Below are positions 1 to 64,000 of a stretch of DNA of 64,000 bases, one piece after another. The stretch is from Sphingopyxis lindanitolerans. Its GTDB lineage: Bacteria; Pseudomonadota; Alphaproteobacteria; Sphingomonadales; Sphingomonadaceae. The notes under the pieces are model-generated. The model was not told the DNA's origin. It saw only the letters and a list, made by a program, of their open reading frames with translations, and searched no databases. The position numbers were made by a program, and so were the translations under genes. Location: the NCBI RefSeq assembly GCF_002993885.1, contig NZ_CM009578.1, positions 3,308,009 through 3,372,008 of the forward strand, read 5' to 3'. Every line of letters starts with the position of its first letter. Position 1 is the first letter of the stretch.

Positions 1-518
1 GCGGGCAGGCGCTTCAGCCTTTTTTCGAGTGCCTCGACGTCATTGTGGCGAAAGGCGACGATTTCGGCGTCGCCCATCTTGCACCCGTCATAGATCGACG
101 CATGGCTGTCGATGTCGAGGATGACATAGTCGCCCTTGCCCGCGATCGTCGAGATGATGCCGAGGTTCGCCTGATAGCCGGTCGAAAACACCATGGCATG
201 ATCCATGGCGTAAAATTCTTTCAGTGCCTCTTCGCATTCCTTGTGGCCCTGATAGGTGCCGTTGAGGACGCGGCTGCCGGTCGTGCCGCTGCCGAAGGTG
301 TCGAGCGCGGCCTTGCCCGCGGCGATGACATCCTCGTCGAAGGTCATGCCCATATAATTATAGGTGCCGAGCAGGATCGTCTCGCGCCCGTTGCAGATCG
401 CGACGGTGGGCGAGAGCACTTTTTCCATCACCAGGCTGAACGGATCGGTGATCCCGGTCGCGAGCAAAGCCTCGCGCTGCTGGATCAGCGGGTCGAATTT
501 GGAGAAAAGGTCGGTCAT
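1..518 (-). CDS. spt: Serine palmitoyltransferase, N-terminal part (runs off window edge)
   Basis: This is the first ~172 residues of a PLP-dependent alpha-oxoamine synthase, reading MTDLFSKFDPLIQQ at the start. It carries the stretch ILLGTYNYMGMTFDEDVI and later GSGTTGSRVLNGTYQGH, which closely resembles the soluble Sphingomonas serine palmitoyltransferase as I remember it. The enzyme condenses L-serine with an acyl thioester to 3-ketosphinganine, the first step of sphingolipid synthesis, in the cytoplasm. The PLP lysine lies outside the window. An acyl carrier protein gene sits 7 bp upstream on the same strand, which favours SPT over the related 5-aminolevulinate synthase or 2-amino-3-ketobutyrate CoA ligase. 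Confidence 0.85.
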   Translation of the reverse strand, partial: MTDLFSKFDPLIQQREALLATGITDPFSLVMEKVLSPTVAICNGRETILLGTYNYMGMTFDEDVIAAGKAALDTFGSGTTGSRVLNGTYQGHKECEEALKEFYAMDHAMVFSTGYQANLGIISTIAGKGDYVILDIDSHASIYDGCKMGDAEIVAFRHNDVEALEKRLKRLP

Positions 519-525
519 CGACGCA

Positions 526-762
526 TCAACCCCGCAGTTTTTCGACCGCGTCGATCAGCTGGCCGACATTTTCGATCTCGGCCTGCTGGTTCATGCTGAT
601 GATGATGTCGAAACTGTCTTCGACCTCGGCGACGAAATCCATCACCGTCAGGCTGTCCCATTCGAGATCACCGGCAAAGGTCGTCGCGTCGGTCAGTTCG
701 GCGCCCTTTTTGTTGAAAGGCTCGATCAGGCCGTAAATCTGGTCCTTGAGGGCGGTGCTCAT
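526..762 (-). CDS. Acyl carrier protein linked to serine palmitoyltransferase
   Basis: This is a 78-residue acidic protein (MSTALKDQIYGLIEP...) with the ACP fold signature. The phosphopantetheine serine is in the EWDSLTVMDFV motif (DSL), about residue 37. I chose the internal ATG at 762 because upstream codons in this frame have no ACP character. It lies 7 bp before spt on the same strand, so the two are almost certainly one operon. The likely role is to deliver the acyl chain to SPT for 3-ketosphinganine formation, as proposed for dedicated ACPs beside spt in sphingolipid-making bacteria. It is distinct from a fatty-acid-synthase AcpP, whose gene normally sits with fabF. The assignment to sphingolipid synthesis rests on context. 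Confidence 0.85.
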   Translation of the reverse strand: MSTALKDQIYGLIEPFNKKGAELTDATTFAGDLEWDSLTVMDFVAEVEDSFDIIISMNQQAEIENVGQLIDAVEKLRG

Positions 763-914
763 CGGGTGCGTCCCATATAGAGGAATGTTGGGTGCGGGAA
801 TGCCGCGATGCTTCCCGCATGGCAAGCGAATGCGGCGGGAATCGGGCAGCATCTTGCCGTTCGTGGCGCTTCGTGCCATCCCCTCGCCAGGACCGCCGAC
901 AGGGACGCGATGCG

Positions 915-1487
915 ATGGACAGCGAAAAATCGGACGCGAAGCCGGAACGGCCGGCGATTTCCTTCCCGCCGAACGCGGTGCATCTCGTGCGCACCAATCA
1001 GCAGATCACGATGCAGCTGTCGCAGATGGCCGACCAGAAAGCATCGATCCTGATGGGCGCGACCTTCGTCGTCTTCACGCTCGCGGTCGGGCAGGCGCGC
1101 GGCGGGGGCGGGGCGTTCGCGATGCCGCTGACCGTGCTCGCGACCTTTTCCTTCCTCTCCGCGCTGCTCGCCATTTCGGCGGTGCTGCCGCGCGTCGGCA
1201 AGGCGCCGCCCGCCGTCTATCGCGACGGCGAGGACCACAGCAACATCCTGTTCTTCGGGCGTTTCGCGCAGATGGACGAGGATGAGTTCATCGACGCGGT
1301 CAAGGCGCGGATGCGCACCGAGGAGGATATTTACGAAACCATCCTGCGCGACACCTATCAGAACGGCCTCATCCTCGCGCGGCGCAAATATCGCTTTCTC
1401 GCTTATGCCTATCGATTGTTCGTCGTCGGGCTGACGCTGACCTTCCTCTCCTTCGCCTATGAGATGACGGTGCTGTGGCGCGGGTGA
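915..1487 (+). CDS. Standalone Pycsar effector-type membrane protein (PycTM/DUF5706)
   Basis: This is a 190-residue protein with a cytoplasmic N-terminus, a hairpin of two membrane segments (about residues 45-60 and 68-92), a soluble middle and a third segment (about 167-187). The ADQKASILMG motif leading into the first helix and the RRKYRFLAYAY stretch before the last are typical of the DUF5706 family, now named PycTM, the membrane effector of Pycsar anti-phage systems. In those systems a uridylate or cytidylate cyclase makes cCMP or cUMP that activates the effector. No cyclase gene is next to it here: neighbours are acp-spt (divergent) and a MATE pump. The start at 915 has an AGGGA 9 bp upstream. 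The family match is good, but a defence role is unproven. Confidence 0.7.
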   Translation: MDSEKSDAKPERPAISFPPNAVHLVRTNQQITMQLSQMADQKASILMGATFVVFTLAVGQARGGGGAFAMPLTVLATFSFLSALLAISAVLPRVGKAPPAVYRDGEDHSNILFFGRFAQMDEDEFIDAVKARMRTEEDIYETILRDTYQNGLILARRKYRFLAYAYRLFVVGLTLTFLSFAYEMTVLWRG

Positions 1488-1496
1488 AGTGAATAT

Positions 1497-1523
1497 CGTC
1501 GCCCCCGCCTTCGCGGGGCGACG
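1497..1523. repeat. REP-type GC-rich palindrome
   Basis: A 9-bp perfect inverted repeat CGTCGCCCC / GGGGCGACG with a 9-nt loop lies just after the PycTM stop. It is one of several related hairpins in the window (others near 13766, 15716, 22138 and 24499). All are intergenic, which suggests a REP family that can also act as an mRNA 3' end or weak terminator. No T-run follows. Confidence 0.6.
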
Positions 1524-1598
1524 GTCTGCTGTTGCCTATTTATCACCCCGGCTCGCGAAACCGCACGCGCCGTTCCTCCCCGCTATTGAACCGCTGAA

Positions 1599-3020
1599 AT
1601 GCCCCGCCTATCCGGGCCGGCTATGCTCGAGCAGGCGCACCCCCTGACCGCGGCGCCGCCGCAGACTTTCCGCGCCGAATTTCGCGCGACGCTGGCGCTT
1701 GCCCTGCCGCTGGCCGCGGCGAACCTGCTCCAGATGCTCGTTCATGCCGTCGATGTCATCTTCGTCGCGCGGCTCGGCGACACCGCGCTCGCGGCCTCGT
1801 CGCTCGGCGTCGCGATCTTCGGCCTGTTGCTGTGGACCGGCACCGGGCTGGTCGGCGCCGCCGCGCCGCTGATCGCCGCCGAACTCGGGCGGCGCAACCA
1901 TAGCGTGCGCGAGGTGCGGCGCACCGTCCGCATGGCGCTATGGCTCAGCCTGCTCGTTTCGCTCGCCTTCATGGGCGTCTGCGCGGCGGGCGGTCCGATC
2001 ATGCACGCGACGGGGCAGGATCCGATCCTCTCCGAACGCGCCGCCGGGTTCCTGCTGATCCTGATGTGGGGCATGTTTCCGATGATCGCGGCGAGCGTGC
2101 TGCGCATCTTCGTCTCGGCGCTCGGCCGGCCGACGATCGCGACCGCGATCACCTTCTTCGCGCTGTTCGTCAATGCGTTTGGCAATTGGGTGCTGGTGTT
2201 CGGCCACCTCGGCCTGCCCGCGCTCGGCCTCCATGGTTCGGCGCTGTCGAGCGTGATGACCAGCACCGCGATGCTGGTCGCCTATGTCGTCGTGATCCAG
2301 ACCGACCGGCGGCTGCGCCGCTATCATCTGTTCGGCAATTGGTGGCGCAGCGAATGGAGCCGGTTCGCGGAGATGCTGCGGATCGGCACCCCGATCGGCC
2401 TGACCATCCTCGCCGAAGCGGGGCTGTTCACCGGCGCCGCCTTCCTGATGGGCCGGATCGGCGAGGCGCAGCTTGCCGGGCATACGATCGCGCTCCAGAT
2501 CGCCGCGCTTGCTTTCCAGATACCCTTCGGCGTCGCGCAGGCGGCGACGATCCGCGTCGGGCTCGCCTATGGCGCGCGCGACCGCCGCGGCATCGCGCTC
2601 GCGGGGCGGGCCTCGCTGGGACTCGGCGTCGGTTTCATGGGCTTTACCGCGCTTTTGATCTGGCTGTTTCCCGGTCTTGTCCTGTCGATCTATGTCGATG
2701 TGAACGAGGCGAAGAACGCCGCGCTCGTCGGTTTCGCGATGCAGTTCCTCGTCGTCGCGGCGGCGTTCCAGCTTTTCGACGGTGCGCAGACGGTCGCCGC
2801 GGGGGTGCTGCGCGGGTTGCAGGACACGCGCATCCCGATGCTGATCGCGGTCTGCGGCTATTGGATCGCGGGCTATGGCACCGCCATCTATCTGGGGTTC
2901 TGGACGCCGCTGTCGGGCGTCGGCGTCTGGATCGGCCTCGCCGTCGGACTGGTCGTCGTCGCGGCGATGCTGCTCACGCGCTGGCGGCTGCGGGCGCGGC
3001 TGGGGCTGCTTCCGGCCTAG
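1599..3020 (+). CDS. MATE family efflux transporter
   Basis: This is a 473-residue polytopic inner-membrane protein with about 12 hydrophobic segments in two homologous halves. It begins with the typical MATE pattern ALPLAAANLLQMLVHAVDVIF, and the second half starts around residue 255 (LRIGTPIGLTILAEAGLF). Length and pattern fit NorM/DinF-like cation-coupled multidrug exporters. Members expel cationic drugs, dyes or metabolites using Na+ or H+ gradients; the substrate here cannot be told. An alternative start at 1623 (MLEQAHPL) is equally possible because neither start has a clear ribosome-binding site. It is isolated between a REP hairpin and the groES control region. Confidence 0.85.
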   Translation: MPRLSGPAMLEQAHPLTAAPPQTFRAEFRATLALALPLAAANLLQMLVHAVDVIFVARLGDTALAASSLGVAIFGLLLWTGTGLVGAAAPLIAAELGRRNHSVREVRRTVRMALWLSLLVSLAFMGVCAAGGPIMHATGQDPILSERAAGFLLILMWGMFPMIAASVLRIFVSALGRPTIATAITFFALFVNAFGNWVLVFGHLGLPALGLHGSALSSVMTSTAMLVAYVVVIQTDRRLRRYHLFGNWWRSEWSRFAEMLRIGTPIGLTILAEAGLFTGAAFLMGRIGEAQLAGHTIALQIAALAFQIPFGVAQAATIRVGLAYGARDRRGIALAGRASLGLGVGFMGFTALLIWLFPGLVLSIYVDVNEAKNAALVGFAMQFLVVAAAFQLFDGAQTVAAGVLRGLQDTRIPMLIAVCGYWIAGYGTAIYLGFWTPLSGVGVWIGLAVGLVVVAAMLLTRWRLRARLGLLPA

Positions 3021-3045
3021 GGCAAAAAACTTTGCTCGACACCGC

Positions 3046-3074
3046 TTGACGCCTCCAGCCCCTCCACCCATATG
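3046..3074 (+). promoter_or_regulatory. groESL promoter
   Basis: TTGACG (3046-3051) and CATATG (3069-3074) are separated by 17 bp, directly upstream of the CIRCE element and 70 bp before groES. The C before TTGAC makes the -35 also compatible with an alphaproteobacterial RpoH (heat-shock sigma) promoter. Which sigma factor reads it cannot be decided by eye. Confidence 0.6.
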
Positions 3075-3082
3075 CCTGCCTG

Positions 3083-3109
3083 TTAGCACTCTCCCAGGGC
3101 GAGTGCCAA
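3083..3109 (+). promoter_or_regulatory. CIRCE operator (HrcA binding site) for groESL
   Basis: TTAGCACTC, nine spacer bases and GAGTGCCAA match the CIRCE consensus (TTAGCACTC-N9-GAGTGCTAA) with one mismatch. Its position just after the promoter and before groES is the classical arrangement. HrcA should repress groES-groEL here and release on heat shock. hrcA itself is not in the window. Confidence 0.93.
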
Positions 3110-3143
3110 ACATGCCATCATTTGCACCTTTGGAGAGAAATCC

Positions 3144-3431
3144 ATGCAATTTCGTCCGCTGCACGACCGCGTGCTTGTTCGCCGTATCGAAGCCGAAGAA
3201 AAAACGGCCGGCGGCATCATCATTCCCGACACCGCCAAGGAAAAGCCGCAGGAAGGCGAAGTCGTCTCGGTCGGCTCGGGCACCCGCGCCGACGACGGCA
3301 AGGTGACCCCGCTCGACGTCAAGGCCGGCGACCGCATCCTGTTCGGCAAATGGTCGGGCACCGAGGTCAAGGTCGACGGCGAAGAGCTGCTGATCATGAA
3401 GGAATCGGACATCCTCGGCGTCATCGCCTGA
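3144..3431 (+). CDS. groES: Co-chaperonin GroES
   Basis: This is a 95-residue protein starting [14 protein letters not shown], with the mobile-loop region [19 protein letters not shown] and the C-terminal ILGVIA, all diagnostic of Cpn10. It forms the heptameric lid on the GroEL cage and assists ATP-dependent folding in the cytoplasm. GAGAG lies a few bases before the ATG. It is first in a two-gene operon with groEL 63 bp downstream, behind a CIRCE element. Confidence 0.98.
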
Positions 3432-3455
3432 GCGATTTCATCGAATCACGAGTAA

Positions 3456-5138
<1,683 letters not shown>

Positions 5139-5174
5139 AGTCCGCGACCGTTCGGCACCCAGCCGACAGATAAG

Positions 5175-5206
5175 AGGGCCGGGGGAGCAATCCTCCGGCC
5201 CTTTTT
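5175..5206 (+). terminator. Intrinsic terminator of groESL
   Basis: A 12-bp stem (AGGGCCGGGGGA / TCCTCCGGCCCT, with one G-T pair) closes a GCAA tetraloop and is followed by TTTTTC. It starts 36 bp after the groEL stop. Confidence 0.92.
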
Positions 5207-5215
5207 CATGTCCTT

Positions 5216-5244
5216 CGTTACCCCGGATCGAGTCCGGGGTAACG
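5216..5244. repeat. Perfect 12-bp inverted repeat (REP-like)
   Basis: CGTTACCCCGGA and TCCGGGGTAACG form a perfect 12-bp stem around a 5-nt TCGAG loop, between the groEL terminator and the glutaminyl cyclase gene. It has no T-run and no promoter-like position, so a REP element is the likeliest explanation. Confidence 0.6.
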
Positions 5245-5291
5245 CAGGAGAGACATTGCCAGTTCACTTTCCGCGGCATAGCAAGGCATGG

Positions 5292-6056
5292 ATGATGGTC
5301 TTTCTTGCCTTCGCTCTCGCCCTGCTTGCGGACCCCGCAACGCCCGCGCCGCCGCCGGTCGAGCGTTGCGGCTATCGCATCGTCCAGACCTATCCGCACG
5401 ATGCGGCCAGCTTCACCCAGGGGCTGTTCTGGGACGATGGCCATCTCTACGAAGGCACCGGCCAATATGGCCGCTCGCGGATCGCGCGGCTCGACCTCCG
5501 GACCGGCAAGGCGCTCGCCGAGGCAAAGCTCCCCGCCGACCAGTTCGGCGAGGGGATCACGCGCTGGGGCGAGCAGATCATCGGCGTGACCTGGCAGAAT
5601 GGCGTCGGCCATCGCTGGTCGATCAAGGATCTGAAGCCGCTCGGCAATTTCACTTACGATGGCGAGGGGTGGGGCGTCACGATGGTCGACGGCAGCCTCG
5701 TGCTCAGCGACGGCTCGCCCGAGCTTCGTTTCCTCGACCCCGCGACGATGCGGGAGCAAAAGCGCGTCACCGTGCGACTGGGCGACCGGCCGGTCGGCAT
5801 GATCAACGAGCTTGAGGCGATCGACGGTCAGGTCTGGGCGAATATCTGGATGACCGATGTCATCGTCCGCATCGATCCCGTGAGCGGCGCCGTGGTGTCG
5901 CTCGTCGACCTTTCGGGGCTGAAGACGGATGCGGGAGCCAGCGGAGCCGACAGCGTCCTCAACGGCATCGCCTGGGACGCGAAGAAGAAGCGGCTGTTCG
6001 TCACCGGCAAATATTGGCCGAAGCTTTACGAGATCGCGCTGGCGGACTGCGTTTAG
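5292..6056 (+). CDS. Glutaminyl-peptide cyclotransferase, secreted
   Basis: This is a 254-residue protein of the plant/bacterial glutaminyl cyclase family (five-bladed propeller type). Diagnostic stretches are SFTQGLFWDDGHLYEGTGQY near residue 40, EGWGVTMVDGSLVLSDGS in the middle, and ELEAIDGQVWANIWMTDVI and LNGIAWD toward the end. The family converts N-terminal glutamine of peptides to pyroglutamate, releasing ammonia. I chose the ATG at 5292 because it gives a short hydrophobic signal sequence (MMVFLAFALALLADPATPA), whereas the longer reading runs through the upstream inverted repeat. The protein is predicted to be periplasmic. Its stop overlaps the stop of the convergent DJ-1 gene by four bases. 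Confidence 0.88.
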   Translation: MMVFLAFALALLADPATPAPPPVERCGYRIVQTYPHDAASFTQGLFWDDGHLYEGTGQYGRSRIARLDLRTGKALAEAKLPADQFGEGITRWGEQIIGVTWQNGVGHRWSIKDLKPLGNFTYDGEGWGVTMVDGSLVLSDGSPELRFLDPATMREQKRVTVRLGDRPVGMINELEAIDGQVWANIWMTDVIVRIDPVSGAVVSLVDLSGLKTDAGASGADSVLNGIAWDAKKKRLFVTGKYWPKLYEIALADCV

Positions 6057-6736
6057 GCCTTAAGCGCGGCCTCCATCCGCGCCGCCGCCGCGTCATAGAC
6101 GCGCGCCTTCAGCCCTTCGGTGATCGTCCCCGGCGTCCGGTCGGGATGGCCGCCGGCAAAGGGCGGGGCGGGGTCATATTCGATGGCGAGCTGAATCGCC
6201 TGCGCTACCGCTTCGCCCTGAAGGCGCGCGATCAGCGTCAGCGCGAAATCGAGCCCCGAGGTCACGCCGCCGCTGGTGACCAGATGGCCGTCCTCGACGA
6301 TGCGCGCTTTCACCGGCGCCGCCCCGACCAGCGGCAGCAGATGCGTATAGGCCCAGTGCGTCGTCGCGCGTTTGCCCCGCAGCAACCCGGCGCGGCCGAG
6401 CAGGAAAGCGCCGGTGCAGACGCTCGTCACCCATTGGGCCCCCGCAGCCTGGCGCGCGATGAAATCGATCGTCTCCGCATTTCCGAGCGCTTCGGTCACG
6501 CCGTGACCGCCGGGGACGCAGAGGATGTCGGCCTGCGGCGCGCTCGCGAAGTCGTGCGTCGGCAGGATCGCAAAGCCGCTGTCGGTGGCGATCGGGTCGC
6601 GATTCGCCGCCGCGCCGACCAGCCGTGCGCCGGGCATGCGGCTGAGCGCCTGCGCGGGCGCGGTAAAATCGAGCTGGGTGATTCCGGGAAACAGCAGGAA
6701 GACGACCGTGGTTGCGGGGGCGGCGGTGTCGGTCAT
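6053..6736 (-). CDS. DJ-1/PfpI family protein, isonitrile hydratase-like
   Basis: This is a 227-residue class I glutamine amidotransferase-like protein. The nucleophile elbow is SVCTGAFLLGRAGLLRG near residue 105 (Cys), followed by RATTHW, the pattern seen in isonitrile hydratase InhA and in the N-terminal domain of GlxA-type regulators. There is no AraC helix-turn-helix at the C-terminus, so it is not a GlxA regulator. InhA converts isonitriles to N-substituted formamides; other relatives are glyoxalases or proteases, so the exact reaction is open. It lies 3 bp after a small lipoprotein gene on the same strand, so they are probably cotranscribed. Confidence 0.75.
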   Translation of the reverse strand: MTDTAAPATTVVFLLFPGITQLDFTAPAQALSRMPGARLVGAAANRDPIATDSGFAILPTHDFASAPQADILCVPGGHGVTEALGNAETIDFIARQAAGAQWVTSVCTGAFLLGRAGLLRGKRATTHWAYTHLLPLVGAAPVKARIVEDGHLVTSGGVTSGLDFALTLIARLQGEAVAQAIQLAIEYDPAPPFAGGHPDRTPGTITEGLKARVYDAAAARMEAALKA

Positions 6737-6739
6737 CGC

Positions 6740-6928
6740 CTATTTCTCCGCCTTCGCTTGCTTGTCCGCGGTTCCGTCGCGGCTTTCGAGCATGTCGGCG
6801 GCATCGTCGAGCGCCTTGGCTTCGCTGACGGTGACGCCGCCGGGGCCGGGCTCATTGTCGGTGCGGCTGCATCCCGCCGCCGGCACCAGCGCCAGCGCGA
6901 GCAGGGCCGCGGGCCAAAGCGTTCGCAT
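6740..6928 (-). CDS. Small lipoprotein of unknown function
   Basis: This is a 62-residue protein whose start (MRTLWPAALLALALVPAAGC) is a lipoprotein signal peptide with the lipobox cysteine at residue 20. The mature part is ~43 residues, hydrophilic, and includes VSEAKALDDAADMLE. I chose the ATG at 6928; an upstream start would read through the terminator hairpin. The DJ-1 family gene follows after 3 bp. I know no function. Confidence 0.6.
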   Translation of the reverse strand: MRTLWPAALLALALVPAAGCSRTDNEPGPGGVTVSEAKALDDAADMLESRDGTADKQAKAEK

Positions 6929-6943
6929 CGTTCCGCTCCCACG

Positions 6944-6972
6944 AAAAAGGGCTCCATCCATGGATGGAGCCC
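6944..6972 (-). terminator. Terminator of the lipoprotein gene at 7004-7333
   Basis: GGGCTCCATCCA and TGGATGGAGCCC form a perfect 12-bp palindrome. On the minus strand it is followed by TTTTTCG. It sits just after the stop at 7004. Confidence 0.85.
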
Positions 6973-7003
6973 TTCGATATCAGCCCGAAGGCGAAGCTTC
7001 GAC

Positions 7004-7333
7004 TTATTTCTTGTCGTTGGCTTCGGCCTTCTTGGTCTCGTCGGCGATCTTGTCGCCCGCCTTGGCGGCGGCGTCGCCGGCGGCGTTCACCGTGCCTTCG
7101 ACGGCGTTGCCGGCGTCGTTGGCCGCACCCTCGACCGTGGCGCCCGCATCCTTGGCGGCATCGGCCGTCGCGTCGGCTGCGTCGGCAGCGCCCTGCGCAA
7201 CCGTGTCGCCCGCGGCGGCGGCATCGTCAGCGGCCGACGAAGCGGCGTCGGCCGCGGCGTCCTGGGTCTTGTCCGAGCAGGCGGCGAGGCTGAAAGCCGT
7301 AGCGGCCATCGCGGTGATGATGATCTTGCGCAT
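7004..7333 (-). CDS. Ala/Asp-rich lipoprotein, copy 1
   Basis: This is a 109-residue protein with a lipoprotein signal (MRKIIITAMAATAFSLAACS, Cys at 19) and a mature part made almost wholly of Ala, Asp, Gly, Lys and Thr in an imperfect heptad-like pattern (AADAADATADAAKDAGATV). The pattern suggests a long amphipathic helix or coiled coil, as in Lpp-like or LEA-like proteins. The internal ATG at 7333 is preferred because the longer start (MKGYSM) consists of its Shine-Dalgarno, AAAGGA. It resembles the next gene upstream (7498-7818) and probably arose with it by duplication. Function is unknown; an envelope or stress role is a guess. Confidence 0.75.
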   Translation of the reverse strand: MRKIIITAMAATAFSLAACSDKTQDAAADAASSAADDAAAAGDTVAQGAADAADATADAAKDAGATVEGAANDAGNAVEGTVNAAGDAAAKAGDKIADETKKAEANDKK

Positions 7334-7437
7334 GGAATATCCTTTCAAATACCAATGGCCTGGCGGCCACCGGGGTAAAATATTAGTCGTCGATCAGCGG
7401 CTTGGCAACCGCCCAGCGCCGGACGCCCCAAAGGAAA

Positions 7438-7465
7438 GGGGTCGCCGGCGCGTGCCGACGACCCC
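7438..7465 (-). terminator. Terminator of the lipoprotein gene at 7498-7818
   Basis: On the minus strand GGGGTCGTCGGC and GCCGGCGACCCC form a 12-bp stem (one wobble pair) with an ACGC loop, followed by TTTCCTTT. It begins 33 bp past the stop of the upstream lipoprotein gene. Confidence 0.8.
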
Positions 7466-7497
7466 CAAGTCCCTTCGGCCAAGGGCCGGAAAGACGC

Positions 7498-7818
7498 TTA
7501 CTTCTTGGCAGCGTCGACGGCGGCCTTCGCCTGGTCGGTCGCTTCCTTGGCGGCGTCGGCTGCTTCGGCAGCCTTGTCGCCCGCCGCGGCGGTGTCGCCG
7601 GCAGCGGCAGCGGCGCCGGCGTCGGTCGCAGCGTCCTTGGCAGTCGCAGCCGCGTCGGCAGCGCCCTGGGCGGCCTGCATCGCGCCGTCAGCCGCGCCTT
7701 CGACCGTGTCGGTCGCCGGAGTTTCGGTGGTGGCAGCGTTGTCGGCAGCCTTTTCACCGCAAGCGGCGAGGCCCAGCGAGGTCGCGAGAACGAGCGACAG
7801 AGTGATCAACTTCTTCAT
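7498..7818 (-). CDS. Ala/Asp-rich lipoprotein, copy 2
   Basis: This is a 106-residue protein with a lipoprotein signal (MKKLITLSLVLATSLGLAAC, Cys at 20). The low-complexity mature region is rich in Ala, Asp, Lys and Thr, ending DQAKAAVDAAKK. It is a paralogue of the gene at 7004-7333 in design, length and orientation. A G-rich ribosome-binding region lies before the ATG at 7818. The longer upstream reading has no signal peptide. Each copy has its own hairpin terminator, so they are separate transcripts or attenuated within one. Function is unknown. Confidence 0.75.
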   Translation of the reverse strand: MKKLITLSLVLATSLGLAACGEKAADNAATTETPATDTVEGAADGAMQAAQGAADAAATAKDAATDAGAAAAAGDTAAAGDKAAEAADAAKEATDQAKAAVDAAKK

Positions 7819-8013
7819 TTGGGAATACCCCTCTCGATTGAACCGATCGACCGGCATGGAACCAGATCGATCCCGTGAACTTGCCAATCGGATGCCGAAA
7901 TACCCCCTCGCCAAGGGGCGTGCAACGCTCTTTTTGCAAATTCGTCCGCCTTTTGTCGCAATTTGACCCGCGCCCGACAAAATCGGAACGGATGCGCCCG
8001 CTTCGGTTGACCA

Positions 8014-8035
8014 GATATAAAGAAAGCTTTATATC
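8014..8035 (+). promoter_or_regulatory. ArsR-family operator upstream of the methionine operon
   Basis: GATATAAAG and CTTTATATC are a perfect 9-bp inverted repeat separated by AAAG. It ends 7 bp before the ATG of the ArsR-methyltransferase gene that heads the metF-metH operon. Its A/T-rich sequence stands out from the GC-rich surroundings. The position suggests autoregulation, in the manner of the S-adenosylhomocysteine-responsive ArsR regulators (SahR type) of methionine genes; this is inferred. Confidence 0.7.
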
Positions 8036-8042
8036 CATTTTC

Positions 8043-9023
8043 ATGGCTGAGTTGCTCGACATTTTTCGCGCCCTTGCGGACCCGACGCGCCTGCGCGTCG
8101 TGGCGCTTTTGCGCGAAATGGAACTGGCGATCGGCGAACTCGCCGCGGTGCTCGACCAGAGCCAGCCGCGCGTTTCGCGCCACGTCCGCATCCTCGCGGA
8201 GGCCGGCATCGTCGAACGACGGCGCGAGGGGAGCTGGGTTTTCCTGCGCATTGCGGCCGAAGGCGCCGCGTCGGACATCATCGGGCAGGCCGGGGCGTGG
8301 CCCTTTTCGGAGGGCGAAGCACTGGTCAACGCCAATGATGCGCGCCGCCTTGCCGCGGTGCGCGCCGAGCGGGTCGCCGCCGCCGCGCGCTATTTCGCCG
8401 ACCATGCCGTCGAATGGGACGCGATCCGATCGCGCCACATCGCCGAAAGCGAGGTCGAGGCCGCGATGCTCGCGATGATGGGCGCGCGGGGGCTGGGGCA
8501 CCTGCTCGACATCGGCACGGGGACCGGGCGCATGGCGGAAATTTTCGCCCCCGCCGCGCGCCGCGTCACCGCGCTCGACCGCAGCCCGGAAATGCTGCGC
8601 CTCGCACGCGCCAAGCTGGCCGGGCACGCGGTGCCGATCGACCTGGTGCAGGGCGACTTCCTGAACCTGCCGGTCGAGGATGCGAGCATCGACAGCATCG
8701 TCATCCACCAGGCGCTGCACTTCGCGCACGAACCCGACCGGGTGATTGCCGAGGCGGGCCGGGTGCTGCGCAGCGGCGGACATCTGCTGATCGTCGATTT
8801 CGCGCCGCACGCGGACGAGGAACTGCGCACGCTCGCCGCGCACGCGCGCCTCGGTTTTTCCGACGCCCAGATCGGCGGCTGGTTCGCGGCGGCGGGGCTG
8901 GCGGTCGAAAACACGCAAACGCTCGAAGGCGGCGACCTCGCGGTCAAGCTGTGGCTTGGTCGCCGGGCCGACGGCGACAATCAATCTCCCCTCGTCAACA
9001 CCGATAAAAGGCTCGCGGCATGA
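8043..9023 (+). CDS. ArsR-type regulator fused to a SAM-dependent methyltransferase domain
   Basis: This is a 326-residue protein. Residues ~1-75 form an ArsR winged helix (FRALADPTRLRVVALLREM; recognition helix near QSQPRVSRHVRILAEAGIV). Residues ~140-320 are a class I methyltransferase fold with the SAM motif LLDIGTGTGRM near 155 and LVQGDF near 201. The start at 8043 is chosen because an operator-like palindrome ends 7 bp upstream and would otherwise be coding. It overlaps metF by four bases (ATGA) and is followed by both methionine synthase genes. It most likely senses SAM or SAH and represses the operon. No clear ribosome-binding site is visible, so a leaderless mRNA is possible. Confidence 0.85.
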   Translation: MAELLDIFRALADPTRLRVVALLREMELAIGELAAVLDQSQPRVSRHVRILAEAGIVERRREGSWVFLRIAAEGAASDIIGQAGAWPFSEGEALVNANDARRLAAVRAERVAAAARYFADHAVEWDAIRSRHIAESEVEAAMLAMMGARGLGHLLDIGTGTGRMAEIFAPAARRVTALDRSPEMLRLARAKLAGHAVPIDLVQGDFLNLPVEDASIDSIVIHQALHFAHEPDRVIAEAGRVLRSGGHLLIVDFAPHADEELRTLAAHARLGFSDAQIGGWFAAAGLAVENTQTLEGGDLAVKLWLGRRADGDNQSPLVNTDKRLAA

Positions 9024-9961
9024 CATCGAACCTCGACCAACTCGCCGAGGCGCGCCGCGCCGCCGCGTCGCCGCTCTTCGCCGACCTGGCGGGCGACATC
9101 GGCGTCAGCTTCGAATTCTTCCCGCCGAAGAGCGAAAAGATGGAAGCGCAGCTCTGGGACACGTTCCACACGCTCGAACCGCTGGCGCCCAGCTTCGTCT
9201 CGGTAACCTATGGCGCGGGCGGCTCGACGCGCGAGCGCACCCACGCCACCGTTGCGCGCATCGCCGCGACCAGTTCCGTCGCGCCCGCCGCGCACCTGAC
9301 CTGCGTCGAGGCGTCGCGCGCCGAGATCGACGAAGTGGCACAGGCCTATTGGGATGCGGGGGTGCGCCATATCGTCGCCCTGCGCGGCGACATGCCCGGC
9401 GGTGCGCCCTATCGCGCCCATCCCGACGGCTATGCCAATGCGATCGAACTGGTCGCGGGGCTGAAGGCGGTGGCGCCGTTCGACATTTCGGTCGCCGCCT
9501 ATCCCGAGGTCCATCCCGACGCCGATTGTCCGCAGACCGATCTCGACAATCTGAAGCGCAAGCTCGACGCGGGCGGAACCCGCGCGATCACGCAATTCTT
9601 CTTCTCGCCCGACGCCTTCCTGCGCTTTCGCGACGCGGCGGCGGCGGCGGGGATCGAGGCGCCGATCATCCCCGGCATCCTGCCGGTGTCGAACGTGTCG
9701 CAGACGCGGCGCATGGCCGGCATGTGCGGCACCCAAATCCCGGCGTGGATGGTGTCGCTGTTCGACGGCCTCGACGACCATCCCGCCGCGCGCCAGCTCG
9801 TCGCCGCGACGATCGCCGCCGAAATGTGCCGCCGCCTCTATGCCGGGGGAGTGCGCGATTTCCATTTCTACACGCTCAACCGGGCCGAACTCAGCTATGC
9901 CATCTGCCACCTTTTGGGCCTGCGCCCGAAGGTGGTCCCCGCGACGGAGGAAGCCGCATGA
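9020..9961 (+). CDS. metF: 5,10-Methylenetetrahydrofolate reductase
   Basis: This is a 313-residue FAD-dependent TIM-barrel enzyme. Family landmarks are SFEFFPPKSEKME near residue 30, SVTYGAGGSTRERT near 67, HLTCVEASR near 93 and HIVALRGDMPGG near 118. It makes 5-methyl-THF, the methyl donor for the methionine synthase encoded by the next two genes. It overlaps the ArsR gene upstream and metH1 downstream by four bases each (ATGA), so translation is coupled. Confidence 0.95.
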   Translation: MTSNLDQLAEARRAAASPLFADLAGDIGVSFEFFPPKSEKMEAQLWDTFHTLEPLAPSFVSVTYGAGGSTRERTHATVARIAATSSVAPAAHLTCVEASRAEIDEVAQAYWDAGVRHIVALRGDMPGGAPYRAHPDGYANAIELVAGLKAVAPFDISVAAYPEVHPDADCPQTDLDNLKRKLDAGGTRAITQFFFSPDAFLRFRDAAAAAGIEAPIIPGILPVSNVSQTRRMAGMCGTQIPAWMVSLFDGLDDHPAARQLVAATIAAEMCRRLYAGGVRDFHFYTLNRAELSYAICHLLGLRPKVVPATEEAA

Positions 9962-11004
9962 ACGCCCGCGAAGCCCTGAAAGCCGCCGCCAAGGAGCGCA
10001 TCCTGCTCACCGACGGCGGTTGGGGCACCCAGATCCAGCTTCGCAAGCTCGCCGAGGGTGATTATGCCGGCAGCCTTGGCCTTGGCCACGATCAAAAGGG
10101 CAATAATGACATTCTCGCCCTGACGCGGCCCGATGTCGTCGCCGCGATCGGCGAGGCCTATCTCGCCGCCGGCTCGGATATCGTGTCGACCAACACGTTC
10201 AGCGCCAACCGGATCAGCCAGGCCGACTATGGCGCCGAACATCTGGTCGCCGACATCAACCATGAAAGCGCCCGGCTGGGACGCGAGGCCGCGGCGAAGT
10301 TCGAAGCGCGGGATGGCCGCCGCCGCTTCGTCGCGGGGGCGGTCGGGCCGACGAACAAGACGCTGTCGCTGTCGCCCGACGTCAACAACCCCGGCTATCG
10401 CGAAATTGATTTCGACGAATTGAAGCACGTCTATCTCGATCAGGTCGTCGCACTCGCCGAGGGTGGGGCGGACTTCATCCTGATCGAGACGATCTTCGAT
10501 ACATTGAACGCCAAGGCGGGGATCGCCGCGGTGATCGAGGCCGAGGCACAGGTCGGGCGCGAGCTGCCGCTGATGATCTCGATGACGCTTACCGACCTCA
10601 GCGGCCGCAACCTGTCGGGGCATACGGTCGAGGCCTTCTGGTATGCGGTGCGCCACGCGCGGCCGCTGACGATCGGGCTCAACTGCTCGTTCGGTGCGGC
10701 GCAGCTTCGCCCGCATGTCCGCGTCCTTTCCGACCTCGCCGACACGCTGGTGATGGTCTATCCAAACGCGGGACTGCCCAACGAACTCGGCGAATATGAC
10801 GAGATGCCCGATACGACCGCGGGGCTGGTGCGCGAATGGGCCGAGCATGGGCAGGTCAACATCCTCGGCGGCTGCTGCGGCTCGACCCCGGCGCATATCG
10901 CGGCGATGGCACAGGCGGTCGCGGGCCTCACCCCGCGCCATATCCCCGACGTGCCGGTGCGGACGCGGCTCGCGGGGCTGGAGCCCTTCACGATGGCGGC
11001 CTAG
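9958..11004 (+). CDS. metH: Methionine synthase, homocysteine-binding subunit (split MetH, N-terminal part)
   Basis: This 348-residue protein corresponds to the first module of MetH, the zinc-dependent homocysteine-binding barrel. It starts [20 protein letters not shown]. The zinc cysteines are in GLNCSFGA (about residue 241) and GGCCGS (about 304). Normal MetH is ~1,230 residues; here the rest (874 residues) is encoded by a separate gene 116 bp downstream, and the sum matches full length. Neither piece shows a broken frame, so this is a true split rather than a sequencing error. The two proteins presumably assemble to transfer the methyl group of 5-methyl-THF via cobalamin to homocysteine. 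Confidence 0.93.
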
Positions 11005-11006
11005 TC

Positions 11007-11106
11007 CCCCTCCGCTTGCGGGAAGGGTTAGGGGAGGGCCTGTCCTTTCCCGGCGCCGCCCGAATATGACCAGCCCTCCCCCGGCCCCTCCGGCAAGCGG
11101 GAGGGG
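11007..11106. repeat. Imperfect ~100-bp inverted repeat between the metH halves
   Basis: The arm 11007-11039 and the arm 11073-11106 are imperfect reverse complements (shared blocks CCCCTCC, GCTTGC, GGGGAGGGC). They would fold into a long GC-rich hairpin between the two methionine synthase genes. It is probably a REP/BIME-type insertion; it may also stabilise the upstream mRNA or damp expression of the downstream gene. Confidence 0.65.
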
Positions 11107-11120
11107 AGAAGAAGAGTCCG

Positions 11121-13745
<2,625 letters not shown>

Positions 13746-13765
13746 AGACCTAAATCATATAGTGT

Positions 13766-13785
13766 GTCCCCGCGAAGGCGGGGAC
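13766..13785. repeat. REP-type hairpin
   Basis: GTCCCCGC and GCGGGGAC form a perfect 8-bp stem around GAAG in the 238-bp gap after metH. The rest of the gap holds further GC-rich fragments of the same repeat style (about 13820-13880) but no gene, T-run or promoter that I can support. Confidence 0.55.
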
Positions 13786-13983
13786 CCATCCCCTGCCTCT
13801 TCCATCTTGCACCGACCGGAGATGGACCCCCGCCCCTTCGACTGCCTTGCAGGCGCTCAGGACAGGCTTCGCGGGGGAACATGATCGTAAGAACGGCCGG
13901 CATCACTGTCCGATAAAGGGACAGGCGCGCGGTTAACCAGCTTCGCGAACGACGGGCGCCGCCGACGCTGCTATAAAGCCGCC

Positions 13984-14937
13984 ATGATCCAGATGCTTGC
14001 CCGCCGGCCGATGTTGCCGCTGCTCGCCCTTCCGCTGCTTTTCGCGCCGGCGCCGCTGCCCGCGCAGACCGGCGGCGCGCCCTATGCGGTCGATGGCCGG
14101 GGCTTCACCCGCCTTCAGGACGCGGTTGATGCGATCGGTGGCGGCGAGGGGACGATCCGTATCGCGTCCGGCTATCACCGCGACTGCGCGATCCAGACCG
14201 AAGGGCGCATCGCCTTCGTCGCCGCCGAGCCCGGCCGTGCGATCTTCGACGGCGTGGTCTGCGAGAGCAAGGCGGCGCTCGTGCTGCGCGGCGCCGGGGC
14301 CAAGGTCGACGGCATCGTCTTTCAGAACATGCGCGTTCCCGACGGCAATGGCGCGGGCATTCGCCTCGAAAAGAGCGATCTTGCGGTCGCGAACAGCCTG
14401 TTCCGGGGCAGCGAGGAGGGCATTTTGACCGCCGACGATCCGGCGGCGACGCTGACGATCGACCGCTCGACCTTCTCGCGTCTCGGCCGCTGCGATCGCG
14501 GGTTGAGCTGCGCGCACAGCGTCTATACCGGTGACTATGGCCGCGTCGTCGTCACTCACACGCGCTTCGAAAAGGGCAGCGGCGGCCATTATCTCAAGAC
14601 GCGCGCCGCTGTTGTCGACGTCAGCGACAACAGCTTCGACGACACGCAGGGCAAAGCGACCAATTATATGATCGACCTGCCGGCGGGGTCGACCGGGCGG
14701 ATCGTGAACAATCTGTTCGTGCAAGGGGCCGACAAGGAAAATCATTCGGCCTTCATCGCGGTCGCCGCCGAAGGCCGCGACAACCCCTCGCGCGGGCTTG
14801 CCATTGCGGGCAACCGGGCGAGCCTGTCGCCCGAAGCAAGCTGGCCGTCGGTCTTCGTCGCCGACTGGAGCGGTGAACCGCTGGCGATCGGTGCGAACGA
14901 ACTGGGTCCGAGGATCACGAAGTTCGAGAAAAGGTAA
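13984..14937 (+). CDS. Secreted right-handed beta-helix protein
   Basis: This is a 317-residue protein with a signal peptide (LLALPLLFAPAPLPAQ, cleavage near residue 28). The body shows repeating short beta-strand units with Asn/Asp/Gly turns (DGIVFQNMRVPDGNGAGI, LAVANSLFRGSEEGI, LTIDRSTFSRLGRCD, VVVTHTRFEKGSGG), typical of parallel beta-helix proteins related to polysaccharide-modifying enzymes. No pectate-lyase catalytic motif is obvious, so an enzymatic role is uncertain. It stands alone between repeat-filled gaps. Its likely location is the periplasm or cell surface. Confidence 0.7.
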   Translation: MIQMLARRPMLPLLALPLLFAPAPLPAQTGGAPYAVDGRGFTRLQDAVDAIGGGEGTIRIASGYHRDCAIQTEGRIAFVAAEPGRAIFDGVVCESKAALVLRGAGAKVDGIVFQNMRVPDGNGAGIRLEKSDLAVANSLFRGSEEGILTADDPAATLTIDRSTFSRLGRCDRGLSCAHSVYTGDYGRVVVTHTRFEKGSGGHYLKTRAAVVDVSDNSFDDTQGKATNYMIDLPAGSTGRIVNNLFVQGADKENHSAFIAVAAEGRDNPSRGLAIAGNRASLSPEASWPSVFVADWSGEPLAIGANELGPRITKFEKR

Positions 14938-14990
14938 GCCGCCCAAGGGGGAGGAAACCGGAGCATGATGGTTTTGGTTTAATCCACTCC

Positions 14991-15081
14991 GTCATTGCGA
15001 GGAGCGTAGCGACGAAGCAATCTCCAGCTATCGTCTGGAACGAACGATGGCTGGAGATTGCTTCGCTTCGCTCGCAATGAC
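14991..15081. repeat. 91-bp palindromic repeat element, copy 1
   Basis: The ends GTCATTGCGAG and CTCGCAATGAC are perfect inverted repeats, and the inner arms (GAAGCAATCTCCAG / CTGGAGATTGCTTC) pair too, giving a long hairpin. A second copy of exactly the same length lies at 17469-17559. Both are intergenic, consistent with a mobile REP/MITE-like element. Confidence 0.8.
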
Positions 15082-15107
15082 GATTCCGACCGACACCATC
15101 TCGCGTT

Positions 15108-15611
15108 CTAGGCCTCGCCGCGCGTTTCGATCAGCGAGGCGGCGAGCGCTTCGGCGGGGGTCTTGCCGCCCCACAACACGAACTGGAACACCGGATAGAA
15201 GCGCTCGCATTCGTCGATCGCGCTTTCGATCAGCGTCTCGGCAAGGTCGAGCGGCAGTTGCGCGTCGCTGCCGACGAGCATGCCGTGGCGATAGAGGATC
15301 GTGCCGCTGTTCGACCACAGCTCGAAATGGCCGAGCCACAATTGCTCGTTGATCATCGCCAGCGCTTCGTGCGCGACGGCGCGCTTGTCCTCGACGACGC
15401 GGATGTCGGGAAAGGCGAGGAGCTGGATCACCCCATCCTCGGGCCGCCACACCGCGCGCAGCTCATAGGCGGTCCAGCTACCCTGCGCGGTGGCGACGAT
15501 CTCATCCTCGCCGACCATCTCGTGCGGCCAGTCGTGCGCGGCGAAATAGGAAGCGATCATGTCGATCGGCGCGGCTTCCTGACCATCGTCGTCGTAGATA
15601 TCGTCACTCAT
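15108..15611 (-). CDS. YbjN domain-containing protein
   Basis: This is a 167-residue acidic cytoplasmic protein of the YbjN family, which has an alpha/beta fold like type III secretion chaperones. Conserved-looking stretches are YELRAVWRPEDGVIQLLAFPD and the C-terminal CERFYPVFQFVLWGGKTPAEAL. In other bacteria YbjN affects motility, stress and exopolysaccharide, but no biochemical activity is fixed. The ATG at 15611 (MSDDIYDDDGQEAAP) is chosen over a longer reading that crosses GC-rich repeat sequence. Downstream on the same strand (below 15108) is the 91-bp repeat element. Confidence 0.8.
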   Translation of the reverse strand: MSDDIYDDDGQEAAPIDMIASYFAAHDWPHEMVGEDEIVATAQGSWTAYELRAVWRPEDGVIQLLAFPDIRVVEDKRAVAHEALAMINEQLWLGHFELWSNSGTILYRHGMLVGSDAQLPLDLAETLIESAIDECERFYPVFQFVLWGGKTPAEALAASLIETRGEA

Positions 15612-15715
15612 GCCGGGGCCTGTAGCGGGTGTTGCGCCGCGAGGCGAGTCTGCATGATAACGTCGCCCCTCGCACAGGTGGGCGCCGCTATCGGGGTAGC
15701 GCAAGGTTGCCGGCG

Positions 15716-15735
15716 GCCCCCGCCTGCGCGGGGGC
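15716..15735. repeat. REP-type hairpin
   Basis: GCCCCCGC and GCGGGGGC form an 8-bp perfect stem around CTGC, immediately after the stop of the ubiK-like gene on the minus strand. It may end that transcript, although there is no T-run. Confidence 0.55.
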
Positions 15736-15741
15736 GACGTG

Positions 15742-16065
15742 TCACTTGGCCTTCGGTTTCGCCGCAGGCTTCGGTGCGGCCTTCGCAGCAGGCTTGGCGG
15801 CCGCCTTCGGCGTCGCCGCCGGCTTGGCTGCGCCTTCGAGCTTGTCGAGCCGCGCCTTCAGCGCGTCGGCTTCGGCGCGCGCCTTGGCGGCCATTTGCTT
15901 CACCGCCTCGAATTCCTCGCGGCTGACGAAGTCCATGCGGCCGATCCATTCCTTGGCGCGCTCGCGCATCGCGCTCTCGGCCTCGCGGCCGGCGCCTGCG
16001 ACGGTTCCGGCGACGCCGTTCACCATCTTCGCCAGATCGTCGAAAAAGCGGTTTTCGCTCTGCAT
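15742..16065 (-). CDS. ubiK: Accessory factor UbiK family protein (BMFP domain)
   Basis: This is a 107-residue protein. The first ~80 residues match the BMFP/UbiK pattern (NRFFDDLAKMVNGVAG, then VSREEFEAVKQMAAKAR, a coiled coil). They are followed by a low-complexity Ala-Lys-Pro tail (AAKPAAKAAPKPAAKPKAK). UbiK family members trimerise and help the UbiJ-containing ubiquinone biosynthesis complex in proteobacteria; fusogenic membrane binding has also been reported. AAGGA lies 9 bp before the ATG at 16065. The tspO gene lies 36 bp upstream on the same strand. Confidence 0.8.
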   Translation of the reverse strand: MQSENRFFDDLAKMVNGVAGTVAGAGREAESAMRERAKEWIGRMDFVSREEFEAVKQMAAKARAEADALKARLDKLEGAAKPAATPKAAAKPAAKAAPKPAAKPKAK

Positions 16066-16101
16066 TTTCAAAATTCCTTCGTCGGGAGACTATCCCTTGC
16101 C

Positions 16102-16653
16102 TCACCCTATCTGGGTGCTGGCGGCGGCGGGGACAAGGGTTTCGGCGTCGGGATTGTGCTGGTCGATCTGGAAATTGAGGGTCGCGGCGAACAGGAGCCA
16201 CGCGATATAAGGGACGAGCAGCCACGCCGCCGCCTTGCGGATCGGTGCAAAGGCCAGCGCGGTGGCGATGGTCACCATCAGGATGAAGATGATCAGATAC
16301 AGCGCGGTCGTTACTTGATGCGCGCCAAAGAACAGCGGCGACCAGGCGAAATTGGCGATGAGCTGGACGAAGAAAAGCAGCAGCGCGAACCCGCGCCCTT
16401 TCGCGCCGCGCGCGTGCAGGACCATCGCGAGCGAGAGGCCGAGGCCGATATAGAGCAAAGGCCAGACCAGCGCGAACAGCCAGCCCGGCGGGGTGATCGC
16501 GGGCAGGGTCAGCGCTGCGAACCAGCGATTGCCATAGCCGCTGTTGGACAGCAGCCCCGACAGGCTGCCGATCAGCACGATCGCCGGCACGGTCACCATC
16601 GCCCAGCGCCAATAGGACATGCGGAGCTGGTCGGGCGTGGCAATCTCGCTCAT
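16102..16653 (-). CDS. TspO/MBR family membrane protein
   Basis: This is a 183-residue protein with five membrane segments and the TspO hallmarks NRWFAALTLPAITPPGWLFA, then NFAWSPLFFGAHQ and the final transmembrane segment. TspO proteins bind tetrapyrroles in the membrane, and in photosynthetic relatives they modulate carotenoid and porphyrin gene expression. The start at 16653 (MSEIATPDQ) has AGGGGA 10 bp upstream. Near ubiK, tlyA and the disulfide reductase it is probably an independent gene. Confidence 0.88.
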   Translation of the reverse strand: MSEIATPDQLRMSYWRWAMVTVPAIVLIGSLSGLLSNSGYGNRWFAALTLPAITPPGWLFALVWPLLYIGLGLSLAMVLHARGAKGRGFALLLFFVQLIANFAWSPLFFGAHQVTTALYLIIFILMVTIATALAFAPIRKAAAWLLVPYIAWLLFAATLNFQIDQHNPDAETLVPAAASTQIG

Positions 16654-16715
16654 GCTTGGCTGGTCCCCTTTCGCGATTCTGCGGATTACAGGTGTTGCGG
16701 CTGGAATTTGCGCCG

Positions 16716-17456
16716 TCAAGCGGCTCGCTTCGTCGCAGCGATCAGAAATTCGACATTGCCCTCGGGCCCGGTGATCGGGCTTTCGACCAGATCGAGCACC
16801 GTCCAGCCTTCGTTTTCCAGCCAATCGCCGACCTCGGCGCACACCCGCTGATGCACCGCGGCGTCGCGAACGACGCCTTTCTTGCCGACCTCGTGCCGCT
16901 CGGCCTCGAACTGCGGCTTGATCAGCGCGACCAGCCGCGCGCCGCCCTTCGCAAAGCCCATCGGCACCGGCAGCACTTTCGCCAGCGCGATGAAGCTCGC
17001 GTCGCAGACGATCAGGTCAACGGGCTCGGGGATATGCGCGGGCGTCAGGATGCGCGCGCTCGTCTGTTCGTGGACGATGACGCGCTCGTCCTGCCGCAGC
17101 TTCCACGCGAGCTGGTTGGTGCCCGAGTCCACCGCATAGACGCAGCGCACGCCGCGGCTCAGCAGCACATCGGTGAAGCCGCCGGTCGACGATCCGACGT
17201 CGATCGCGACCGCGCCGCTCACATCCCAGCCGAGATGGACCAGCGCATGGTCGAGCTTGATCCCGCCGCGCGACACCCACGGATGGTCGCGGCCCTTGAC
17301 GCTGATGTCGGCATCGGCGGCGACCTGCTGCCCCGCCTTGTCGATCTTGCGGTCACCGACGAAGGCGAGCCCGGCCAGGATCAGCGCCTGCGCGCGCGTC
17401 CGGCTTTCGGCCAGCCCGCGATCGACGAGCAACTGGTCGGCGCGCTGCTTTGCCAT
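16716..17456 (-). CDS. tlyA: TlyA family rRNA methyltransferase
   Basis: This is a 246-residue protein with an N-terminal S4 RNA-binding domain (residues ~1-60, AKQRADQLLVDRGLAESRT) and an FtsJ/RrmJ-type methyltransferase domain with the SAM loop DVGSSTGGFTDVLLSRG near residue 88. IKPQFEAERHEVGKKG lies near 190. Homologues 2'-O-methylate 16S and/or 23S rRNA; the old name hemolysin is misleading. The ATG at 17456 begins the S4 domain; the longer reading runs through the 91-bp repeat element upstream. Confidence 0.9.
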   Translation of the reverse strand: MAKQRADQLLVDRGLAESRTRAQALILAGLAFVGDRKIDKAGQQVAADADISVKGRDHPWVSRGGIKLDHALVHLGWDVSGAVAIDVGSSTGGFTDVLLSRGVRCVYAVDSGTNQLAWKLRQDERVIVHEQTSARILTPAHIPEPVDLIVCDASFIALAKVLPVPMGFAKGGARLVALIKPQFEAERHEVGKKGVVRDAAVHQRVCAEVGDWLENEGWTVLDLVESPITGPEGNVEFLIAATKRAA

Positions 17457-17468
17457 CACCTTTCCCGC

Positions 17469-17559
17469 GTCATGGCGAGGAGCGCAGCGACGAAGCAATC
17501 TCCAGCCAGCGGCAAGGCGGAACGATGGCGGGAGATTGCTTCGCTGCGCTCGCAATGAC
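17469..17559. repeat. 91-bp palindromic repeat element, copy 2
   Basis: It has the same length and layout as the element at 14991-15081: ends GTCATGGCGAG / CTCGCAATGAC and the same inner arms (GAAGCAATCTCC / GGAGATTGCTTC), with a more divergent centre. It sits between tlyA and the disulfide reductase gene. Confidence 0.8.
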
Positions 17560-17571
17560 GATAGGGAAGAA

Positions 17572-19464
17572 TCATCTTGCCCCCGCCTTTCCGGCCAGCA
17601 ATCCCGGTGTCAGGATCTGCGGCAGGATTTCGGCCTGCGCCGCGCCCGGCGCATACCAGAGGTAGAGCGGCACGCTGTTGCGGCCATGCTCCGCCAAAGT
17701 GCGGGTGATGACGGGATCGCCATTGGTCCAGTCTCCGACGAGCGTGATGATGCCCGCCTTGTCGAACGCCTCCTGCACCGCCGCGCGATTGATCGCGCCG
17801 GCTTCGTTCGCCTTGCACGACAGACACCAGTCGGCGGTGAAATAGACGAAAACCGGCTTGCCGGTAGCGCGCGCCTTGGCGAGCGCGGCGGGGGAGAAAA
17901 TATCGCCCGACGCCGCCGTCGACTGGGCGCCCCGATCGGTCCAGCCGCCATCGACCTGTCGCCACAGCAGCACGGCAAGCGCGAGCGCGGTCAGCGCCAT
18001 CGGCAGCGCCATCCACTTGCGAAATTTCGCCATCCACGGTCCCGGTTTCGGGAGGCGGTTGCGCAGCGCCGGGACGAAGCCGATGGCGAGGAAGGGCAGC
18101 GCCAGACCCAACCCCAGTCCGCCGAAGATCGGCAGCGCCGCCCACGCGGGCAGCACCAGCGTCGCGCCAAGTGCCGCACCGAGCAATGGCCCGCTGCACG
18201 GCGTCGCGACGAAGGCGGCGAGCGCGCCGGTCCAGAAACCGCCCGCCGCGCCGCCCCGGCTCGCCAGTTTTTGCCCACCGCCGAAGGAGGGGAGTTCATA
18301 GGTGCCGAGCAAGTTGAGGGTGATCGCGACTGCGAGGATGAGGAGCAGCAAGACGCTCACCGGATGCTGCAGTTGAAACGCCCACCCGACCTGCTCGCCC
18401 GCTGCGCGCAGCCCGAGCAGAAGCCCCCCGAGCGCGAGGCAGACGAGCACCGCTCCGGCGGTATAGGCGACCGCTTCGACCTTCGCCGCGCGCGCATCGC
18501 CACCCGATCGCGCGAGGCTCAGCGCCTTCAGGCTCAGGATCGGAAAGACGCACGGCATCAGGTTGAGGATCAGCCCGCCGAGAATGGCGCCGCCAAGCGC
18601 GGTCCAGAACAGCGCCGTGTCGGTCCCGTCCGACGCGGTGGCGATCGGCGTGCCCGGCGCGCGCACGGCGGCGGGCTCGAAGCGGACGGTCAGCCCGCGC
18701 CCGTCGGACAGCTTGAGCAGGCCATCGACCGGCCCAGCGGCCGCACCCTTCGCTTTCGTCTCGACGATGATCCAGTCGCCGTTGCGGCTGAATTTTTGCT
18801 TGGCGGGGTAATCGACGACATTGGGAGTTTCGAGGAACAGGTGCGGGGCGTCGAGCGCCGCCCCCTCGGGCAGCGGAACGCCAAAGCGCACCATGTCGCC
18901 GTTGCGCTCCCACGCCCCCGCGCGGTCGAGCGGCTGCGGCAGCCGGGCGCGCCAGGCGTCGAAGCGCGCCCTCTCGCTCGCCGCCGTCCCGCCGTTGCCT
19001 GCCTTCAGCGCGACCGAAATCACCGCCTTTTCGGGCACGCATACCTTGTCGGTGCAGGCGAGCCAGTTGGCGATGCCGGTCAGCGTCAGGTCGGCGCCCG
19101 GCGCGACGCTCTGATCGACGCGAACATCGGCGAGCAGCGCATAGGGATGCTCATAGACATGGTTCATCATGCCGAACAGGATCAGCGCCTCGGGCACCGG
19201 ATAGCGAAAGGGGGAGACGGTGACGCCATCGGGCAGGTTCCAGTCGACCGACAGGCCGAATCCCGCGTCGCCGCCATTTTTCCAATAGCCGTGCCAGCCC
19301 TTTTCGGGGGCCATCGTCAGCGCGATCGCGGTGGTTCCGCCCGGCGCGGGCGCGGCAGATTCGGCGACCAGCCTTGCCGTGATATGCGGCGCCGCGGCCT
19401 GCGCGGGGGCGAGCGCCAGCATTGCGAGCGCCAGCAGCGCCAGCGCGGTGCGCCATATTGTCAC
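17572..19464 (-). CDS. DsbD/ScsB-type membrane protein-disulfide reductase
   Basis: This is a ~630-residue protein with a signal sequence and a periplasmic beta-sandwich domain (to ~residue 260, with a CTDKVCVPE cysteine pair). An eight-helix DsbD core follows, with the two redox cysteines in LNLMPCVFP and VATPCSGPLLG, and then a C-terminal thioredoxin-like domain with ADWCLSCK. It should carry electrons from cytoplasmic thioredoxin across the inner membrane to periplasmic partners, for example cytochrome c maturation or copper-stress proteins. The start is uncertain: GTG at 19464 has a TGAGTAGG upstream and gives a clean signal peptide, but TTG codons at 19482 and 19518 are alternatives. Confidence 0.85.
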   Translation of the reverse strand: MTIWRTALALLALAMLALAPAQAAAPHITARLVAESAAPAPGGTTAIALTMAPEKGWHGYWKNGGDAGFGLSVDWNLPDGVTVSPFRYPVPEALILFGMMNHVYEHPYALLADVRVDQSVAPGADLTLTGIANWLACTDKVCVPEKAVISVALKAGNGGTAASERARFDAWRARLPQPLDRAGAWERNGDMVRFGVPLPEGAALDAPHLFLETPNVVDYPAKQKFSRNGDWIIVETKAKGAAAGPVDGLLKLSDGRGLTVRFEPAAVRAPGTPIATASDGTDTALFWTALGGAILGGLILNLMPCVFPILSLKALSLARSGGDARAAKVEAVAYTAGAVLVCLALGGLLLGLRAAGEQVGWAFQLQHPVSVLLLLILAVAITLNLLGTYELPSFGGGQKLASRGGAAGGFWTGALAAFVATPCSGPLLGAALGATLVLPAWAALPIFGGLGLGLALPFLAIGFVPALRNRLPKPGPWMAKFRKWMALPMALTALALAVLLWRQVDGGWTDRGAQSTAASGDIFSPAALAKARATGKPVFVYFTADWCLSCKANEAGAINRAAVQEAFDKAGIITLVGDWTNGDPVITRTLAEHGRNSVPLYLWYAPGAAQAEILPQILTPGLLAGKAGAR

Positions 19465-19589
19465 AATCGCATGCCTACTCAAATCCACCGTCCGCCCGCC
19501 GCCGTTCGTCGCTGCCAAGGCTTGCCATATAGGCGGCTTTCGCCGAGAGGACAGCCCGCGCCGACGCCCCTTACCGGAGAAGCTGCCCC

Positions 19590-21275
19590 GTGACCCTCAA
19601 ATATCTGACCACCGCCCTTGCCGCGGCCCTCTCGATCACCGCCACGGGTGCGGTGCTGGCGCAGGATATGGCGGCCCCCGCGGCGCCCGCGGTCAAGGTG
19701 ACCGCGGCGACCCCCGCGCCGAAACTCGTCATCGCCATTTCGGTCGATCAATTCTCCGCCGATCTTTTCGCCGAATATCGCAGCCATTTCACCGGCGGCC
19801 TCGCGCGGCTCGCGCAGGGCGTCGTCTTTCCGTCGGGCTATCAGGCGCATGGTGCGACCGAAACCTGCCCCGGCCATTCGACGATCCTGACCGGCAATCA
19901 TCCCGCGCACACCGGCATCATCGCGAATAATTATTTCGACCTGTCGGCTGCGCGCGCCGACAAGCGGCTCTATTGCGCCGAGGACGAGACCGTCGCCGGC
20001 ACCAGTTCGAAAAGCGGCCAGTATGCGGCGTCGGTCAATCATCTGCTGGTCGCGACGCTCGGCGACTGGATGAAGGCGGCCGATCCGAAGGCGCAAATCG
20101 TCTCGGTCGCGGGCAAGGATCGCGCGGCGATCATGATGGGCGGGCGCAAGGCCGACGAGCTGATGTGGCTCTTTCCCGGCGGGTTAACCAGCTATCGCGG
20201 TGTACCGCTGTCGCCGATCGCCGAAAAGGCGAGCGCGGCCATCGCCGCCGCGATCGCGGCGCCGCGCCCGGCGCTGACGCTTCCCGCCGATTGCGCGTCG
20301 CACGACATCGCGATCCCCGTCGGCGACAAGGGCGCCACCGTCGGCACCTGGCGCTTTCAGCGCGACGGCGGCGATTTCCGTCGTTTCATGGCGTCGCCCG
20401 AAGCCGACGGCGCCGTCCTTGCCGCGGGCGCCGCGCTGCGCGCCGCGCGCCGGATGGGGGAGGGCGATACCACCGACTTGCTGATCCTCGGCCTGTCGGC
20501 GACCGACTATATCGGACACGGCACCGGCACCGAGGGCAGCGAAATGTGCATGCAGATGCTCGCGCTCGACCGCCAGCTCGGCGATTTCTTCGCGCGGCTC
20601 GATGCGACCGGCATCGACTATATGGTCATGCTGACTGCCGATCACGGCGGGCACGACCTGCCCGAACGCAACCGCCAGAACGCCTGGCCGGCCGCCGAGC
20701 GCGTCGACAAGACTCTCGACCCCGACGCGATGGGCAAGGCGGTCGCCGAAAAGCTCGGCCTGCCGCAGCCCTTGCTCTATAGCGACGGCCCCCTTGGCGA
20801 CATGTATCTGTCGAAGGCGCTGACCCCGGCGCAGCACAAGGCGGCGATGACCGAATTGGTCGCGCGCTTCAAGGCGCATCGCCAGGTCGAGGCGGTGGTG
20901 ACCGGCGAGGAACTCGCCGCGCGTCCGATCTCGAAGCAGTCGCCCGACACCTGGACCCTGCTCGACAAGCTGCGCGCCTCCTATAACCCGCAGCGTTCGG
21001 GTGATTTCATCGTCGTCCTGAAACCGCGCGTGACCCCGATCGCCGAATCGGGCATGGGCTATGTCGCGACGCACGGGTCGGTGTGGGATTACGACCGGCG
21101 GGTGCCGATTCTGTTCTGGCGCAAGGGGCTCAGGGGTTTCGAGCAACCGAACGCCGTGATGACGGTGGACATATTGCCGACGCTCGCGTCGGTGATCGGG
21201 GTGCGGCTCGATGCGAACAAGATCGACGGCCGCTGCCTCGACCTCCTGTCGGGGCCCGAGAGCAGTTGCCGCTAG
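19590..21275 (+). CDS. PafA-like alkaline phosphatase family protein, secreted
   Basis: This is a 561-residue protein with a signal peptide (ALAAALSITATGAVLAQ) and the alkaline-phosphatase superfamily fold. The metal-binding start is LVIAISVDQFSADLF. The nucleophile threonine is expected in GATETCPGHSTILTG (about residue 90). Further metal ligands are in SATDYIGHGTG and LTADHGGHD. It resembles the Sphingomonas and Elizabethkingia PafA phosphate-irrepressible phosphatases, which hydrolyse phosphate monoesters in the periplasm. It starts with GTG behind a GGAGA. It is divergent from the disulfide reductase and 23 bp upstream of proC. Confidence 0.85.
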   Translation: MTLKYLTTALAAALSITATGAVLAQDMAAPAAPAVKVTAATPAPKLVIAISVDQFSADLFAEYRSHFTGGLARLAQGVVFPSGYQAHGATETCPGHSTILTGNHPAHTGIIANNYFDLSAARADKRLYCAEDETVAGTSSKSGQYAASVNHLLVATLGDWMKAADPKAQIVSVAGKDRAAIMMGGRKADELMWLFPGGLTSYRGVPLSPIAEKASAAIAAAIAAPRPALTLPADCASHDIAIPVGDKGATVGTWRFQRDGGDFRRFMASPEADGAVLAAGAALRAARRMGEGDTTDLLILGLSATDYIGHGTGTEGSEMCMQMLALDRQLGDFFARLDATGIDYMVMLTADHGGHDLPERNRQNAWPAAERVDKTLDPDAMGKAVAEKLGLPQPLLYSDGPLGDMYLSKALTPAQHKAAMTELVARFKAHRQVEAVVTGEELAARPISKQSPDTWTLLDKLRASYNPQRSGDFIVVLKPRVTPIAESGMGYVATHGSVWDYDRRVPILFWRKGLRGFEQPNAVMTVDILPTLASVIGVRLDANKIDGRCLDLLSGPESSCR

Positions 21276-21298
21276 AACGAAGAAGAAGAAAAGGGACC

Positions 21299-22129
21299 AT
21301 GGGCAAGACTTTGCGGAATTTCGACGGCCGGCTGCTGCTGGTCGGGTGCGGGAACATGGCGGGCGCGATGCTGGACCGCTGGCTCGCGGCGGGGCTTGAC
21401 CCGGCGCTGGTCGCGATCGTCGACCCCTTCGCGGCCCCGCGCGCGGGCCTGTCGCATTTCGCTTCGCTGGCCGAATGGAAGGACGCCGGCGGCGGCGCCG
21501 ACTGGATCATGCTCGGCATGAAGCCGCAGCAGCTTGGCGAGGTCGCCGCCGACCTTGCGCCGGTGGCGACGGGCGCGGTCCATCTGCTGTCGATCCTTGC
21601 CGGGGTGTCGCTCGCCGATCTCGCGGCGCGCTTCCCCCAGGCAAAGGCACAGGTGCGCATCCTGCCGAACCTTGCTGCGCGGATCGGGGCCGGAGTGTCG
21701 GCGGTCGCCAGCGTCGGCGACGCCGATGACGCCGCCGTCATGGCGCTGCTCGCGCCGCTCGGCACGGTTGCCCCGCTTGCCGACGATCTGGCGATGGACC
21801 TGATCACCGCCTTTACCGGCAGCGGCCCCGCCTTCGTCTTTCGCCTGATCGAATCCTATGCGGCGGCGGGCGAGCGTCTCGGCCTTTCCGCCGACGACGC
21901 GCAAAAGCTCGCGATGGCGACCTTTGGCGGTGCGACGGCACTGCTCGAAAGCAGCGGCGAAAAGCCCGGAATCCTGATCGCGCAGGTCGCCAGCAAGGGC
22001 GGCACGACGCAGGCCGGGCTCGACGTGCTCGACGAGGACGGCCAGCTCGCGGCGCTGTTCACCAACGTGCTGCGCGCGGCGCGTGATCGCGGCCGCGAGC
22101 TCGCCGATATCGCGCGCGGCGAGGGGTAA
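21299..22129 (+). CDS. proC: Pyrroline-5-carboxylate reductase
   Basis: This is a 276-residue protein with an N-terminal Rossmann fold (LLLVGCGNMAGAMLDRWLAAG) and the C-terminal dimerisation signature GSGPAFVFRLIESYAAAGERLGL, followed by KGGTTQAGLDVLDEDG. It catalyses the last step of proline synthesis, reducing pyrroline-5-carboxylate with NAD(P)H. The ATG at 21299 is preceded by AAAGGGA. The longer reading overlaps the phosphatase gene and lacks family similarity. Confidence 0.93.
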   Translation: MGKTLRNFDGRLLLVGCGNMAGAMLDRWLAAGLDPALVAIVDPFAAPRAGLSHFASLAEWKDAGGGADWIMLGMKPQQLGEVAADLAPVATGAVHLLSILAGVSLADLAARFPQAKAQVRILPNLAARIGAGVSAVASVGDADDAAVMALLAPLGTVAPLADDLAMDLITAFTGSGPAFVFRLIESYAAAGERLGLSADDAQKLAMATFGGATALLESSGEKPGILIAQVASKGGTTQAGLDVLDEDGQLAALFTNVLRAARDRGRELADIARGEG

Positions 22130-22137
22130 TCAAAGCA

Positions 22138-22164
22138 CGTCGTCCCCGCGCTGGCGGGGCGGCG
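22138..22164. repeat. REP-type hairpin between proC and marR
   Basis: CGTCGTCCCCGC and GCGGGGCGGCG pair around GCTG with one bulge. It fills the 36-bp gap between two convergent genes and may act as a bidirectional transcript end. Confidence 0.55.
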
Positions 22165-22165
22165 C

Positions 22166-22675
22166 TTAGCCTTCGCGTCCCAGCTTTCCCACCCGCTCGC
22201 GCTCGCGCGGGGGCATCAGCGCTTCGCTGACCTGCCAGAAACCGGTCACCGCCTGCTGTCCGGCGTGCGTATAGGCGCGGCTCATCGCGTCGCGTAGCTG
22301 CTGGAACACCGCGGCCTCGACCGCGCGGCCGCCGGGGGTGAGGCGCAGTTCCTTCTGCCGCCGGTCGCGGCCGCCGGGGCGCGTCGTCAGATAATCGCGC
22401 GCTTCCAGCTCCTTGATGACGCGCCCCAGCGATTGCTTGGTGATGCCGAGCAAGGCGAGCAGGTCCGAAATCGTGATCCCGGGCGCGCGGGCGATGAAGT
22501 AGAGCGCGCGATAATGCGCGCGTCCGAGCGCATGCTCCGCGAGCCGCGCGTCGATCGTCCGCCACAGCGCGCCATGGCCGAAAAACAGATATTCGATGCC
22601 GCGGCGCACTTCGGCCTCGCGCAAGAAAAGAGCAGAGGCAGCGGGGACTTGTGAAAGAAAATTTTCATCAGCCAT
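22166..22675 (-). CDS. MarR family transcriptional regulator
   Basis: This is a 169-residue winged-helix protein. The DNA-binding region is ITISDLLALLGITKQSLGRVIKELEARDYL (about residues 65-95), followed by the wing RPGGRDRRQKELRLTPGG. It is transcribed divergently from ilvE with an 79-bp shared control region, so regulation of itself and perhaps ilvE is plausible. The ligand is unknown. I chose ATG 22675; upstream codons in frame look non-coding. Confidence 0.88.
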   Translation of the reverse strand: MADENFLSQVPAASALFLREAEVRRGIEYLFFGHGALWRTIDARLAEHALGRAHYRALYFIARAPGITISDLLALLGITKQSLGRVIKELEARDYLTTRPGGRDRRQKELRLTPGGRAVEAAVFQQLRDAMSRAYTHAGQQAVTGFWQVSEALMPPRERERVGKLGREG

Positions 22676-22754
22676 AATCACTACCGTTGCGCGCGCGGTG
22701 ATGCTTTGGCAAGAGGCGCGCATATTTCCCCCTCGAGTCACAAGGTTTTTTGCC

Positions 22755-23840
22755 ATGCTTGCTTCCGCTTTCGTCCGCCTTCCGCACCCGAACCCGACGG
22801 CGGACGACGTGCGCGCGGCGGCGATCGCCGATCCGCAATTCGGGCGCGTCTTCACCGATCATATGGTGTCGATCCGCTACAAGGAGGGGATTGGCTGGCA
22901 CGATGCCAAGGTGATGCCGCGCGGACCGCTGTCGCTCGATCCCGCGACGGCGGTGCTTCATTATGCGCAGGAAATCTTCGAGGGGCTGAAGGCCTATCGC
23001 CTCGACGACGGCTCGATGGCGCTGTTCCGCATCGAGGCCAATGCCGCGCGCTTCAACGCCAGCGCGCGCCGCATGGCGATGGCCGAACTGCCCGAGGAGT
23101 TGTTCATCGCGGCGGTGAAGGAAGCCGTCGCCGCCGACGCCGACTGGTTTCCGCCGGTCGCGGGCGGCGCGCTCTATCTTCGCCCCTTCATGTATGCGAG
23201 CGAAGTGTTTCTGGGTGTCAAGCCGGCGTCCGAATATCATTTCCTCGTCATCGTCTCGCCGGTCGGCAATTATTTCAAGTCGGGCGCGCCGGCGGTGTCG
23301 CTGTGGGTGTCGGAGGATTATACCCGCGCCGCGCCCGGCGGCACCGGCGCCGCCAAATGCGGCGGCAATTATGCCGCAAGCCTGATCGCGCAGAGCGAGG
23401 CGATCGCCAAGGGGCACGACCAGGTCGTCTTCCTCGACGCCGCCGAGCATCGCTGGATCGAGGAACTGGGCGGCATGAACATGTTCTTCGTCATGGACGA
23501 CGGCAGCATCGTCACCCCGCCGCTGACCGGCACCATTCTACCCGGAATCACCCGCGATACGATCATCACGCTGGCGCGCGACGCCGGGCTGGCAGTGCGT
23601 GAGGAGCGCTATGCGATCGACCAGTGGCAGGCCAATGCGCAAAGCGGCAAGCTCACCGAAAGCTTCGCCTGCGGCACCGCCGCGGTGGTGACGCCGGTCG
23701 GCAAGGTGACGCGCGGCGACGCCAGCTTCACGATTGGCGCCGGCGGTCCGGGCCAGGTCACGACCATGCTCAAGGACCGGCTGGTGGGCATCCAGCGCGG
23801 CCTTGTTCCTGACCCCCATGGCTGGGTCACGCGGCTCTGA
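22755..23840 (+). CDS. ilvE: Branched-chain-amino-acid aminotransferase
   Basis: This is a 361-residue class IV PLP enzyme of the eukaryote-like (type II) branch. The PLP lysine is in GGTGAAKCGGNYAASLI near residue 200; EELGGMNMFFVMDD and TPPLTGTILPGITRD follow. It interconverts leucine, isoleucine and valine with their 2-oxo acids using glutamate. AAGG precedes the ATG at 22755. It is divergent from a MarR regulator and followed by tRNA-Gln. Confidence 0.93.
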   Translation: MLASAFVRLPHPNPTADDVRAAAIADPQFGRVFTDHMVSIRYKEGIGWHDAKVMPRGPLSLDPATAVLHYAQEIFEGLKAYRLDDGSMALFRIEANAARFNASARRMAMAELPEELFIAAVKEAVAADADWFPPVAGGALYLRPFMYASEVFLGVKPASEYHFLVIVSPVGNYFKSGAPAVSLWVSEDYTRAAPGGTGAAKCGGNYAASLIAQSEAIAKGHDQVVFLDAAEHRWIEELGGMNMFFVMDDGSIVTPPLTGTILPGITRDTIITLARDAGLAVREERYAIDQWQANAQSGKLTESFACGTAAVVTPVGKVTRGDASFTIGAGGPGQVTTMLKDRLVGIQRGLVPDPHGWVTRL

Positions 23841-23898
23841 CCCCGCCTGTCTTGCAATAGGCGGCGGCGCGCTATAGAGCGCGCGTCGCACCGGCCGT

Positions 23899-23973
23899 TG
23901 GGGCGTCGCCAAGCGGTAAGGCAGCGGCTTTTGATGCCGCCATTCGCAGGTTCGAATCCTGCCGCCCCAGCCA
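23899..23973 (+). tRNA. tRNA-Gln (anticodon TTG)
   Basis: A complete cloverleaf can be drawn. The acceptor is TGGGGCG / CGCCCCA with discriminator G and encoded CCA, the D-loop region is AAGCGGTAAGGC, the anticodon stem GCGGC / GCCGC encloses TTTTGAT (anticodon TTG), and the T-arm is GCAGGTTCGAATCCTGC. Confidence 0.97.
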
Positions 23974-23994
23974 GCCGGTGTGGCCGAACCCTTT

Positions 23995-24137
23995 AGGACG
24001 GATCGACATTTGGTTCTGGCGGGCTGCAAATGGCGATCTTCCGCGCTTCCGGTGCTCACGTGCGTGAGCACGCTGCGCTCCGGGTCACGCAAGACCACCA
24101 TTTTCGCTCCGCCATCTCCCAAATGTCGATCCGTCCT
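23995..24137. repeat. 143-bp long palindrome next to tRNA-Gln
   Basis: The outer 19 bp on each side (23995-24013 and 24119-24137) are perfect reverse complements, and the interior arms stay partly complementary up to a central GTGCTCAC-GTGC-GTGAGCAC hairpin. It starts 22 bp after the tRNA. No open reading frame in it looks real. It resembles a non-autonomous inverted-repeat element, or a large terminator-like hairpin. Confidence 0.75.
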
Positions 24138-24244
24138 GGGATTCGGCCGAAAAGATAGGGTTTTCCGGTGCGGATGGGTTGGCAGGATCGCGACAGATCA
24201 AGCCGGTTCCGAACTGGTTCAGGCCGCGATTGTATCCGGGTTTT

Positions 24245-24457
24245 CTACCTCGGGAAGCTGGGGATGGAGTCGGTGATGCTCAGGAAAGGTGGAAGGACGC
24301 CTGCATCCGTCTTCGGTATTTCCGATGCAAGAAGGCCCGATTCGCTCAATTGCTTGAGGACGCATCGGGCCGTCCGTTTGGGAAGGCGTGTTATCCGCTC
24401 GGTCTCGCCGCGCTGGAATGCCCCGGCCATCGCGGTCACTCTGACGCGGTTCGTTGG
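24245..24457 (-). pseudogene. Decayed C-terminal fragment of a Fic-like protein
   Basis: In one minus-strand frame about 65 residues read as a winged-helix-like tail (ITRLPKRTARCVLKQL, then SESGLLASEIPKTD, ending SIPSFPR stop). This resembles the C-terminal extension seen after the Fic domain in Fic/DOC family proteins (pattern ITGLPERTARRVL...GLL.SDTPKG...FPRLFP, recalled from the family). No Fic catalytic motif or start is present, and upstream the frame dissolves into a REP hairpin. It is probably a remnant; chance similarity is not excluded. Confidence 0.4.
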
Positions 24458-24498
24458 CCAAGGCCATGTGCTCTTTATATTCGAGGCGCCCTTCTGAC

Positions 24499-24526
24499 CG
24501 TCGCCCCCGCGCAGGCGGGGGTGACG
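24499..24526. repeat. REP-type hairpin downstream of transaldolase
   Basis: CGTCGCCCCCGC and GCGGGGGTGACG form a 12-bp stem (one wobble) around GCAG, 8 bp after the transaldolase stop on the minus strand. It is the longest member of the REP family in the window and may end the nucleoside operon transcript. Confidence 0.65.
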
Positions 24527-24533
24527 ATGGGGA

Positions 24534-25184
24534 TCAGATCGACTGTCCGGTCTTGGCCCAATCGGCGAGGAAGCCTTCGATGCCCTTTTCGGTGAGGATA
24601 TGCTTGAACAATCCCTTGATGACCGAGGGGGGCGCGGTCATCACGTCGGCGCCGATCTTGGCGGCTTCTAGAACATGGATGCCGTGGCGGACGCTCGCGA
24701 CGAGGATTTGGGTGTCATAGGCATAATTGTCGTAGATCAGGCGGATGTCGGCGATCAGCTGCATGCCGTCGAAGCCATTGTCGTCGTGGCGCCCGACGAA
24801 GGGCGAGACGAAGGTCGCGCCCGCCTTCGCGGCGAGCAGCGCCTGCGCCGCCGAGAAGCAGAGCGTGACATTGACCATCGTGCCGTCGCTGGTGAGCGCC
24901 TTGCAGGTCTTGAGCCCGTCGATCGTCAGCGGCACCTTGATGCAGACATTGTCGGCGATCTTGCGGAGGATTTCGGCCTCCCTCATCATCGTTTCATGGT
25001 CGAGCGCGACGACCTCGGCCGACACCGGGCCGGTGGTGAGCGCGCAGATTTCGCGGGTCACCTCCTTGAAATCGCGCCCCGACCTGGCGATCAGCGACGG
25101 GTTGGTCGTCACCCCATCGAGCAGGCCCGTCGCGGCGAGGTCCCGGATGTCGGCGATGTCGGCGGTGTCGGCAAAGAATTTCAT
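24534..25184 (-). CDS. tal: Transaldolase, small (fructose-6-phosphate aldolase-like) type
   Basis: This is a 216-residue single-domain TIM barrel of the TalC/FSA subfamily: [27 protein letters not shown], the Schiff-base lysine in NVCIKVPLT (about residue 86), and [16 protein letters not shown]. It transfers dihydroxyacetone units between sugar phosphates in the pentose-phosphate pathway; FSA-type aldolase activity is possible. Its ATG overlaps the transketolase stop by four bases (ATGA). As the last gene of the nucleoside operon, it would route ribose-5-phosphate carbon into glycolysis together with transketolase. Confidence 0.92.
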
Positions 25185-27205
25185 GGGGTGAGCTCCTGGA
25201 AACATGGATGCGCAAGGATCCGCTGGGCAATGGACGGCGCCGTTAAACCGAAGCCCTCGAACAGTTCGCGGGCCGATGCGGATTCACCGAAGCAATCGAT
25301 CCCGCACAGAATCCCGTGCTCGCCCACGAGATGGCGCCAGGGCTGGACCGATCCGGCCTCGATCGCGACGCGAAGCCCGGCGTCCGGACCGATCAATGCG
25401 TCGATCCCGTGCGGATCATGCTGGTCGAGAAGCTCGAGGCAGGGGATCGAAACCACCTGGGCCTCGATGCCGTGGCGCGCAAGGATCGAGCGTGCCTCCA
25501 CCGCAAGATGAACCTCCGATCCGGTCGCCAGGAAAGTGACGTCGGGCTTACCGGACGCGGCGATCACGACATAGCCGCCCCGGGCGCTGCGATTCATGTC
25601 CAGGTCGCGACGAAGCGGGGGGAGGTCTTGCCGAGAAAGGGCAAGGACCGACGGGCCTTCATGGTCCAGCGCCAACTCCCAGCATTCAGCCGTCTCGACC
25701 GCGTCGGCCGGACGAAAAAGCCGCAAGCCGGGAATCAACCGCAAGCTGGCGAGATGCTCGATCGGTTGATGCGTCGGTCCATCCTCGCCCAATCCGATCG
25801 AATCATGGGTGAAGACATAGATGACACGCAGGCGCATGAGTGCCGCGAGCCGGATAGCGGGGCGGCAATAGTCGCTGAACACCAGAAATGTTCCGCCATA
25901 GGGCGTGTAGGCGCCCGCCAGCGCGATGCCGTTCATCGCCGCGGCCATCGCATGTTCGCGGATGCCGTAGCGAAGATAATTGCCCGACGGGTCGTCGGCG
26001 CTGAAATCGCGATGCGCGTCGACGCGGGTGCCGTTGGAACCGCTGAGATCGGCCGATCCGCCCAGCAACCATGGACACGCCGGAACGAGGCGTTCGAGAA
26101 CGTCCTTCGAACTGACGCGCGTTGCCTTTGGCACGGCGGCGTGCAGCGTCTGTTCGCGGATCGTGCGGAACATCGCCGCAGGTCGCGGCGGTGTTCGCCG
26201 TTCGATCTGATCGATTCGGTCCCGGGTCGATTGTGGCTGTTCGGCGATTCGCCCGAGCCAGGCCTGGCGTTCCGCGCGGCCGCGATGGCCGACCCCGCGC
26301 CATTGCGCGACGATCGCCGGAGGAAACGCGAAGGGCGGCAGGCGCCACCCGAGCGCCTCGCGCATCGCTGCAAGCTCGTCGCGGCCCAATGGGGAGCCGT
26401 GGATACCCGCGCTTCCCGCCTTGGTCGGCGCCCCGCGGCCGATCTGCGTCCTGCAGGCGATGAGCGTCGGGCGGGCGTTCTTCTTTGCCTGTTCGATGGC
26501 CCTGTCGATCGCCTCGACATCATGGCCGTCGATCGCCGTGCCGTCCCATCCATAAGCGGCAAAGCGCGCAAGCACATCTTCGGAGGAGGCGATCGAGACG
26601 GGACCGTCTATCGAGATGGCGTTGTCGTCGAAAAACACCACCAGATTGTCGAGCCGCAAATGCCCCGCGAGCGCGGCCGCTTCGTGATTGATGCCTTCCA
26701 TCAGGCAACCGTCGCCTGCCATGACGAAGATGCGATGGCCCGCGGCTGCGTCCCCCAATTCCGCACGCAGCTTCTTTTCGGAAATGGCCATGCCGACTGC
26801 GGTTGCGAAGCCCTGACCCAATGGGCCGGTCGTGCATTCGATGCCGGGCGTATGGCCGAATTCGGGATGGCCCGGCGTCAGGCTGCCTTTGCGGCGCAGG
26901 CGTTTCAGTTCGTCGAGCGTCATCGCGGGCTGGCCGACCAGATGGAGCAGCGCATAGGCGAGCGCCGAACCATGGCCCGAGGAGAGGATGAAGCGGTCGC
27001 GTCCCACCCATTCGGGGTGGTCGGGATCGAACAGGAAATGCTTTGCGAACAGCGTCGTCGCGACATCCGCCATGCCCATCGGCATGCCGGGATGGCCCGA
27101 TCCCGCATGTTCGACCATGTCGGCGCAGAGGATGCGCAGCAGCGTCGCCATTTGCCCTAAATCAGATCCGCGCATGGCTTCGCTTTCCCCGCAGCTTTGT
27201 GACAT
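25181..27205 (-). CDS. tkt: Transketolase
   Basis: This is a 674-residue thiamine-diphosphate enzyme of normal length. Landmarks are [18 protein letters not shown] near residue 36, the ThDP motif [16 protein letters not shown] near 150, and [21 protein letters not shown] near 465. It converts ribose-5-P and xylulose-5-P into sedoheptulose-7-P and glyceraldehyde-3-P. The ATG at 27205 has GGAGA about 9 bp upstream; the ATG at 27220 would place that site inside the gene. It lies 46 bp after adenine deaminase in the same operon. It is probably a dedicated copy for nucleoside growth, since a housekeeping tkt would be expected elsewhere. Confidence 0.93.
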
Positions 27206-27251
27206 CAGACATTTCTCCATCGGCGCACATTTGCGCCGTACCCGCCGTCGT

Positions 27252-28283
27252 TCAGGCGGAAGCGTTCCGGATCATTTCGATCGCGGCGATGTGCTCCGCC
27301 TTCTCCGCCTCGGGCAGGAAGGAACCGGCGAAGGAGTTGACGGCCAGCGTCGCGATCTGATCTTCGGACAGGTCGAGCGCCTCGGCGACGGCGATGAAGT
27401 TCGCATTCACATAGCCGCCGAAATAGGCGGGATCGTCGGAGTTGATCGTCACCCGGATACCCAGATCGAGCATGTGTCGCACGGGGCTCTGCCCCATCGC
27501 GTCGATCACGCAGAGTTTCAGATTGGACAGCGGGCAGACCGTCAGCGTCCGCTTTTCCGCGACAATGCGCTCAACCAGCCTCCTGTCCTCCAATGCCCGA
27601 TTGCCATGGTCGATCCGGTCGACCTTCAGAATGTCCAGCGCCTCCCACACATAGCCGGGCGGCCCTTCCTCCCCGGCATGGGCGACCAGCTTGAGTCCCA
27701 GTTCGCGCGCTCTTGCGAAAACCCTCGCGAACTTGCCCGGCGGATGGCCGCGTTCGGAGGAATCGAGCCCGACGCCATCGATCCGGTCGAGCCAGGGTTC
27801 CGCTTCCGCCAATGTGGCGAGCGCCGATTCCTCATCGAGATGGCGCAGGAAGCACATGATCAGACGATAGCTGATGCCAAAGCGGGCCTTGCCCTCCTCC
27901 AGCCCGCGCAGGATTCCCCCGATCGCCGTTCCGAACGCGATGCCGCGGCCGGTGTGACCCTGCGGATCGAAGAATATCTCCACATGGCGGACGGTGTCGG
28001 CGTTGGCTCGCTCGAGATAGGCCATGGTCAGATCGAAAAAGTCGCGCTCGACCCGCAGCACGCCCATGCCCTGATAATAAATGTCCAGAAAATCCTGGAG
28101 GTTGGAGAAGGCATAGGCCCGGCGCACCTCCTCGACGCTGGCGAAGGGGATATCGATCCCGTTCCGCGCGGCGAGTGCGACCATCAATTCCGGTTCGAGC
28201 GAGCCTTCGATATGCAGGTGCAGTTCTGCCTTGGGCAGGGCCTGGATCAGCCGCGAGCGACGGGCGTTTGAAGGCCGGGTCAT
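27252..28283 (-). CDS. Adenine deaminase of the adenosine-deaminase fold
   Basis: This is a 343-residue metal-dependent amidohydrolase. The zinc histidines are in KAELHLHIEGSLEP near residue 20, VAHAGEEGPPGYVWEALD near 205 carries the next His and the catalytic Glu, and VTINSDDPAYFGGY near 285 carries the Asp pair. Overall pattern (LQDFLDIYYQG, FFDPQGHTGRGI, VGLDSSERGHPPGKF) follows the Pseudomonas PA0148-type adenine deaminase more closely than true adenosine deaminase. Since a nucleoside hydrolase gene is in the same regulon and yields free adenine, conversion of adenine to hypoxanthine makes sense. It overlaps the PfkB kinase gene upstream by four bases. Confidence 0.82.
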   Translation of the reverse strand: MTRPSNARRSRLIQALPKAELHLHIEGSLEPELMVALAARNGIDIPFASVEEVRRAYAFSNLQDFLDIYYQGMGVLRVERDFFDLTMAYLERANADTVRHVEIFFDPQGHTGRGIAFGTAIGGILRGLEEGKARFGISYRLIMCFLRHLDEESALATLAEAEPWLDRIDGVGLDSSERGHPPGKFARVFARARELGLKLVAHAGEEGPPGYVWEALDILKVDRIDHGNRALEDRRLVERIVAEKRTLTVCPLSNLKLCVIDAMGQSPVRHMLDLGIRVTINSDDPAYFGGYVNANFIAVAEALDLSEDQIATLAVNSFAGSFLPEAEKAEHIAAIEMIRNASA

Positions 28284-29146
28284 TCGTTTTCGTCCGGGAT
28301 GCGGCTGACGAGCAAGCTTCTGGCGGCCGCCATGCCATGCTCGATGGCGGCGTCGATCGACATCTGCCCGGTGATATGCTGCGCGATAACCTCACCAGCG
28401 AGCGTGTCGCCCGCGCCGGTTGTATCATATGTGCGGATGGGATCGGTCGGAATGACCCGCCTGCCTTGCTTGCAATCGATCAGGACGCCGGCGCTGCCCA
28501 ATGTCTCGACGATGATCTGATCCTCGGGCCGCTTTCCTTCCCTGGCGGCTTCGATGAATTCGCGTTCGCTGGCGTTGCAGAAAATCAGCCCCGCGCGCTG
28601 CGCGAGGCGAGCCCGCAATTCGGGCGGATAGGAAGCGGGGTCGAGCTTGGCGATCCAACTGATCCCGGTCGCGGGCGGACACGCCTCCAGAAGGTCCGTC
28701 GTCGGAACCGGCGGACCTGCTGCGATGCAGACATGATCCGCGCTGCCGATGATGGTGGCTTGCGCGGCGGTCAGGCTTTCGCGGCCTTCGAAACCCGTGT
28801 CGAGCAGGCAGCCATAATCTCCGTCGGGGCGATAGATGAGAATACATCGCGGCGTTTTTGCCCCGCCGCGCTGATCGATCGCGTCGCCGCAGATCTGCGC
28901 GCGCTGGCAAGCGCGCAGATAATGGCCGCCATCCCCATCGTCGCCAATCCAGGTCAACGGGAAGGCGCGATGCCCCGCTGCCGCGATCCGGCGCGAGGCA
29001 TAAAGAGCGGCACCACCCGCGCGAGGCCAGGCGCCCGAAAGTCCCAGTTCGCCGATAGCCGTGCCGGTGCCGTGGAACGGGTCCGACAATTGAACGACAT
29101 AGTCGAGCGTCGCGTAGCCGGACACCACAACCCGCTTCGACCTCAT
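28280..29146 (-). CDS. PfkB family sugar/nucleoside kinase
   Basis: This is a 288-residue ribokinase-fold kinase. The N-terminal strand is VVVSGYATLDYVVQLSDP, and the anion hole and catalytic Asp are in YDTTGAGDTLAGEV near residue 240. It is shorter and clearly different from the ribokinase at 31297. In a nucleoside operon it could phosphorylate ribose, 2-deoxyribose, a nucleoside or pseudouridine; the sequence does not decide. It overlaps adenine deaminase downstream and the DUF2608 gene upstream by four bases each, so coupling is tight. Confidence 0.8.
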   Translation of the reverse strand: MRSKRVVVSGYATLDYVVQLSDPFHGTGTAIGELGLSGAWPRAGGAALYASRRIAAAGHRAFPLTWIGDDGDGGHYLRACQRAQICGDAIDQRGGAKTPRCILIYRPDGDYGCLLDTGFEGRESLTAAQATIIGSADHVCIAAGPPVPTTDLLEACPPATGISWIAKLDPASYPPELRARLAQRAGLIFCNASEREFIEAAREGKRPEDQIIVETLGSAGVLIDCKQGRRVIPTDPIRTYDTTGAGDTLAGEVIAQHITGQMSIDAAIEHGMAAARSLLVSRIPDENE

Positions 29147-30114
29147 TTGCCCGCTCCACGGCGGACAGGTCTATGCTGCGGACAGAAGGCCGTCTGCAGG
29201 GCCGGGCACAGCACCGCCCGCAACGCGCGCAGCCGCGCCTGCGCCTCGCGGTCTTCCGCCGCCGTTACCGCCGTATCGATCCGCCGATAGTGGAACAGGG
29301 ACAGCGGGACCGGATTGCCGCTGGCCGCCAGCGCATCGATATTCCTTTGCCCATCGTCGGCGACGACGACCCCGGCATAGCCGCGTCCGCCGATGGCGGC
29401 CATCAACAGCTTGAGCATGACGCCCTTGTCCTGTCCGGCGACGAGCATCACCCCGTCGCGGATCAGAATATTGCGATAGGGAGAAGCCGGAGGGTTTTCG
29501 CCGATCGCCGCCAGCGCGGCGCGAATTTCGCGGTCTCCATAAACGCCGTTGCCCGTGCACAGGAAGAAGGCGCAAGCGTAGGGCGCGTCGAACCGAATCG
29601 CGTTGCGATCGAGTTCCCGCCGCGTCGCGTCGTAAAGGTCGGGACCGCGCGCACTGAGCAGAAAGAGGTCGACTCCCGCCGCCCTTGCCTCGGAAAGAAG
29701 CTCTGGGATGTCGGGTTGGGTCGGCTCCATCGAAGCCAGGCCGAACAGGGCCGTCTGAGCCGCGATCAGCGCACTCACATCTGCGAAATCGGGGTCTGTC
29801 CCAGCCGCGATCCGCGAGACATGATGGTTGAACCAGCGGTCGCCGCCCAGATATTGGGGCATCGTCAACAAGGTGTTGTCGATATCGAGGACAAGCAGAA
29901 CGCGCCCTTGCGAGGTATCCAACCGGGCTGCCTTCGCCGCGTCGATGGCGCCGGCCAGATTGTCGATCTCCGCGCGCATCACAGCCGGCGGACCGGCTTC
30001 ATGCGCCGCGACGGGCGGCGCGACGCCCAGCAAGGACGCGCCCAGCAGCCAGGGCAACGCCCGTCCTCTCCAGGCGCCTTTGAACAGAGCGTCATGCTTC
30101 GTGCGCGCAGCCAT
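29143..30114 (-). CDS. Secreted DUF2608 HAD-like phosphatase
   Basis: This is a ~323-residue protein with an N-terminal signal region (LPWLLGASLLGVAPPVAAH). A HAD-type core follows, with motif I LVLDIDNTLLT near residue 77 (both Asp present), motif II LFLLSARG near 152 and a likely motif IV VVADDGQRNIDAL near 245. DUF2608 proteins of this kind are poorly characterised. Periplasmic location plus first place in a nucleoside operon suggests it strips phosphate from nucleotides before uptake. I chose the ATG at 30114, 8 bp after AGGAG; ATG 30120 is only 2-3 bp from it. A promoter with a LacI-type operator lies directly upstream. Confidence 0.7.
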   Translation of the reverse strand: MAARTKHDALFKGAWRGRALPWLLGASLLGVAPPVAAHEAGPPAVMRAEIDNLAGAIDAAKAARLDTSQGRVLLVLDIDNTLLTMPQYLGGDRWFNHHVSRIAAGTDPDFADVSALIAAQTALFGLASMEPTQPDIPELLSEARAAGVDLFLLSARGPDLYDATRRELDRNAIRFDAPYACAFFLCTGNGVYGDREIRAALAAIGENPPASPYRNILIRDGVMLVAGQDKGVMLKLLMAAIGGRGYAGVVVADDGQRNIDALAASGNPVPLSLFHYRRIDTAVTAAEDREAQARLRALRAVLCPALQTAFCPQHRPVRRGAGK

Positions 30115-30137
30115 CGCCATATCTCCTATGGCACACG

Positions 30138-30166
30138 TTAATGAAACGTTTCACTTACGCTGTCAA
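30138..30166 (-). promoter_or_regulatory. Promoter and LacI-type operator of the DUF2608-pfkB-ade-tkt-tal operon
   Basis: On the minus strand TTGACA (30166-30161) and CATTAA (30143-30138) are separated by 17 bp. The palindrome TGAAACGTTTCA (30142-30153) occupies the spacer and touches the -10, an ideal place for repression. The same palindrome recurs at 32251 and 38939, and imperfectly at 31271. Confidence 0.8.
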
Positions 30167-30210
30167 ATGCTCTTTCGACGGCAGTGGGTCAGGATCACCG
30201 CACCTTGCTA

Positions 30211-31197
30211 TTATCGGGCGGGGGCGGTGGATTCGCGTTCGACGAGCGTGACGCCGAAGATCACCCGGCGGTTGCTTTCATTGTCTCCGTCGATCTTGCG
30301 GAGCAGCGCGTCGACCGCTTCGGCCGCCATTTCGTCGACCGGCATTTCAATCGTCGTCAGGGCCGGCGTGCAATATTCGGCCCACGGAATATCATCGAAG
30401 CCGACAATGGCCAATTGCTCGGGCGTTTCGATTCCCAGTTTGCGCGCGAGCTTGAGCACCCCGATCGCAATCAAATCCGACCCGCAGAAAACCGCGCTGG
30501 CTTCGCGGCTCTCGATGGCCTGTGCGACGGCGCCGCTCAGTTCGGTTGAAAAGGCGTTTTCGACCGAAAAGGCCAGCGCGCCCGCGCGCGCGATCGCTTC
30601 TTGTGCCGCGCCGCAACGGTCGCGCATGCTGCGCACGTCCATGGGCCCGGCCACCACGCCGATCCTCTGGTGCCCGAGGGACAGGAGATGGTCCGCCGCC
30701 AGTCGGCCGCCCTCGCCATAATCGGCCTGGATACATTCGAATCCCGGCACCGTCCGGTCGATCACGACAATCGGAAGATCGGCCGCGATCTTCTCGATAC
30801 TGTTCTCATCCTTGACGGGAAACCATACGATACCGTCGACGCCGCGGTCGATGAGTTGGCGAACGACCTCCTCCTCCTGCGCTTGATCGCCCTCGGTATC
30901 GGTCACGAAGACGCTATAGCCATTTTGCCGGGCGCGCTGGACGATCGACTGGGCGAGGCTGGGGAAAAAGGGGTTCGTCATGTCGGGAACAACGAGGCCA
31001 AGCGCGCCGGTGCGCCCGGTACGGGTTGCCCGTGCGGACAGATTCTGCCGATAGCCAAGCTCCCCGGCGACCTTCAGGATATGCGCGCGCGTATCGTCGC
31101 CAAGCGACCCCGTCTTGTTGACCGCATAAGAGGTGCTGGCGAGCGATACACCGGCCGCTTTTGCCACATCCTTCAGCGTTACCCGTTTTCTCGCCAA
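30211..31197 (-). CDS. LacI family repressor of nucleoside utilisation
   Basis: This is a 328-residue protein. An N-terminal LacI helix-turn-helix (RVTLKDVAKAAGVSLASTSYAVN) and hinge are followed by a periplasmic-binding-protein-like sensor domain. It starts with TTG, with GGGAGG 8 bp upstream. It is divergent from ribokinase, with a TGAAACGTTTAG site between them. Perfect TGAAACGTTTCA palindromes with the central CG typical of LacI operators lie before the surrounding nucleoside genes, making it the near-certain regulator. The inducer is presumably a nucleoside, ribose or a phosphate of these. Confidence 0.9.
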   Translation of the reverse strand: MARKRVTLKDVAKAAGVSLASTSYAVNKTGSLGDDTRAHILKVAGELGYRQNLSARATRTGRTGALGLVVPDMTNPFFPSLAQSIVQRARQNGYSVFVTDTEGDQAQEEEVVRQLIDRGVDGIVWFPVKDENSIEKIAADLPIVVIDRTVPGFECIQADYGEGGRLAADHLLSLGHQRIGVVAGPMDVRSMRDRCGAAQEAIARAGALAFSVENAFSTELSGAVAQAIESREASAVFCGSDLIAIGVLKLARKLGIETPEQLAIVGFDDIPWAEYCTPALTTIEMPVDEMAAEAVDALLRKIDGDNESNRRVIFGVTLVERESTAPAR

Positions 31198-31270
31198 GCC
31201 TCGTGCCTCCCGCCTTCACCAATTTTCACATTGTTATCCGAATGCTTCGACGATAACCAGTGAATCAAAA

Positions 31271-31282
31271 TGAAACGTTTAG
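31271..31282 (+). promoter_or_regulatory. LacI-type operator (imperfect) between lacI and ribokinase
   Basis: TGAAACGTTTAG matches the regulon palindrome TGAAACGTTTCA except at the last two bases. It lies 15 bp before the GTG start of ribokinase in the divergent control region. A weaker half-site would suit partial autoregulation. Confidence 0.65.
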
Positions 31283-31296
31283 GTTAGGGGATTGCC

Positions 31297-32196
31297 GTGA
31301 CTGTCGCCATATTGGGAAGCCTGAATCTCGACGTCGTTTTTTCCTGCGACTCGCTACCCGCACCGGGCGAAACGATCCTGTGTTCCGATGTCCGCAGCGG
31401 CCCTGGCGGCAAGGGGCTCAACCAGGCGGTCGCGGCGCGGCGCGCGGGTTGCGCCGTGATCCTGATCGGCGCCGTCGGCCGGGATGCGAACGGCGTCACA
31501 CTCCTCGGAACTCTAGAGCAGGAGGGGATCGACCCCGACCGGATCGCGCGCCTCGACGACGCGCCGACGGGCCTCGCGCATATCATGGTCGATAGGGGCG
31601 GCGAGAATTCGATCGTCGTCGCAAGCGGCGCCAATAAAGCCGATTTTCCGCTGAGGTCCTTGATCGACGGAATCGAGGCGCCGGTGTTCCTGGCGCAGCT
31701 CGAGGTCGGGCTGGCCCCGATCAAAGCGTTCTTCGCGCAGGCGCGCAGGGCGGGATCGCGGACGATACTCAATGCCGCGCCGGCTATTCCGGCCGCCTCG
31801 GCGCTGTTCGAGGATAGCGATATCCTCATCCTCAACGAGCATGAGCTGGCGCAGTTCAGCGGGGCCTCCCGTCCCGCCAGCGACGAAGCGGCGATCGCCG
31901 AGGCCGCGCGGTCGCTCATGGTTCGCGACGATCAGGCCATCATCGTTACATTGGGCGCGCGGGGCACGCAGATCATCGACGCGACCGGGTCGCGCCGCAT
32001 TCCCGCCCGTATGGTGACGGTTACCGACACCACCGGCGCGGGCGATTGCTTCTGCGGCGTGCTCGCCGCGAGTCTGGCGCGTGGCGCGGCGCTGGCCGAT
32101 GCGGTCGGGCGAGCGAATCTGGCGGCATCGCTGGCCGTCCAGCGATCGGGCGCCGCCGCCGCGATGCCGACAGCAGCCGAAATTGACGCGGCCTGA
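31297..32196 (+). CDS. rbsK: Ribokinase
   Basis: This is a 299-residue PfkB-family kinase with the ribokinase pattern: VAILGSLNLDVVFSCDSLP, GPGGKGLNQAVAARRAG near residue 36, and the catalytic DTTGAGDCFCGVLAASLA near 245. It phosphorylates D-ribose released by the nucleoside hydrolase to ribose-5-phosphate. It starts with GTG after AGGTTAGGGG. It is divergent from the LacI regulator, with the nupC-type transporter next on the same strand behind its own operator. Confidence 0.9.
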   Translation: MTVAILGSLNLDVVFSCDSLPAPGETILCSDVRSGPGGKGLNQAVAARRAGCAVILIGAVGRDANGVTLLGTLEQEGIDPDRIARLDDAPTGLAHIMVDRGGENSIVVASGANKADFPLRSLIDGIEAPVFLAQLEVGLAPIKAFFAQARRAGSRTILNAAPAIPAASALFEDSDILILNEHELAQFSGASRPASDEAAIAEAARSLMVRDDQAIIVTLGARGTQIIDATGSRRIPARMVTVTDTTGAGDCFCGVLAASLARGAALADAVGRANLAASLAVQRSGAAAAMPTAAEIDAA

Positions 32197-32225
32197 CCCT
32201 TATTTCGCGATCGGGGGCGGCGGCC

Positions 32226-32262
32226 TTGCAATTCTCCGGAATGAAGAATATGAAACGTTTCA
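32226..32262 (+). promoter_or_regulatory. Promoter and LacI-type operator of the nupC operon
   Basis: TTGCAA (32226-32231), 17 bp, and TATGAA (32249-32254) form a promoter. The perfect palindrome TGAAACGTTTCA at 32251-32262 overlaps the -10. The identical hexamer pair with the same spacing precedes the TonB receptor at 38892. Confidence 0.78.
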
Positions 32263-32303
32263 CTAATTCGAGCAGATGCGTTCGAGGCGGGGGTTAGGCC
32301 ATT

Positions 32304-33566
32304 ATGCCATATGCTGATTTCCTGAGAGGCCTGCTCGGCCTTGCCGTTTTTCTCGGCATCGCATGGGCTTTGTCCGAGAACAGGCGCGCCATTCACTATC
32401 GGGCGATGTTCTTGGGCCTGGTCGCGCAGATATTGATCGCGCTTCTCCTGACCAAAGTGCCTGCTGTGGTCAACGCCCTGGGCGGCCTGGCGCACGGCGT
32501 CGATAATCTGCAGCGCTCGGCGGAGAGCGGCTCGATGTTCGTCTTTGGCTATCTGGGCGGCGGCGACCAGCCGTTCATCAAGGCCAATCCCCAGGCTTCG
32601 ACCTTCATCTTCGCGCTCCAGGTCATTCCCGCCGTGTTGCTGGTCAGCGCGCTGGCGGCGCTGCTTTGGCATTGGGGCGTGCTGCGCTGGATCGTGCGCG
32701 GCTCCGCGTGGCTGTTCGGCAAGCTGTTCGGGGTCAGCGGGCCGGTCGGCGTCTCGACCTCGGCCTGCATCTTCCTGGGGATGATCGAGGCGCCGCTGCT
32801 CGTTCGCCCGCTGCTGCCGCGCCTTTCGCGCGGCGAATTCTTCATCATCATGGTCGATGGGCTTTCGGTCATCGCGGGTTCGACGATGATCCTGCTGGGG
32901 GGCATGCTCGCCGGGAAAGTGCCCGGCGCCTTCACCCATTTGCTCACCGCATCGCTGATCAGCACGCCAATGGCGATCACCATGGCCCGGATCATCATTC
33001 CGAGCGACATCGTCCGCTCGTCCGAACGCGTCCCGCTTGAGAGCAGCTACAAGAGCAGTCTCGATGCGATGACGCACGGCACGATCAACGCCGTCCGTAT
33101 CGCCGCCTATGTCATCGCCCTGCTGATCGTGTTCATCGGCTCGATCAGCGTGGTCAATGCGCTGCTGGCGCTGCTGCCGCATCAGGGAGAGCCCTGGACG
33201 CTGACCTCGATCTTCGGCAATCTCTTCGCGCCGGTCGCCTGGCTGATGGGCGTGCCGATGGGCGATCTGCAGGCCGTCGGGGGATTGCTCGGGACCAAGG
33301 TCACGCTCAACGAGGTCGTGGCCTATGGTCAGCTTGCCGACCTGCCGCCGGGCACCCTGACCGAACGCGGCGCGCTGATCGCCACCTATGCCCTGTGCAG
33401 CTTCGGCAATTTCGGCAGCGTGGCGATCCTGATCGGAACGCTCACGGCGATGGCGCCCGAAAAAAGCGACGAGATCGTCGAGCTTGGCATGAAAGCCCTG
33501 CTGGCCGCCTTCCTCACCACTTGCATGACCGGCACGATCGTCGGCCTGCTCAGCATCTTGTTCTAG
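32304..33566 (+). CDS. nupC: Concentrative nucleoside transporter (NupC/CNT family)
   Basis: This is a 420-residue inner-membrane protein with CNT signatures: GYLGGGDQPFIK with the gate region around residue 85, IFLGMIEAPLLVRPLLPRLSRGE near 155, and the C-terminal TYALCSFGNFGSVAILIGTL. It imports nucleosides with H+ or Na+. A LacI-type operator overlaps its promoter. It leads an operon with the TrpF-like protein, nucleoside hydrolase and phytase-like lipoprotein. Confidence 0.93.
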   Translation: MPYADFLRGLLGLAVFLGIAWALSENRRAIHYRAMFLGLVAQILIALLLTKVPAVVNALGGLAHGVDNLQRSAESGSMFVFGYLGGGDQPFIKANPQASTFIFALQVIPAVLLVSALAALLWHWGVLRWIVRGSAWLFGKLFGVSGPVGVSTSACIFLGMIEAPLLVRPLLPRLSRGEFFIIMVDGLSVIAGSTMILLGGMLAGKVPGAFTHLLTASLISTPMAITMARIIIPSDIVRSSERVPLESSYKSSLDAMTHGTINAVRIAAYVIALLIVFIGSISVVNALLALLPHQGEPWTLTSIFGNLFAPVAWLMGVPMGDLQAVGGLLGTKVTLNEVVAYGQLADLPPGTLTERGALIATYALCSFGNFGSVAILIGTLTAMAPEKSDEIVELGMKALLAAFLTTCMTGTIVGLLSILF

Positions 33567-33574
33567 GAGTTACC

Positions 33575-34222
33575 ATGCGAGCCCTGCCCAGCTTCATCGC
33601 GTTCACGGGAGTCGATTGCGTCGATCTGCTTCCCGGCATGCAGCATCTGTCGCGCCACTTTGCGATCGAATGGGGCGTGCTGGTCGACGATGCGAGGGAC
33701 GAGCTTCTGTTCGCCGACCCTGACGTCCGGGCGAAGCTGCTCGAGGCGCCGGGCCTTCGCTATGCCGCCCATGTCTGCGGCGAACAGGCCGGGCTGATCG
33801 CCAATGATCCGGCACGGGCCCGCATCGATCTCGCGCGGTTCCAGCGATTGCAAGTCAATCACGGCTTTTCGGGCAGTTCGCCCGAGCAGATCGAGAACAG
33901 CATTCGTTTTGGCCGCGCGCAGACGATCCGTACCATGCTCCAGACGCTGGACGCTTTCCCGGGCGATGCCCGGCTCGACTGGCTCTACGACACGTCGTTT
34001 GGCACCGGGAAGACGCCGGAGAGCTGGCCCCGCATTCCCGCCAAGGGGCCCTTTTGCGGCTTTTCGGGCGGCATCCGGGCCGAGAATGTCGCCGCCGTCC
34101 TCGATGCCATAGCCGCGCCGGAAGATGGGCAGTTCTGGATCGACATGGAATCGGGCGTTCGCACCGACGGCCGGTTCGATCTCGCAAAGTGCGAAGCCGT
34201 CTGCCGAGCGGTCTTCGGCTGA
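33575..34222 (+). CDS. TrpF-like (phosphoribosylanthranilate isomerase-fold) protein without the catalytic Cys
   Basis: This is a 215-residue TIM-barrel protein. Its C-terminal half follows TrpF: LYDTSFGTGK (Asp139 aligns with the TrpF general acid), CGFSGGIRAENV and IDMESGVRT (phosphate-binding loops, 164-166 and 192-194). At the N-terminus, where TrpF has the catalytic cysteine in KICGIT, this protein has AFTGVD with Thr11 instead. It sits between nupC and the nucleoside hydrolase gene (8 and 38 bp gaps), far from any trp gene. A role in tryptophan synthesis is therefore unlikely. An isomerase acting on ribose or ribose phosphate is an attractive but unproven idea. AGGAG precedes the ATG. 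Confidence 0.72.
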   Translation: MRALPSFIAFTGVDCVDLLPGMQHLSRHFAIEWGVLVDDARDELLFADPDVRAKLLEAPGLRYAAHVCGEQAGLIANDPARARIDLARFQRLQVNHGFSGSSPEQIENSIRFGRAQTIRTMLQTLDAFPGDARLDWLYDTSFGTGKTPESWPRIPAKGPFCGFSGGIRAENVAAVLDAIAAPEDGQFWIDMESGVRTDGRFDLAKCEAVCRAVFG

Positions 34223-34260
34223 CCTTTCCCATCATTTCCAAAACAAAGGCGCAAGATCCC

Positions 34261-35232
34261 ATGGCCACCGACGGCCGCAAACTTGTCATTCTGGACACCG
34301 ATCCCGGCATCGACGATGCGATGGCGCTGCTCTATCTGAGCGCCTCGCCCGGCGTGCGGCTGGACTCGATCACCACCGTCTTCGGCAATGGCGACATCGA
34401 TACGACGAGCCGCAACGCCGCCTATCTGGTCGAGCGATTCGCCCTTGGCCTGCGGGTCTATCCCGGCGCTGCCGGACCGCTGGCGGGCGAACGCCATATC
34501 CCGGCGCTCAAGGTGCACGGCGAAGACGGTCTGGGCGGTCATGGCCTGGCGGACGGCTTTCCCCCGCCGCCGCCGACCGTTCCCGCGTGGGAGCATATCG
34601 CACGGACCATCCTCGCCAATCCCGGCAAGGTGTCGCTGCTCGCCATCGGACCGCTGACCAACCTCGCGCTGGCGTTGCGGCACCGGCCGGAGATCGCATC
34701 GCTGACGCGCGAAGTCGTGATCATGGGCGGGGCCTTCGGCACCCAGGGGCGCCGGGGCAATATCCGGCCGCACGCCGAGGCCAATTTCTATTATGACCCC
34801 TTGGCCGCGAAAGAAGTCCTTGCGGCAGGCTGGCCGGTAACGGTGGTCGGGCTCGACGTGTCCACCGACTGCATCCTTTCGTCGGCGCAGGCCAAGGCGC
34901 TCGCCGCGATCGGCGGCGATGCGGGCGCATTGTTGTGGCAGATTTCGCGCGGCTATGCCGAAATCTATCGCCAGTTCGACGGCATCGACGGTTTTTGCAT
35001 CCATGACGTCGCTGCGGCAGCTTGCCTCGTTTCGCCGCACCTGTTCTCGCTATGCGGGGCGGCGCTCGACGTGGCCACGGGCGGTGACGATGCGGGCCGC
35101 TCCTTCGTCGCCGACGACGACCGGCGCCACCAGCAACATTATTGCGACGGCGTCGCGGCGGGGCAGCTCGTCACCGATTTCATCGCCGCGATCGAGCGAC
35201 TGGCAGCACCGCAACCGAGCAGCGCCGGGTGA
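34261..35232 (+). CDS. Nucleoside hydrolase
   Basis: This is a 323-residue member of the inosine-uridine nucleoside N-ribohydrolase family. The calcium-binding aspartate cluster is ILDTDPGIDDAMALLY at residue 10, and the EVVIMGGAFGTQG, HAEANFYYDP and IHDVAAAACLV motifs follow. It splits nucleosides into free base and ribose in the cytoplasm, feeding ribokinase and adenine deaminase. I chose the ATG at 34261 at the start of the conserved fold. Its stop overlaps the GTG start of the next gene (GTGA). Confidence 0.93.
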   Translation: MATDGRKLVILDTDPGIDDAMALLYLSASPGVRLDSITTVFGNGDIDTTSRNAAYLVERFALGLRVYPGAAGPLAGERHIPALKVHGEDGLGGHGLADGFPPPPPTVPAWEHIARTILANPGKVSLLAIGPLTNLALALRHRPEIASLTREVVIMGGAFGTQGRRGNIRPHAEANFYYDPLAAKEVLAAGWPVTVVGLDVSTDCILSSAQAKALAAIGGDAGALLWQISRGYAEIYRQFDGIDGFCIHDVAAAACLVSPHLFSLCGAALDVATGGDDAGRSFVADDDRRHQQHYCDGVAAGQLVTDFIAAIERLAAPQPSSAG

Positions 35233-36338
35233 AGCCTGCGTGGCCCTGGCTGGCACCGGTCCTTCTCGCGATCGGGGCCTGTTCACAGGGGGGCGCCCCG
35301 TCGCGGTCGGCGGCGCCCATGGCGGACGCCTGCGGGGTGGGGCAGCCCGAACTGTGGGTGCGGGGCGAACTGCCCAGCCAGGCGCGATTTGCCGGTGTGA
35401 GGGTCGGGGGCCTGTCGGGCATCGATTACCGTCGGAGCCGGAACGACTATCTGCTCGTCAGCGACGATCGCGGCGCCCATGGTGGGGGACGGGCGTATCG
35501 CATGATCCTCGATTTCGGATCCGGCCAGCGGGTTAGCACCCGTCTCCTCGATGCGTTGACCCTGCGCCGGGACGATGGGCGTGCCTTCGCAAGCGACGGC
35601 GAGTCGGGGCCCGGGACCGACGCCGAGTCGATCCGTGCCGCCGCGAACGGGTGGATCTATTGGACCAACGAGGCCAGCGGCGAAAATGCTTCGGGACCGC
35701 AGCTTCTCCGGATGCGCTGGCGCGATGGCAAAAGCCGGCCGCTGGCGTTACCGGCGTACCTCGTCCCCGATCGCCACCGCGGAAGCGGACCGCGCGACAA
35801 TCGATCGTTCGAGGGTTTGTGGATCGGGCGCGACGGGGCCATCTGGCTCGGCCTCGAAGCACCATTGCTCGAAGACGGGGCTCCGCCGACCCTCGCCGAG
35901 GGAAGCTGGACGCGGATCGTCCGGCTGGCGGCAGGCGACAAGGGCGGCCGCGACTATCTCTATCCGCTGGAACCGATCGCAAACCAGCTCCCCGGGCGCC
36001 TGGCGGACAATGGGCTCAGCGAAATGATCGTGCTTCCCGGTCCCCGCTTCCTGGTGCTCGAACGATCGGGGAGTCAGCAGCCCGACGGCGGGTTTCGCTA
36101 CACCAGCCGGATTTTCTGTGCCTATCCCGCGAGCGGCGTGCAAGCCGGGGATCCCGTGCGGCTGGAAAAACAGCGGGTCACCGATCTCAATGCCTTGGGA
36201 CCGTTCGACAACGCCAATTTCGAGGGCATGACCTTCGGCCCCCGCCTGGCGGATGGGCGGCGCAGTCTCGTCCTGGTGGCCGACAATGATTTTCGGGACG
36301 AGCGGCCGACGATCTTCGCGGTTCTGGCGGTCCGCTAG
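35229..36338 (+). CDS. Phytase-like/esterase-like lipoprotein
   Basis: This is a 369-residue protein starting with GTG overlapped with the nucleoside hydrolase stop. The N-terminus (MKPAWPWLAPVLLAIGACS) is a lipoprotein signal. The body matches the phytase-like beta-propeller family: GLSGIDYRRSRNDYLLVSDDRG near residue 58, DTESI-like TDAESIRAAANGWIYWTNE near 135, and NANFEGMTFGP near 335. Such proteins hydrolyse phosphate or carboxyl esters outside the cytoplasm. In this operon it might free nucleosides from phosphorylated or acylated precursors. It could equally be a passenger. Confidence 0.72.
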   Translation: MKPAWPWLAPVLLAIGACSQGGAPSRSAAPMADACGVGQPELWVRGELPSQARFAGVRVGGLSGIDYRRSRNDYLLVSDDRGAHGGGRAYRMILDFGSGQRVSTRLLDALTLRRDDGRAFASDGESGPGTDAESIRAAANGWIYWTNEASGENASGPQLLRMRWRDGKSRPLALPAYLVPDRHRGSGPRDNRSFEGLWIGRDGAIWLGLEAPLLEDGAPPTLAEGSWTRIVRLAAGDKGGRDYLYPLEPIANQLPGRLADNGLSEMIVLPGPRFLVLERSGSQQPDGGFRYTSRIFCAYPASGVQAGDPVRLEKQRVTDLNALGPFDNANFEGMTFGPRLADGRRSLVLVADNDFRDERPTIFAVLAVR

Positions 36339-36344
36339 GCTCCA

Positions 36345-36434
36345 TCGGCGCACAGCCAGTCGGCCGGCCCGATCGAACGCGCTCGCTTCGTCCCATAGAG
36401 TGCCGTCCGCATCGACGCCGACCAATTCGATCAT
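36345..36434 (-). pseudogene. Truncated 5' end of a HAD-family hydrolase gene
   Basis: On the minus strand, an ATG at 36434 with GGGAG 7 bp upstream starts MIELVGVDADGTLWDEASAF, which is HAD motif I (DxDGT) in its usual N-terminal position. After about 30 codons the frame runs into the 3' end of the convergent phytase-like gene and loses HAD character. The rest of the gene is missing. It is downstream of, and on the same strand as, the TonB receptor, so it probably was the next gene of that operon before a deletion or recombination. Confidence 0.6.
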
Positions 36435-36492
36435 CGCCAGCTCCCAACAAGCCGGGAGGCTGTTGCCAGCCTACCCGCTTGCGGACAGAAGT

Positions 36493-38892
36493 TCAGAAGC
36501 GGGCGCGCAGGGAAGCGGTTACAGTCCGCGGCGCGCCGATGAAATACCGGTCCAGGGTCGGCAGCGTGCCGCTCCCCGCCAATCCGAAATCGGGCAGCGT
36601 CGCCGTCGAGCTGCTGACCGCGCCGAGATATTTCTTGTCGAACAGATTATCGACATTGATCTGGAACTTCATTTCCCGGAACGGCCCGGTGTCGCCGAAG
36701 TCATAGCTCGCATTGAGGCCGAACACGGCGTGGCTCGGCAGATACTCGACCCCGCGCTCCGCATTGGTGGTCGGCTGGATCAGATGACCGCCGACGCGCG
36801 AGCCGACATAACGGCCGCTGAACTGCACGCTCGCGCCCTTGATCGGCTTCACTTCCACCTGTCCGAACAGGCTATGGCGCGGGATATCGCGAACGCGTGC
36901 GCCCCCGATCACACCCACGGCGGCGAGTTCCGCCCGCTCGGGCGAGCCGGCGGGCGGATCGTCGTGCTTCGCGTCCTGATAGGAATAGGCCAGATAGAAA
37001 TTGACCCAGTCATAATCGACGATGGCCGTCGCCTCGATGCCCTTGCTCTTGGTTCCGGAGATGTTCGCGGCGCGGGTGCTGACGTTGCCGCGGATGATCT
37101 CTTCGGGATCGACGCCCGCGATCGAGATCGGCACCGTGCCGATATTATTCTTGAGGCGCGTGTAATAGCCCTGCAGCGACAGCGCGAGATGATCGGTGGT
37201 GAAACGGACGCCGGCGTCCATATTCTCGGTCTCGATCGGCCGAAGGTCGCCCGGATTGATGGCGGAGTTCGAGCCCAGGAATGCGTCCTCGGGAATGCCC
37301 GCGAAATTCTGGGCGTATCCGGCGAAGAGTTCGAGCCCCTGGACGGGTTTGAAGCCGATACCGATTTTGGGATTGATTCCCGAAGTCTGGTTGAACCGGA
37401 CCAGTTTTTGATATTCGAGCGGCGACTGGGCGCGATAGGTAACGCTGAACCAGGTCAGACCGGCGTCCAGGCGCAGGACATCGGGAATGATGTCGAACTG
37501 ATCCTGAATATAGAGCATGCCCGTTTCGATCGTCGATCGCCGGTCATATTCGACATAGGCGAGGTCGTCGCGGTCGATATCGATGCTCTGCGCCGAATTG
37601 AGGATAGGGAAAAAGTTGCGGGTTTCCGACGCTTTGGCATTTTCCCACCAACCGCCGACGCGCAGCGTGTTGCCGGGCACAAAGTCCTTGAACCGGAATT
37701 CGCCGGTCAGCCCCATGCGATCGGCATCGCGCGGCGTGATGCGCATATCGGCGGGGCCGCCCAGGGCGTTGCTGTTGCGCGTCGTGATCAGGGCCGGGCG
37801 GACCGCGCCGCCAAGCGCATTATATCCCGTCACCGCCATCGGGTCGCCGCCGGTCAGGCGGCGCTGGCGATCCTGATAGCGGAAGGATTCGCCGCGCAGT
37901 TGCTGATAATAGGGATTGACGCTGAAGGTCAGATTCTCGGTCAGGAAGAATTTGCTGTTCACATAGGCGAGGAAATCCTTCCGGCTCCCACCCAGCGCGC
38001 CGCCAAAGTCGAGATCGCGCGCCGGAATGCCCGTAAGCGCGTCCAGCGCCCGGTCGTTCCGCGGATCGGCGTCGAACTCGGCCAGCGTGATGATGTTGAA
38101 ATCATTGTCGGTCTGGTCGTTATAGGCCGCGCGAAACTTGATGAAGCCGCCGTCGGCGAGATCTTTCACCGCCTTGAACTCGACATGGTCCTTTCGTGAC
38201 CGCCGGTTCTTCGGTCCCGCCCAGATATCATTCTGCTGGTGCGAATAGCTGATATAGCTGGTCAATCCGGGGAGGATTTCGCCCGTGTCGATGCGGGCAT
38301 AGCCGCGGTAGAAATTATCCGAACCGACGCCCGCTTCGACTGTGGCGCCCAGTTCGCTGCGCGGATCGGCGGTGATGAAATCGACGAAGCCGCCGAGCGC
38401 GAAGCGCGAGGGCGCCCCGATGTCGCCGGCACTCTGCGATACGTTGATGCGCGCGACATTGCTCGATTCGATGAAGCGTTGCGGGGGCGAACCGCCATTG
38501 AACCGCGCGTCGCCGGTCGGGATGCCGTCGAGCGTCAGGCCGACCTGCTCCTTGTTCAGCCCGCGCAGATACAGCTCGAAGGAGAAACTCCCGCCGCGCG
38601 CATCGCCCGAGGAAACCTGGATGCCCGGCACCTTCGCGAGCGACTGGGTGATGTCCGAACCAAGGGGGCGCTCCTGGATGTCCTCGACGCGGAGGACCGC
38701 CGCGGCGCGGACGTTGCCAGCGCCGATCCGTTCGCCGGTGACAATGATCTCGGCATTGTCATCGGAAGCCCCCGCATCGCCAGCAGCTTGCTGGGCCGCG
38801 ACCGGCGCACTGGCCGCTGCAAGAACAACCGCAACCGTCCAAGCGCTGATCGATCGTGTGAGCGGCACCTTGCTTACCCGTATGCGAGACAT
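36493..38892 (-). CDS. TonB-dependent outer-membrane receptor, nucleoside regulon
   Basis: This is a 799-residue protein with a signal peptide (ISAWTVAVVLAAASAPVAAQ), a plug domain (EIIVTGERIGAG, LAKVPGIQVSSGDARGG) and a C-terminal 22-strand barrel ending in the aromatic ASLRARF. TonB/ExbBD energise such receptors to import large or scarce solutes. Its promoter carries the same LacI palindrome as the nucleoside genes, so nucleosides, nucleotides or oligonucleotides are the likely cargo; that rests on the operator. I chose the ATG at 38892. A truncated HAD gene follows. Confidence 0.88.
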   Translation of the reverse strand: MSRIRVSKVPLTRSISAWTVAVVLAAASAPVAAQQAAGDAGASDDNAEIIVTGERIGAGNVRAAAVLRVEDIQERPLGSDITQSLAKVPGIQVSSGDARGGSFSFELYLRGLNKEQVGLTLDGIPTGDARFNGGSPPQRFIESSNVARINVSQSAGDIGAPSRFALGGFVDFITADPRSELGATVEAGVGSDNFYRGYARIDTGEILPGLTSYISYSHQQNDIWAGPKNRRSRKDHVEFKAVKDLADGGFIKFRAAYNDQTDNDFNIITLAEFDADPRNDRALDALTGIPARDLDFGGALGGSRKDFLAYVNSKFFLTENLTFSVNPYYQQLRGESFRYQDRQRRLTGGDPMAVTGYNALGGAVRPALITTRNSNALGGPADMRITPRDADRMGLTGEFRFKDFVPGNTLRVGGWWENAKASETRNFFPILNSAQSIDIDRDDLAYVEYDRRSTIETGMLYIQDQFDIIPDVLRLDAGLTWFSVTYRAQSPLEYQKLVRFNQTSGINPKIGIGFKPVQGLELFAGYAQNFAGIPEDAFLGSNSAINPGDLRPIETENMDAGVRFTTDHLALSLQGYYTRLKNNIGTVPISIAGVDPEEIIRGNVSTRAANISGTKSKGIEATAIVDYDWVNFYLAYSYQDAKHDDPPAGSPERAELAAVGVIGGARVRDIPRHSLFGQVEVKPIKGASVQFSGRYVGSRVGGHLIQPTTNAERGVEYLPSHAVFGLNASYDFGDTGPFREMKFQINVDNLFDKKYLGAVSSSTATLPDFGLAGSGTLPTLDRYFIGAPRTVTASLRARF

Positions 38893-38938
38893 CCCCAATC
38901 TCCTTTTCAAGCCGTTCAACCGTGCAATAAATCTGCAA

Positions 38939-38987
38939 TGAAACGTTTCATTATCTTCTTCATAAAGATTCACTTCACGAGTTGCAA
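38939..38987 (-). promoter_or_regulatory. Promoter and LacI-type operator of the TonB receptor gene
   Basis: On the minus strand TTGCAA (38987-38982), 17 bp, and TATGAA (38964-38959) form the promoter. TGAAACGTTTCA at 38939-38950 lies just past the expected transcription start. Both hexamers equal those of nupC. Confidence 0.78.
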
Positions 38988-39067
38988 GCCGAATCCTGCA
39001 GGGCATTGGCTATCCCGAACGGCTGAAGGCGATGGCGCCGGGATCGCCGCGCCGGGCTGTTGGTCAT

Positions 39068-39673
39068 TCAGCGGATGAGGCGGCTGATGATCGTGCGCAG
39101 CACATCCGCGTCGAGCTTGCGCTTCGTCACCGAGGCGTTCCAGGCGAGCGACGACAGAATGACGAGCACTTCGTCGATGTCGAGCGGCTGGTCCTTCTGG
39201 CGGGGGAGCGTGCCCATTTTCTCGAGCGCGCTCCGGACGTGCGCCCGGCGTTCGCGAAGGCCGTTTTGAAGTCCCTGATAGACGTCGGGTTTGGCCTTAT
39301 ACTCGCCGATCATAAAGCCGATCGCGGGCGCGATGCGCGGATCGGAATAGGATCGTTCGATCGATTGGGCGAACTCGAGCAGATATTCGACCGGGTCTTG
39401 CGAATGCGGGAGCGCGTGAAACTCGAACGCCTCGTTGATTGCCTCGGCCAGCGCTTCGGCGGGACTTGGATAGCGGCGATAGAAGGTCGCGCGGCTGATC
39501 CCCGCCCGCTCGCAGATTTCATTGACCGTTACCCCGGAAAAACCCCGTTCGGACACGACGTCGAGGGTTTCCTTGAATATCCGGCGGTCGACGTCGGCCG
39601 AGCGCGGGCGTCCCATCTGCGGCTTGCTGGGGGGCGTCGCGTCCTCGACAGGGACTAGGGAGGATTTGGGCAT
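39068..39673 (-). CDS. TetR family regulator, candidate regulator of catabolic island A
   Basis: This is a 201-residue protein. A TetR helix-turn-helix near residues 40-75 (FSGVTVNEICERAGISRATFYRRYPS) follows a short basic lead (MGRPRSADVDRRIFKETL). The C-terminal domain is the usual all-helical ligand-binding type. It is the third gene after the TonB receptor and serine hydrolase on the same strand (37-bp gap). The TonB promoter and two other control regions nearby carry the repeat ATACG-N13-CGTAT, so autoregulation through that site is likely. The ligand is unknown. Confidence 0.88.
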   Translation of the reverse strand: MPKSSLVPVEDATPPSKPQMGRPRSADVDRRIFKETLDVVSERGFSGVTVNEICERAGISRATFYRRYPSPAEALAEAINEAFEFHALPHSQDPVEYLLEFAQSIERSYSDPRIAPAIGFMIGEYKAKPDVYQGLQNGLRERRAHVRSALEKMGTLPRQKDQPLDIDEVLVILSSLAWNASVTKRKLDADVLRTIISRLIR

Positions 39674-39710
39674 GCGGCCTTTTGGCGCAAGCGCGCCGGT
39701 AAGGAAAGGG

Positions 39711-40910
39711 TCAGTCGATCGCAGAATATATCTGCCGTTTGAGCCAGTCCTGAAAGCCATAGGCCGTTGCTGGCAGCAATTGGGTCAGGAAGGTCACCGT
39801 CAGGTCGCGCGCGGGATCGACCCACCAGATCGTCGTTGCAGCGCCGCTCCAGTAATAATCGCCATTGGCCGGAACGCCCGCACGCGCCTCGTCGAGCGTC
39901 GTCGCGAGACCGAACCCGAAGCCCATCCCATCGGGCAGCAGCCGCGGGTCGCTGATCAGCGCGATGGCCTTGAGTTCGCCTCCGCCGGGCAATTGATTCG
40001 ATGTCATCGCCGCGACCGATGCGGGCGCCAGCAGGCCGTCGCCGCCGCGGCGCAGCATTTCCGCGAAGCGCGCATAATCGTCGAGCGTCGATAGCAGCCC
40101 ACCGCCGCCCGATTCGATCCGTGGTGGCGCCAGAAAAGGGCTGGATTCCGGGTCGTCGACGAGTCGCAGGGGATCGTCGGCGGTCGCCATATAGCATGCG
40201 CCCAACCGCGCCTTGTGTGCGGGCGGGACGAAAAACCCCGTGTCGCGCATCCCGAGCGGGGCGAAAATCTCCCGGCTCAGGACATCGCCCAGCGTCGCCC
40301 CCGCCGCCGCTTCGACGATCGCGCCGACGACATCGGTCGCGACCGAATACATCCATCGCGTTCCGGGCTGATAACGAAGCGGGAGCCCGCCGAGGGCGTC
40401 GGCATAGGCAAGCAGGCCATGCGCCGCAGCCGCGTCCGCTCGAGCATAGAGGAGCGCCACCGGATCTTCGACCGTCTGGCCGCCGATCTGCGCGAGCCGC
40501 GTGCCATAGGTCAGGCCCGCGCTGTGCGTCAGCAGATGGCGCAGCGTGACGGGCGTCGCCGCCGCGACGGTCTCCATGGACTCACCGGACCCGCCGACCC
40601 ACACGCGCTGGCTCCGCCAGCCGGGGAGGAAGTCGGCGACGGGCTGATCGAGGCGAACGGTGCCGCGTTCGACCAACTGCATCAGCGCGGCCGACACGAT
40701 CGGCTTGGTCATCGAATAGATGCGAACGATGGCGTCTTTGGACCAGGGCGTTTGACGCGCGAGGTCCATATGGCCGAGCCGGGCGTCGAAGATCGTCTTG
40801 CCTTTGACGAGGACGCGCAAATGCCCGCCCGGGAAGCGCCCCGTCTCCAGAAAATCGGCCTCGATCGCGCGCGCGACCGAGGCCAGTTTTGGGAGAGAAG
40901 GAGAGATCAA
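39711..40910 (-). CDS. Serine hydrolase of the class C beta-lactamase/esterase family
   Basis: This is a 399-residue protein with the SxxK nucleophile motif IYSMTKP near residue 66, a YSV motif (RWMYSVATD) near 185 as the Tyr box, and VTLRHLLTHSAGLTYG near 120, a strong family hallmark. No signal peptide is seen, so a cytoplasmic EstB-like esterase is more likely than a beta-lactamase. It overlaps the TonB receptor gene by four bases (ATGA), so cleaving an ester or lactone of the imported compound is a reasonable guess. Confidence 0.85.
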   Translation of the reverse strand: MISPSLPKLASVARAIEADFLETGRFPGGHLRVLVKGKTIFDARLGHMDLARQTPWSKDAIVRIYSMTKPIVSAALMQLVERGTVRLDQPVADFLPGWRSQRVWVGGSGESMETVAAATPVTLRHLLTHSAGLTYGTRLAQIGGQTVEDPVALLYARADAAAAHGLLAYADALGGLPLRYQPGTRWMYSVATDVVGAIVEAAAGATLGDVLSREIFAPLGMRDTGFFVPPAHKARLGACYMATADDPLRLVDDPESSPFLAPPRIESGGGGLLSTLDDYARFAEMLRRGGDGLLAPASVAAMTSNQLPGGGELKAIALISDPRLLPDGMGFGFGLATTLDEARAGVPANGDYYWSGAATTIWWVDPARDLTVTFLTQLLPATAYGFQDWLKRQIYSAID

Positions 40911-43312
40911 AAACCGGCTCTCAGCGTCACGCCAAAGGTGCGGGGGGCGCCGAGGAAGGCGTTGATGCTGCCGGCCTGAAAGGGCGCGTCGAAGGCGTTC
41001 TGCATATAGAGCTTGTCGGTCAAATTATTCGCCCAGAGTTCGACGCCCCAACTCTTGTCCTCGTCGCCGACCCCGACGCGAGCGTTGATGACCGCATAGT
41101 TTTTCTGGATCTTGAGCGGGTTGAGGTCGGTGCCGGCGTTGTAGGACGAGCTGTAGCGCATATTGGCGTTCGAGCGCAGAATCAGCCCGCCGCCGAGCGG
41201 CAGCTCATGCGTCGCCGACAGCGAGGCCGACCAGAGCGGCGCAAGGTTGAGCCGTTCGCCGGGCAGGCGCGCGGTCGATGGCGTCAGCGAGAGCAGCGCG
41301 CGGTTCTTTTCCGAATAGCGCGTGTCGGCATAGGTCACGCCGCCTTGCAGCGTGAAGCTGCGGCTCGGGCGCCAGAGAATATCGGCATCGACACCCTTTG
41401 AGGTGACTTCGGGGACCGGGAAGACCGAAAAGAAGAAGCCGTTGAAGGCGTTGAGCTGATAGTCGGTGAAATCCTGGTAGAAGGCCGCAGCGTTGAGGAA
41501 TATCCGCCGATCGGCGAGGGTCGATTTGAAGCCGATCTCGAACGAATCGACGAATTCTCCGGGGAAGCTGGTGTCGAGAACAGGCTGCAGCGAATTTGGA
41601 CTTCCGGCCGCATAGGCCAGCGCGACGCGGTCGAGATTGAACCCGCCCGCCTTGTAGCCACGCGAATAGCTCGCATAGGTCATCAGCTCGGGCGAGAAGC
41701 GATAGGCGAGCTTCGCGGTGCCGCTGAGCGCCTTTTCGGTCCGCTTCTGGCTGTTGGTCAGGCCGATGAAATTCGAGTTGAAGAAGGGGTTGCACAGCGC
41801 GCCGATGATCGCCGCCGATCCCGTCGCCTGCCCGGCATCGCACAAGGCACCGCCATCGGTCGCGTTGAAGTCCGCCACCGCCTTCTTGCGGTCGATCGTG
41901 TAGCGGAGGCCCACCGTCAGTTCGAGCGCGTCGGTGATCTTCAGGCTGTTGTTGGTGAAGAGCGCGAAGCTGTCGCCGGTCTGTTTGTAGACGTCGCGCG
42001 ACCCCGTGCCCGGCACCGCCAGATCGAGAATCGGCTTGAGGAAGGCGGGGTTGGCGCCGCCCGAGAACAGCAGGCTGAGGAAAGGCTGGAAGTCGGTCCC
42101 ATAGAGCTGCGCGACGCGGCTATCGAGCAGTTCGTGCGCGTAGAAGGCGCCGACGGTGTAGTCGAGCGCGCCGGTGCTGCCGGTCGCGCGCAGTTCCTGA
42201 CTGAACTGGCGGAAGCGATTCATCGTCCCGCCATCGGCTTCGCGATAGAGGACGTCGGCGCCGCTGTAATCCGAATCCGATCCCGTCACCCAGCGCCAGT
42301 CGCGCCAGGCCGTGATCGAGGTGAGGGTGGTATCGCCCAGATCATAATTCATCTCGAGGCTGAGCCCGCCGTCGCGGATCTTCTGGGTCGTATCGCGGTT
42401 CGAGAAAGCGAGGCGCTGGCCGGGGTCGGCGGGCGAGAGGACGCCGTTGCCCGCACCGGCAAGGGCATCGACGATCGCCGTCGTCGGGCCGTTGACGAGT
42501 TGGACGCCGACGCAGCAATTTTCGTCGCGGCGGGTGATATCCCCGATCAGCCGCGCGTCGAAGCCCGCTTCATTGGTGAAATAAAGCTGACCGCGCAGCG
42601 ACCAGAAATGGCGGTCGGCGTCGTTGTCGAGCGTGCGCGGGCCTTTGCCGGTGACGACGTCGTAAAAGCCGTCGCGCTTGCGATGCACCGCGAACAGGCT
42701 GGCGGCGAGGCGGTTGGCGACCACCGGGCCGCCGACCGAGATCGAGCCGCCGAATTCGTCATAATTGCCGATCGTGAACTCGCCGCGCGCATAAGGCGTG
42801 AAGCTCGGCTTGGCGGTGACGATGTTGATCACGCCAGCCGAGGTGTTCTTGCCGAACAGCGTCCCCTGCGGGCCCTTGAGCACTTCGATCCGCTCGGTCT
42901 CGCCAAGGTCGCCGAGTGCGACGCCGGTGCGCGGGCGGTAGACGCCGTCGATTACGACGCCGACCGAGCTTTCAAGGCCGACGTTGCCGCCCGCAGTGCC
43001 GACGCCGCGGATGAGCGCGGTCGACTGGGTCTCGTTCGCGGTCGAGACGACGGTGAGGCCGGGGGTGAGGACGGTCAGATCCTTGATGTCGCGGACGCCG
43101 GCATCCTGAAGCAGCTGGGCGTTGACGACGGTCACGACGATCGGGACGTCCTGGAGCGACTGTTCGCGCTTTTGTGCGGTGACGATGATTTCGTCGGCAA
43201 AGTCGTGGGCGGCCGCATCTTGCGGTGCGGCCTCCTGCGCCAAAGCCATGCCGGGCAGCATCGAGCCGCCGAGCATCAAGCCAATCATCCGAATCGTGTG
43301 ACGCGCCATCAT
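40907..43312 (-). CDS. TonB-dependent receptor, catabolic island A
   Basis: This is an 801-residue outer-membrane receptor with a signal peptide (LMLGGSMLPGMALAQ) and a plug beginning DEIIVTAQKREQSLQDVPIV, with VLKGPQGTLFGKNTSAGVIN, and a barrel ending GVTLRAGF. It belongs to the large sphingomonad subfamily linked to aromatic, terpenoid or steroid-type substrates rather than iron, as suggested by its genetic context. A perfect TTGACA -35 lies upstream (complement of 43418-43423), with the island-A operator beside it. The serine hydrolase is translationally coupled. Confidence 0.9.
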   Translation of the reverse strand: MMARHTIRMIGLMLGGSMLPGMALAQEAAPQDAAAHDFADEIIVTAQKREQSLQDVPIVVTVVNAQLLQDAGVRDIKDLTVLTPGLTVVSTANETQSTALIRGVGTAGGNVGLESSVGVVIDGVYRPRTGVALGDLGETERIEVLKGPQGTLFGKNTSAGVINIVTAKPSFTPYARGEFTIGNYDEFGGSISVGGPVVANRLAASLFAVHRKRDGFYDVVTGKGPRTLDNDADRHFWSLRGQLYFTNEAGFDARLIGDITRRDENCCVGVQLVNGPTTAIVDALAGAGNGVLSPADPGQRLAFSNRDTTQKIRDGGLSLEMNYDLGDTTLTSITAWRDWRWVTGSDSDYSGADVLYREADGGTMNRFRQFSQELRATGSTGALDYTVGAFYAHELLDSRVAQLYGTDFQPFLSLLFSGGANPAFLKPILDLAVPGTGSRDVYKQTGDSFALFTNNSLKITDALELTVGLRYTIDRKKAVADFNATDGGALCDAGQATGSAAIIGALCNPFFNSNFIGLTNSQKRTEKALSGTAKLAYRFSPELMTYASYSRGYKAGGFNLDRVALAYAAGSPNSLQPVLDTSFPGEFVDSFEIGFKSTLADRRIFLNAAAFYQDFTDYQLNAFNGFFFSVFPVPEVTSKGVDADILWRPSRSFTLQGGVTYADTRYSEKNRALLSLTPSTARLPGERLNLAPLWSASLSATHELPLGGGLILRSNANMRYSSSYNAGTDLNPLKIQKNYAVINARVGVGDEDKSWGVELWANNLTDKLYMQNAFDAPFQAGSINAFLGAPRTFGVTLRAGF

Positions 43313-43394
43313 TGGATCCTCTTCCCTCGTTTTTCGGCATTTTTGCAGCCGGGGAAAACTCTCCCCTTGACCGCTGCTGCCGATCCATGCCTAT

Positions 43395-43417
43395 ATACGA
43401 TACAAGATGTGCCGTAA
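43395..43417. promoter_or_regulatory. Island-A operator, site 1 (TonB receptor promoter)
   Basis: ATACG, 13 bp, CGTAA. It lies right next to TTGACA (minus strand, 43423-43418), inside the promoter of the TonB-hydrolase-TetR operon. The inner part ATACAAGATGTGC resembles sites 2 and 3. Confidence 0.65.
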
Positions 43418-43453
43418 TGTCAAGACGGTTTCGCGGGAGAGATCAGCATGGGT

Positions 43454-43882
43454 TCAGCAAGCGCGGCGCCAGCGCAAAACAGAGGCCGCGCCGCCGACGG
43501 CGGGTGGGCGCAGGGTGAGAATGCCGTCGGCAAATCGATATTCGCGAATCATGTCGGTGCCGATCCAGTCGGGAAGAAAGGCCGTCTCGACATGGTGGAT
43601 GACGCGGCCGCCGACGGCGTCGACGGTGTAGCGGCCCGCATAGCCGATATAGCCGGCCGCCGTCGCAACCAGAAGATCGGGCGCGATCCGGTCCAGCGCC
43701 GGGCGCGCGCTGCCGAGCGAAAGCCGGTCGCGGCGCATCAGGTGCGCCGACATCCAGCCGTCGCCCGTATAAGTGCCGAGGCCATAGGGCGCGGCGCCCA
43801 GCGGTTCGACGGCGGTGCCGTCCGCGAGCTGCGTGACATAGTCGATGAGATGCCAGCTCCCGATAAAATCTTCCTGCAACAT
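43454..43882 (-). CDS. Lipocalin-like domain protein
   Basis: This is a 142-residue protein with the pattern of the lipocalin-like domain family: FIGSWHLIDYVTQLADGTAV, PLGAAPYGLGTYTGDGWMSAHLM, AGYIGYAGRYTVDAVGGRVIHHVE. It has no signal peptide, so a small cytoplasmic barrel that may bind or isomerise a hydrophobic compound. The operator site 2 overlaps its start codon region, and the SDR pair is divergent from it. Function within island A is unknown. Confidence 0.72.
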   Translation of the reverse strand: MLQEDFIGSWHLIDYVTQLADGTAVEPLGAAPYGLGTYTGDGWMSAHLMRRDRLSLGSARPALDRIAPDLLVATAAGYIGYAGRYTVDAVGGRVIHHVETAFLPDWIGTDMIREYRFADGILTLRPPAVGGAASVLRWRRAC

Positions 43883-43903
43883 ACGATACTCCTTGTTTCG
43901 TAT
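43881..43903. promoter_or_regulatory. Island-A operator, site 2 (lipocalin/SDR divergent region)
   Basis: ATACG, 13 bp, CGTAT is the best-matching copy; extended, AACATACGA and TCGTATGTT form a 9-bp perfect inverted repeat with an 11-bp spacer (43878-43906). It covers the start codon of the lipocalin-like gene and lies 25 bp before the SDR start. Confidence 0.75.
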
Positions 43904-43927
43904 GTTGCTAGCATGAGAGATTGATAG

Positions 43928-44701
43928 ATGGCGAGTCCCTTTGACGCATGGCGGCTCGATGGCCGCGCCGCCTTTGTTACCGGCGCCGGGGGCGCGATCG
44001 GCGAAGCGGTTGCGATCGCCCTGGCCGATGCCGGCGCGCATGTGCATTGCGCCGATATTCGCGAGGAAGCGGCACGAGCGGTCGCGGAAAGAGTGAACGG
44101 AACCCCCGTAACGCTCGACGTTTCGGATGCGTCGGCGGTTCGGGCCGCGATCGATGCTGCGGCCGCGCCGGGAAGTTTGCGGATCGTCTGCAATCTCGCC
44201 GGGATCGCCGGGCGCTCGCAACGCATCGTCGACCTGGACGAAGAGGCGTTCGACGCGATGTTCGCCGCGCATTTCGGCGGGGTGCTCAACGGCTGCCAGG
44301 CAGCGATTCCCCACCTCCGCCGCGCCGGTGGCGGCGCGATCGTCAATATGAGTTCGGAGGCGATCGACATCGCACCCGCGACGATCGCGAGCTATGCCGT
44401 CGCCAAGGCGTCGATTTCGGCGCTGACCAAGATCCTCGCCGCCGAGGTGGCGGGCGAGGGCATCCGCGTCAACGCGGTGGCGCCGAGCTTCATTCCCAGC
44501 GACCTCAGCCTGGTGCGCTATGCCGACGATCCCGAGGGTCGCGAACGCTATCTCGACTGGTGGCGCGCCAAGTCGCCGCTTGGCGGTCTCTGTTCGGTCG
44601 AGGATGTGGCGGCGCAGATCCTCTATCTCGCGAGCGATGCGGCGAGCTATGTCACCGGCCAGACGCTGCGCACCAATGGCGGGATTTCGATGCCATGGTG
44701 A
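43928..44701 (+). CDS. Short-chain dehydrogenase/reductase, island A copy 1
   Basis: This is a 257-residue classical SDR with the cofactor loop FVTGAGGAIGEA near residue 17, the catalytic Ser in VNMSSEAID, and Tyr-Lys in SYAVAKASISALTK. It ends TNGGISMPW. It is a clear paralogue of the next gene, sharing the unusual C-terminal MPW. It oxidises or reduces an alcohol/ketone of the island-A substrate. A second SDR starts 73 bp downstream. Confidence 0.9.
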   Translation: MASPFDAWRLDGRAAFVTGAGGAIGEAVAIALADAGAHVHCADIREEAARAVAERVNGTPVTLDVSDASAVRAAIDAAAAPGSLRIVCNLAGIAGRSQRIVDLDEEAFDAMFAAHFGGVLNGCQAAIPHLRRAGGGAIVNMSSEAIDIAPATIASYAVAKASISALTKILAAEVAGEGIRVNAVAPSFIPSDLSLVRYADDPEGRERYLDWWRAKSPLGGLCSVEDVAAQILYLASDAASYVTGQTLRTNGGISMPW

Positions 44702-44774
44702 GCGTGAACGCCCCGATCCCCGCGCGCGAAAATCCAGCCGCCGCGCTGGCGGGCCATTTCAATCCGGAGCTTAT

Positions 44775-45536
44775 ATGATCGACCGTCTTTCTCTTTCGGG
44801 CCGCCGCGCCATCGTCACGGGTGCCGGCGCCGGGATCGGGCGCGCGGTCGCGACGCTGTTCGCGTCGGCGGGCGCCGAGGTGCTTTGCGTCGATCGCGAT
44901 GGCGGGGCGGCGGCCGAAGTGGCGGCGGGCATCGGCGGTTCGTCGGTCGCGGTCGATGTCGCCGATCGCGCGGGCGTGCGCCATGCGCTTGGGCCCTTTG
45001 CCGGACAAGGCGTCGATATATTGGCGAATGTCGCGGGCGTCGCGAGTTCGGGCGAGCGCGTCGAGGCCATGGATGCCGCGGTGTTCGAGCGCATCTTCGC
45101 GGTCAATTTCAAGGGCACGCTCAACTGCATCCAGGCGGTGCTGCCCGCGATGATCGGGGCCCGCCGCGGCGCGATCGTGAACATGGTGTCGTCGGCGATC
45201 GATCTCGCGATCCCGACCAACGCCAGCTACTCGATTTCGAAAGCGGCGGTCGCGATGCTGACCAAGGTCCTCGCCAACGAGGTCGGCCCCGACGGGATTC
45301 GCGTCAATGCGGTTGCACCGGGTTTTGTCCCCACCGCGCTGTCGATGGAAGCGGCAGGGCCCGCCGCCGCCGATCGCGCGGCCTATCTCGATCGCTGGAG
45401 CAAGAGCGCGCCGCTCGGCCGCGTCGGCGCCGCCGAGGATATTGCGCAGCAATGCCTCTACCTCGTCTCCGACGCCGCGGGATTCGTCACCGGCCAGATT
45501 CTGCGCGCCAATGGCGGGACGACGATGCCCTGGTGA
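44775..45536 (+). CDS. Short-chain dehydrogenase/reductase, island A copy 2
   Basis: This is a 253-residue SDR: AIVTGAGAGIGRAVATLF at the N-terminus, NVAGVASSG, the catalytic Ser in VNMVSSAID, and Tyr-Lys in SYSISKAAVAMLTK, ending ANGGTTMPW. GGAG lies before the ATG at 44775. It is similar throughout to the preceding SDR, so they are tandem duplicates that may act on successive hydroxyl groups or opposite stereoisomers. Confidence 0.9.
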   Translation: MIDRLSLSGRRAIVTGAGAGIGRAVATLFASAGAEVLCVDRDGGAAAEVAAGIGGSSVAVDVADRAGVRHALGPFAGQGVDILANVAGVASSGERVEAMDAAVFERIFAVNFKGTLNCIQAVLPAMIGARRGAIVNMVSSAIDLAIPTNASYSISKAAVAMLTKVLANEVGPDGIRVNAVAPGFVPTALSMEAAGPAAADRAAYLDRWSKSAPLGRVGAAEDIAQQCLYLVSDAAGFVTGQILRANGGTTMPW

Positions 45537-45554
45537 GGCTGGTGACCTGGCGAG

Positions 45555-45594
45555 TTGACGGGCGAGCGTATATACGATACAAAATGTTTCATAA
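45555..45594 (+). promoter_or_regulatory. Promoter and island-A operator, site 3 (FAH operon)
   Basis: TTGACG (45555-45560), 17 bp, TACAAA forms a plausible promoter. ATACG-N13-CATAA at 45572-45594 overlaps the -10. The inner ATACAAAATGTTT is close to site 1. An AGGAGAGGATATT ribosome-binding region follows before the ATG of the FAH gene. Confidence 0.65.
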
Positions 45595-45609
45595 ATAGGA
45601 GAGGATATT

Positions 45610-46461
45610 ATGCGCATCGGTTGTATCGGCGGCCGCGCCTGGCTTGTGACGGCCGAAGGGCAGGGCGTCGACATAGCGGCGGCGTCTGGCGGGACACTGC
45701 CCGGCGATCCGCAGGCGCTCTATGAGAAATGGGACGATGTGTGCGCATGGGCGCGCGACGTCCCGGCCGACAGCTATGCCCCGGTCGATCCCGCGACTTT
45801 CGAATTGCCGGTCCCGCGCCCGCGCCAGGTCTTCGCGATCGGCGCCAATTATCGCGCCCATGCCGCCGAAGCCGGCGTCGAGCCGCCCGAACAACCCGTG
45901 ATCTTCACCAAATTCCCGAGCTGCCTGACCGGCCCGAACGATGCCGTCGCGATCCGCCACGCGCGGGTCGACTGGGAGGTCGAACTGGTCGTCGTGATGG
46001 GCCGCGAGGCGCGCGACATTCGCGCCGCCGACGCATGGGACCATGTCGCCGGGCTCTCGGTGGGGCAGGATATTTCGGAACGGTCGATCCAGCGGCTCGG
46101 TCCGATGCCGCAATTTTCGATGGCGAAATCGCTGCCGGGCTTCGGCCCCGTCGGTCCCGTGGTCGTCACGCCCGATGAGTTCGACGATCCCGACGATCTC
46201 GGGCTCGGCTGCGCGGTGAATGGCGTGACGATGCAGCAGTCGCGGACGGGCGACTTCATCTTCTCGGTCGGCGCGCTGGTCGAATATATCTCGCACCTGA
46301 TGCCGATGTACCCCGGCGACCTGATCTTTACCGGCACGCCCGAAGGCGTTGGCGCGACGCGCAAGCCGCCGATCTTCCTGAAGCCTGGCGATGTCCTGAC
46401 CACCTGGGTCGACGGCATCGGCACGCTCACCAACCCGATCACCGAGGAACAAAGCCAATGA
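45610..46461 (+). CDS. Fumarylacetoacetate hydrolase (FAH) family protein
   Basis: This is a 283-residue protein with the FAH fold: QVFAIGANYRAHAAEAG near residue 77, metal-binding DWEVELVVVMG near 118, VGQDISERSIQRLG, and YPGDLIFTGTPEGVGATRKPP near 238. The family hydrolyses acylpyruvates and related 1,3-diketones or decarboxylates oxo-diacids; the substrate is not deducible. It heads an operon with an alcohol dehydrogenase (ATGA overlap), VOC protein and transporter. Cleavage of a diketone made by the neighbouring dehydrogenases is a reasonable inference. Confidence 0.88.
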   Translation: MRIGCIGGRAWLVTAEGQGVDIAAASGGTLPGDPQALYEKWDDVCAWARDVPADSYAPVDPATFELPVPRPRQVFAIGANYRAHAAEAGVEPPEQPVIFTKFPSCLTGPNDAVAIRHARVDWEVELVVVMGREARDIRAADAWDHVAGLSVGQDISERSIQRLGPMPQFSMAKSLPGFGPVGPVVVTPDEFDDPDDLGLGCAVNGVTMQQSRTGDFIFSVGALVEYISHLMPMYPGDLIFTGTPEGVGATRKPPIFLKPGDVLTTWVDGIGTLTNPITEEQSQ

Positions 46462-47492
46462 AGGTCGCCCGCATATCTCCCGAACGCGCGATCGAAGTCG
46501 CGCAGATTCCCGAGCCGGTCACCGTCCCCGGCACGGTCAAGGTGCGCGTCGAGCGCTGCGGCATCTGCGGCACCGATCTGGTCGCGCGGACGAGCCCCAA
46601 TCCCCGCTGGGCGGTGGGCAGCGTGCTGGGGCATGAAATCGTCGGCACCGTCGCCGAGGTGGGCGAGGGCGTCGCCGGCTGGGCCGCGGGCGACCGCGTC
46701 GCGCTCTATCATGGCAGCCCGTGCGGCCGGTGCGAGATGTGCACCAGCGGGCGCGACTATCTCTGCCTCGACCATCTCGATTCGGCGCTTGGCCATGGCG
46801 TCGCGCAAGGCGGTTATGCCGAACATATCGTCGTCAGCCCGGCGCTGCTGCATCATATCCCCGATGCTTTGAGTTTCGACCAGGCCGGGATCACCGAACC
46901 GCTCGCCATCGCCTTTCACGGGGTCAACAAGTCGAGCGCGAAGCCCGGCGATGCGGTGTGCATATTGGGCGCGGGGCCGATCGGCGCGATGACCGCGGCG
47001 GCGCTCAAGGCGCGGGATATCACCGATGTCATTTTTATCGATCCCAACCCCGCCCGGCGCGCGCTGATGGCAAAATCGGGCTATCGCGCCGTCGATCTTG
47101 CGGCGGTCCAGGCCGATGGCGCAGCGGCGCTCGGTGAACGGCGCCCCACCGCGATCTTCGAATGTACCGGCCATGTCGAGGCTGCCGGGCTGGCGGTCGA
47201 ACTCATTGCGTACAACGGCCGAATCGTCTTGCAGGGCGTGCCCAAGGCCCCCGTCCAGATCTCGCAATATTCGGTGGTGCAGAAGGAGGTCGAGATCGTC
47301 GGCTCGGCAAGCTGCACGCAGGAGGAAATGGAGGAAGCGATCGGCCATCTTGCCGCTGGGCGCGTGCGCGCCGAGGATATCGTCACCGCCGTCGTCCCGC
47401 TCGAGCGGGCCGACGCGATGTTCGATGCCCTGCTCGACCCCGCCGGCGATCAGCTCAAGGTGCTGATCGCCCCGAACATGCCGGCAAATTGA
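46458..47492 (+). CDS. Zinc-dependent alcohol dehydrogenase (MDR family)
   Basis: This is a 344-residue medium-chain dehydrogenase. The catalytic-zinc region is RCGICGTDLVARTSP near residue 31 and GHEIVGTVAEVGEG near 57. The four structural-zinc cysteines are in SPCGRCEMCTSGRDYLC near 88, and the cofactor loop is ILGAGPIGAMTAAALKA near 172. It resembles threonine/sorbitol-type dehydrogenases; the substrate is likely a secondary alcohol. It is coupled to the FAH gene, with the VOC gene 11 bp downstream. Confidence 0.9.
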   Translation: MKVARISPERAIEVAQIPEPVTVPGTVKVRVERCGICGTDLVARTSPNPRWAVGSVLGHEIVGTVAEVGEGVAGWAAGDRVALYHGSPCGRCEMCTSGRDYLCLDHLDSALGHGVAQGGYAEHIVVSPALLHHIPDALSFDQAGITEPLAIAFHGVNKSSAKPGDAVCILGAGPIGAMTAAALKARDITDVIFIDPNPARRALMAKSGYRAVDLAAVQADGAAALGERRPTAIFECTGHVEAAGLAVELIAYNGRIVLQGVPKAPVQISQYSVVQKEVEIVGSASCTQEEMEEAIGHLAAGRVRAEDIVTAVVPLERADAMFDALLDPAGDQLKVLIAPNMPAN

Positions 47493-47503
47493 GGAGACGA
47501 GCG

Positions 47504-47986
47504 ATGGGTATTGCCGAACTGGGTCACACCGGCCTGCACGTCGAAGACCTTGACGTGATGCGCGATTTCTATGCCCGCGTGCTGGGGCTGACGGTGACCG
47601 ACGAGGCGCCCGAACTCGGCGCGAGCTTCCTGTCGTCGCGCCCCGATGTCGAGCATCACGAGATCGTGCTCGCCAAGGGGCGCACCGCGCCGCGCGACGT
47701 GAAGCTGATCAACCAGATTTCGTGGCGCGTCGACGACCTGCCGTCGCTCCAGTCGCTCTATCGGGCGATTTTGGACTATGGGTCGCCGATCCGCATGGTG
47801 ATCACCCACGGCAATGCGATCGGCGTCTATTTCTCCGACCCCGAAGGCAATCCGAACGAAATCTACTGGCAGACCGGCATCGATGTGCCGCAACCCTTCG
47901 GCAAGCCGATCGATCTGACTCTGACCCCCGAGGAGGTCGTCGCCGAAAATGAGCGGCTGATCGCCGCCGACGGCCCGGCGCATTAA
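47504..47986 (+). CDS. VOC family (glyoxalase/extradiol dioxygenase-like) protein
   Basis: This is a 160-residue protein with two beta-alpha-beta-beta-beta units: GHTGLHVEDLDVMRDFYARVLG, SSRPDVEHHEIVLAKG, then SWRVDDLPSLQ and VYFSDPEGNPNEIYWQTG. The residues GHTGL, HHEIVL and EIYW could supply a 2-His-1-Glu metal site, as in small extradiol dioxygenases. It is too short to be a two-domain type I extradiol enzyme. It lies between the alcohol dehydrogenase and transporter genes, so a ring-opening or isomerase step is possible. Confidence 0.8.
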   Translation: MGIAELGHTGLHVEDLDVMRDFYARVLGLTVTDEAPELGASFLSSRPDVEHHEIVLAKGRTAPRDVKLINQISWRVDDLPSLQSLYRAILDYGSPIRMVITHGNAIGVYFSDPEGNPNEIYWQTGIDVPQPFGKPIDLTLTPEEVVAENERLIAADGPAH

Positions 47987-47996
47987 GGGCAAAGCC

Positions 47997-49379
47997 ATGG
48001 CTGCCGTCGCCCCGACCGGAACCTTCGATGCGCCCGCGGGAAAGCTGCCCGCCTCGGCGCGTGCCTGGGCGCTCTATGAGGGCGGGCGCATGCCCTATGT
48101 GCTGCTGATCAAAGTCTATATCTTCATCCCCTATCTCGCGACCGTTCTCGTGGGCGATCCGGTGGCGGGGCAGAGCCTCGTCGCCAAATTGGGGATGGGC
48201 TATGGGCTGCTCGCGGCGCTGACCGCGCCGTTGCTTGGCGCGGCGATGGATCGCATCGGGCCCAGAAAGCCGTTGCTCGGCGCGATGACCGCGGTGCTGA
48301 TCGCCTGCTGCGCCAGCCTTTGGTGGGCGACGCCCGATGGCCTTGGCCTGGCCGCCACCTGCGCGATCATCTTCGTCGCCGGCCTGATGTTCGCCTATAC
48401 CGAGGTGCTGCACAACTCGCTCCTGCCCTTCGCCGCACCGCGCGCGCAGACATCGGCGACATCGGGGTTGGGGCTGGCGCTGGGCAGCGCGATTTCGGTC
48501 CTTCTCCTCGCCTTCATCCTGTGGGGTTTCGCTTTGCCCGCCAAGATGACGGCGGCGTGGCTGCCCGCGGCGCCCTTGTTCGGCCTGTCCGCCGCTGCGC
48601 ACGAGCCCGAACGGATCGTCGGCCCGATCACGGGCTTCATCTTCGCCTGCGGGGCGCTGCCGCTCTTCCTTGTCGGACGCGATGCGCCGCGTGGGATCGG
48701 CGGCGGCGTCGGCGACAGCTTCCGGCAGCTCAAGGCGACGATCAGGACGCTGCCTTCCCATCAGCCGATGGCGGTGTTCCTGCTGTCGCGCATGACCTAC
48801 ACCGACGGGCTGACGGCGATCCTCCTCTACACCGGCATCTATGCCGCCGGGGTGATGGGGTGGGGGGCGCTCGAACTCACGATGCTGGCCATTCTCGTCA
48901 GCTGTTTTCTCGCGGTCGGCGGCCTGGTGGGCGCCCGCCTCGATCGCGCCTTCGGTCCGCGCCGCGCGATCCAGGTCGAACTGGCGATCGTCATTGCCGG
49001 GCAGATGCTGCTGATCGGTCTCGCCCCCGACCGCCTCTTCTACTTGCCTTATGCGGCGGAGCCGCTTTGGAACGGCCCGATGTTCACAACCCTGCCCGAG
49101 ATCGCGTTCGTCGCGGTCGCCTGCTTCAACGCGATCGGCACCTGCGGCTGTTATGCGTCGAGCCGCTCGATGCTGACCTCGCTCGCCACCCCCGAAACGG
49201 TTGGGAGCTGGTTCGGCCTCTATGCCCTCTCGGGCAGCGTGACGATTTGGCTTGGGTCGGCCTTGGTCGGTGCGGTCACCGCCATCTGGTCAAGCCAGCA
49301 AGCGGGCTTTGCGGCCCTGATCGCGCTCTTGATCGCCGGGGCCATCGGCATGGCATTTGTGAAAGAACCCGCTCGGTGA
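47997..49379 (+). CDS. MFS transporter, UMF1/Atg22-like
   Basis: This is a 460-residue polytopic protein with about 12 membrane segments. The MFS loop motif is in GAAMDRIGPRKPLLGA near residue 85, and a long central loop separates two halves (GGGVGDSFRQLKATIRTLPS near 240). The general shape (LLSRMTYTDGLTAILLYTGIYAAGVMGW) matches the UMF1/Atg22-like branch. It ends island A 10 bp after the VOC gene. The direction and substrate are unknown; uptake of the catabolic substrate or export of an intermediate would fit. Confidence 0.8.
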   Translation: MAAVAPTGTFDAPAGKLPASARAWALYEGGRMPYVLLIKVYIFIPYLATVLVGDPVAGQSLVAKLGMGYGLLAALTAPLLGAAMDRIGPRKPLLGAMTAVLIACCASLWWATPDGLGLAATCAIIFVAGLMFAYTEVLHNSLLPFAAPRAQTSATSGLGLALGSAISVLLLAFILWGFALPAKMTAAWLPAAPLFGLSAAAHEPERIVGPITGFIFACGALPLFLVGRDAPRGIGGGVGDSFRQLKATIRTLPSHQPMAVFLLSRMTYTDGLTAILLYTGIYAAGVMGWGALELTMLAILVSCFLAVGGLVGARLDRAFGPRRAIQVELAIVIAGQMLLIGLAPDRLFYLPYAAEPLWNGPMFTTLPEIAFVAVACFNAIGTCGCYASSRSMLTSLATPETVGSWFGLYALSGSVTIWLGSALVGAVTAIWSSQQAGFAALIALLIAGAIGMAFVKEPAR

Positions 49380-49601
49380 CGGGTGTCGGGGTTTTGTCGC
49401 CGAAACAACGCATCCGGCACGACCGGCCAAAGATGACCGTCTTGTAATGCGGCGGTCATCCGCCGGGCAGGGTGGGGGGCCTATCCCGGTCTCGTCGGGT
49501 CGAGCCGGTCCGCACCATCCCCCCTGACCCTGGCATGGGCCGGCTCCCCTGGCTTCGCCCGCACTGGAAGGGGCGGATCAACTGTCAAGGAGAGCTATTT
49601 C

Positions 49602-49778
49602 ATGCGTAACGTTGCCAAACTTGCCGCCGCCGGTGCCCTGTCGCTGGCGATCGTCAGCGGAACCGCTTTCGCGGCGACCGCTCCCGCCAGCCAGCCGGCG
49701 AAGGCCGCGGTGACCAAGAAGGCCCCGGCCAAGACGGCCACCCATGCCGCGAAGAAGGTCCAAAAGAAGGCGCACTGA
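49602..49778 (+). CDS. Small secreted Lys/Ala-rich peptide, Asr-like
   Basis: This is a 58-residue protein with a signal peptide (MRNVAKLAAAGALSLAIVSG, cut near AFA-A) and a short basic mature part rich in Lys, Ala, Thr and Pro (TKKAPAKTATHAAKKV). It is reminiscent of the E. coli acid-shock protein Asr in composition and layout. AAGGAGAG lies about 8 bp before the ATG, and a strong terminator follows. The 222 bp upstream, after the MFS stop, show no gene or clear regulatory motif. Function is inferred only by resemblance. Confidence 0.72.
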   Translation: MRNVAKLAAAGALSLAIVSGTAFAATAPASQPAKAAVTKKAPAKTATHAAKKVQKKAH

Positions 49779-49800
49779 TCGGTCGCATCCTCTCCGTCCG

Positions 49801-49836
49801 AAGGGCCGGTCCGCACCCGCGGGCCGGCCTTTTCTT
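49801..49836 (+). terminator. Intrinsic terminator of the Asr-like gene
   Basis: AAGGGCCGGTCCGC and GCGGGCCGGCCTTT pair over 14 positions (with G-T pairs) around ACCC, followed by TTCTTT. It starts 22 bp after the stop. Confidence 0.88.
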
Positions 49837-49838
49837 TG

Positions 49839-49864
49839 CGTAATATTTTGATATTCATATTACG
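49839..49864. promoter_or_regulatory. Island-B operator, site A (before SDR)
   Basis: CGTA-N18-TACG. The wider inverted repeat is GCGTAATAT / ATATTACGT, 27 bp before the GTG start of the SDR gene. The same CGTA-N18-TACG layout recurs at 55515, 55700, 58765 and 60899. Confidence 0.72.
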
Positions 49865-49890
49865 TGAATGATATTCAACGGAGATATTTT

Positions 49891-50631
49891 GTGCGATTCG
49901 CGAATAAGTCTGCGCTGGTGACCGGCGCGGCGTCGGGAATCGGGCGCGCGACCGCGCTGCGCCTCGCGGCCGAGGGCGCGCGCGTTGCCGCCGCCGATGT
50001 CGACACCGACGGGCTTCGCGAGACGCTGGCGCTGGCGGCGGGGGACATGCGAACGATCCGCTATGACGCGGCCGATCTGGCAAGCGTCCGCGCCCTGGTC
50101 GCCGACGCGGCGGCGGACGGGCTCGATATTCTGTGCAACATTGCGGGGCTGCTCGACTGGGGGCCGACGCTCGATTTCGACGAGGCGCGTTTCGAACGGC
50201 TGATCGCGGTCAATCTGACCAGCGTCTATGCGCTGTGCCGCGCCGCGCTGCCGCATCTGGTCGCCAGCCGGGGAACGATCGTCAACATGGCCTCGACCGC
50301 CGGGGTGCAGGGGACGCCCTATGCGATCGGCTATGCCGCGTCGAAACATGGCGTCGTCGGCCTGACCAAAAGCCTGGCGGTCGAATTCGCCGGGCGCGGG
50401 GTGCGGATCAACGCGGTCTGTCCGGGGCAGGTCGATACGCCGATGACCCGTCGCCCGCCGCCCGAGGGCGATATCGATTGGGCGCTGATGATGCGCAACG
50501 CGCCCAAGCTGGCGGACGGCGTCTGCGCGCCCGAGGACGTGGCCGAGATGGTGGCCTTTCTCGCAAGCGATCAGGCGCGCAAGATCACCGGCGCCCTGTT
50601 CACGGTCGATGGAGGGCAATTGGCCGGTTGA
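49891..50631 (+). CDS. Short-chain dehydrogenase/reductase, island B copy 1
   Basis: This is a 246-residue SDR: ALVTGAASGIGRATALRL at residue 7, CNIAGLLDWG, the catalytic Ser in VNMASTAG, and Tyr-Lys in GYAASKHGVVGLTKSLA. It starts with GTG at 49891, six bases after GGAGA. A longer GTG start at 49864 would fall inside operator site A. It is convergent with the aldolase gene, whose stop is 28 bp beyond its own. Because it shares the island-B operator it probably oxidises an alcohol in the upper part of that pathway. Confidence 0.9.
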   Translation: MRFANKSALVTGAASGIGRATALRLAAEGARVAAADVDTDGLRETLALAAGDMRTIRYDAADLASVRALVADAAADGLDILCNIAGLLDWGPTLDFDEARFERLIAVNLTSVYALCRAALPHLVASRGTIVNMASTAGVQGTPYAIGYAASKHGVVGLTKSLAVEFAGRGVRINAVCPGQVDTPMTRRPPPEGDIDWALMMRNAPKLADGVCAPEDVAEMVAFLASDQARKITGALFTVDGGQLAG

Positions 50632-50659
50632 CGCCGCGGGCGATGCAGCGACGCCTGTG

Positions 50660-51697
50660 TCACCCGCGCGCCTTCACCATGTCGAGCGCGACATCGACGA
50701 TCATGTCCTCCTGGCCGCCGACCATCTTGCGGCGGCCGAGTTCGACGAGGATCGTCCGCGTATCGAGGCCATAGGTTTCGGCGGCCTTTTCGGCGTGGCG
50801 CAGGAAGGAGGAATAGACGCCGGCATAGCCGAGCGCGAGTGTTTCGCGATCGACGCGCACCGGGCGGTCCTGAAGCGGACGCACCAGATCCTCGGCGGCG
50901 TCCATCAGCGCGTTGACGTCGCAGCCATGGTTCCAGCCCTTGCGGTCGGCGGCGGCGATGAACACTTCGAGCGGGGCGTTGCCCGCGCCCGCGCCCATGC
51001 CGGTCAGCGAAGCGTCGATGCGCACCGCGCCTTCCTGCGCCGCGACGATGCTGTTCGCGACGCCGAGCGACAGATTATGATGCGCGTGGATGCCGCGCTG
51101 CGTCCCGGGCTTCAGCACCCGGTCGTAAGCGCGCAGCCGGTCGCGGACCCCGTCCATGTCGAGCGCGCCGCCGCTGTCGGTGACATAGACGCATTGGGCG
51201 CCATAGCTTTCCATGAGGAGAGCTTGGCTCGCGAGCGCCTCGGCGTCGATCATGTGGCTCATCATCAAAAAGCCCGCGACGTCCATGCCGAGGTCGCGCG
51301 CGATGCCGATATGCTGCTTCGAGACGTCGGCCTCGGTGCAGTGCGTCGCGACGCGCACCGAACGGACGCCAAGGTCATAGGCGCGGCGCAGTTCGTCGGC
51401 GGTGCCGACGCCCGGCAGGATCAGCGTCGTCAGTACCGATCGGGTCAGCACCGCGGCGACCGCCTCCAGCCACTCCCAGTCGGTGTGCGCGCCGAAGCCA
51501 TAGTTGAAGCTCCCGCCATTGAGGCCGTCGCCGTGCGCGACCTCGATCGCATCGACGCCGGCTTCGTCGAGCGCCCTGGCGATCGCCTGCACATGGTCGA
51601 TGCCATATTGGTGGCGGATCGCGTGCATCCCGTCGCGCAGCGTGACGTCCTGAATATAGAGCTTTTCGCCGGCCTCGACGCTGAACTTCCCGCTCAT
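50660..51697 (-). CDS. 4-Hydroxy-2-oxovalerate aldolase (HsaF/BphI/MhpE type)
   Basis: This is a 345-residue DRE-TIM metallolyase. The catalytic pair Arg-Asp is in [14 protein letters not shown] near residue 20, and the metal histidines are in [15 protein letters not shown] near 200. It splits 4-hydroxy-2-oxo acids into pyruvate and an aldehyde, normally channelled to the partner acylating dehydrogenase, whose gene overlaps it by four bases (ATGA). It is the final gene of the island-B meta-cleavage operon. Confidence 0.94.
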
Positions 51698-52638
51698 GCG
51701 CTCACCTTCTTTCCGTCGCGGATCCGCTCGGCGAGCAGCTCGCCGGTCGCCTTGGCCGCCGCCGTCATGATGTCGAGATTGCCCGCATAGGGCGGCAGGT
51801 AATCGCCCGCGCCCTCGACCTCGAGCAGGATCATCGTCTTGATGCCCGTAAATTCGCCGCGGCCGGGAATCCTGATCCTGTTGTTGTCGCCAAAGCGTTC
51901 GAACTGCACGTCCTGTTTCAACCGATAGCCGGGGACATAGGTCTGCACCTTCTTGACCATCGCCTCGACCGAGGCCCGGATCGTCGCCTCGTCGGCGCCT
52001 TCGGACAAGGTGAAGACGGTGTCGCGCATGATCATCGGCGGCTCGGCGGGGTTGAGGATGATGATCGCCTTGCCCTGCGCCGCGCCGCCGACCTTTTCGA
52101 TCGCGCCGGCGGTGGTGCGGGTGAATTCGTCGATATTGGCGCGGGTGCCGGGGCCGGCGGAGCGCGACGACACCGACGCGACGATCTCGGCATAGTGGAC
52201 GGTCGCGACCTGGCTTACCGCGGCGACCATCGGGATCGTCGCCTGGCCGCCGCAGGTCACCATATTGACGTTGCCGGCGTCCAGATGATCCTCGCCGTTG
52301 ACGGTCGGGACCGTATAGGGGCCGATCGCGGCGGGGGTCAGGTCGACGACCTGTTTGCCGTCGGCGCGCAGCGCGGCGTCGTGCACCTTGTGCGCATAGG
52401 CCGAGGTCGCGTCGAAGACGATGCCGATCTCGGGATAGACGGCCATCGCCCGGAGCCCGTCCAGCCCTTCGTGCGTCGTCGCGATGCCGCGCTCGCGCGC
52501 CATGGCAAGGCCCTCGGACTGCGCATCGATGCCGACGACCGCCACCAGTTCCATATTTTGCGGATATTTGATCATCTTGATCATCAGGTCGGTGCCGATA
52601 TTGCCCGATCCGATGATCGCTGCCTTCACGCGGGTCAT
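51694..52638 (-). CDS. Acetaldehyde dehydrogenase (acylating), HsaG/BphJ/MhpF type
   Basis: This is a 314-residue NAD-dependent enzyme: [18 protein letters not shown] at residue 5 (Rossmann), the catalytic Cys in [13 protein letters not shown] near 129, and [17 protein letters not shown] near 160. It turns acetaldehyde or propanal from the aldolase into the acyl-CoA. The tight coupling with the aldolase mirrors the channelling complex known for this pair. Confidence 0.95.
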
Positions 52639-52647
52639 TGTCGTTCC

Positions 52648-53436
52648 TTAAACGAAGCGCGCGGCGCACCGGCCGAGCGTGCGGCGGCCGTCGCCGAGGA
52701 TCATTTCGAAGCTGTCGCCCTTCACCGCGGGCGCCAGCGGGACGAGGCTGCCCGACAGGATGATGTCGCCCGCATCGAGCGTGACCCCGTGCGCGCCGAG
52801 CGTGTTGGCGAGCCAGGCGACCGCCTGCGCGGGGTCGCCCTGCACCGCATGACCGTGGCCTTCGGACAGCGGCGCGCCATTCTTCGTCACCGCGACATGC
52901 AAATTGGGCAGGTCGAGCCCGCGCGGATCGAGCCGCGCCGCACCGAGTACGAAGACCCCGCACGAGGCATTGTCGGCGATCGTATCGACGATGCCGATCT
53001 TCCAGTCGTCGATGCGGCTGTCGACGATCTCGAAACAGGGGGCGACCGCGTCGGTCGCCTCGACGACGTCGGCGGCGGTGACGCCGGGGCCTTTGAGCGG
53101 CGCCTTCAGGATGAAGGCGATCTCGGCCTCGGCGCGCGGCGCGATCAGCGCCTTGGCATCGATGTCGATGTCGCCCTCGACCTGCATCCAGTCGGTCAGA
53201 AAGCCAAAGTCGGGCTGATGCACGCCCAGCATCTCCTGCACCGCTTTCGATGTGACGCCGATCTTCTTGCCGACGACGCGCTCGCCCTCCGCCGTGCGCC
53301 GCGCGAGGAAATCGAGGCTGATCGCATAGGCGTCGTCGACCGTCAGCGCCGGATCGCGCGTGCTGAGCGGCGCCAGTGTGCGGCGTTCGCGCAGCGCCGC
53401 GAACAGTTCGGCGCCATGGGCTTCAACCGCGGGCAT
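52648..53436 (-). CDS. 2-Oxopent-4-enoate (2-hydroxydienoate) hydratase, HsaE/BphH/MhpD type
   Basis: This is a 262-residue FAH-superfamily hydratase: [18 protein letters not shown] near residue 60, [21 protein letters not shown] near 104 (metal ligands), and [14 protein letters not shown] near 232. It hydrates the five- or six-carbon dienoate released by C-C bond hydrolysis to the aldolase substrate. The ATG at 53436 is chosen, overlapping the hydrolase stop by 14 bp. A longer start would put more than 80 bp inside the hydrolase gene. Confidence 0.93.
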
Positions 53437-54244
53437 CGAGGAAGGCGATCGAATAGAGGTTGAACTCGGCGGCGCGTTCGACCTGCACCCAATGGCCGGT
53501 GCGGGCAAAGGTCATGCAGCGCGCATCGGCGCAGCGGTCGAGGAAATGGCGCGCGCCGCTTTCGGGGCAGAATTCGTCGTCGAGCCCCCACAGGACGAAG
53601 ACCGGCTGAGCGATCCGCCCGACCTCGGGGCCAAGATTGGGGGTCTTCATCCGCGCCAGCACATCCTTGGGCTGGGTGCGCGCGACCGCGAACCGTTCGG
53701 CGACGAGCGCTTCGGGAATATGCGGCGCGAAATCGGGATGGACGAGGTTAGCAATCAGCCGCCGCTGCTCGTCGAGGTTGAAATCGGGGCCGCCGAAACC
53801 CGACACCATCTTGGCGATGCCCGGCATGGTGAAATAGCTGGCCTGCTCCTCGACGCAGCCGGGCGCCATCAGGACGAGCGCGGCGGTGAATTCGGGATGG
53901 TCGAGCGTCATCTGGATCGCGACGCCGCCGCCCAGCGAATTGCCGACCAGCGCGGCGCGCTCGATGCCATGCTCGCGCAGCGCGCCATATAGCGTGTCGG
54001 TGAACAATTGCAGCGTATAGTCGATCCCTTCGGGCTTCGACGATGCGCCATAACCGATCAGGTCGGGCAGGATGACGCGATAGCCCGCGGCGACGAAGGC
54101 GTCGATATTGTCGCGGAAATTCGACGCGCCCGACGCGCCGGGGCCGCTGCCGTGGATAAAGACCACGGGCTTGCCCGCGCCCTTTTCCTTGATGTGGATG
54201 TCATGGCCGCCGACCCGATAGCTGTTTTCGGTGAAACCCGTCAT
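53423..54244 (-). CDS. Meta-cleavage product hydrolase (alpha/beta hydrolase), HsaD/BphD type
   Basis: This is a 273-residue alpha/beta hydrolase of the MCP-hydrolase family. The oxyanion motif is IHGSGPGASGASNF near residue 31, the nucleophile is in LVGNSLGGGVAIQ (Ser near 106), Asp is in LWGLDDEFCP and His in TGHWVQVERAAEF. It cleaves the C-C bond of the ring-fission product. It lies between the flavin monooxygenase and hydratase genes, in the same order as in other seco-steroid and biphenyl-type operons. Confidence 0.93.
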   Translation of the reverse strand: MTGFTENSYRVGGHDIHIKEKGAGKPVVFIHGSGPGASGASNFRDNIDAFVAAGYRVILPDLIGYGASSKPEGIDYTLQLFTDTLYGALREHGIERAALVGNSLGGGVAIQMTLDHPEFTAALVLMAPGCVEEQASYFTMPGIAKMVSGFGGPDFNLDEQRRLIANLVHPDFAPHIPEALVAERFAVARTQPKDVLARMKTPNLGPEVGRIAQPVFVLWGLDDEFCPESGARHFLDRCADARCMTFARTGHWVQVERAAEFNLYSIAFLDARG

Positions 54245-54256
54245 GGCGCTGCTCCG

Positions 54257-55471
54257 TCAAAGGAAGGTGAAGGCCGGGGGCTGGCCGATCATGGTGCCGA
54301 CGACATCGGCGGTGCGGTTGTTCGGATCGTTCGCGACATGCGCCCGCGCGGCGTTGAGGTCGAGCCACGGCTGGATGATGTCGCTGGACATATAGATGGC
54401 GCGCCCGCCGAGCAGTTGCACCATGTCGTCGACCAGCCGCGCGAGGCGGCGCACGACGGTCGACGATTGATAGGCGAACAGCGCCCGCGTTTCCATCGGG
54501 ACCGGCTCGCCGCGCTCGGCCAGGCGCATCAGTTCGTCGAAGCTCGCCTCCAGCGTCCGCTCCATTTCCAGCGTCTGCGCGTGGGCGGCGGCGATCGCGG
54601 CGTGGAGGATCGGGTCGCCCTTCGACGCCTTGCCGGTGTTGGTCGACACGCGGCTCTTCATGATCTCCATCGCGGCGTTGATCGCCGCGCGCGCGCCGCC
54701 GAATGCCGCGGTCGAGACCGAGCGGACGAACACTTGCGCCCAGGGGAGGGTGTAAAGCGGGCCGTCATTGACCCGCTGGCCGGGATTGTCGCACAAAAAG
54801 CCCTCGACCGCGCGATGGGTGCGATATTCGGGGACGAAAACCCGGTCGACGATGATGTCGTGGCTGCCCGTGCCCTGAAGGCCGAACACCTGCCAGCTAT
54901 CGGGGTCGATGCGGTAGTCGCTGCGCGGCAAAAGGAAGGTCCGCATGTCGGGGGCTTCGCCTTCGGCCTTCGGCGGCACCACCGCGCCGAGCAGCACCCA
55001 GCCGCAATGGAGCGATCCCGACGAAAATCCCCAATGGCCGCTGAGGTAGAAGCCGCCGTCGGCATGTTCGACCTTGCCCACCGGCTGATAGGTGGAGGAG
55101 ACGAGCATCGTCTGGTCGTCGGTCCACACCTCGGCCTGCGCCTGGTCGTCGAACAGCGCGAGTTCATAGGGATGGCAGCCGAGCACGCCGTAAACCCAGC
55201 CCGTCGACATGCAGCCTTCGGCGAGCGCCCTTTGCACCGCGAAAAAGACATTGGGGTGCATTTCATAGCCGCCCCAGCGCCGGGGCTGAAGGATGCGGAA
55301 AAATCCGGCGTCCCGCATCTCGGCGATCGTTTCGGCGGGTATGTTGCGGTCGGCCACGCAGCGGCGCGCCCGGTCCTTGAGCACCGGAATCATCGCCTTC
55401 GCTCGCGCCACCAAATCGTCTACCGATGGGGCCGGGCCGTTCTGCTGCGCTGCGGGCGCCAATGTAGCCAT
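54257..55471 (-). CDS. Flavin-dependent phenol hydroxylase, oxygenase component (HsaA-like, group D)
   Basis: This is a 404-residue protein with the acyl-CoA dehydrogenase fold adapted to monooxygenation. Stretches such as RDAGFFRILQPRRWGGYE, STGWVYGVLGCHPYELALFD, LSGHWGFSSGSLHCGWVLLG and FGLQGTGSHDIIVDRVFVP parallel mycobacterial HsaA from memory. It lacks the acyl-CoA dehydrogenase C-terminal signature. It would hydroxylate a phenol ortho to the OH to give a catechol, using reduced FMN from the reductase at 59896. It is first gene of the operon, with operator site B 44 bp upstream. Confidence 0.88.
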   Translation of the reverse strand: MATLAPAAQQNGPAPSVDDLVARAKAMIPVLKDRARRCVADRNIPAETIAEMRDAGFFRILQPRRWGGYEMHPNVFFAVQRALAEGCMSTGWVYGVLGCHPYELALFDDQAQAEVWTDDQTMLVSSTYQPVGKVEHADGGFYLSGHWGFSSGSLHCGWVLLGAVVPPKAEGEAPDMRTFLLPRSDYRIDPDSWQVFGLQGTGSHDIIVDRVFVPEYRTHRAVEGFLCDNPGQRVNDGPLYTLPWAQVFVRSVSTAAFGGARAAINAAMEIMKSRVSTNTGKASKGDPILHAAIAAAHAQTLEMERTLEASFDELMRLAERGEPVPMETRALFAYQSSTVVRRLARLVDDMVQLLGGRAIYMSSDIIQPWLDLNAARAHVANDPNNRTADVVGTMIGQPPAFTFL

Positions 55472-55514
55472 AATCCGTCTCCAGTCGCTCTTCCGCCCAA
55501 TGACGGATTAAATT

Positions 55515-55540
55515 CGTAGAAAATTCTTCCATAAAATACG
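55515..55540. promoter_or_regulatory. Island-B operator, site B (HsaA operon)
   Basis: CGTA-N18-TACG with flanks ATT and CAAAT, upstream of the hydroxylase on the minus strand. The 395-bp gap between the two divergent operons (55472-55866) holds sites B and C. The stretch between them (about 55560-55680) has a GC-rich inverted repeat but no gene. Confidence 0.7.
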
Positions 55541-55699
55541 CAAATCGTCAATGATATTTGATGATCATCTGCAAATTGGCATCCGATCGCGCTTTTCCGC
55601 GGCGGCGGTGGGGACGCCGCCCGGCGTTCCCGACGGCTCGCAAAGCGCGAAGCCGCGCCCAACCGATCCGGGATTAGAAAATCAAAAATCATCGAAATT

Positions 55700-55725
55700 C
55701 GTAAAGAAATATCATAAATAATACG
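55700..55725. promoter_or_regulatory. Island-B operator, site C (dioxygenase operon)
   Basis: CGTA-N18-TACG inside a very A/T-rich stretch (about 55670-55770) of the divergent region. It lies 141 bp before the extradiol dioxygenase start. Confidence 0.7.
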
Positions 55726-55866
55726 CATATTGGCGTAAAAAATGCAATTTATCTTGCAAATATGATTCGCCTTTGGCTTAATGACCGGCGATTCATGTGT
55801 TGAACGTAAAGGGAATGGCTTTGGGCGTGACGGATTCTCTGGATCTGGTGAAGGGGGGCTGAGGCG

Positions 55867-56780
55867 GTGGCTATCAGGGCACTCGGTTATGTCGTGATCG
55901 CGACGACGAAGATGGACGAATGGGATCGCTATCTGACCGAAACGGTCGGGGTGATGCGCGCCGACGATCCGGGCGACGGCGCGGCGCATTATCGCATCGA
56001 CGACCGTCCGTTCCGCTTTCGCATCGAGCCGGGGCCGCGCGACGAGCTGCTCGCCGCGGCCTATGAACTGTCCGATGCCGCGGCGTTCGAGCGGCTGAAA
56101 CAGGCGATCGCGGCGGCGGGGCGCGCGGTCGAGGACGGCAGCGCCGCCGATGCCGCGACGCGCGGGGTGCGCGCCTTTTTCCGGACCAGCGATCCCGCCG
56201 GCAACGGGCTGGAATTTTATCACGGCGACAGCCGCGATGCGGTCGCGTTCGTCTCGCCCGCCGGGGTCAAGGCTTTCGTGACGGGCGACATGGGGATGGG
56301 GCATGCGGTTTTCGCCGCGCCCGGTTTCGACGAGGTTCATGCCTTTTACACCGATGTCGTCGGCTTTCACGACACCGACATCCCGCGCTTCCATTTCTCG
56401 CCCGACCCCGCCGATCCGGGCATGGGCTTCGCCTTCATGCACGCCGACAACGGCCGCCACCATTCGATCGCCATCGGCCAGGGCGAGGTGCCGCCGTCGC
56501 GCTGCATCCACCTGATGCTCGAGATGCAGGATCTCGCCGACGTCGGCCGCTGCCACGACCGGATGCGCCGCGCCGGGATCGAGGAATCGGCGACGCTGGG
56601 CATGCACGTCAACGACCAGATGACCAGCTTCTACATGCGGACGCCGGCGGGCTTCGACCTCGAGATCGGGTGCGACCCGCTGGTGATCGATCCCGCGACC
56701 TGGGTGCCGACGGCGCACCAGCAGATCAGCGAATGGGGGCATGTCTGGACCTGGCAGAAGGCGATGACGGAGGATGCGGC

Positions 56781-56784
<4 letters not shown>
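55867..56784 (+). CDS. Extradiol catechol dioxygenase (HsaC/BphC type I)
   Basis: This is a 305-residue two-domain extradiol enzyme. The C-terminal domain supplies the iron ligands: His in GDMGMGHAVF near residue 145, His in NGRHHSIAIGQG near 198, and Glu in AGFDLEIGCDP near 263. The stretch ATLGMHVNDQMTSFYMRTP strongly recalls mycobacterial HsaC. It opens the catechol ring next to the hydroxyls, giving the substrate for the hydrolase at 53423. It starts with GTG after a GGGGGGCTGAGG stretch. The acyl-CoA dehydrogenase gene overlaps by four bases. Confidence 0.93.
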
Positions 56785-57959
<1,175 letters not shown>

Positions 57960-57990
57960 GCAAGTGGCCCGGCTCTTATATGTCGGGCGG

Positions 57991-58761
57991 TCAGCTGACC
58001 GTCGCGCCGCCGTCGATGACCAGCGGATGGCCGGTCACGAAGCTGGCCTGAACGCTGCACAGCCACAGCACCGCGCCCGCCACCTCGTCGGGCTGGCCCA
58101 TGCGGCCCATCGGGGTCAGCGCCTCCATCGCCCGGCGCAGGTCGGGATTGCGGGCGACCGCGTCGGTCATCGGCGTTTCGATCACGCCGGGGCAGACGGC
58201 GTTGACGCGGATATTGTCCCGCGCCCATTTGAGTGCGCCGTGGCGGGTCAGCCCGATGACGCCATGCTTCGTCGCGACATAGGCGGGCTGGCGGGCATTG
58301 CCGGTAAAGCCGTTGATCGACGCGGTGTTGACGATCGCGCCGCCGCCATGGTCCAGCATCGCCGCGGCTTCTTCGCGCATGCAGTGCATCACGCCGTCGA
58401 GGTTGATCGCCAGCGAGCGCCGCCAGACCTCGTCATCCCATTCGTCGGCGGTCAAATTGGTGATGCCGGCATTATTGTGACCAAAGTCGAGGCGCCCGAA
58501 ATGGCCGACGGCGCGCGCGACCAGCGCCTTGACCGCGGCGGGGTCGGCGACATCGCAGGGGTGGAAGATCGCGGTGCCCCCCGCGGCGGCGGCGAGCGCG
58601 ACCGTCTCCTCGCCGCCGGCCGCGTTGACGTCGCTGACGACGACCGAGGCCCCCGCGCGGGCAAAGGCGAGCGCGGTGGCGCGGCCGATGCCGCCGCTGG
58701 CGCCGGTGACCAGCGCCACTTTTCCGGAAAAATCATAGGAGACGGTCAAATTTACCTCCAT
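57991..58761 (-). CDS. Short-chain dehydrogenase/reductase, island B copy 2
   Basis: This is a 256-residue SDR: ALVTGASGGIGRATALAFAR near residue 15, HNNAGITN, the catalytic Ser in VNTASINGFTG, and Tyr-Lys in AYVATKHGVIGLT, ending VIDGGATVS. It is divergent from the Old Yellow Enzyme gene, with operator site D between them. It is related to, but not a close duplicate of, the SDR at 49891. A hydroxysteroid-type dehydrogenase role is possible from context only. Confidence 0.9.
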   Translation of the reverse strand: MEVNLTVSYDFSGKVALVTGASGGIGRATALAFARAGASVVVSDVNAAGGEETVALAAAAGGTAIFHPCDVADPAAVKALVARAVGHFGRLDFGHNNAGITNLTADEWDDEVWRRSLAINLDGVMHCMREEAAAMLDHGGGAIVNTASINGFTGNARQPAYVATKHGVIGLTRHGALKWARDNIRVNAVCPGVIETPMTDAVARNPDLRRAMEALTPMGRMGQPDEVAGAVLWLCSVQASFVTGHPLVIDGGATVS

Positions 58762-58764
58762 TTG

Positions 58765-58790
58765 CGTAGATATTATGTGTATATATAACG
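58765..58790. promoter_or_regulatory. Island-B operator, site D (SDR/OYE divergent region)
   Basis: CGTA-N18-AACG with flanks ATTTG and CAAAT. It has one mismatch in the core but the longest flanking symmetry. It starts 3 bp before the SDR start codon and 39 bp before the OYE start. Confidence 0.72.
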
Positions 58791-58828
58791 CAAATCGAAA
58801 AACTTATAGCGCAAAGATGGATTATCGC

Positions 58829-59887
58829 ATGACCGCATCGCTTTTTGAACCCCGCACGCTGGGCGCGATTTCGCTGTCCAACGCTATCGTCATGGCGCCG
58901 ATGACGCGCGACCGCGCCGGTCCGGGGGACGTGCCGGGCGATCTGATGGTCGAATATTACCGCCAGCGCGCGTCGGCGGGGCTGATCGTCACCGAAGGCG
59001 TTCAGCCGAGCGCCGATGGCAAGGGATATTGGCGCACGCCGGGGATATGGTCGGCCGGTCAGATCGCCGGCTGGCGGCGCGTCGCCGCTGCCGTCCACCG
59101 CGAAAGCGGCCGCATCGTCATGCAGTTGATGCATTGCGGCCGCGTCTGCGTCCGCGCGAACAAGCAGGACGACAGCCGGACCGTCGCGCCATCGGCGATT
59201 CCCTGCATCGATCCGGTGCCCGGTCCCGACGGCGTCCCGGTCGCGACCGAAATGCCCGAGGCGTTGACGCGCGGCGAGGTCCGGCAGGTGATCGGCGACT
59301 ATGCGGTGGCCGCCGCCAATGCGCGCGATGCCGGGTTCGACGGAGTCGAGCTGCATTGCGCGAGCGGCTATCTTCCCAACCAGTTCCTCAATCCGAACAG
59401 CAACCGGCGCGACGACGATTATGGCGGTTCCCCCGAAAATCGCATCCGGTTCGCCATCGAAGCGCTCGGCGCGATGGCCGACGCGATCGGCGCCGGCCGG
59501 GTGGGCTTTCGTATCTCGCCCGGCAATCCCTATAACGACATGGCCGACGACGATCCCGCCGCGACCTTCATCCCCTTGCTTGGCGCGGCCGACCGGTTGG
59601 GGCTTGCCTATGTCCATCTCGTCGATGTCGCGGGCAGCCTCGACTGGGTGCGCGCGCATTGGTCGGGCAATCTGATCGCCAACAACGGGCTGAAGCCCGC
59701 CAGTGCGGCGGCGCTGCTCGATGATGGGCGGGCGCAGGCGGTTTCCTTTGGCCGTCCGTTCATCAGCAATCCCGATCTTGTCGAAAGGCTGCGCCGCGGC
59801 GCCGATCTCGCGCGGGTCGATCGCGACCATATCTATACCGGCGAGGCGAAGGGCTATATCGATTATCCGGCGCTGACCGCGCGCTGA
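58829..59887 (+). CDS. Old Yellow Enzyme family NADH:flavin oxidoreductase
   Basis: This is a ~352-residue FMN TIM barrel: LFEPRTLGAISLSNAIVMAP at the N-terminus, QLMHCGRVCVRANK near residue 95, and the signature FLNPNSNRRDDDYGGSPENR near 185, then VSFGRPFISNPDLVERL. It reduces activated C=C bonds of enones. The ATG at 58829 has GGA 7 bp upstream; ATG 58817 is possible. In island B it may reduce an unsaturated ring ketone or diene acid. It is convergent with the flavin reductase gene (8-bp gap). Confidence 0.92.
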   Translation: MTASLFEPRTLGAISLSNAIVMAPMTRDRAGPGDVPGDLMVEYYRQRASAGLIVTEGVQPSADGKGYWRTPGIWSAGQIAGWRRVAAAVHRESGRIVMQLMHCGRVCVRANKQDDSRTVAPSAIPCIDPVPGPDGVPVATEMPEALTRGEVRQVIGDYAVAAANARDAGFDGVELHCASGYLPNQFLNPNSNRRDDDYGGSPENRIRFAIEALGAMADAIGAGRVGFRISPGNPYNDMADDDPAATFIPLLGAADRLGLAYVHLVDVAGSLDWVRAHWSGNLIANNGLKPASAAALLDDGRAQAVSFGRPFISNPDLVERLRRGADLARVDRDHIYTGEAKGYIDYPALTAR

Positions 59888-59895
59888 CCCGCGCG

Positions 59896-60846
59896 TCAGC
59901 CGCGCCAGCCGATCGGCACGTCGGCGCCGGTCAACTCGATGATCCGCCGCAGCACCGCCTTGGTTTCGGCCAGTTCGGCGGCGGTGAAATGATCGGCAAG
60001 GTCGGCCTCGAACGCCTGACCGATCGCCAGCGTTTCGACCAGCCGCTCGCGCCCGGCCTCGGTCAGTTCCCACCCTTCGCCGCCCTCGACCAGCAGGCCT
60101 TTCGCGACCATGGCCGCCAGCGCCGCCGCGTCGGGGGCGTGGCCGGTATGCGCAAGGCGGGCGGCGATCGCGTCCGCGGCGAGCGGCCTGTCCATGCTGA
60201 GCAGCGCGAGGGTCAGATATTGGCCCATGTCCATGCCGAATCGCGCCAGCTTGTCGCGCGTCGGCCGCGAGGTCTGGAAATGCGCGCGCGAGATCAGATA
60301 GAAGAGAAAATCGTCGGTGAAGCGGCCATGTTCGATATCCACCGATGGTTCGGATGCGCCGGGGCGGGGGCGTCGCTCGGCGTATCGACCGCCGTGGAAC
60401 AGCAGCGGCGCGACATCGCGCGCGTCGTGCGCGATGACTTCGCCGACCAGAATGACGTGATCGCCGCCTTCATATTGGTGGCGCGTGCGGCATTCGAACA
60501 GCGCCGCATAATCGCCGAGGACCGGCGAACCGAGCGCGCCGCCGCGCCAGTCGACCCCGGCGAATTTATCGCCGCCGCGCCGGGCGAAATCGTTCGACAG
60601 CCCTTCTTGCGTAGCGGCGAGGACGTGGATCGCGAAATGACCGCTTTCGGCAAACGCGCTGCGTGAATAAGAGCTTTTGGCGAGCGACCAGAGGACGAGC
60701 GGCGGGTCGATGCTGACTGAATTGAAGCTGTTTGCGGTGACGCCGACGGGCTCGCCGGACTCTCCGATGGTGGTCGCGATCGTCACGCCGGTCGCAAAGG
60801 TGCCAAGGGCATCCCGGAACGCCCGCTGCGCATCATTGCCTGCCAT
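59896..60846 (-). CDS. Flavin reductase with C-terminal MarR-like domain (HPAH C1-type)
   Basis: This is a 316-residue protein in two parts. Residues ~1-165 are a flavin reductase domain (FATGVTIATTIGESGEPVGVTANSFNSVS, HFAIHVLAA, HVILVGEV). Residues ~185-310 look like a MarR-type winged helix (MGQYLTLALLSMDRPL, GWELTEAGRERLVETL, FTAAELAETKAVLRRI). The same architecture and length occur in the C1 reductase of Acinetobacter p-hydroxyphenylacetate hydroxylase, where the extra domain senses the phenolic substrate and controls flavin reduction. It presumably supplies reduced flavin to the oxygenase at 54257. DNA binding by the MarR-like part is an alternative. Confidence 0.85.
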   Translation of the reverse strand: MAGNDAQRAFRDALGTFATGVTIATTIGESGEPVGVTANSFNSVSIDPPLVLWSLAKSSYSRSAFAESGHFAIHVLAATQEGLSNDFARRGGDKFAGVDWRGGALGSPVLGDYAALFECRTRHQYEGGDHVILVGEVIAHDARDVAPLLFHGGRYAERRPRPGASEPSVDIEHGRFTDDFLFYLISRAHFQTSRPTRDKLARFGMDMGQYLTLALLSMDRPLAADAIAARLAHTGHAPDAAALAAMVAKGLLVEGGEGWELTEAGRERLVETLAIGQAFEADLADHFTAAELAETKAVLRRIIELTGADVPIGWRG

Positions 60847-60898
60847 TCGTGTCCCTCTCTGAATAATAGATATGATAGGCTATTTCATGCCATGAATG

Positions 60899-60924
60899 CG
60901 TAGAATTTCAAAATGAAATTTACG
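60899..60924. promoter_or_regulatory. Island-B operator, site E (flavin reductase promoter)
   Basis: CGTA-N18-TACG. It is the most symmetric copy: the spacer itself contains GAATTTC and GAAATT as inverted halves. It is 52 bp upstream of the reductase start. Confidence 0.75.
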
Positions 60925-61018
60925 CAAATTACCATATCTACGGCGAGTGGGAAAGGCGGTTGGAATCGGAATCTGGAATGGCTGGGGTGGCGGGAAAACG
61001 GCCCGCCACCCGGCCACC

Positions 61019-63376
61019 CTAGAAGCGCATGGTCGCCGAAACCCCGTAGGTGCGCGGTTCGTTCGCCAGGACGCGATTGGCGGTGCTGCCGGGGAAGGCC
61101 CCATTGTTGAGGCCAAGCGCGGCGCCGAGCGGCTGATAGACCGCGAGCGGGCGATAATGGGTGTTGGTGAGGTTGCTGCCGAAGATCGCCAGCGACCAGC
61201 GATCGTCGGGCCCCTTGAGCGTCAACCGTGCCCCGAGCAGCGCATAGCCGTCGGCGATCGATTGCGGATTGGCGTCGTTGACCGTGCCGACATATTGGTC
61301 GGACACGAACGAGACATTGGCGTTCGCTGCCCACGTCAGCCCGCTCGATCCGATATCGCCGTTCCAGTCGACCGCGACATTGCCCGACCAGGCGGGCGAG
61401 AAGCTGTTCGGCTTGCCGGTCAGATCCTGCGTCCCGCCGATACCCGGCAAGCCCGAGGCGTTGGCGAAATCGGTGAATTCGGAATCGAGATAGGCGAGCG
61501 AGCCCGAAAGCGCGAAGCGATTGGTCGGTGCGAGTCTCAGGTCGAGCTCCATGCCTTGCTGGCGAAGGTTGCCGGCGTTGCGGACGACGAAGCTGACCCC
61601 GTCGAACGCGCGATCCTGAAAGCCCGCGATGTCCATGCGAAAGAAGGTGATGTTCGCGGTCAGCGCGCGATCGAGCCAGCTCGATTTCGCGCCGAACTCG
61701 TAATTCTTGACCGTCTCGCGGTTGAACACGCGCCGGGTCGAGATCAGATTGCCCTGGGGGTCGAAGGTCGAAAGCGCCGGCACCCCGCCGCCCGAATTAT
61801 AGCCGCCCGACTTGTAACCCGTCGAATGGTTGACGAAGAGCATCACATCGTCCGTCGGCTTGTAGTTGAGGCTGATGCGATAGGTGAAGCGGCTTTCGGA
61901 GAGGCCGGGATAGTCGAGCACCTCGGGCGCGCGGATCGTCTGGGTGAAGGGGCTCGATATCTGCGAGTAGCTGCCCCTCTTGCGATCGTTGGTCCAGCGC
62001 CCGCCGAGCGTCAGCGTCAGCGCGTCGCCGATATAGATATTGCCCTGCGCATAGGCGGCGATGCTGCGGACTTTCTGGAACACGTCCTGATCGGTTGCCG
62101 CGACGCCGCCGGTGCTGGCGTAATAGGCGGCGCAGGCGGCGCGCCCCGGCCCCGCGGGGACGAGGACGTTGCAAAACTGCGAGTCCATGTTGAGCTGTTC
62201 GCCGAGCGCGAACTTCTCCTGGAAATAATAGACGCCCGCCACCATGTCGAAATGGCCGCCCAGCCATTCGCGCTCGGGTGAGATGAATTGCAGCTCGTGG
62301 TTCCAGCTTCCCGAATCGAACAGGCTGCGCCGTGTCGCGAGCGGGACGGGGAGGAAGATGATGTCGCCGTCGAGCTGGTCGTTGGTCCATTTGCGATAGC
62401 TGTTGACCAGGCGCAGCGTCGATCCGCCGCCGATCTCGAGCGAGGCGGTGCTCGATACCCCCCAATTCTTGTCGAGCAGGCCCGAGGCGACCGATTGGTT
62501 CATCACCCGGTCGTTCAAATTGATGTCGGGGCCGCCGCTGAACGCCGCTTGCAGGAAGGCAAGGCGGGCGGGGGCGATCGAGGCGGGGTCGAAATCGAAA
62601 TTGACGACGCCGTCGCCATCGAGGCGGGTGTAATCGCCGCGCACGATCCATTCGAGATTGCCGAACTCGGCTTTCACCGTGCCGCGCACCGCGACGTCGT
62701 CGGACCCGCCATAGGTCTTGCCATCGTAGCGGTTCTTCCACGGGCCGTCATACCATTGCCCCATCGCGGCGACGCGCGCCGCGACGTTCTGCCCCAGCGG
62801 GATATTGACATGGCCCGACAGCTTGTAGCGGTCGAACGACCCCGCTTCGGCCGACACTTCGCCCGAAAATTCATCCTTGGGCAGCGCGCTGCGGATCGAC
62901 AGCGCGCCGACGCTGGCGTTGCGGCCGAACAAGGTTCCCTGCGGCCCGCGCAGCACCTCGACCCCGTCGATATCAAGAAATGCGCCGAGGATCGAGCCCG
63001 AGCGCGGGACATAAACACCGTCGACGAACACCGCGACGCTCGGCTCGATCAGCGTGTTGGCGAGGCTGCCGACGCCGCGGATGCCGATGCGCGTCGAGCC
63101 GGTGTTCGACGAACGCACGGTCTGGAAATTGGTCGCGACGCGGCCGAGGTCCATCACGGTGAGGATGTTCGCGCTCTCCATCGTCTCGCCGCTGACCGCC
63201 GCGATCGAGATCGGCACGTCCTGGATATTCTCGGCCCGCTTTTGCGCGGTGACGACGATTGCGTCGCCCATGTCGCTGCTGGCGGCGTCGGCGGGCGTCG
63301 CCTCCTGCGCCGCGGCGGGCGCGGCCGCGAGCGCGACGGCGAAAGCGGCAAGGCTGGTGTAGGTAATGCTCTTCAT
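61019..63376 (-). CDS. TonB-dependent receptor, catabolic island B
   Basis: This is a 785-residue outer-membrane receptor with a signal peptide (TSLAAFAVALAAAPAAAQ), a plug starting DAIVVTAQKRAENIQDVPIS with VLRGPQGTLFGRNASVGALS, and a barrel ending GVSATMRF. It belongs to the same sphingomonad subfamily as the receptor at 40907. Its upstream region shows no CGTA-N18-TACG site, so it may be controlled separately. Uptake of the island-B substrate is inferred from position. Confidence 0.9.
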   Translation of the reverse strand: MKSITYTSLAAFAVALAAAPAAAQEATPADAASSDMGDAIVVTAQKRAENIQDVPISIAAVSGETMESANILTVMDLGRVATNFQTVRSSNTGSTRIGIRGVGSLANTLIEPSVAVFVDGVYVPRSGSILGAFLDIDGVEVLRGPQGTLFGRNASVGALSIRSALPKDEFSGEVSAEAGSFDRYKLSGHVNIPLGQNVAARVAAMGQWYDGPWKNRYDGKTYGGSDDVAVRGTVKAEFGNLEWIVRGDYTRLDGDGVVNFDFDPASIAPARLAFLQAAFSGGPDINLNDRVMNQSVASGLLDKNWGVSSTASLEIGGGSTLRLVNSYRKWTNDQLDGDIIFLPVPLATRRSLFDSGSWNHELQFISPEREWLGGHFDMVAGVYYFQEKFALGEQLNMDSQFCNVLVPAGPGRAACAAYYASTGGVAATDQDVFQKVRSIAAYAQGNIYIGDALTLTLGGRWTNDRKRGSYSQISSPFTQTIRAPEVLDYPGLSESRFTYRISLNYKPTDDVMLFVNHSTGYKSGGYNSGGGVPALSTFDPQGNLISTRRVFNRETVKNYEFGAKSSWLDRALTANITFFRMDIAGFQDRAFDGVSFVVRNAGNLRQQGMELDLRLAPTNRFALSGSLAYLDSEFTDFANASGLPGIGGTQDLTGKPNSFSPAWSGNVAVDWNGDIGSSGLTWAANANVSFVSDQYVGTVNDANPQSIADGYALLGARLTLKGPDDRWSLAIFGSNLTNTHYRPLAVYQPLGAALGLNNGAFPGSTANRVLANEPRTYGVSATMRF

Positions 63377-63528
63377 AGGTCCCTCCCAAGGGTGATGGAA
63401 TGTTGGTCTTTTGATCGAAGGCTATCGGCGTGCCGGGGGCGATATTTCACATTTCACGACAGGTTTTTTGCAATGCACGCCATGGCGAGCGACGGCGCAG
63501 CGATGGTTCCGATCTGTGGGTGGTCGCA

Positions 63529-64000
63529 TCAGACCGTTTTGAGATCGGCGAGATAGCTGCGCCGCGCGGCGAGGAAGAGGAGAGCGGAGATAATGGCGGC
63601 GGCGGGCAGGATGCGCAGCGCGTCGAGCAGGCCGACCGCATCGGCGACGCGGCCGGTGACGATCGGTCCCGGCGCGAGCCCGAGCAGATTATGCGCGAGC
63701 GTCAGCGTCGCGAAGGCCGAGCCGTGGAGCGCCGCCGGCGTCAGGTTGGCGACCATCGCGCCCGCCGGTCCGGTCGTTCCGGCGACGAGGAACATCGCGA
63801 TGCCGAGCAGGACAAGCTGGGGCAATCCCGGCGGCAGCAGCAGCGCCAGGCTCAGCGCGATCGCGCTGCCAAAGCCGTAGCCCGAGGCGAGCAATATCTT
63901 GCGGTCGGGTCGGCCCCGCGCCGCACGGTCGCTTGCCATGCCGCACATGATCATCCCGCAACCGCAGATCAGCAGGAACAGCGCCGCCATCCGTCCCGCC
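63529..64000 (-). CDS. MFS transporter, C-terminal part (runs off window edge)
   Basis: About 157 C-terminal residues are visible, with several membrane segments (LFLLICGCGMIMCGM, ALSLALLLPPGLPQLVLLGI, LRILPAAAIISALLFLAA) and the loop SDRAARGRPDRKILLASG, typical of the start of the second MFS half. The N-terminal half lies beyond the window. It follows the same strand as the TonB receptor, with a 152-bp gap between them that shows no clear regulatory motif. Substrate unknown; proximity suggests island B. Confidence 0.8.
   Translation of the reverse strand, partial: AGRMAALFLLICGCGMIMCGMASDRAARGRPDRKILLASGYGFGSAIALSLALLLPPGLPQLVLLGIAMFLVAGTTGPAGAMVANLTPAALHGSAFATLTLAHNLLGLAPGPIVTGRVADAVGLLDALRILPAAAIISALLFLAARRSYLADLKTV

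Follow-up and report, generated by a model that had tools for sequence, protein, structure and literature searches.

The window analysed here, a stretch of 64,000 nucleotides from the Sphingopyxis lindanitolerans genome, contains a group of enzyme genes interspersed with five copies of an inverted element (operators 1 to 5). These features are given below with their supporting matches; operator scores refer to the search model R1.

49839..49864, no strand: operator 1, CGTA-N18-TACG, before an SDR gene (16.4 bits)
49864..50631, plus strand: SDR (adh_short_C2, 2e-58); the GTG start is uncertain and the gene may begin near 49892
50660..51697, minus strand: HsaF-like 4-hydroxy-2-oxovalerate aldolase (HMGL-like and DmpG_comm)
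51694..52638, minus strand: HsaG-like acetaldehyde dehydrogenase (AcetDehyd-dimer)
52648..53433, minus strand: HsaE-like hydratase (FAA_hydrolase, 5.2e-11; operon position)
53423..54244, minus strand: HsaD-like meta-cleavage hydrolase (Abhydrolase_1; operon position)
54257..55471, minus strand: HsaA-like flavin monooxygenase, first in its operon (best NCBIfam match HsaA, 353.6 bits, below the cut-off of 450)
55515..55540, no strand: operator 2, at the hsaA operon promoter and conserved 5' of hsaA orthologs (24.2 bits)
55546..55551, minus strand: TTGACG, putative hsaA promoter -35 box, 5 bp outside the CGTA of operator 2
55700..55725, no strand: operator 3, in the divergent region, toward the hsaC operon (23.7 bits)
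55867..56784, plus strand: HsaC-like extradiol dioxygenase (BphC_D1)
56781..57959, plus strand: acyl-CoA dehydrogenase
57991..58761, minus strand: SDR
58765..58790, no strand: operator 4, CGTA-N18-AACG, between the divergent SDR and OYE-like genes (20.9 bits)
58829..59887, plus strand: OYE-like flavin oxidoreductase (Oxidored_FMN)
59896..60846, minus strand: HsaB-like flavin reductase with a C-terminal extension (Flavin_Reduct)
60899..60924, no strand: operator 5, before the HsaB-like flavin reductase gene (19.7 bits)

By their Pfam and NCBIfam matches, the HsaA-D-E-G-F operon and the HsaC- and HsaB-like genes correspond to the 9,10-seco steroid (Hsa) gene set, and the KshA and KstD genes that belong to this pathway are present in the same genome (KshA-like gene of a second cluster, KshA_C 3.6e-58; KstD-like gene, best NCBIfam match 496.8 bits, below its cut-off of 789). 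HsaA, HsaC and HsaB all score below the NCBIfam cut-offs; for the HsaC-like protein (55867..56784) a biphenyl-diol dioxygenase model ranks first (256.9 bits, HsaC 243 bits, both below cut-off), and the best match of the HsaB-like protein is a p-HPA hydroxylase reductase (218.6 bits, likewise below). The A-D-E-G-F gene order is kept in six relatives (G050, G033, G168, G161, G057, and G107). Since the genes of the window form an HsaA-G-like set, the regulon can be named as one of steroid nucleus degradation, and, judged from their sequences, these genes appear to serve steroid breakdown in the source bacterium.

The original prediction had proposed a five-copy operator, CGTA-N18-TACG, and its description of the individual sites is accurate: they start at 49839, 55515, 55700, 58765 and 60899, four being exact and the one at 58765 ending in AACG as noted at the time, their interiors are A/T-rich, they precede the SDR gene, the hsaA operon, the hsaC operon, the SDR/OYE pair and the flavin reductase gene, and the 22 bp between half-site centers amounts to about two helical turns. 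If one mismatch is allowed, the 8-base pattern by itself is no more frequent in the window than chance predicts (seven found, 8.71 expected), and we therefore relied on stricter forms. The exact pattern occurs four times against a simulated mean of 0.18, the exact pattern with at least 11 of 18 A/T positions inside four times against 0.003 expected (300 simulations), and the extended 36-mer with up to three mismatches four times against 0.00 expected, the site at 55700 lying outside the three-mismatch limit. A TonB receptor gene in the same stretch (61019-63376) is without an operator in the R1 search.

A whole-genome search with the 36-mer, which the original prediction had suggested, returned five places, four of them in the window. 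A looser pattern without mismatches yielded 11 places; eight are A/T-rich and lie in two steroid clusters, while the other three lie elsewhere and have 6, 8, and 9 of 18 A/T positions inside. Model R1, whose training set of 23 sites (46 rows, both strands) comprises all nine from this genome and 14 from relatives, so that it recovers its own training sites by construction, places nine sites in the genome at E<=0.5, all within these two clusters. Hence, the five copies are real, but the count was too low: a further group of four lies at a distance of 2.15 Mb, in a neighborhood of KstD-like, KshA-like, SDR, OYE-like and TonB-receptor genes.

The operator is also conserved before orthologous hsaA genes in relatives, a point on which the original prediction had staked its refutation. 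At E<=0.1, R1 finds sites in 18 of 20 genomes with an HsaA ortholog (G057 and G084 are missed) and in 1 of 179 others; at E<=0.5, none was found in 20 HsaA-negative genomes. The single genome among the 179 (G109) has a hit at one place on both strands, which looks like chance; this genome had 1070 first-look candidates. Spacing is strict. Around homologs of LRP2, a regulator gene described below, N18 occurs 108 times against 0-4 copies at each other spacing from 8 to 30 in 80 loci, the best 80 of 242, which were picked by LRP2 and are thus no test of which protein binds; in 24 LRP2 loci it occurs 15 times against 0-1 at 17 other spacings, and in 30 HsaA loci 19 times against 0-1. An exact site is not present in 16 of the 80 loci. 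With genes called by a simple ORF scorer that missed some (e.g., a solo LRP2 in G133:C11) and also underlies our gene maps of relatives, 138 of 140 sites are intergenic, against 84% of bases coding. In 147 non-redundant sites with half-sites 22 bp apart, no covariation between half-sites was seen, and T precedes CGTA in both halves twice (5.1 expected). Asymmetry of the half-sites, considered as a sign of mixed binding, was not significant (P=0.11). Operator, spacing, conservation and regulon content are thus documented at the level of sequence comparison, and the strict N18, intergenic position, location at steroid genes and conservation across genera strongly support the view that the shared operator marks one catabolic regulon. 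No such operator was found in the open-access literature searched, in keeping with the regulon's having been called undescribed.

The original prediction had seen no DNA-binding regulator among the genes at this locus, which holds for the named genes of the window, and had considered the controlling protein unknown; for the latter we now have a candidate. Two tandem Lrp/AsnC genes, LRP1 (G000:C1:1203128-1203604) and LRP2 (about 1203602-1204092), lie in the second cluster, 2.15 Mb from the window, beside the KshA-like gene and with an operator directly behind them. Both proteins match PF13404 (AsnC-type HTH) and PF01037 (AsnC_trans_reg) above cut-off, and their sequence relatives of solved structure include 7fby, 9w4v, 1ri7, 2gqq, and 2cg4. 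Homologs of LRP2 (type I or II, E<=1e-30) are present in all 20 genomes with an HsaA ortholog and in none of the 179 others, with the genomes not being independent and the count referring to LRP2 only; gene maps show the tandem partner in 12 of the 20 genomes (G000, G011, G033, G050, G057, G084, G107, G133, G139, G161, G168, and G174). In G056, a single gene accounts for both the type I and the type II match. The pair is the one candidate found with homologs in all 20 of these genomes.

Operators recur around these genes. In 32 of 80 loci, one follows the 3' end of LRP2 by no more than 300 bp, and in S. lindanitolerans (G000), G050 and G033 one lies between the pair and KshA. Operators stand 5' of the pairs themselves in G011 and G133:C21. 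In G189, G061 and G133, a solo LRP2 located outside the steroid cluster, close to a gene for GTP cyclohydrolase I, likewise has an operator on its 5' side; each of these regulator-upstream spots is also 5' of a divergent gene. The recognition-helix motif E-G-T-x-R-x-R-x-K/R-R-L is kept in 19 of 19 aligned LRP2 proteins, including two of type II, which is 30-32% identical to type I. Type II pairs have no adjoining operator where mapped, and sites around the pairs of N. aromaticivorans (L130) and Sphingobium TomTYG46 (L131) are few or degenerate. Culturable relatives that carry a pair include Novosphingobium aromaticivorans DSM 12444 (SARO_RS18945/18940) and Sphingobium herbicidovorans MH (B6S01_RS14560/14565). 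The adjacency of KshA could reflect its being a target, and co-occurrence is also expected from sharing one pathway cluster. Typical Lrp sites are palindromes of about 15 bp; the 22-bp half-site spacing exceeds this, which makes the operator less of a typical Lrp site without touching the family membership of the proteins. Taken together, the operator probably answers to the LRP1/LRP2 pair.

Two other candidates were set aside. A second Lrp region of the same genome (C1:1761552-1762132, two HTH matches) has another neighborhood and no operator in 16 kb. The HsaB-like reductase aligns to PDB 5zc2 over residues 7-300, its C-terminal extension matching what we take to be a MarR-like domain; as a DNA binder it was rejected because the reductase of the G033 cluster has only 164 amino acids while the operator is kept there.

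How the operator might act is suggested by promoter geometry. In 19 of 24 hsaA promoter rows, TTGAC(G/A) begins 11 nt ahead of CGTA, which places the -10 region inside the operator, as befits a repressor; by eye, TANNNT at 17-bp spacing is seen there in some rows only. Among 157 promoter readings, some from near-duplicate loci, 25 have a TTGACA-like box at the operator center, the mean over offsets being 1.3. In the TonB-receptor promoters of G050 and of the second cluster, the operator covers the -35 region. One class with TTGACA at +20 (16 readings) has the operator center near -55, where activators also sit.

We consider it likely that the five sites serve as operators in a steroid-nucleus regulon common to sphingomonads, bound by LRP1 and LRP2, which most likely repress, with a steroid or steroid-CoA relieving the repression; binding, repression, ligand and stoichiometry are what we infer. 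The recognition helices would contact an inverted pair of (T/A)T(A/T)TGCGTA half-sites; their separation of 22 bp, about two helical turns, would place both on one side of the DNA, and the A/T-rich middle would probably be bent. The bound complex would cover the -10 region at hsaA, behind the TTGAC(G/A) box, and the -35 region at the TonB-receptor promoters, and would therefore most likely repress. Relief by a steroid or steroid-CoA intermediate would jointly induce uptake, opening of the rings (KstD/KshA) and degradation of rings A/B (HsaA-G). Tentatively, and with some doubt, we further suggest an obligate mixed complex of LRP1 and LRP2 that spans the two inverted half-sites over two helical turns, with the A/T-rich middle wrapped; this would be the first Lrp/AsnC steroid sensor and the pathway-specific regulator thought to be absent from the sphingomonad testosterone cluster.

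Members of the Lrp/AsnC family can also activate, and the same pair might do so on the same operator, with a steroid ligand promoting its action. The class centered near -55 and the poor -10 boxes inside many hsaA operators fit this; the -10 position implied by 19 of 24 hsaA rows and the excess of TTGACA-like boxes at the operator center speak against it, and we regard activation as unlikely. It is less probable still that another DNA-binding protein (TetR, LuxR or other) reads the operator while the pair answers to a different site in the same clusters. Known steroid regulators are indeed of the TetR type (EdcR, PMC8700777, and also KstR) or LuxR type (TeiR/TesR; PMC6895838), the half-site spacing is long for Lrp, and type II pairs do not adjoin operators. 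However, such a protein must occur in every operator-bearing HsaA genome and yet lie outside the 40-kb G033 stretch, where no HTH domain was found in 10 otherwise unlabelled genes, no TetR gene among those mapped and no LuxR-type gene among those named or scanned (other clusters were scanned in part), and operators also stand 5' of LRP genes that lie outside the steroid cluster.

An XRE/Cro-type regulator (HTH_31, weak DUF4423 match) is a very improbable binder. At E<=1e-15 it is present in 14 of the 20 genomes with an HsaA ortholog and in 1 of the 179 others. In G189 and G061, its gene and the solo LRP2 are divergent, with the operator between them; in G011 it is convergent with LRP2, and in G050 it lies within the steroid cluster. 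At this threshold it was not found in S. lindanitolerans, with its nine sites, nor in G033, G116, G135, G056 and G161; R1 places sites in all six genomes at E<=0.1, and we rejected it in a general role. That the A/T-rich, palindromic element merely serves a nucleoid or topology protein, or arose by chance, as the frequency of the bare 8-base pattern might suggest, has next to no probability given the strict N18, intergenic position, confinement to steroid loci in this genome and absence from the 20 HsaA-negative genomes searched at E<=0.5; we dismiss it.

LRP1 and LRP2 share the HTH_AsnC-type and AsnC_trans_reg domains with E. coli Lrp and AsnC and archaeal PH1519 and PH0140, and differ from this family in being a tandem gene pair tied to steroid genes and in the 22-bp half-site distance. 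KstR and KstR2, TetR proteins of mycobacteria whose regulon covers hsa genes, differ in family, phylum and operator. EdcR is a local TetR repressor of the Caenibius tardaugens estrogen edc cluster, resembling our system in local control of a sphingomonad steroid pathway and in a palindrome overlapping the -10 region; its operator, TnnCnnTACnAnTnGTAnnGnnA (TAC then GTA, short spacing), is unlike CGTA-N18-TACG (PMC8700777), and the consensus of the 147 sites differs from it in order and spacing. TeiR/TesR, a LuxR-type protein and thus of another family than the LRP pair, controls testosterone degradation clusters in Comamonas testosteroni; the same source reports neither a TeiR homologue nor a putative regulator near the N. 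tardaugens SD cluster and suggests no specific regulation, or a different one, for its testosterone cluster (PMC6895838). The regulator pair seems not to have been studied so far: the open-access literature searched mentions a comparable gene pair once, with no function given. These contiguous Lrp/AsnC genes of a bile-salt cluster in Sphingobium sp. Chol11 (NCHOL11_RS15865/RS15860) resemble LRP1/LRP2 by description, not by sequence comparison, and the relevant section of the paper guesses at amino acid metabolism and presents no operator or experiment (PMC12882949).

In soil and water, sphingomonads break down hormones and bile acids. The operator, the list of regulon members and one candidate regulator pair make the regulation of the testosterone cluster testable, provide a genome signature for steroid degraders and could yield a new part for steroid biosensors.

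Re-reading of the window sequence confirmed all five positions predicted originally for the operator CGTA-N18-TACG (49839, 55515, 55700, 58765, and 60899); four are exact, and the fifth (58765) ends in AACG. The bare pattern, with one mismatch allowed, was not enriched in the window (7 found vs. 8.71 expected). Exact matches whose interior is A/T-rich numbered four vs. 0.003 expected from 300 simulated sequences with a dinucleotide make-up like that of the window, and the extended 36-mer of the original prediction proved likewise enriched (4 vs. 0.00 expected). The region between 50660 and 60846 encodes the portion of the 9,10-seco steroid pathway that acts on rings A and B:

Within 50660-60846, minus strand: one operon for HsaF-, HsaG-, HsaE-, HsaD-, and HsaA-like proteins
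Within 50660-60846, plus strand: HsaC-like protein and acyl-CoA dehydrogenase
Within 50660-60846: SDR, OYE-like enzyme, and HsaB-like flavin reductase

The Hsa names rest on family matches and gene order, since HsaA, HsaC, and HsaB score under the strict NCBIfam cut-offs. The HsaB-like flavin reductase (59896-60846) carries a C-terminal extension that aligns to the p-hydroxyphenylacetate hydroxylase reductase 5zc2 and that could put the enzyme under ligand control; the flavin reductase of the cluster in family genome G033 comprises only 164 amino acids. Just upstream, at 43928-49379, are SDR, FAH-hydrolase, ADH, glyoxalase, and MFS genes, which probably form a separate regulon because the operator is absent there.

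In the 4.37-Mb genome of S. lindanitolerans (window, G000:C1:3308009-3372008), the proposed whole-genome check located the 36-mer at one place beyond the window, 1205515. Of the 11 places matched by a looser pattern without mismatches, eight are A/T-rich and fall into two clusters, with four in the window and four more at 1193842-1205520; the other three, elsewhere in the genome, have 6, 8, and 9 A/T among the 18 interior bases. The operator model R1, whose training set contains the nine genomic sites, returned at E ≤ 0.5 exactly these nine (18 matches on both strands), all in the two clusters. The second cluster encodes:

KstD-like enzyme, SDRs, OYE-like enzyme, AMP-binding enzyme, and amidase
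Two KshA-type Rieske proteins, TonB receptor, and a tandem Lrp/AsnC regulator pair (LRP1 and LRP2)

One of its operators lies upstream of KshA, with CGTA starting at the third base past the LRP2 stop codon.

HsaA orthologs (at least 68% identity) are present in 20 of 199 family genomes; eight further genomes contain only paralogs (37-44%) at the threshold used. The expected conservation before orthologous operons was evident: 30 fetched HsaA loci yielded 19 exact copies (at least 60% A/T interior) at spacing 18, and zero or one at each other spacing from 8 to 30. Among the best 80 of 242 LRP2-homolog loci drawn from genome contigs, spacing 18 accounted for 108 copies (at least 50% A/T) and other spacings for 0-4; 64 of these 80 loci carry at least one operator (45% A/T), and in 32, an operator lies 3' of LRP2 at a distance of 300 bp or less. 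Single N19 and N17 variants precede hsaA in G057 and the second hsaA in G071, respectively. Nearly all mapped sites are intergenic (138/140), and for 126 of the 140 the distance to a start codon is 350 bp or less. The 147 non-redundant sites gave the half-site consensus (T/A)T(A/T)TGCGTA(A/G), with no covariation between the halves. The operator also precedes hsaA on N. aromaticivorans pNL2, Novosphingobium PP1Y Mpl, and S. herbicidovorans pMSHV; on the last of these, an Lrp/AsnC pair lies past the hsa operon with one gene intervening.

While the original prediction could name no controlling protein, the Lrp/AsnC pair of the second cluster is now a candidate with predicted binding. With LRP2 alone as the query, 15 of the 199 genomes had type I homologs (E ≤ 1e-30) and 13 had the divergent type II; in G056, a single gene accounts for both matches. 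Together, they occur in 20/20 HsaA-ortholog genomes vs. 0/179 others (Fisher 7e-28, overstated since the genomes are not independent). The tandem partner was present in all 12 mapped HsaA-ortholog genomes, and the overlap of the LRP1 and LRP2 genes (TGATG) suggests that their products act as a mixed complex. The operator model matched 18/20 HsaA-ortholog genomes and 1/179 others at E ≤ 0.1; at E ≤ 0.5, it matched 19/20, with no match in a set of 20 HsaA-negative genomes. G057, G161, G168, G174, and G139 lack type I LRP2 at E ≤ 1e-30 and possess a tandem type II pair instead. This second, divergent pair, also seen in G107, lies about 5-8 kb or less from hsaA in five of the six genomes, all but G139. 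A 40-kb stretch of G033 unites the Lrp/AsnC pair, KshA, KstD, the hsa operon, and a dioxygenase gene, with no other HTH protein among its called genes.

An XRE-type regulator (e.g., G050:C2:181752-182408; L107:487-1248) is found mostly in HsaA-ortholog genomes at E ≤ 1e-15 (14/20, vs. 1/179 others), but its absence at this threshold from S. lindanitolerans rules it out as a general operator binder. In G189, G061, and G133 (loci L107, L108, and L109), an exact operator separates a divergent XRE-type gene from a solo LRP2 located outside steroid clusters, near a GTP cyclohydrolase I gene (identified by Pfam in G189); here, LRP2 possibly regulates itself.

The account of the N. tardaugens testosterone cluster reports no putative regulator nearby (PMC6895838), and that of Sphingobium Chol11 notes two contiguous Lrp/AsnC genes without operator or experiment (PMC12882949). 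EdcR is a TetR-type protein with an operator unlike CGTA-N18-TACG (PMC8700777). Neither "Lrp" nor "AsnC" appears in the main text of PMC12239570 and PMC4810484, and no recognisable description of the operator turned up in listings from the open-access literature.

In 19 of 24 hsaA promoter rows, the first base of TTGAC(G/A) is exactly 11 nt upstream of CGTA, and the motif likewise precedes the N19 variant of G057; at 17-bp spacing, this places the −10 region inside the operator. In 25 of 157 promoter readings, the centre of the operator coincides with a TTGACA-like box, where the average offset has 1.3; the TonB-receptor promoters of S. lindanitolerans and G050 are among these 25. Judged by position, both arrangements are those predicted for a repressor. 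A third class, of 16 readings, has TTGACA at +20, a position that would fit activation or a promoter of the divergent gene; downstream of the operator, this class repeatedly shows an additional half-site-like AATTGCG (L036, ~15804-15812, and similar promoters). Repression relieved by a steroid-derived inducer would be the most likely mode of action, though favoured by a modest margin. CGTA-N18-TACG is a real, conserved putative operator of a sphingomonad steroid regulon, for which the Lrp/AsnC pair is a strong regulator candidate.
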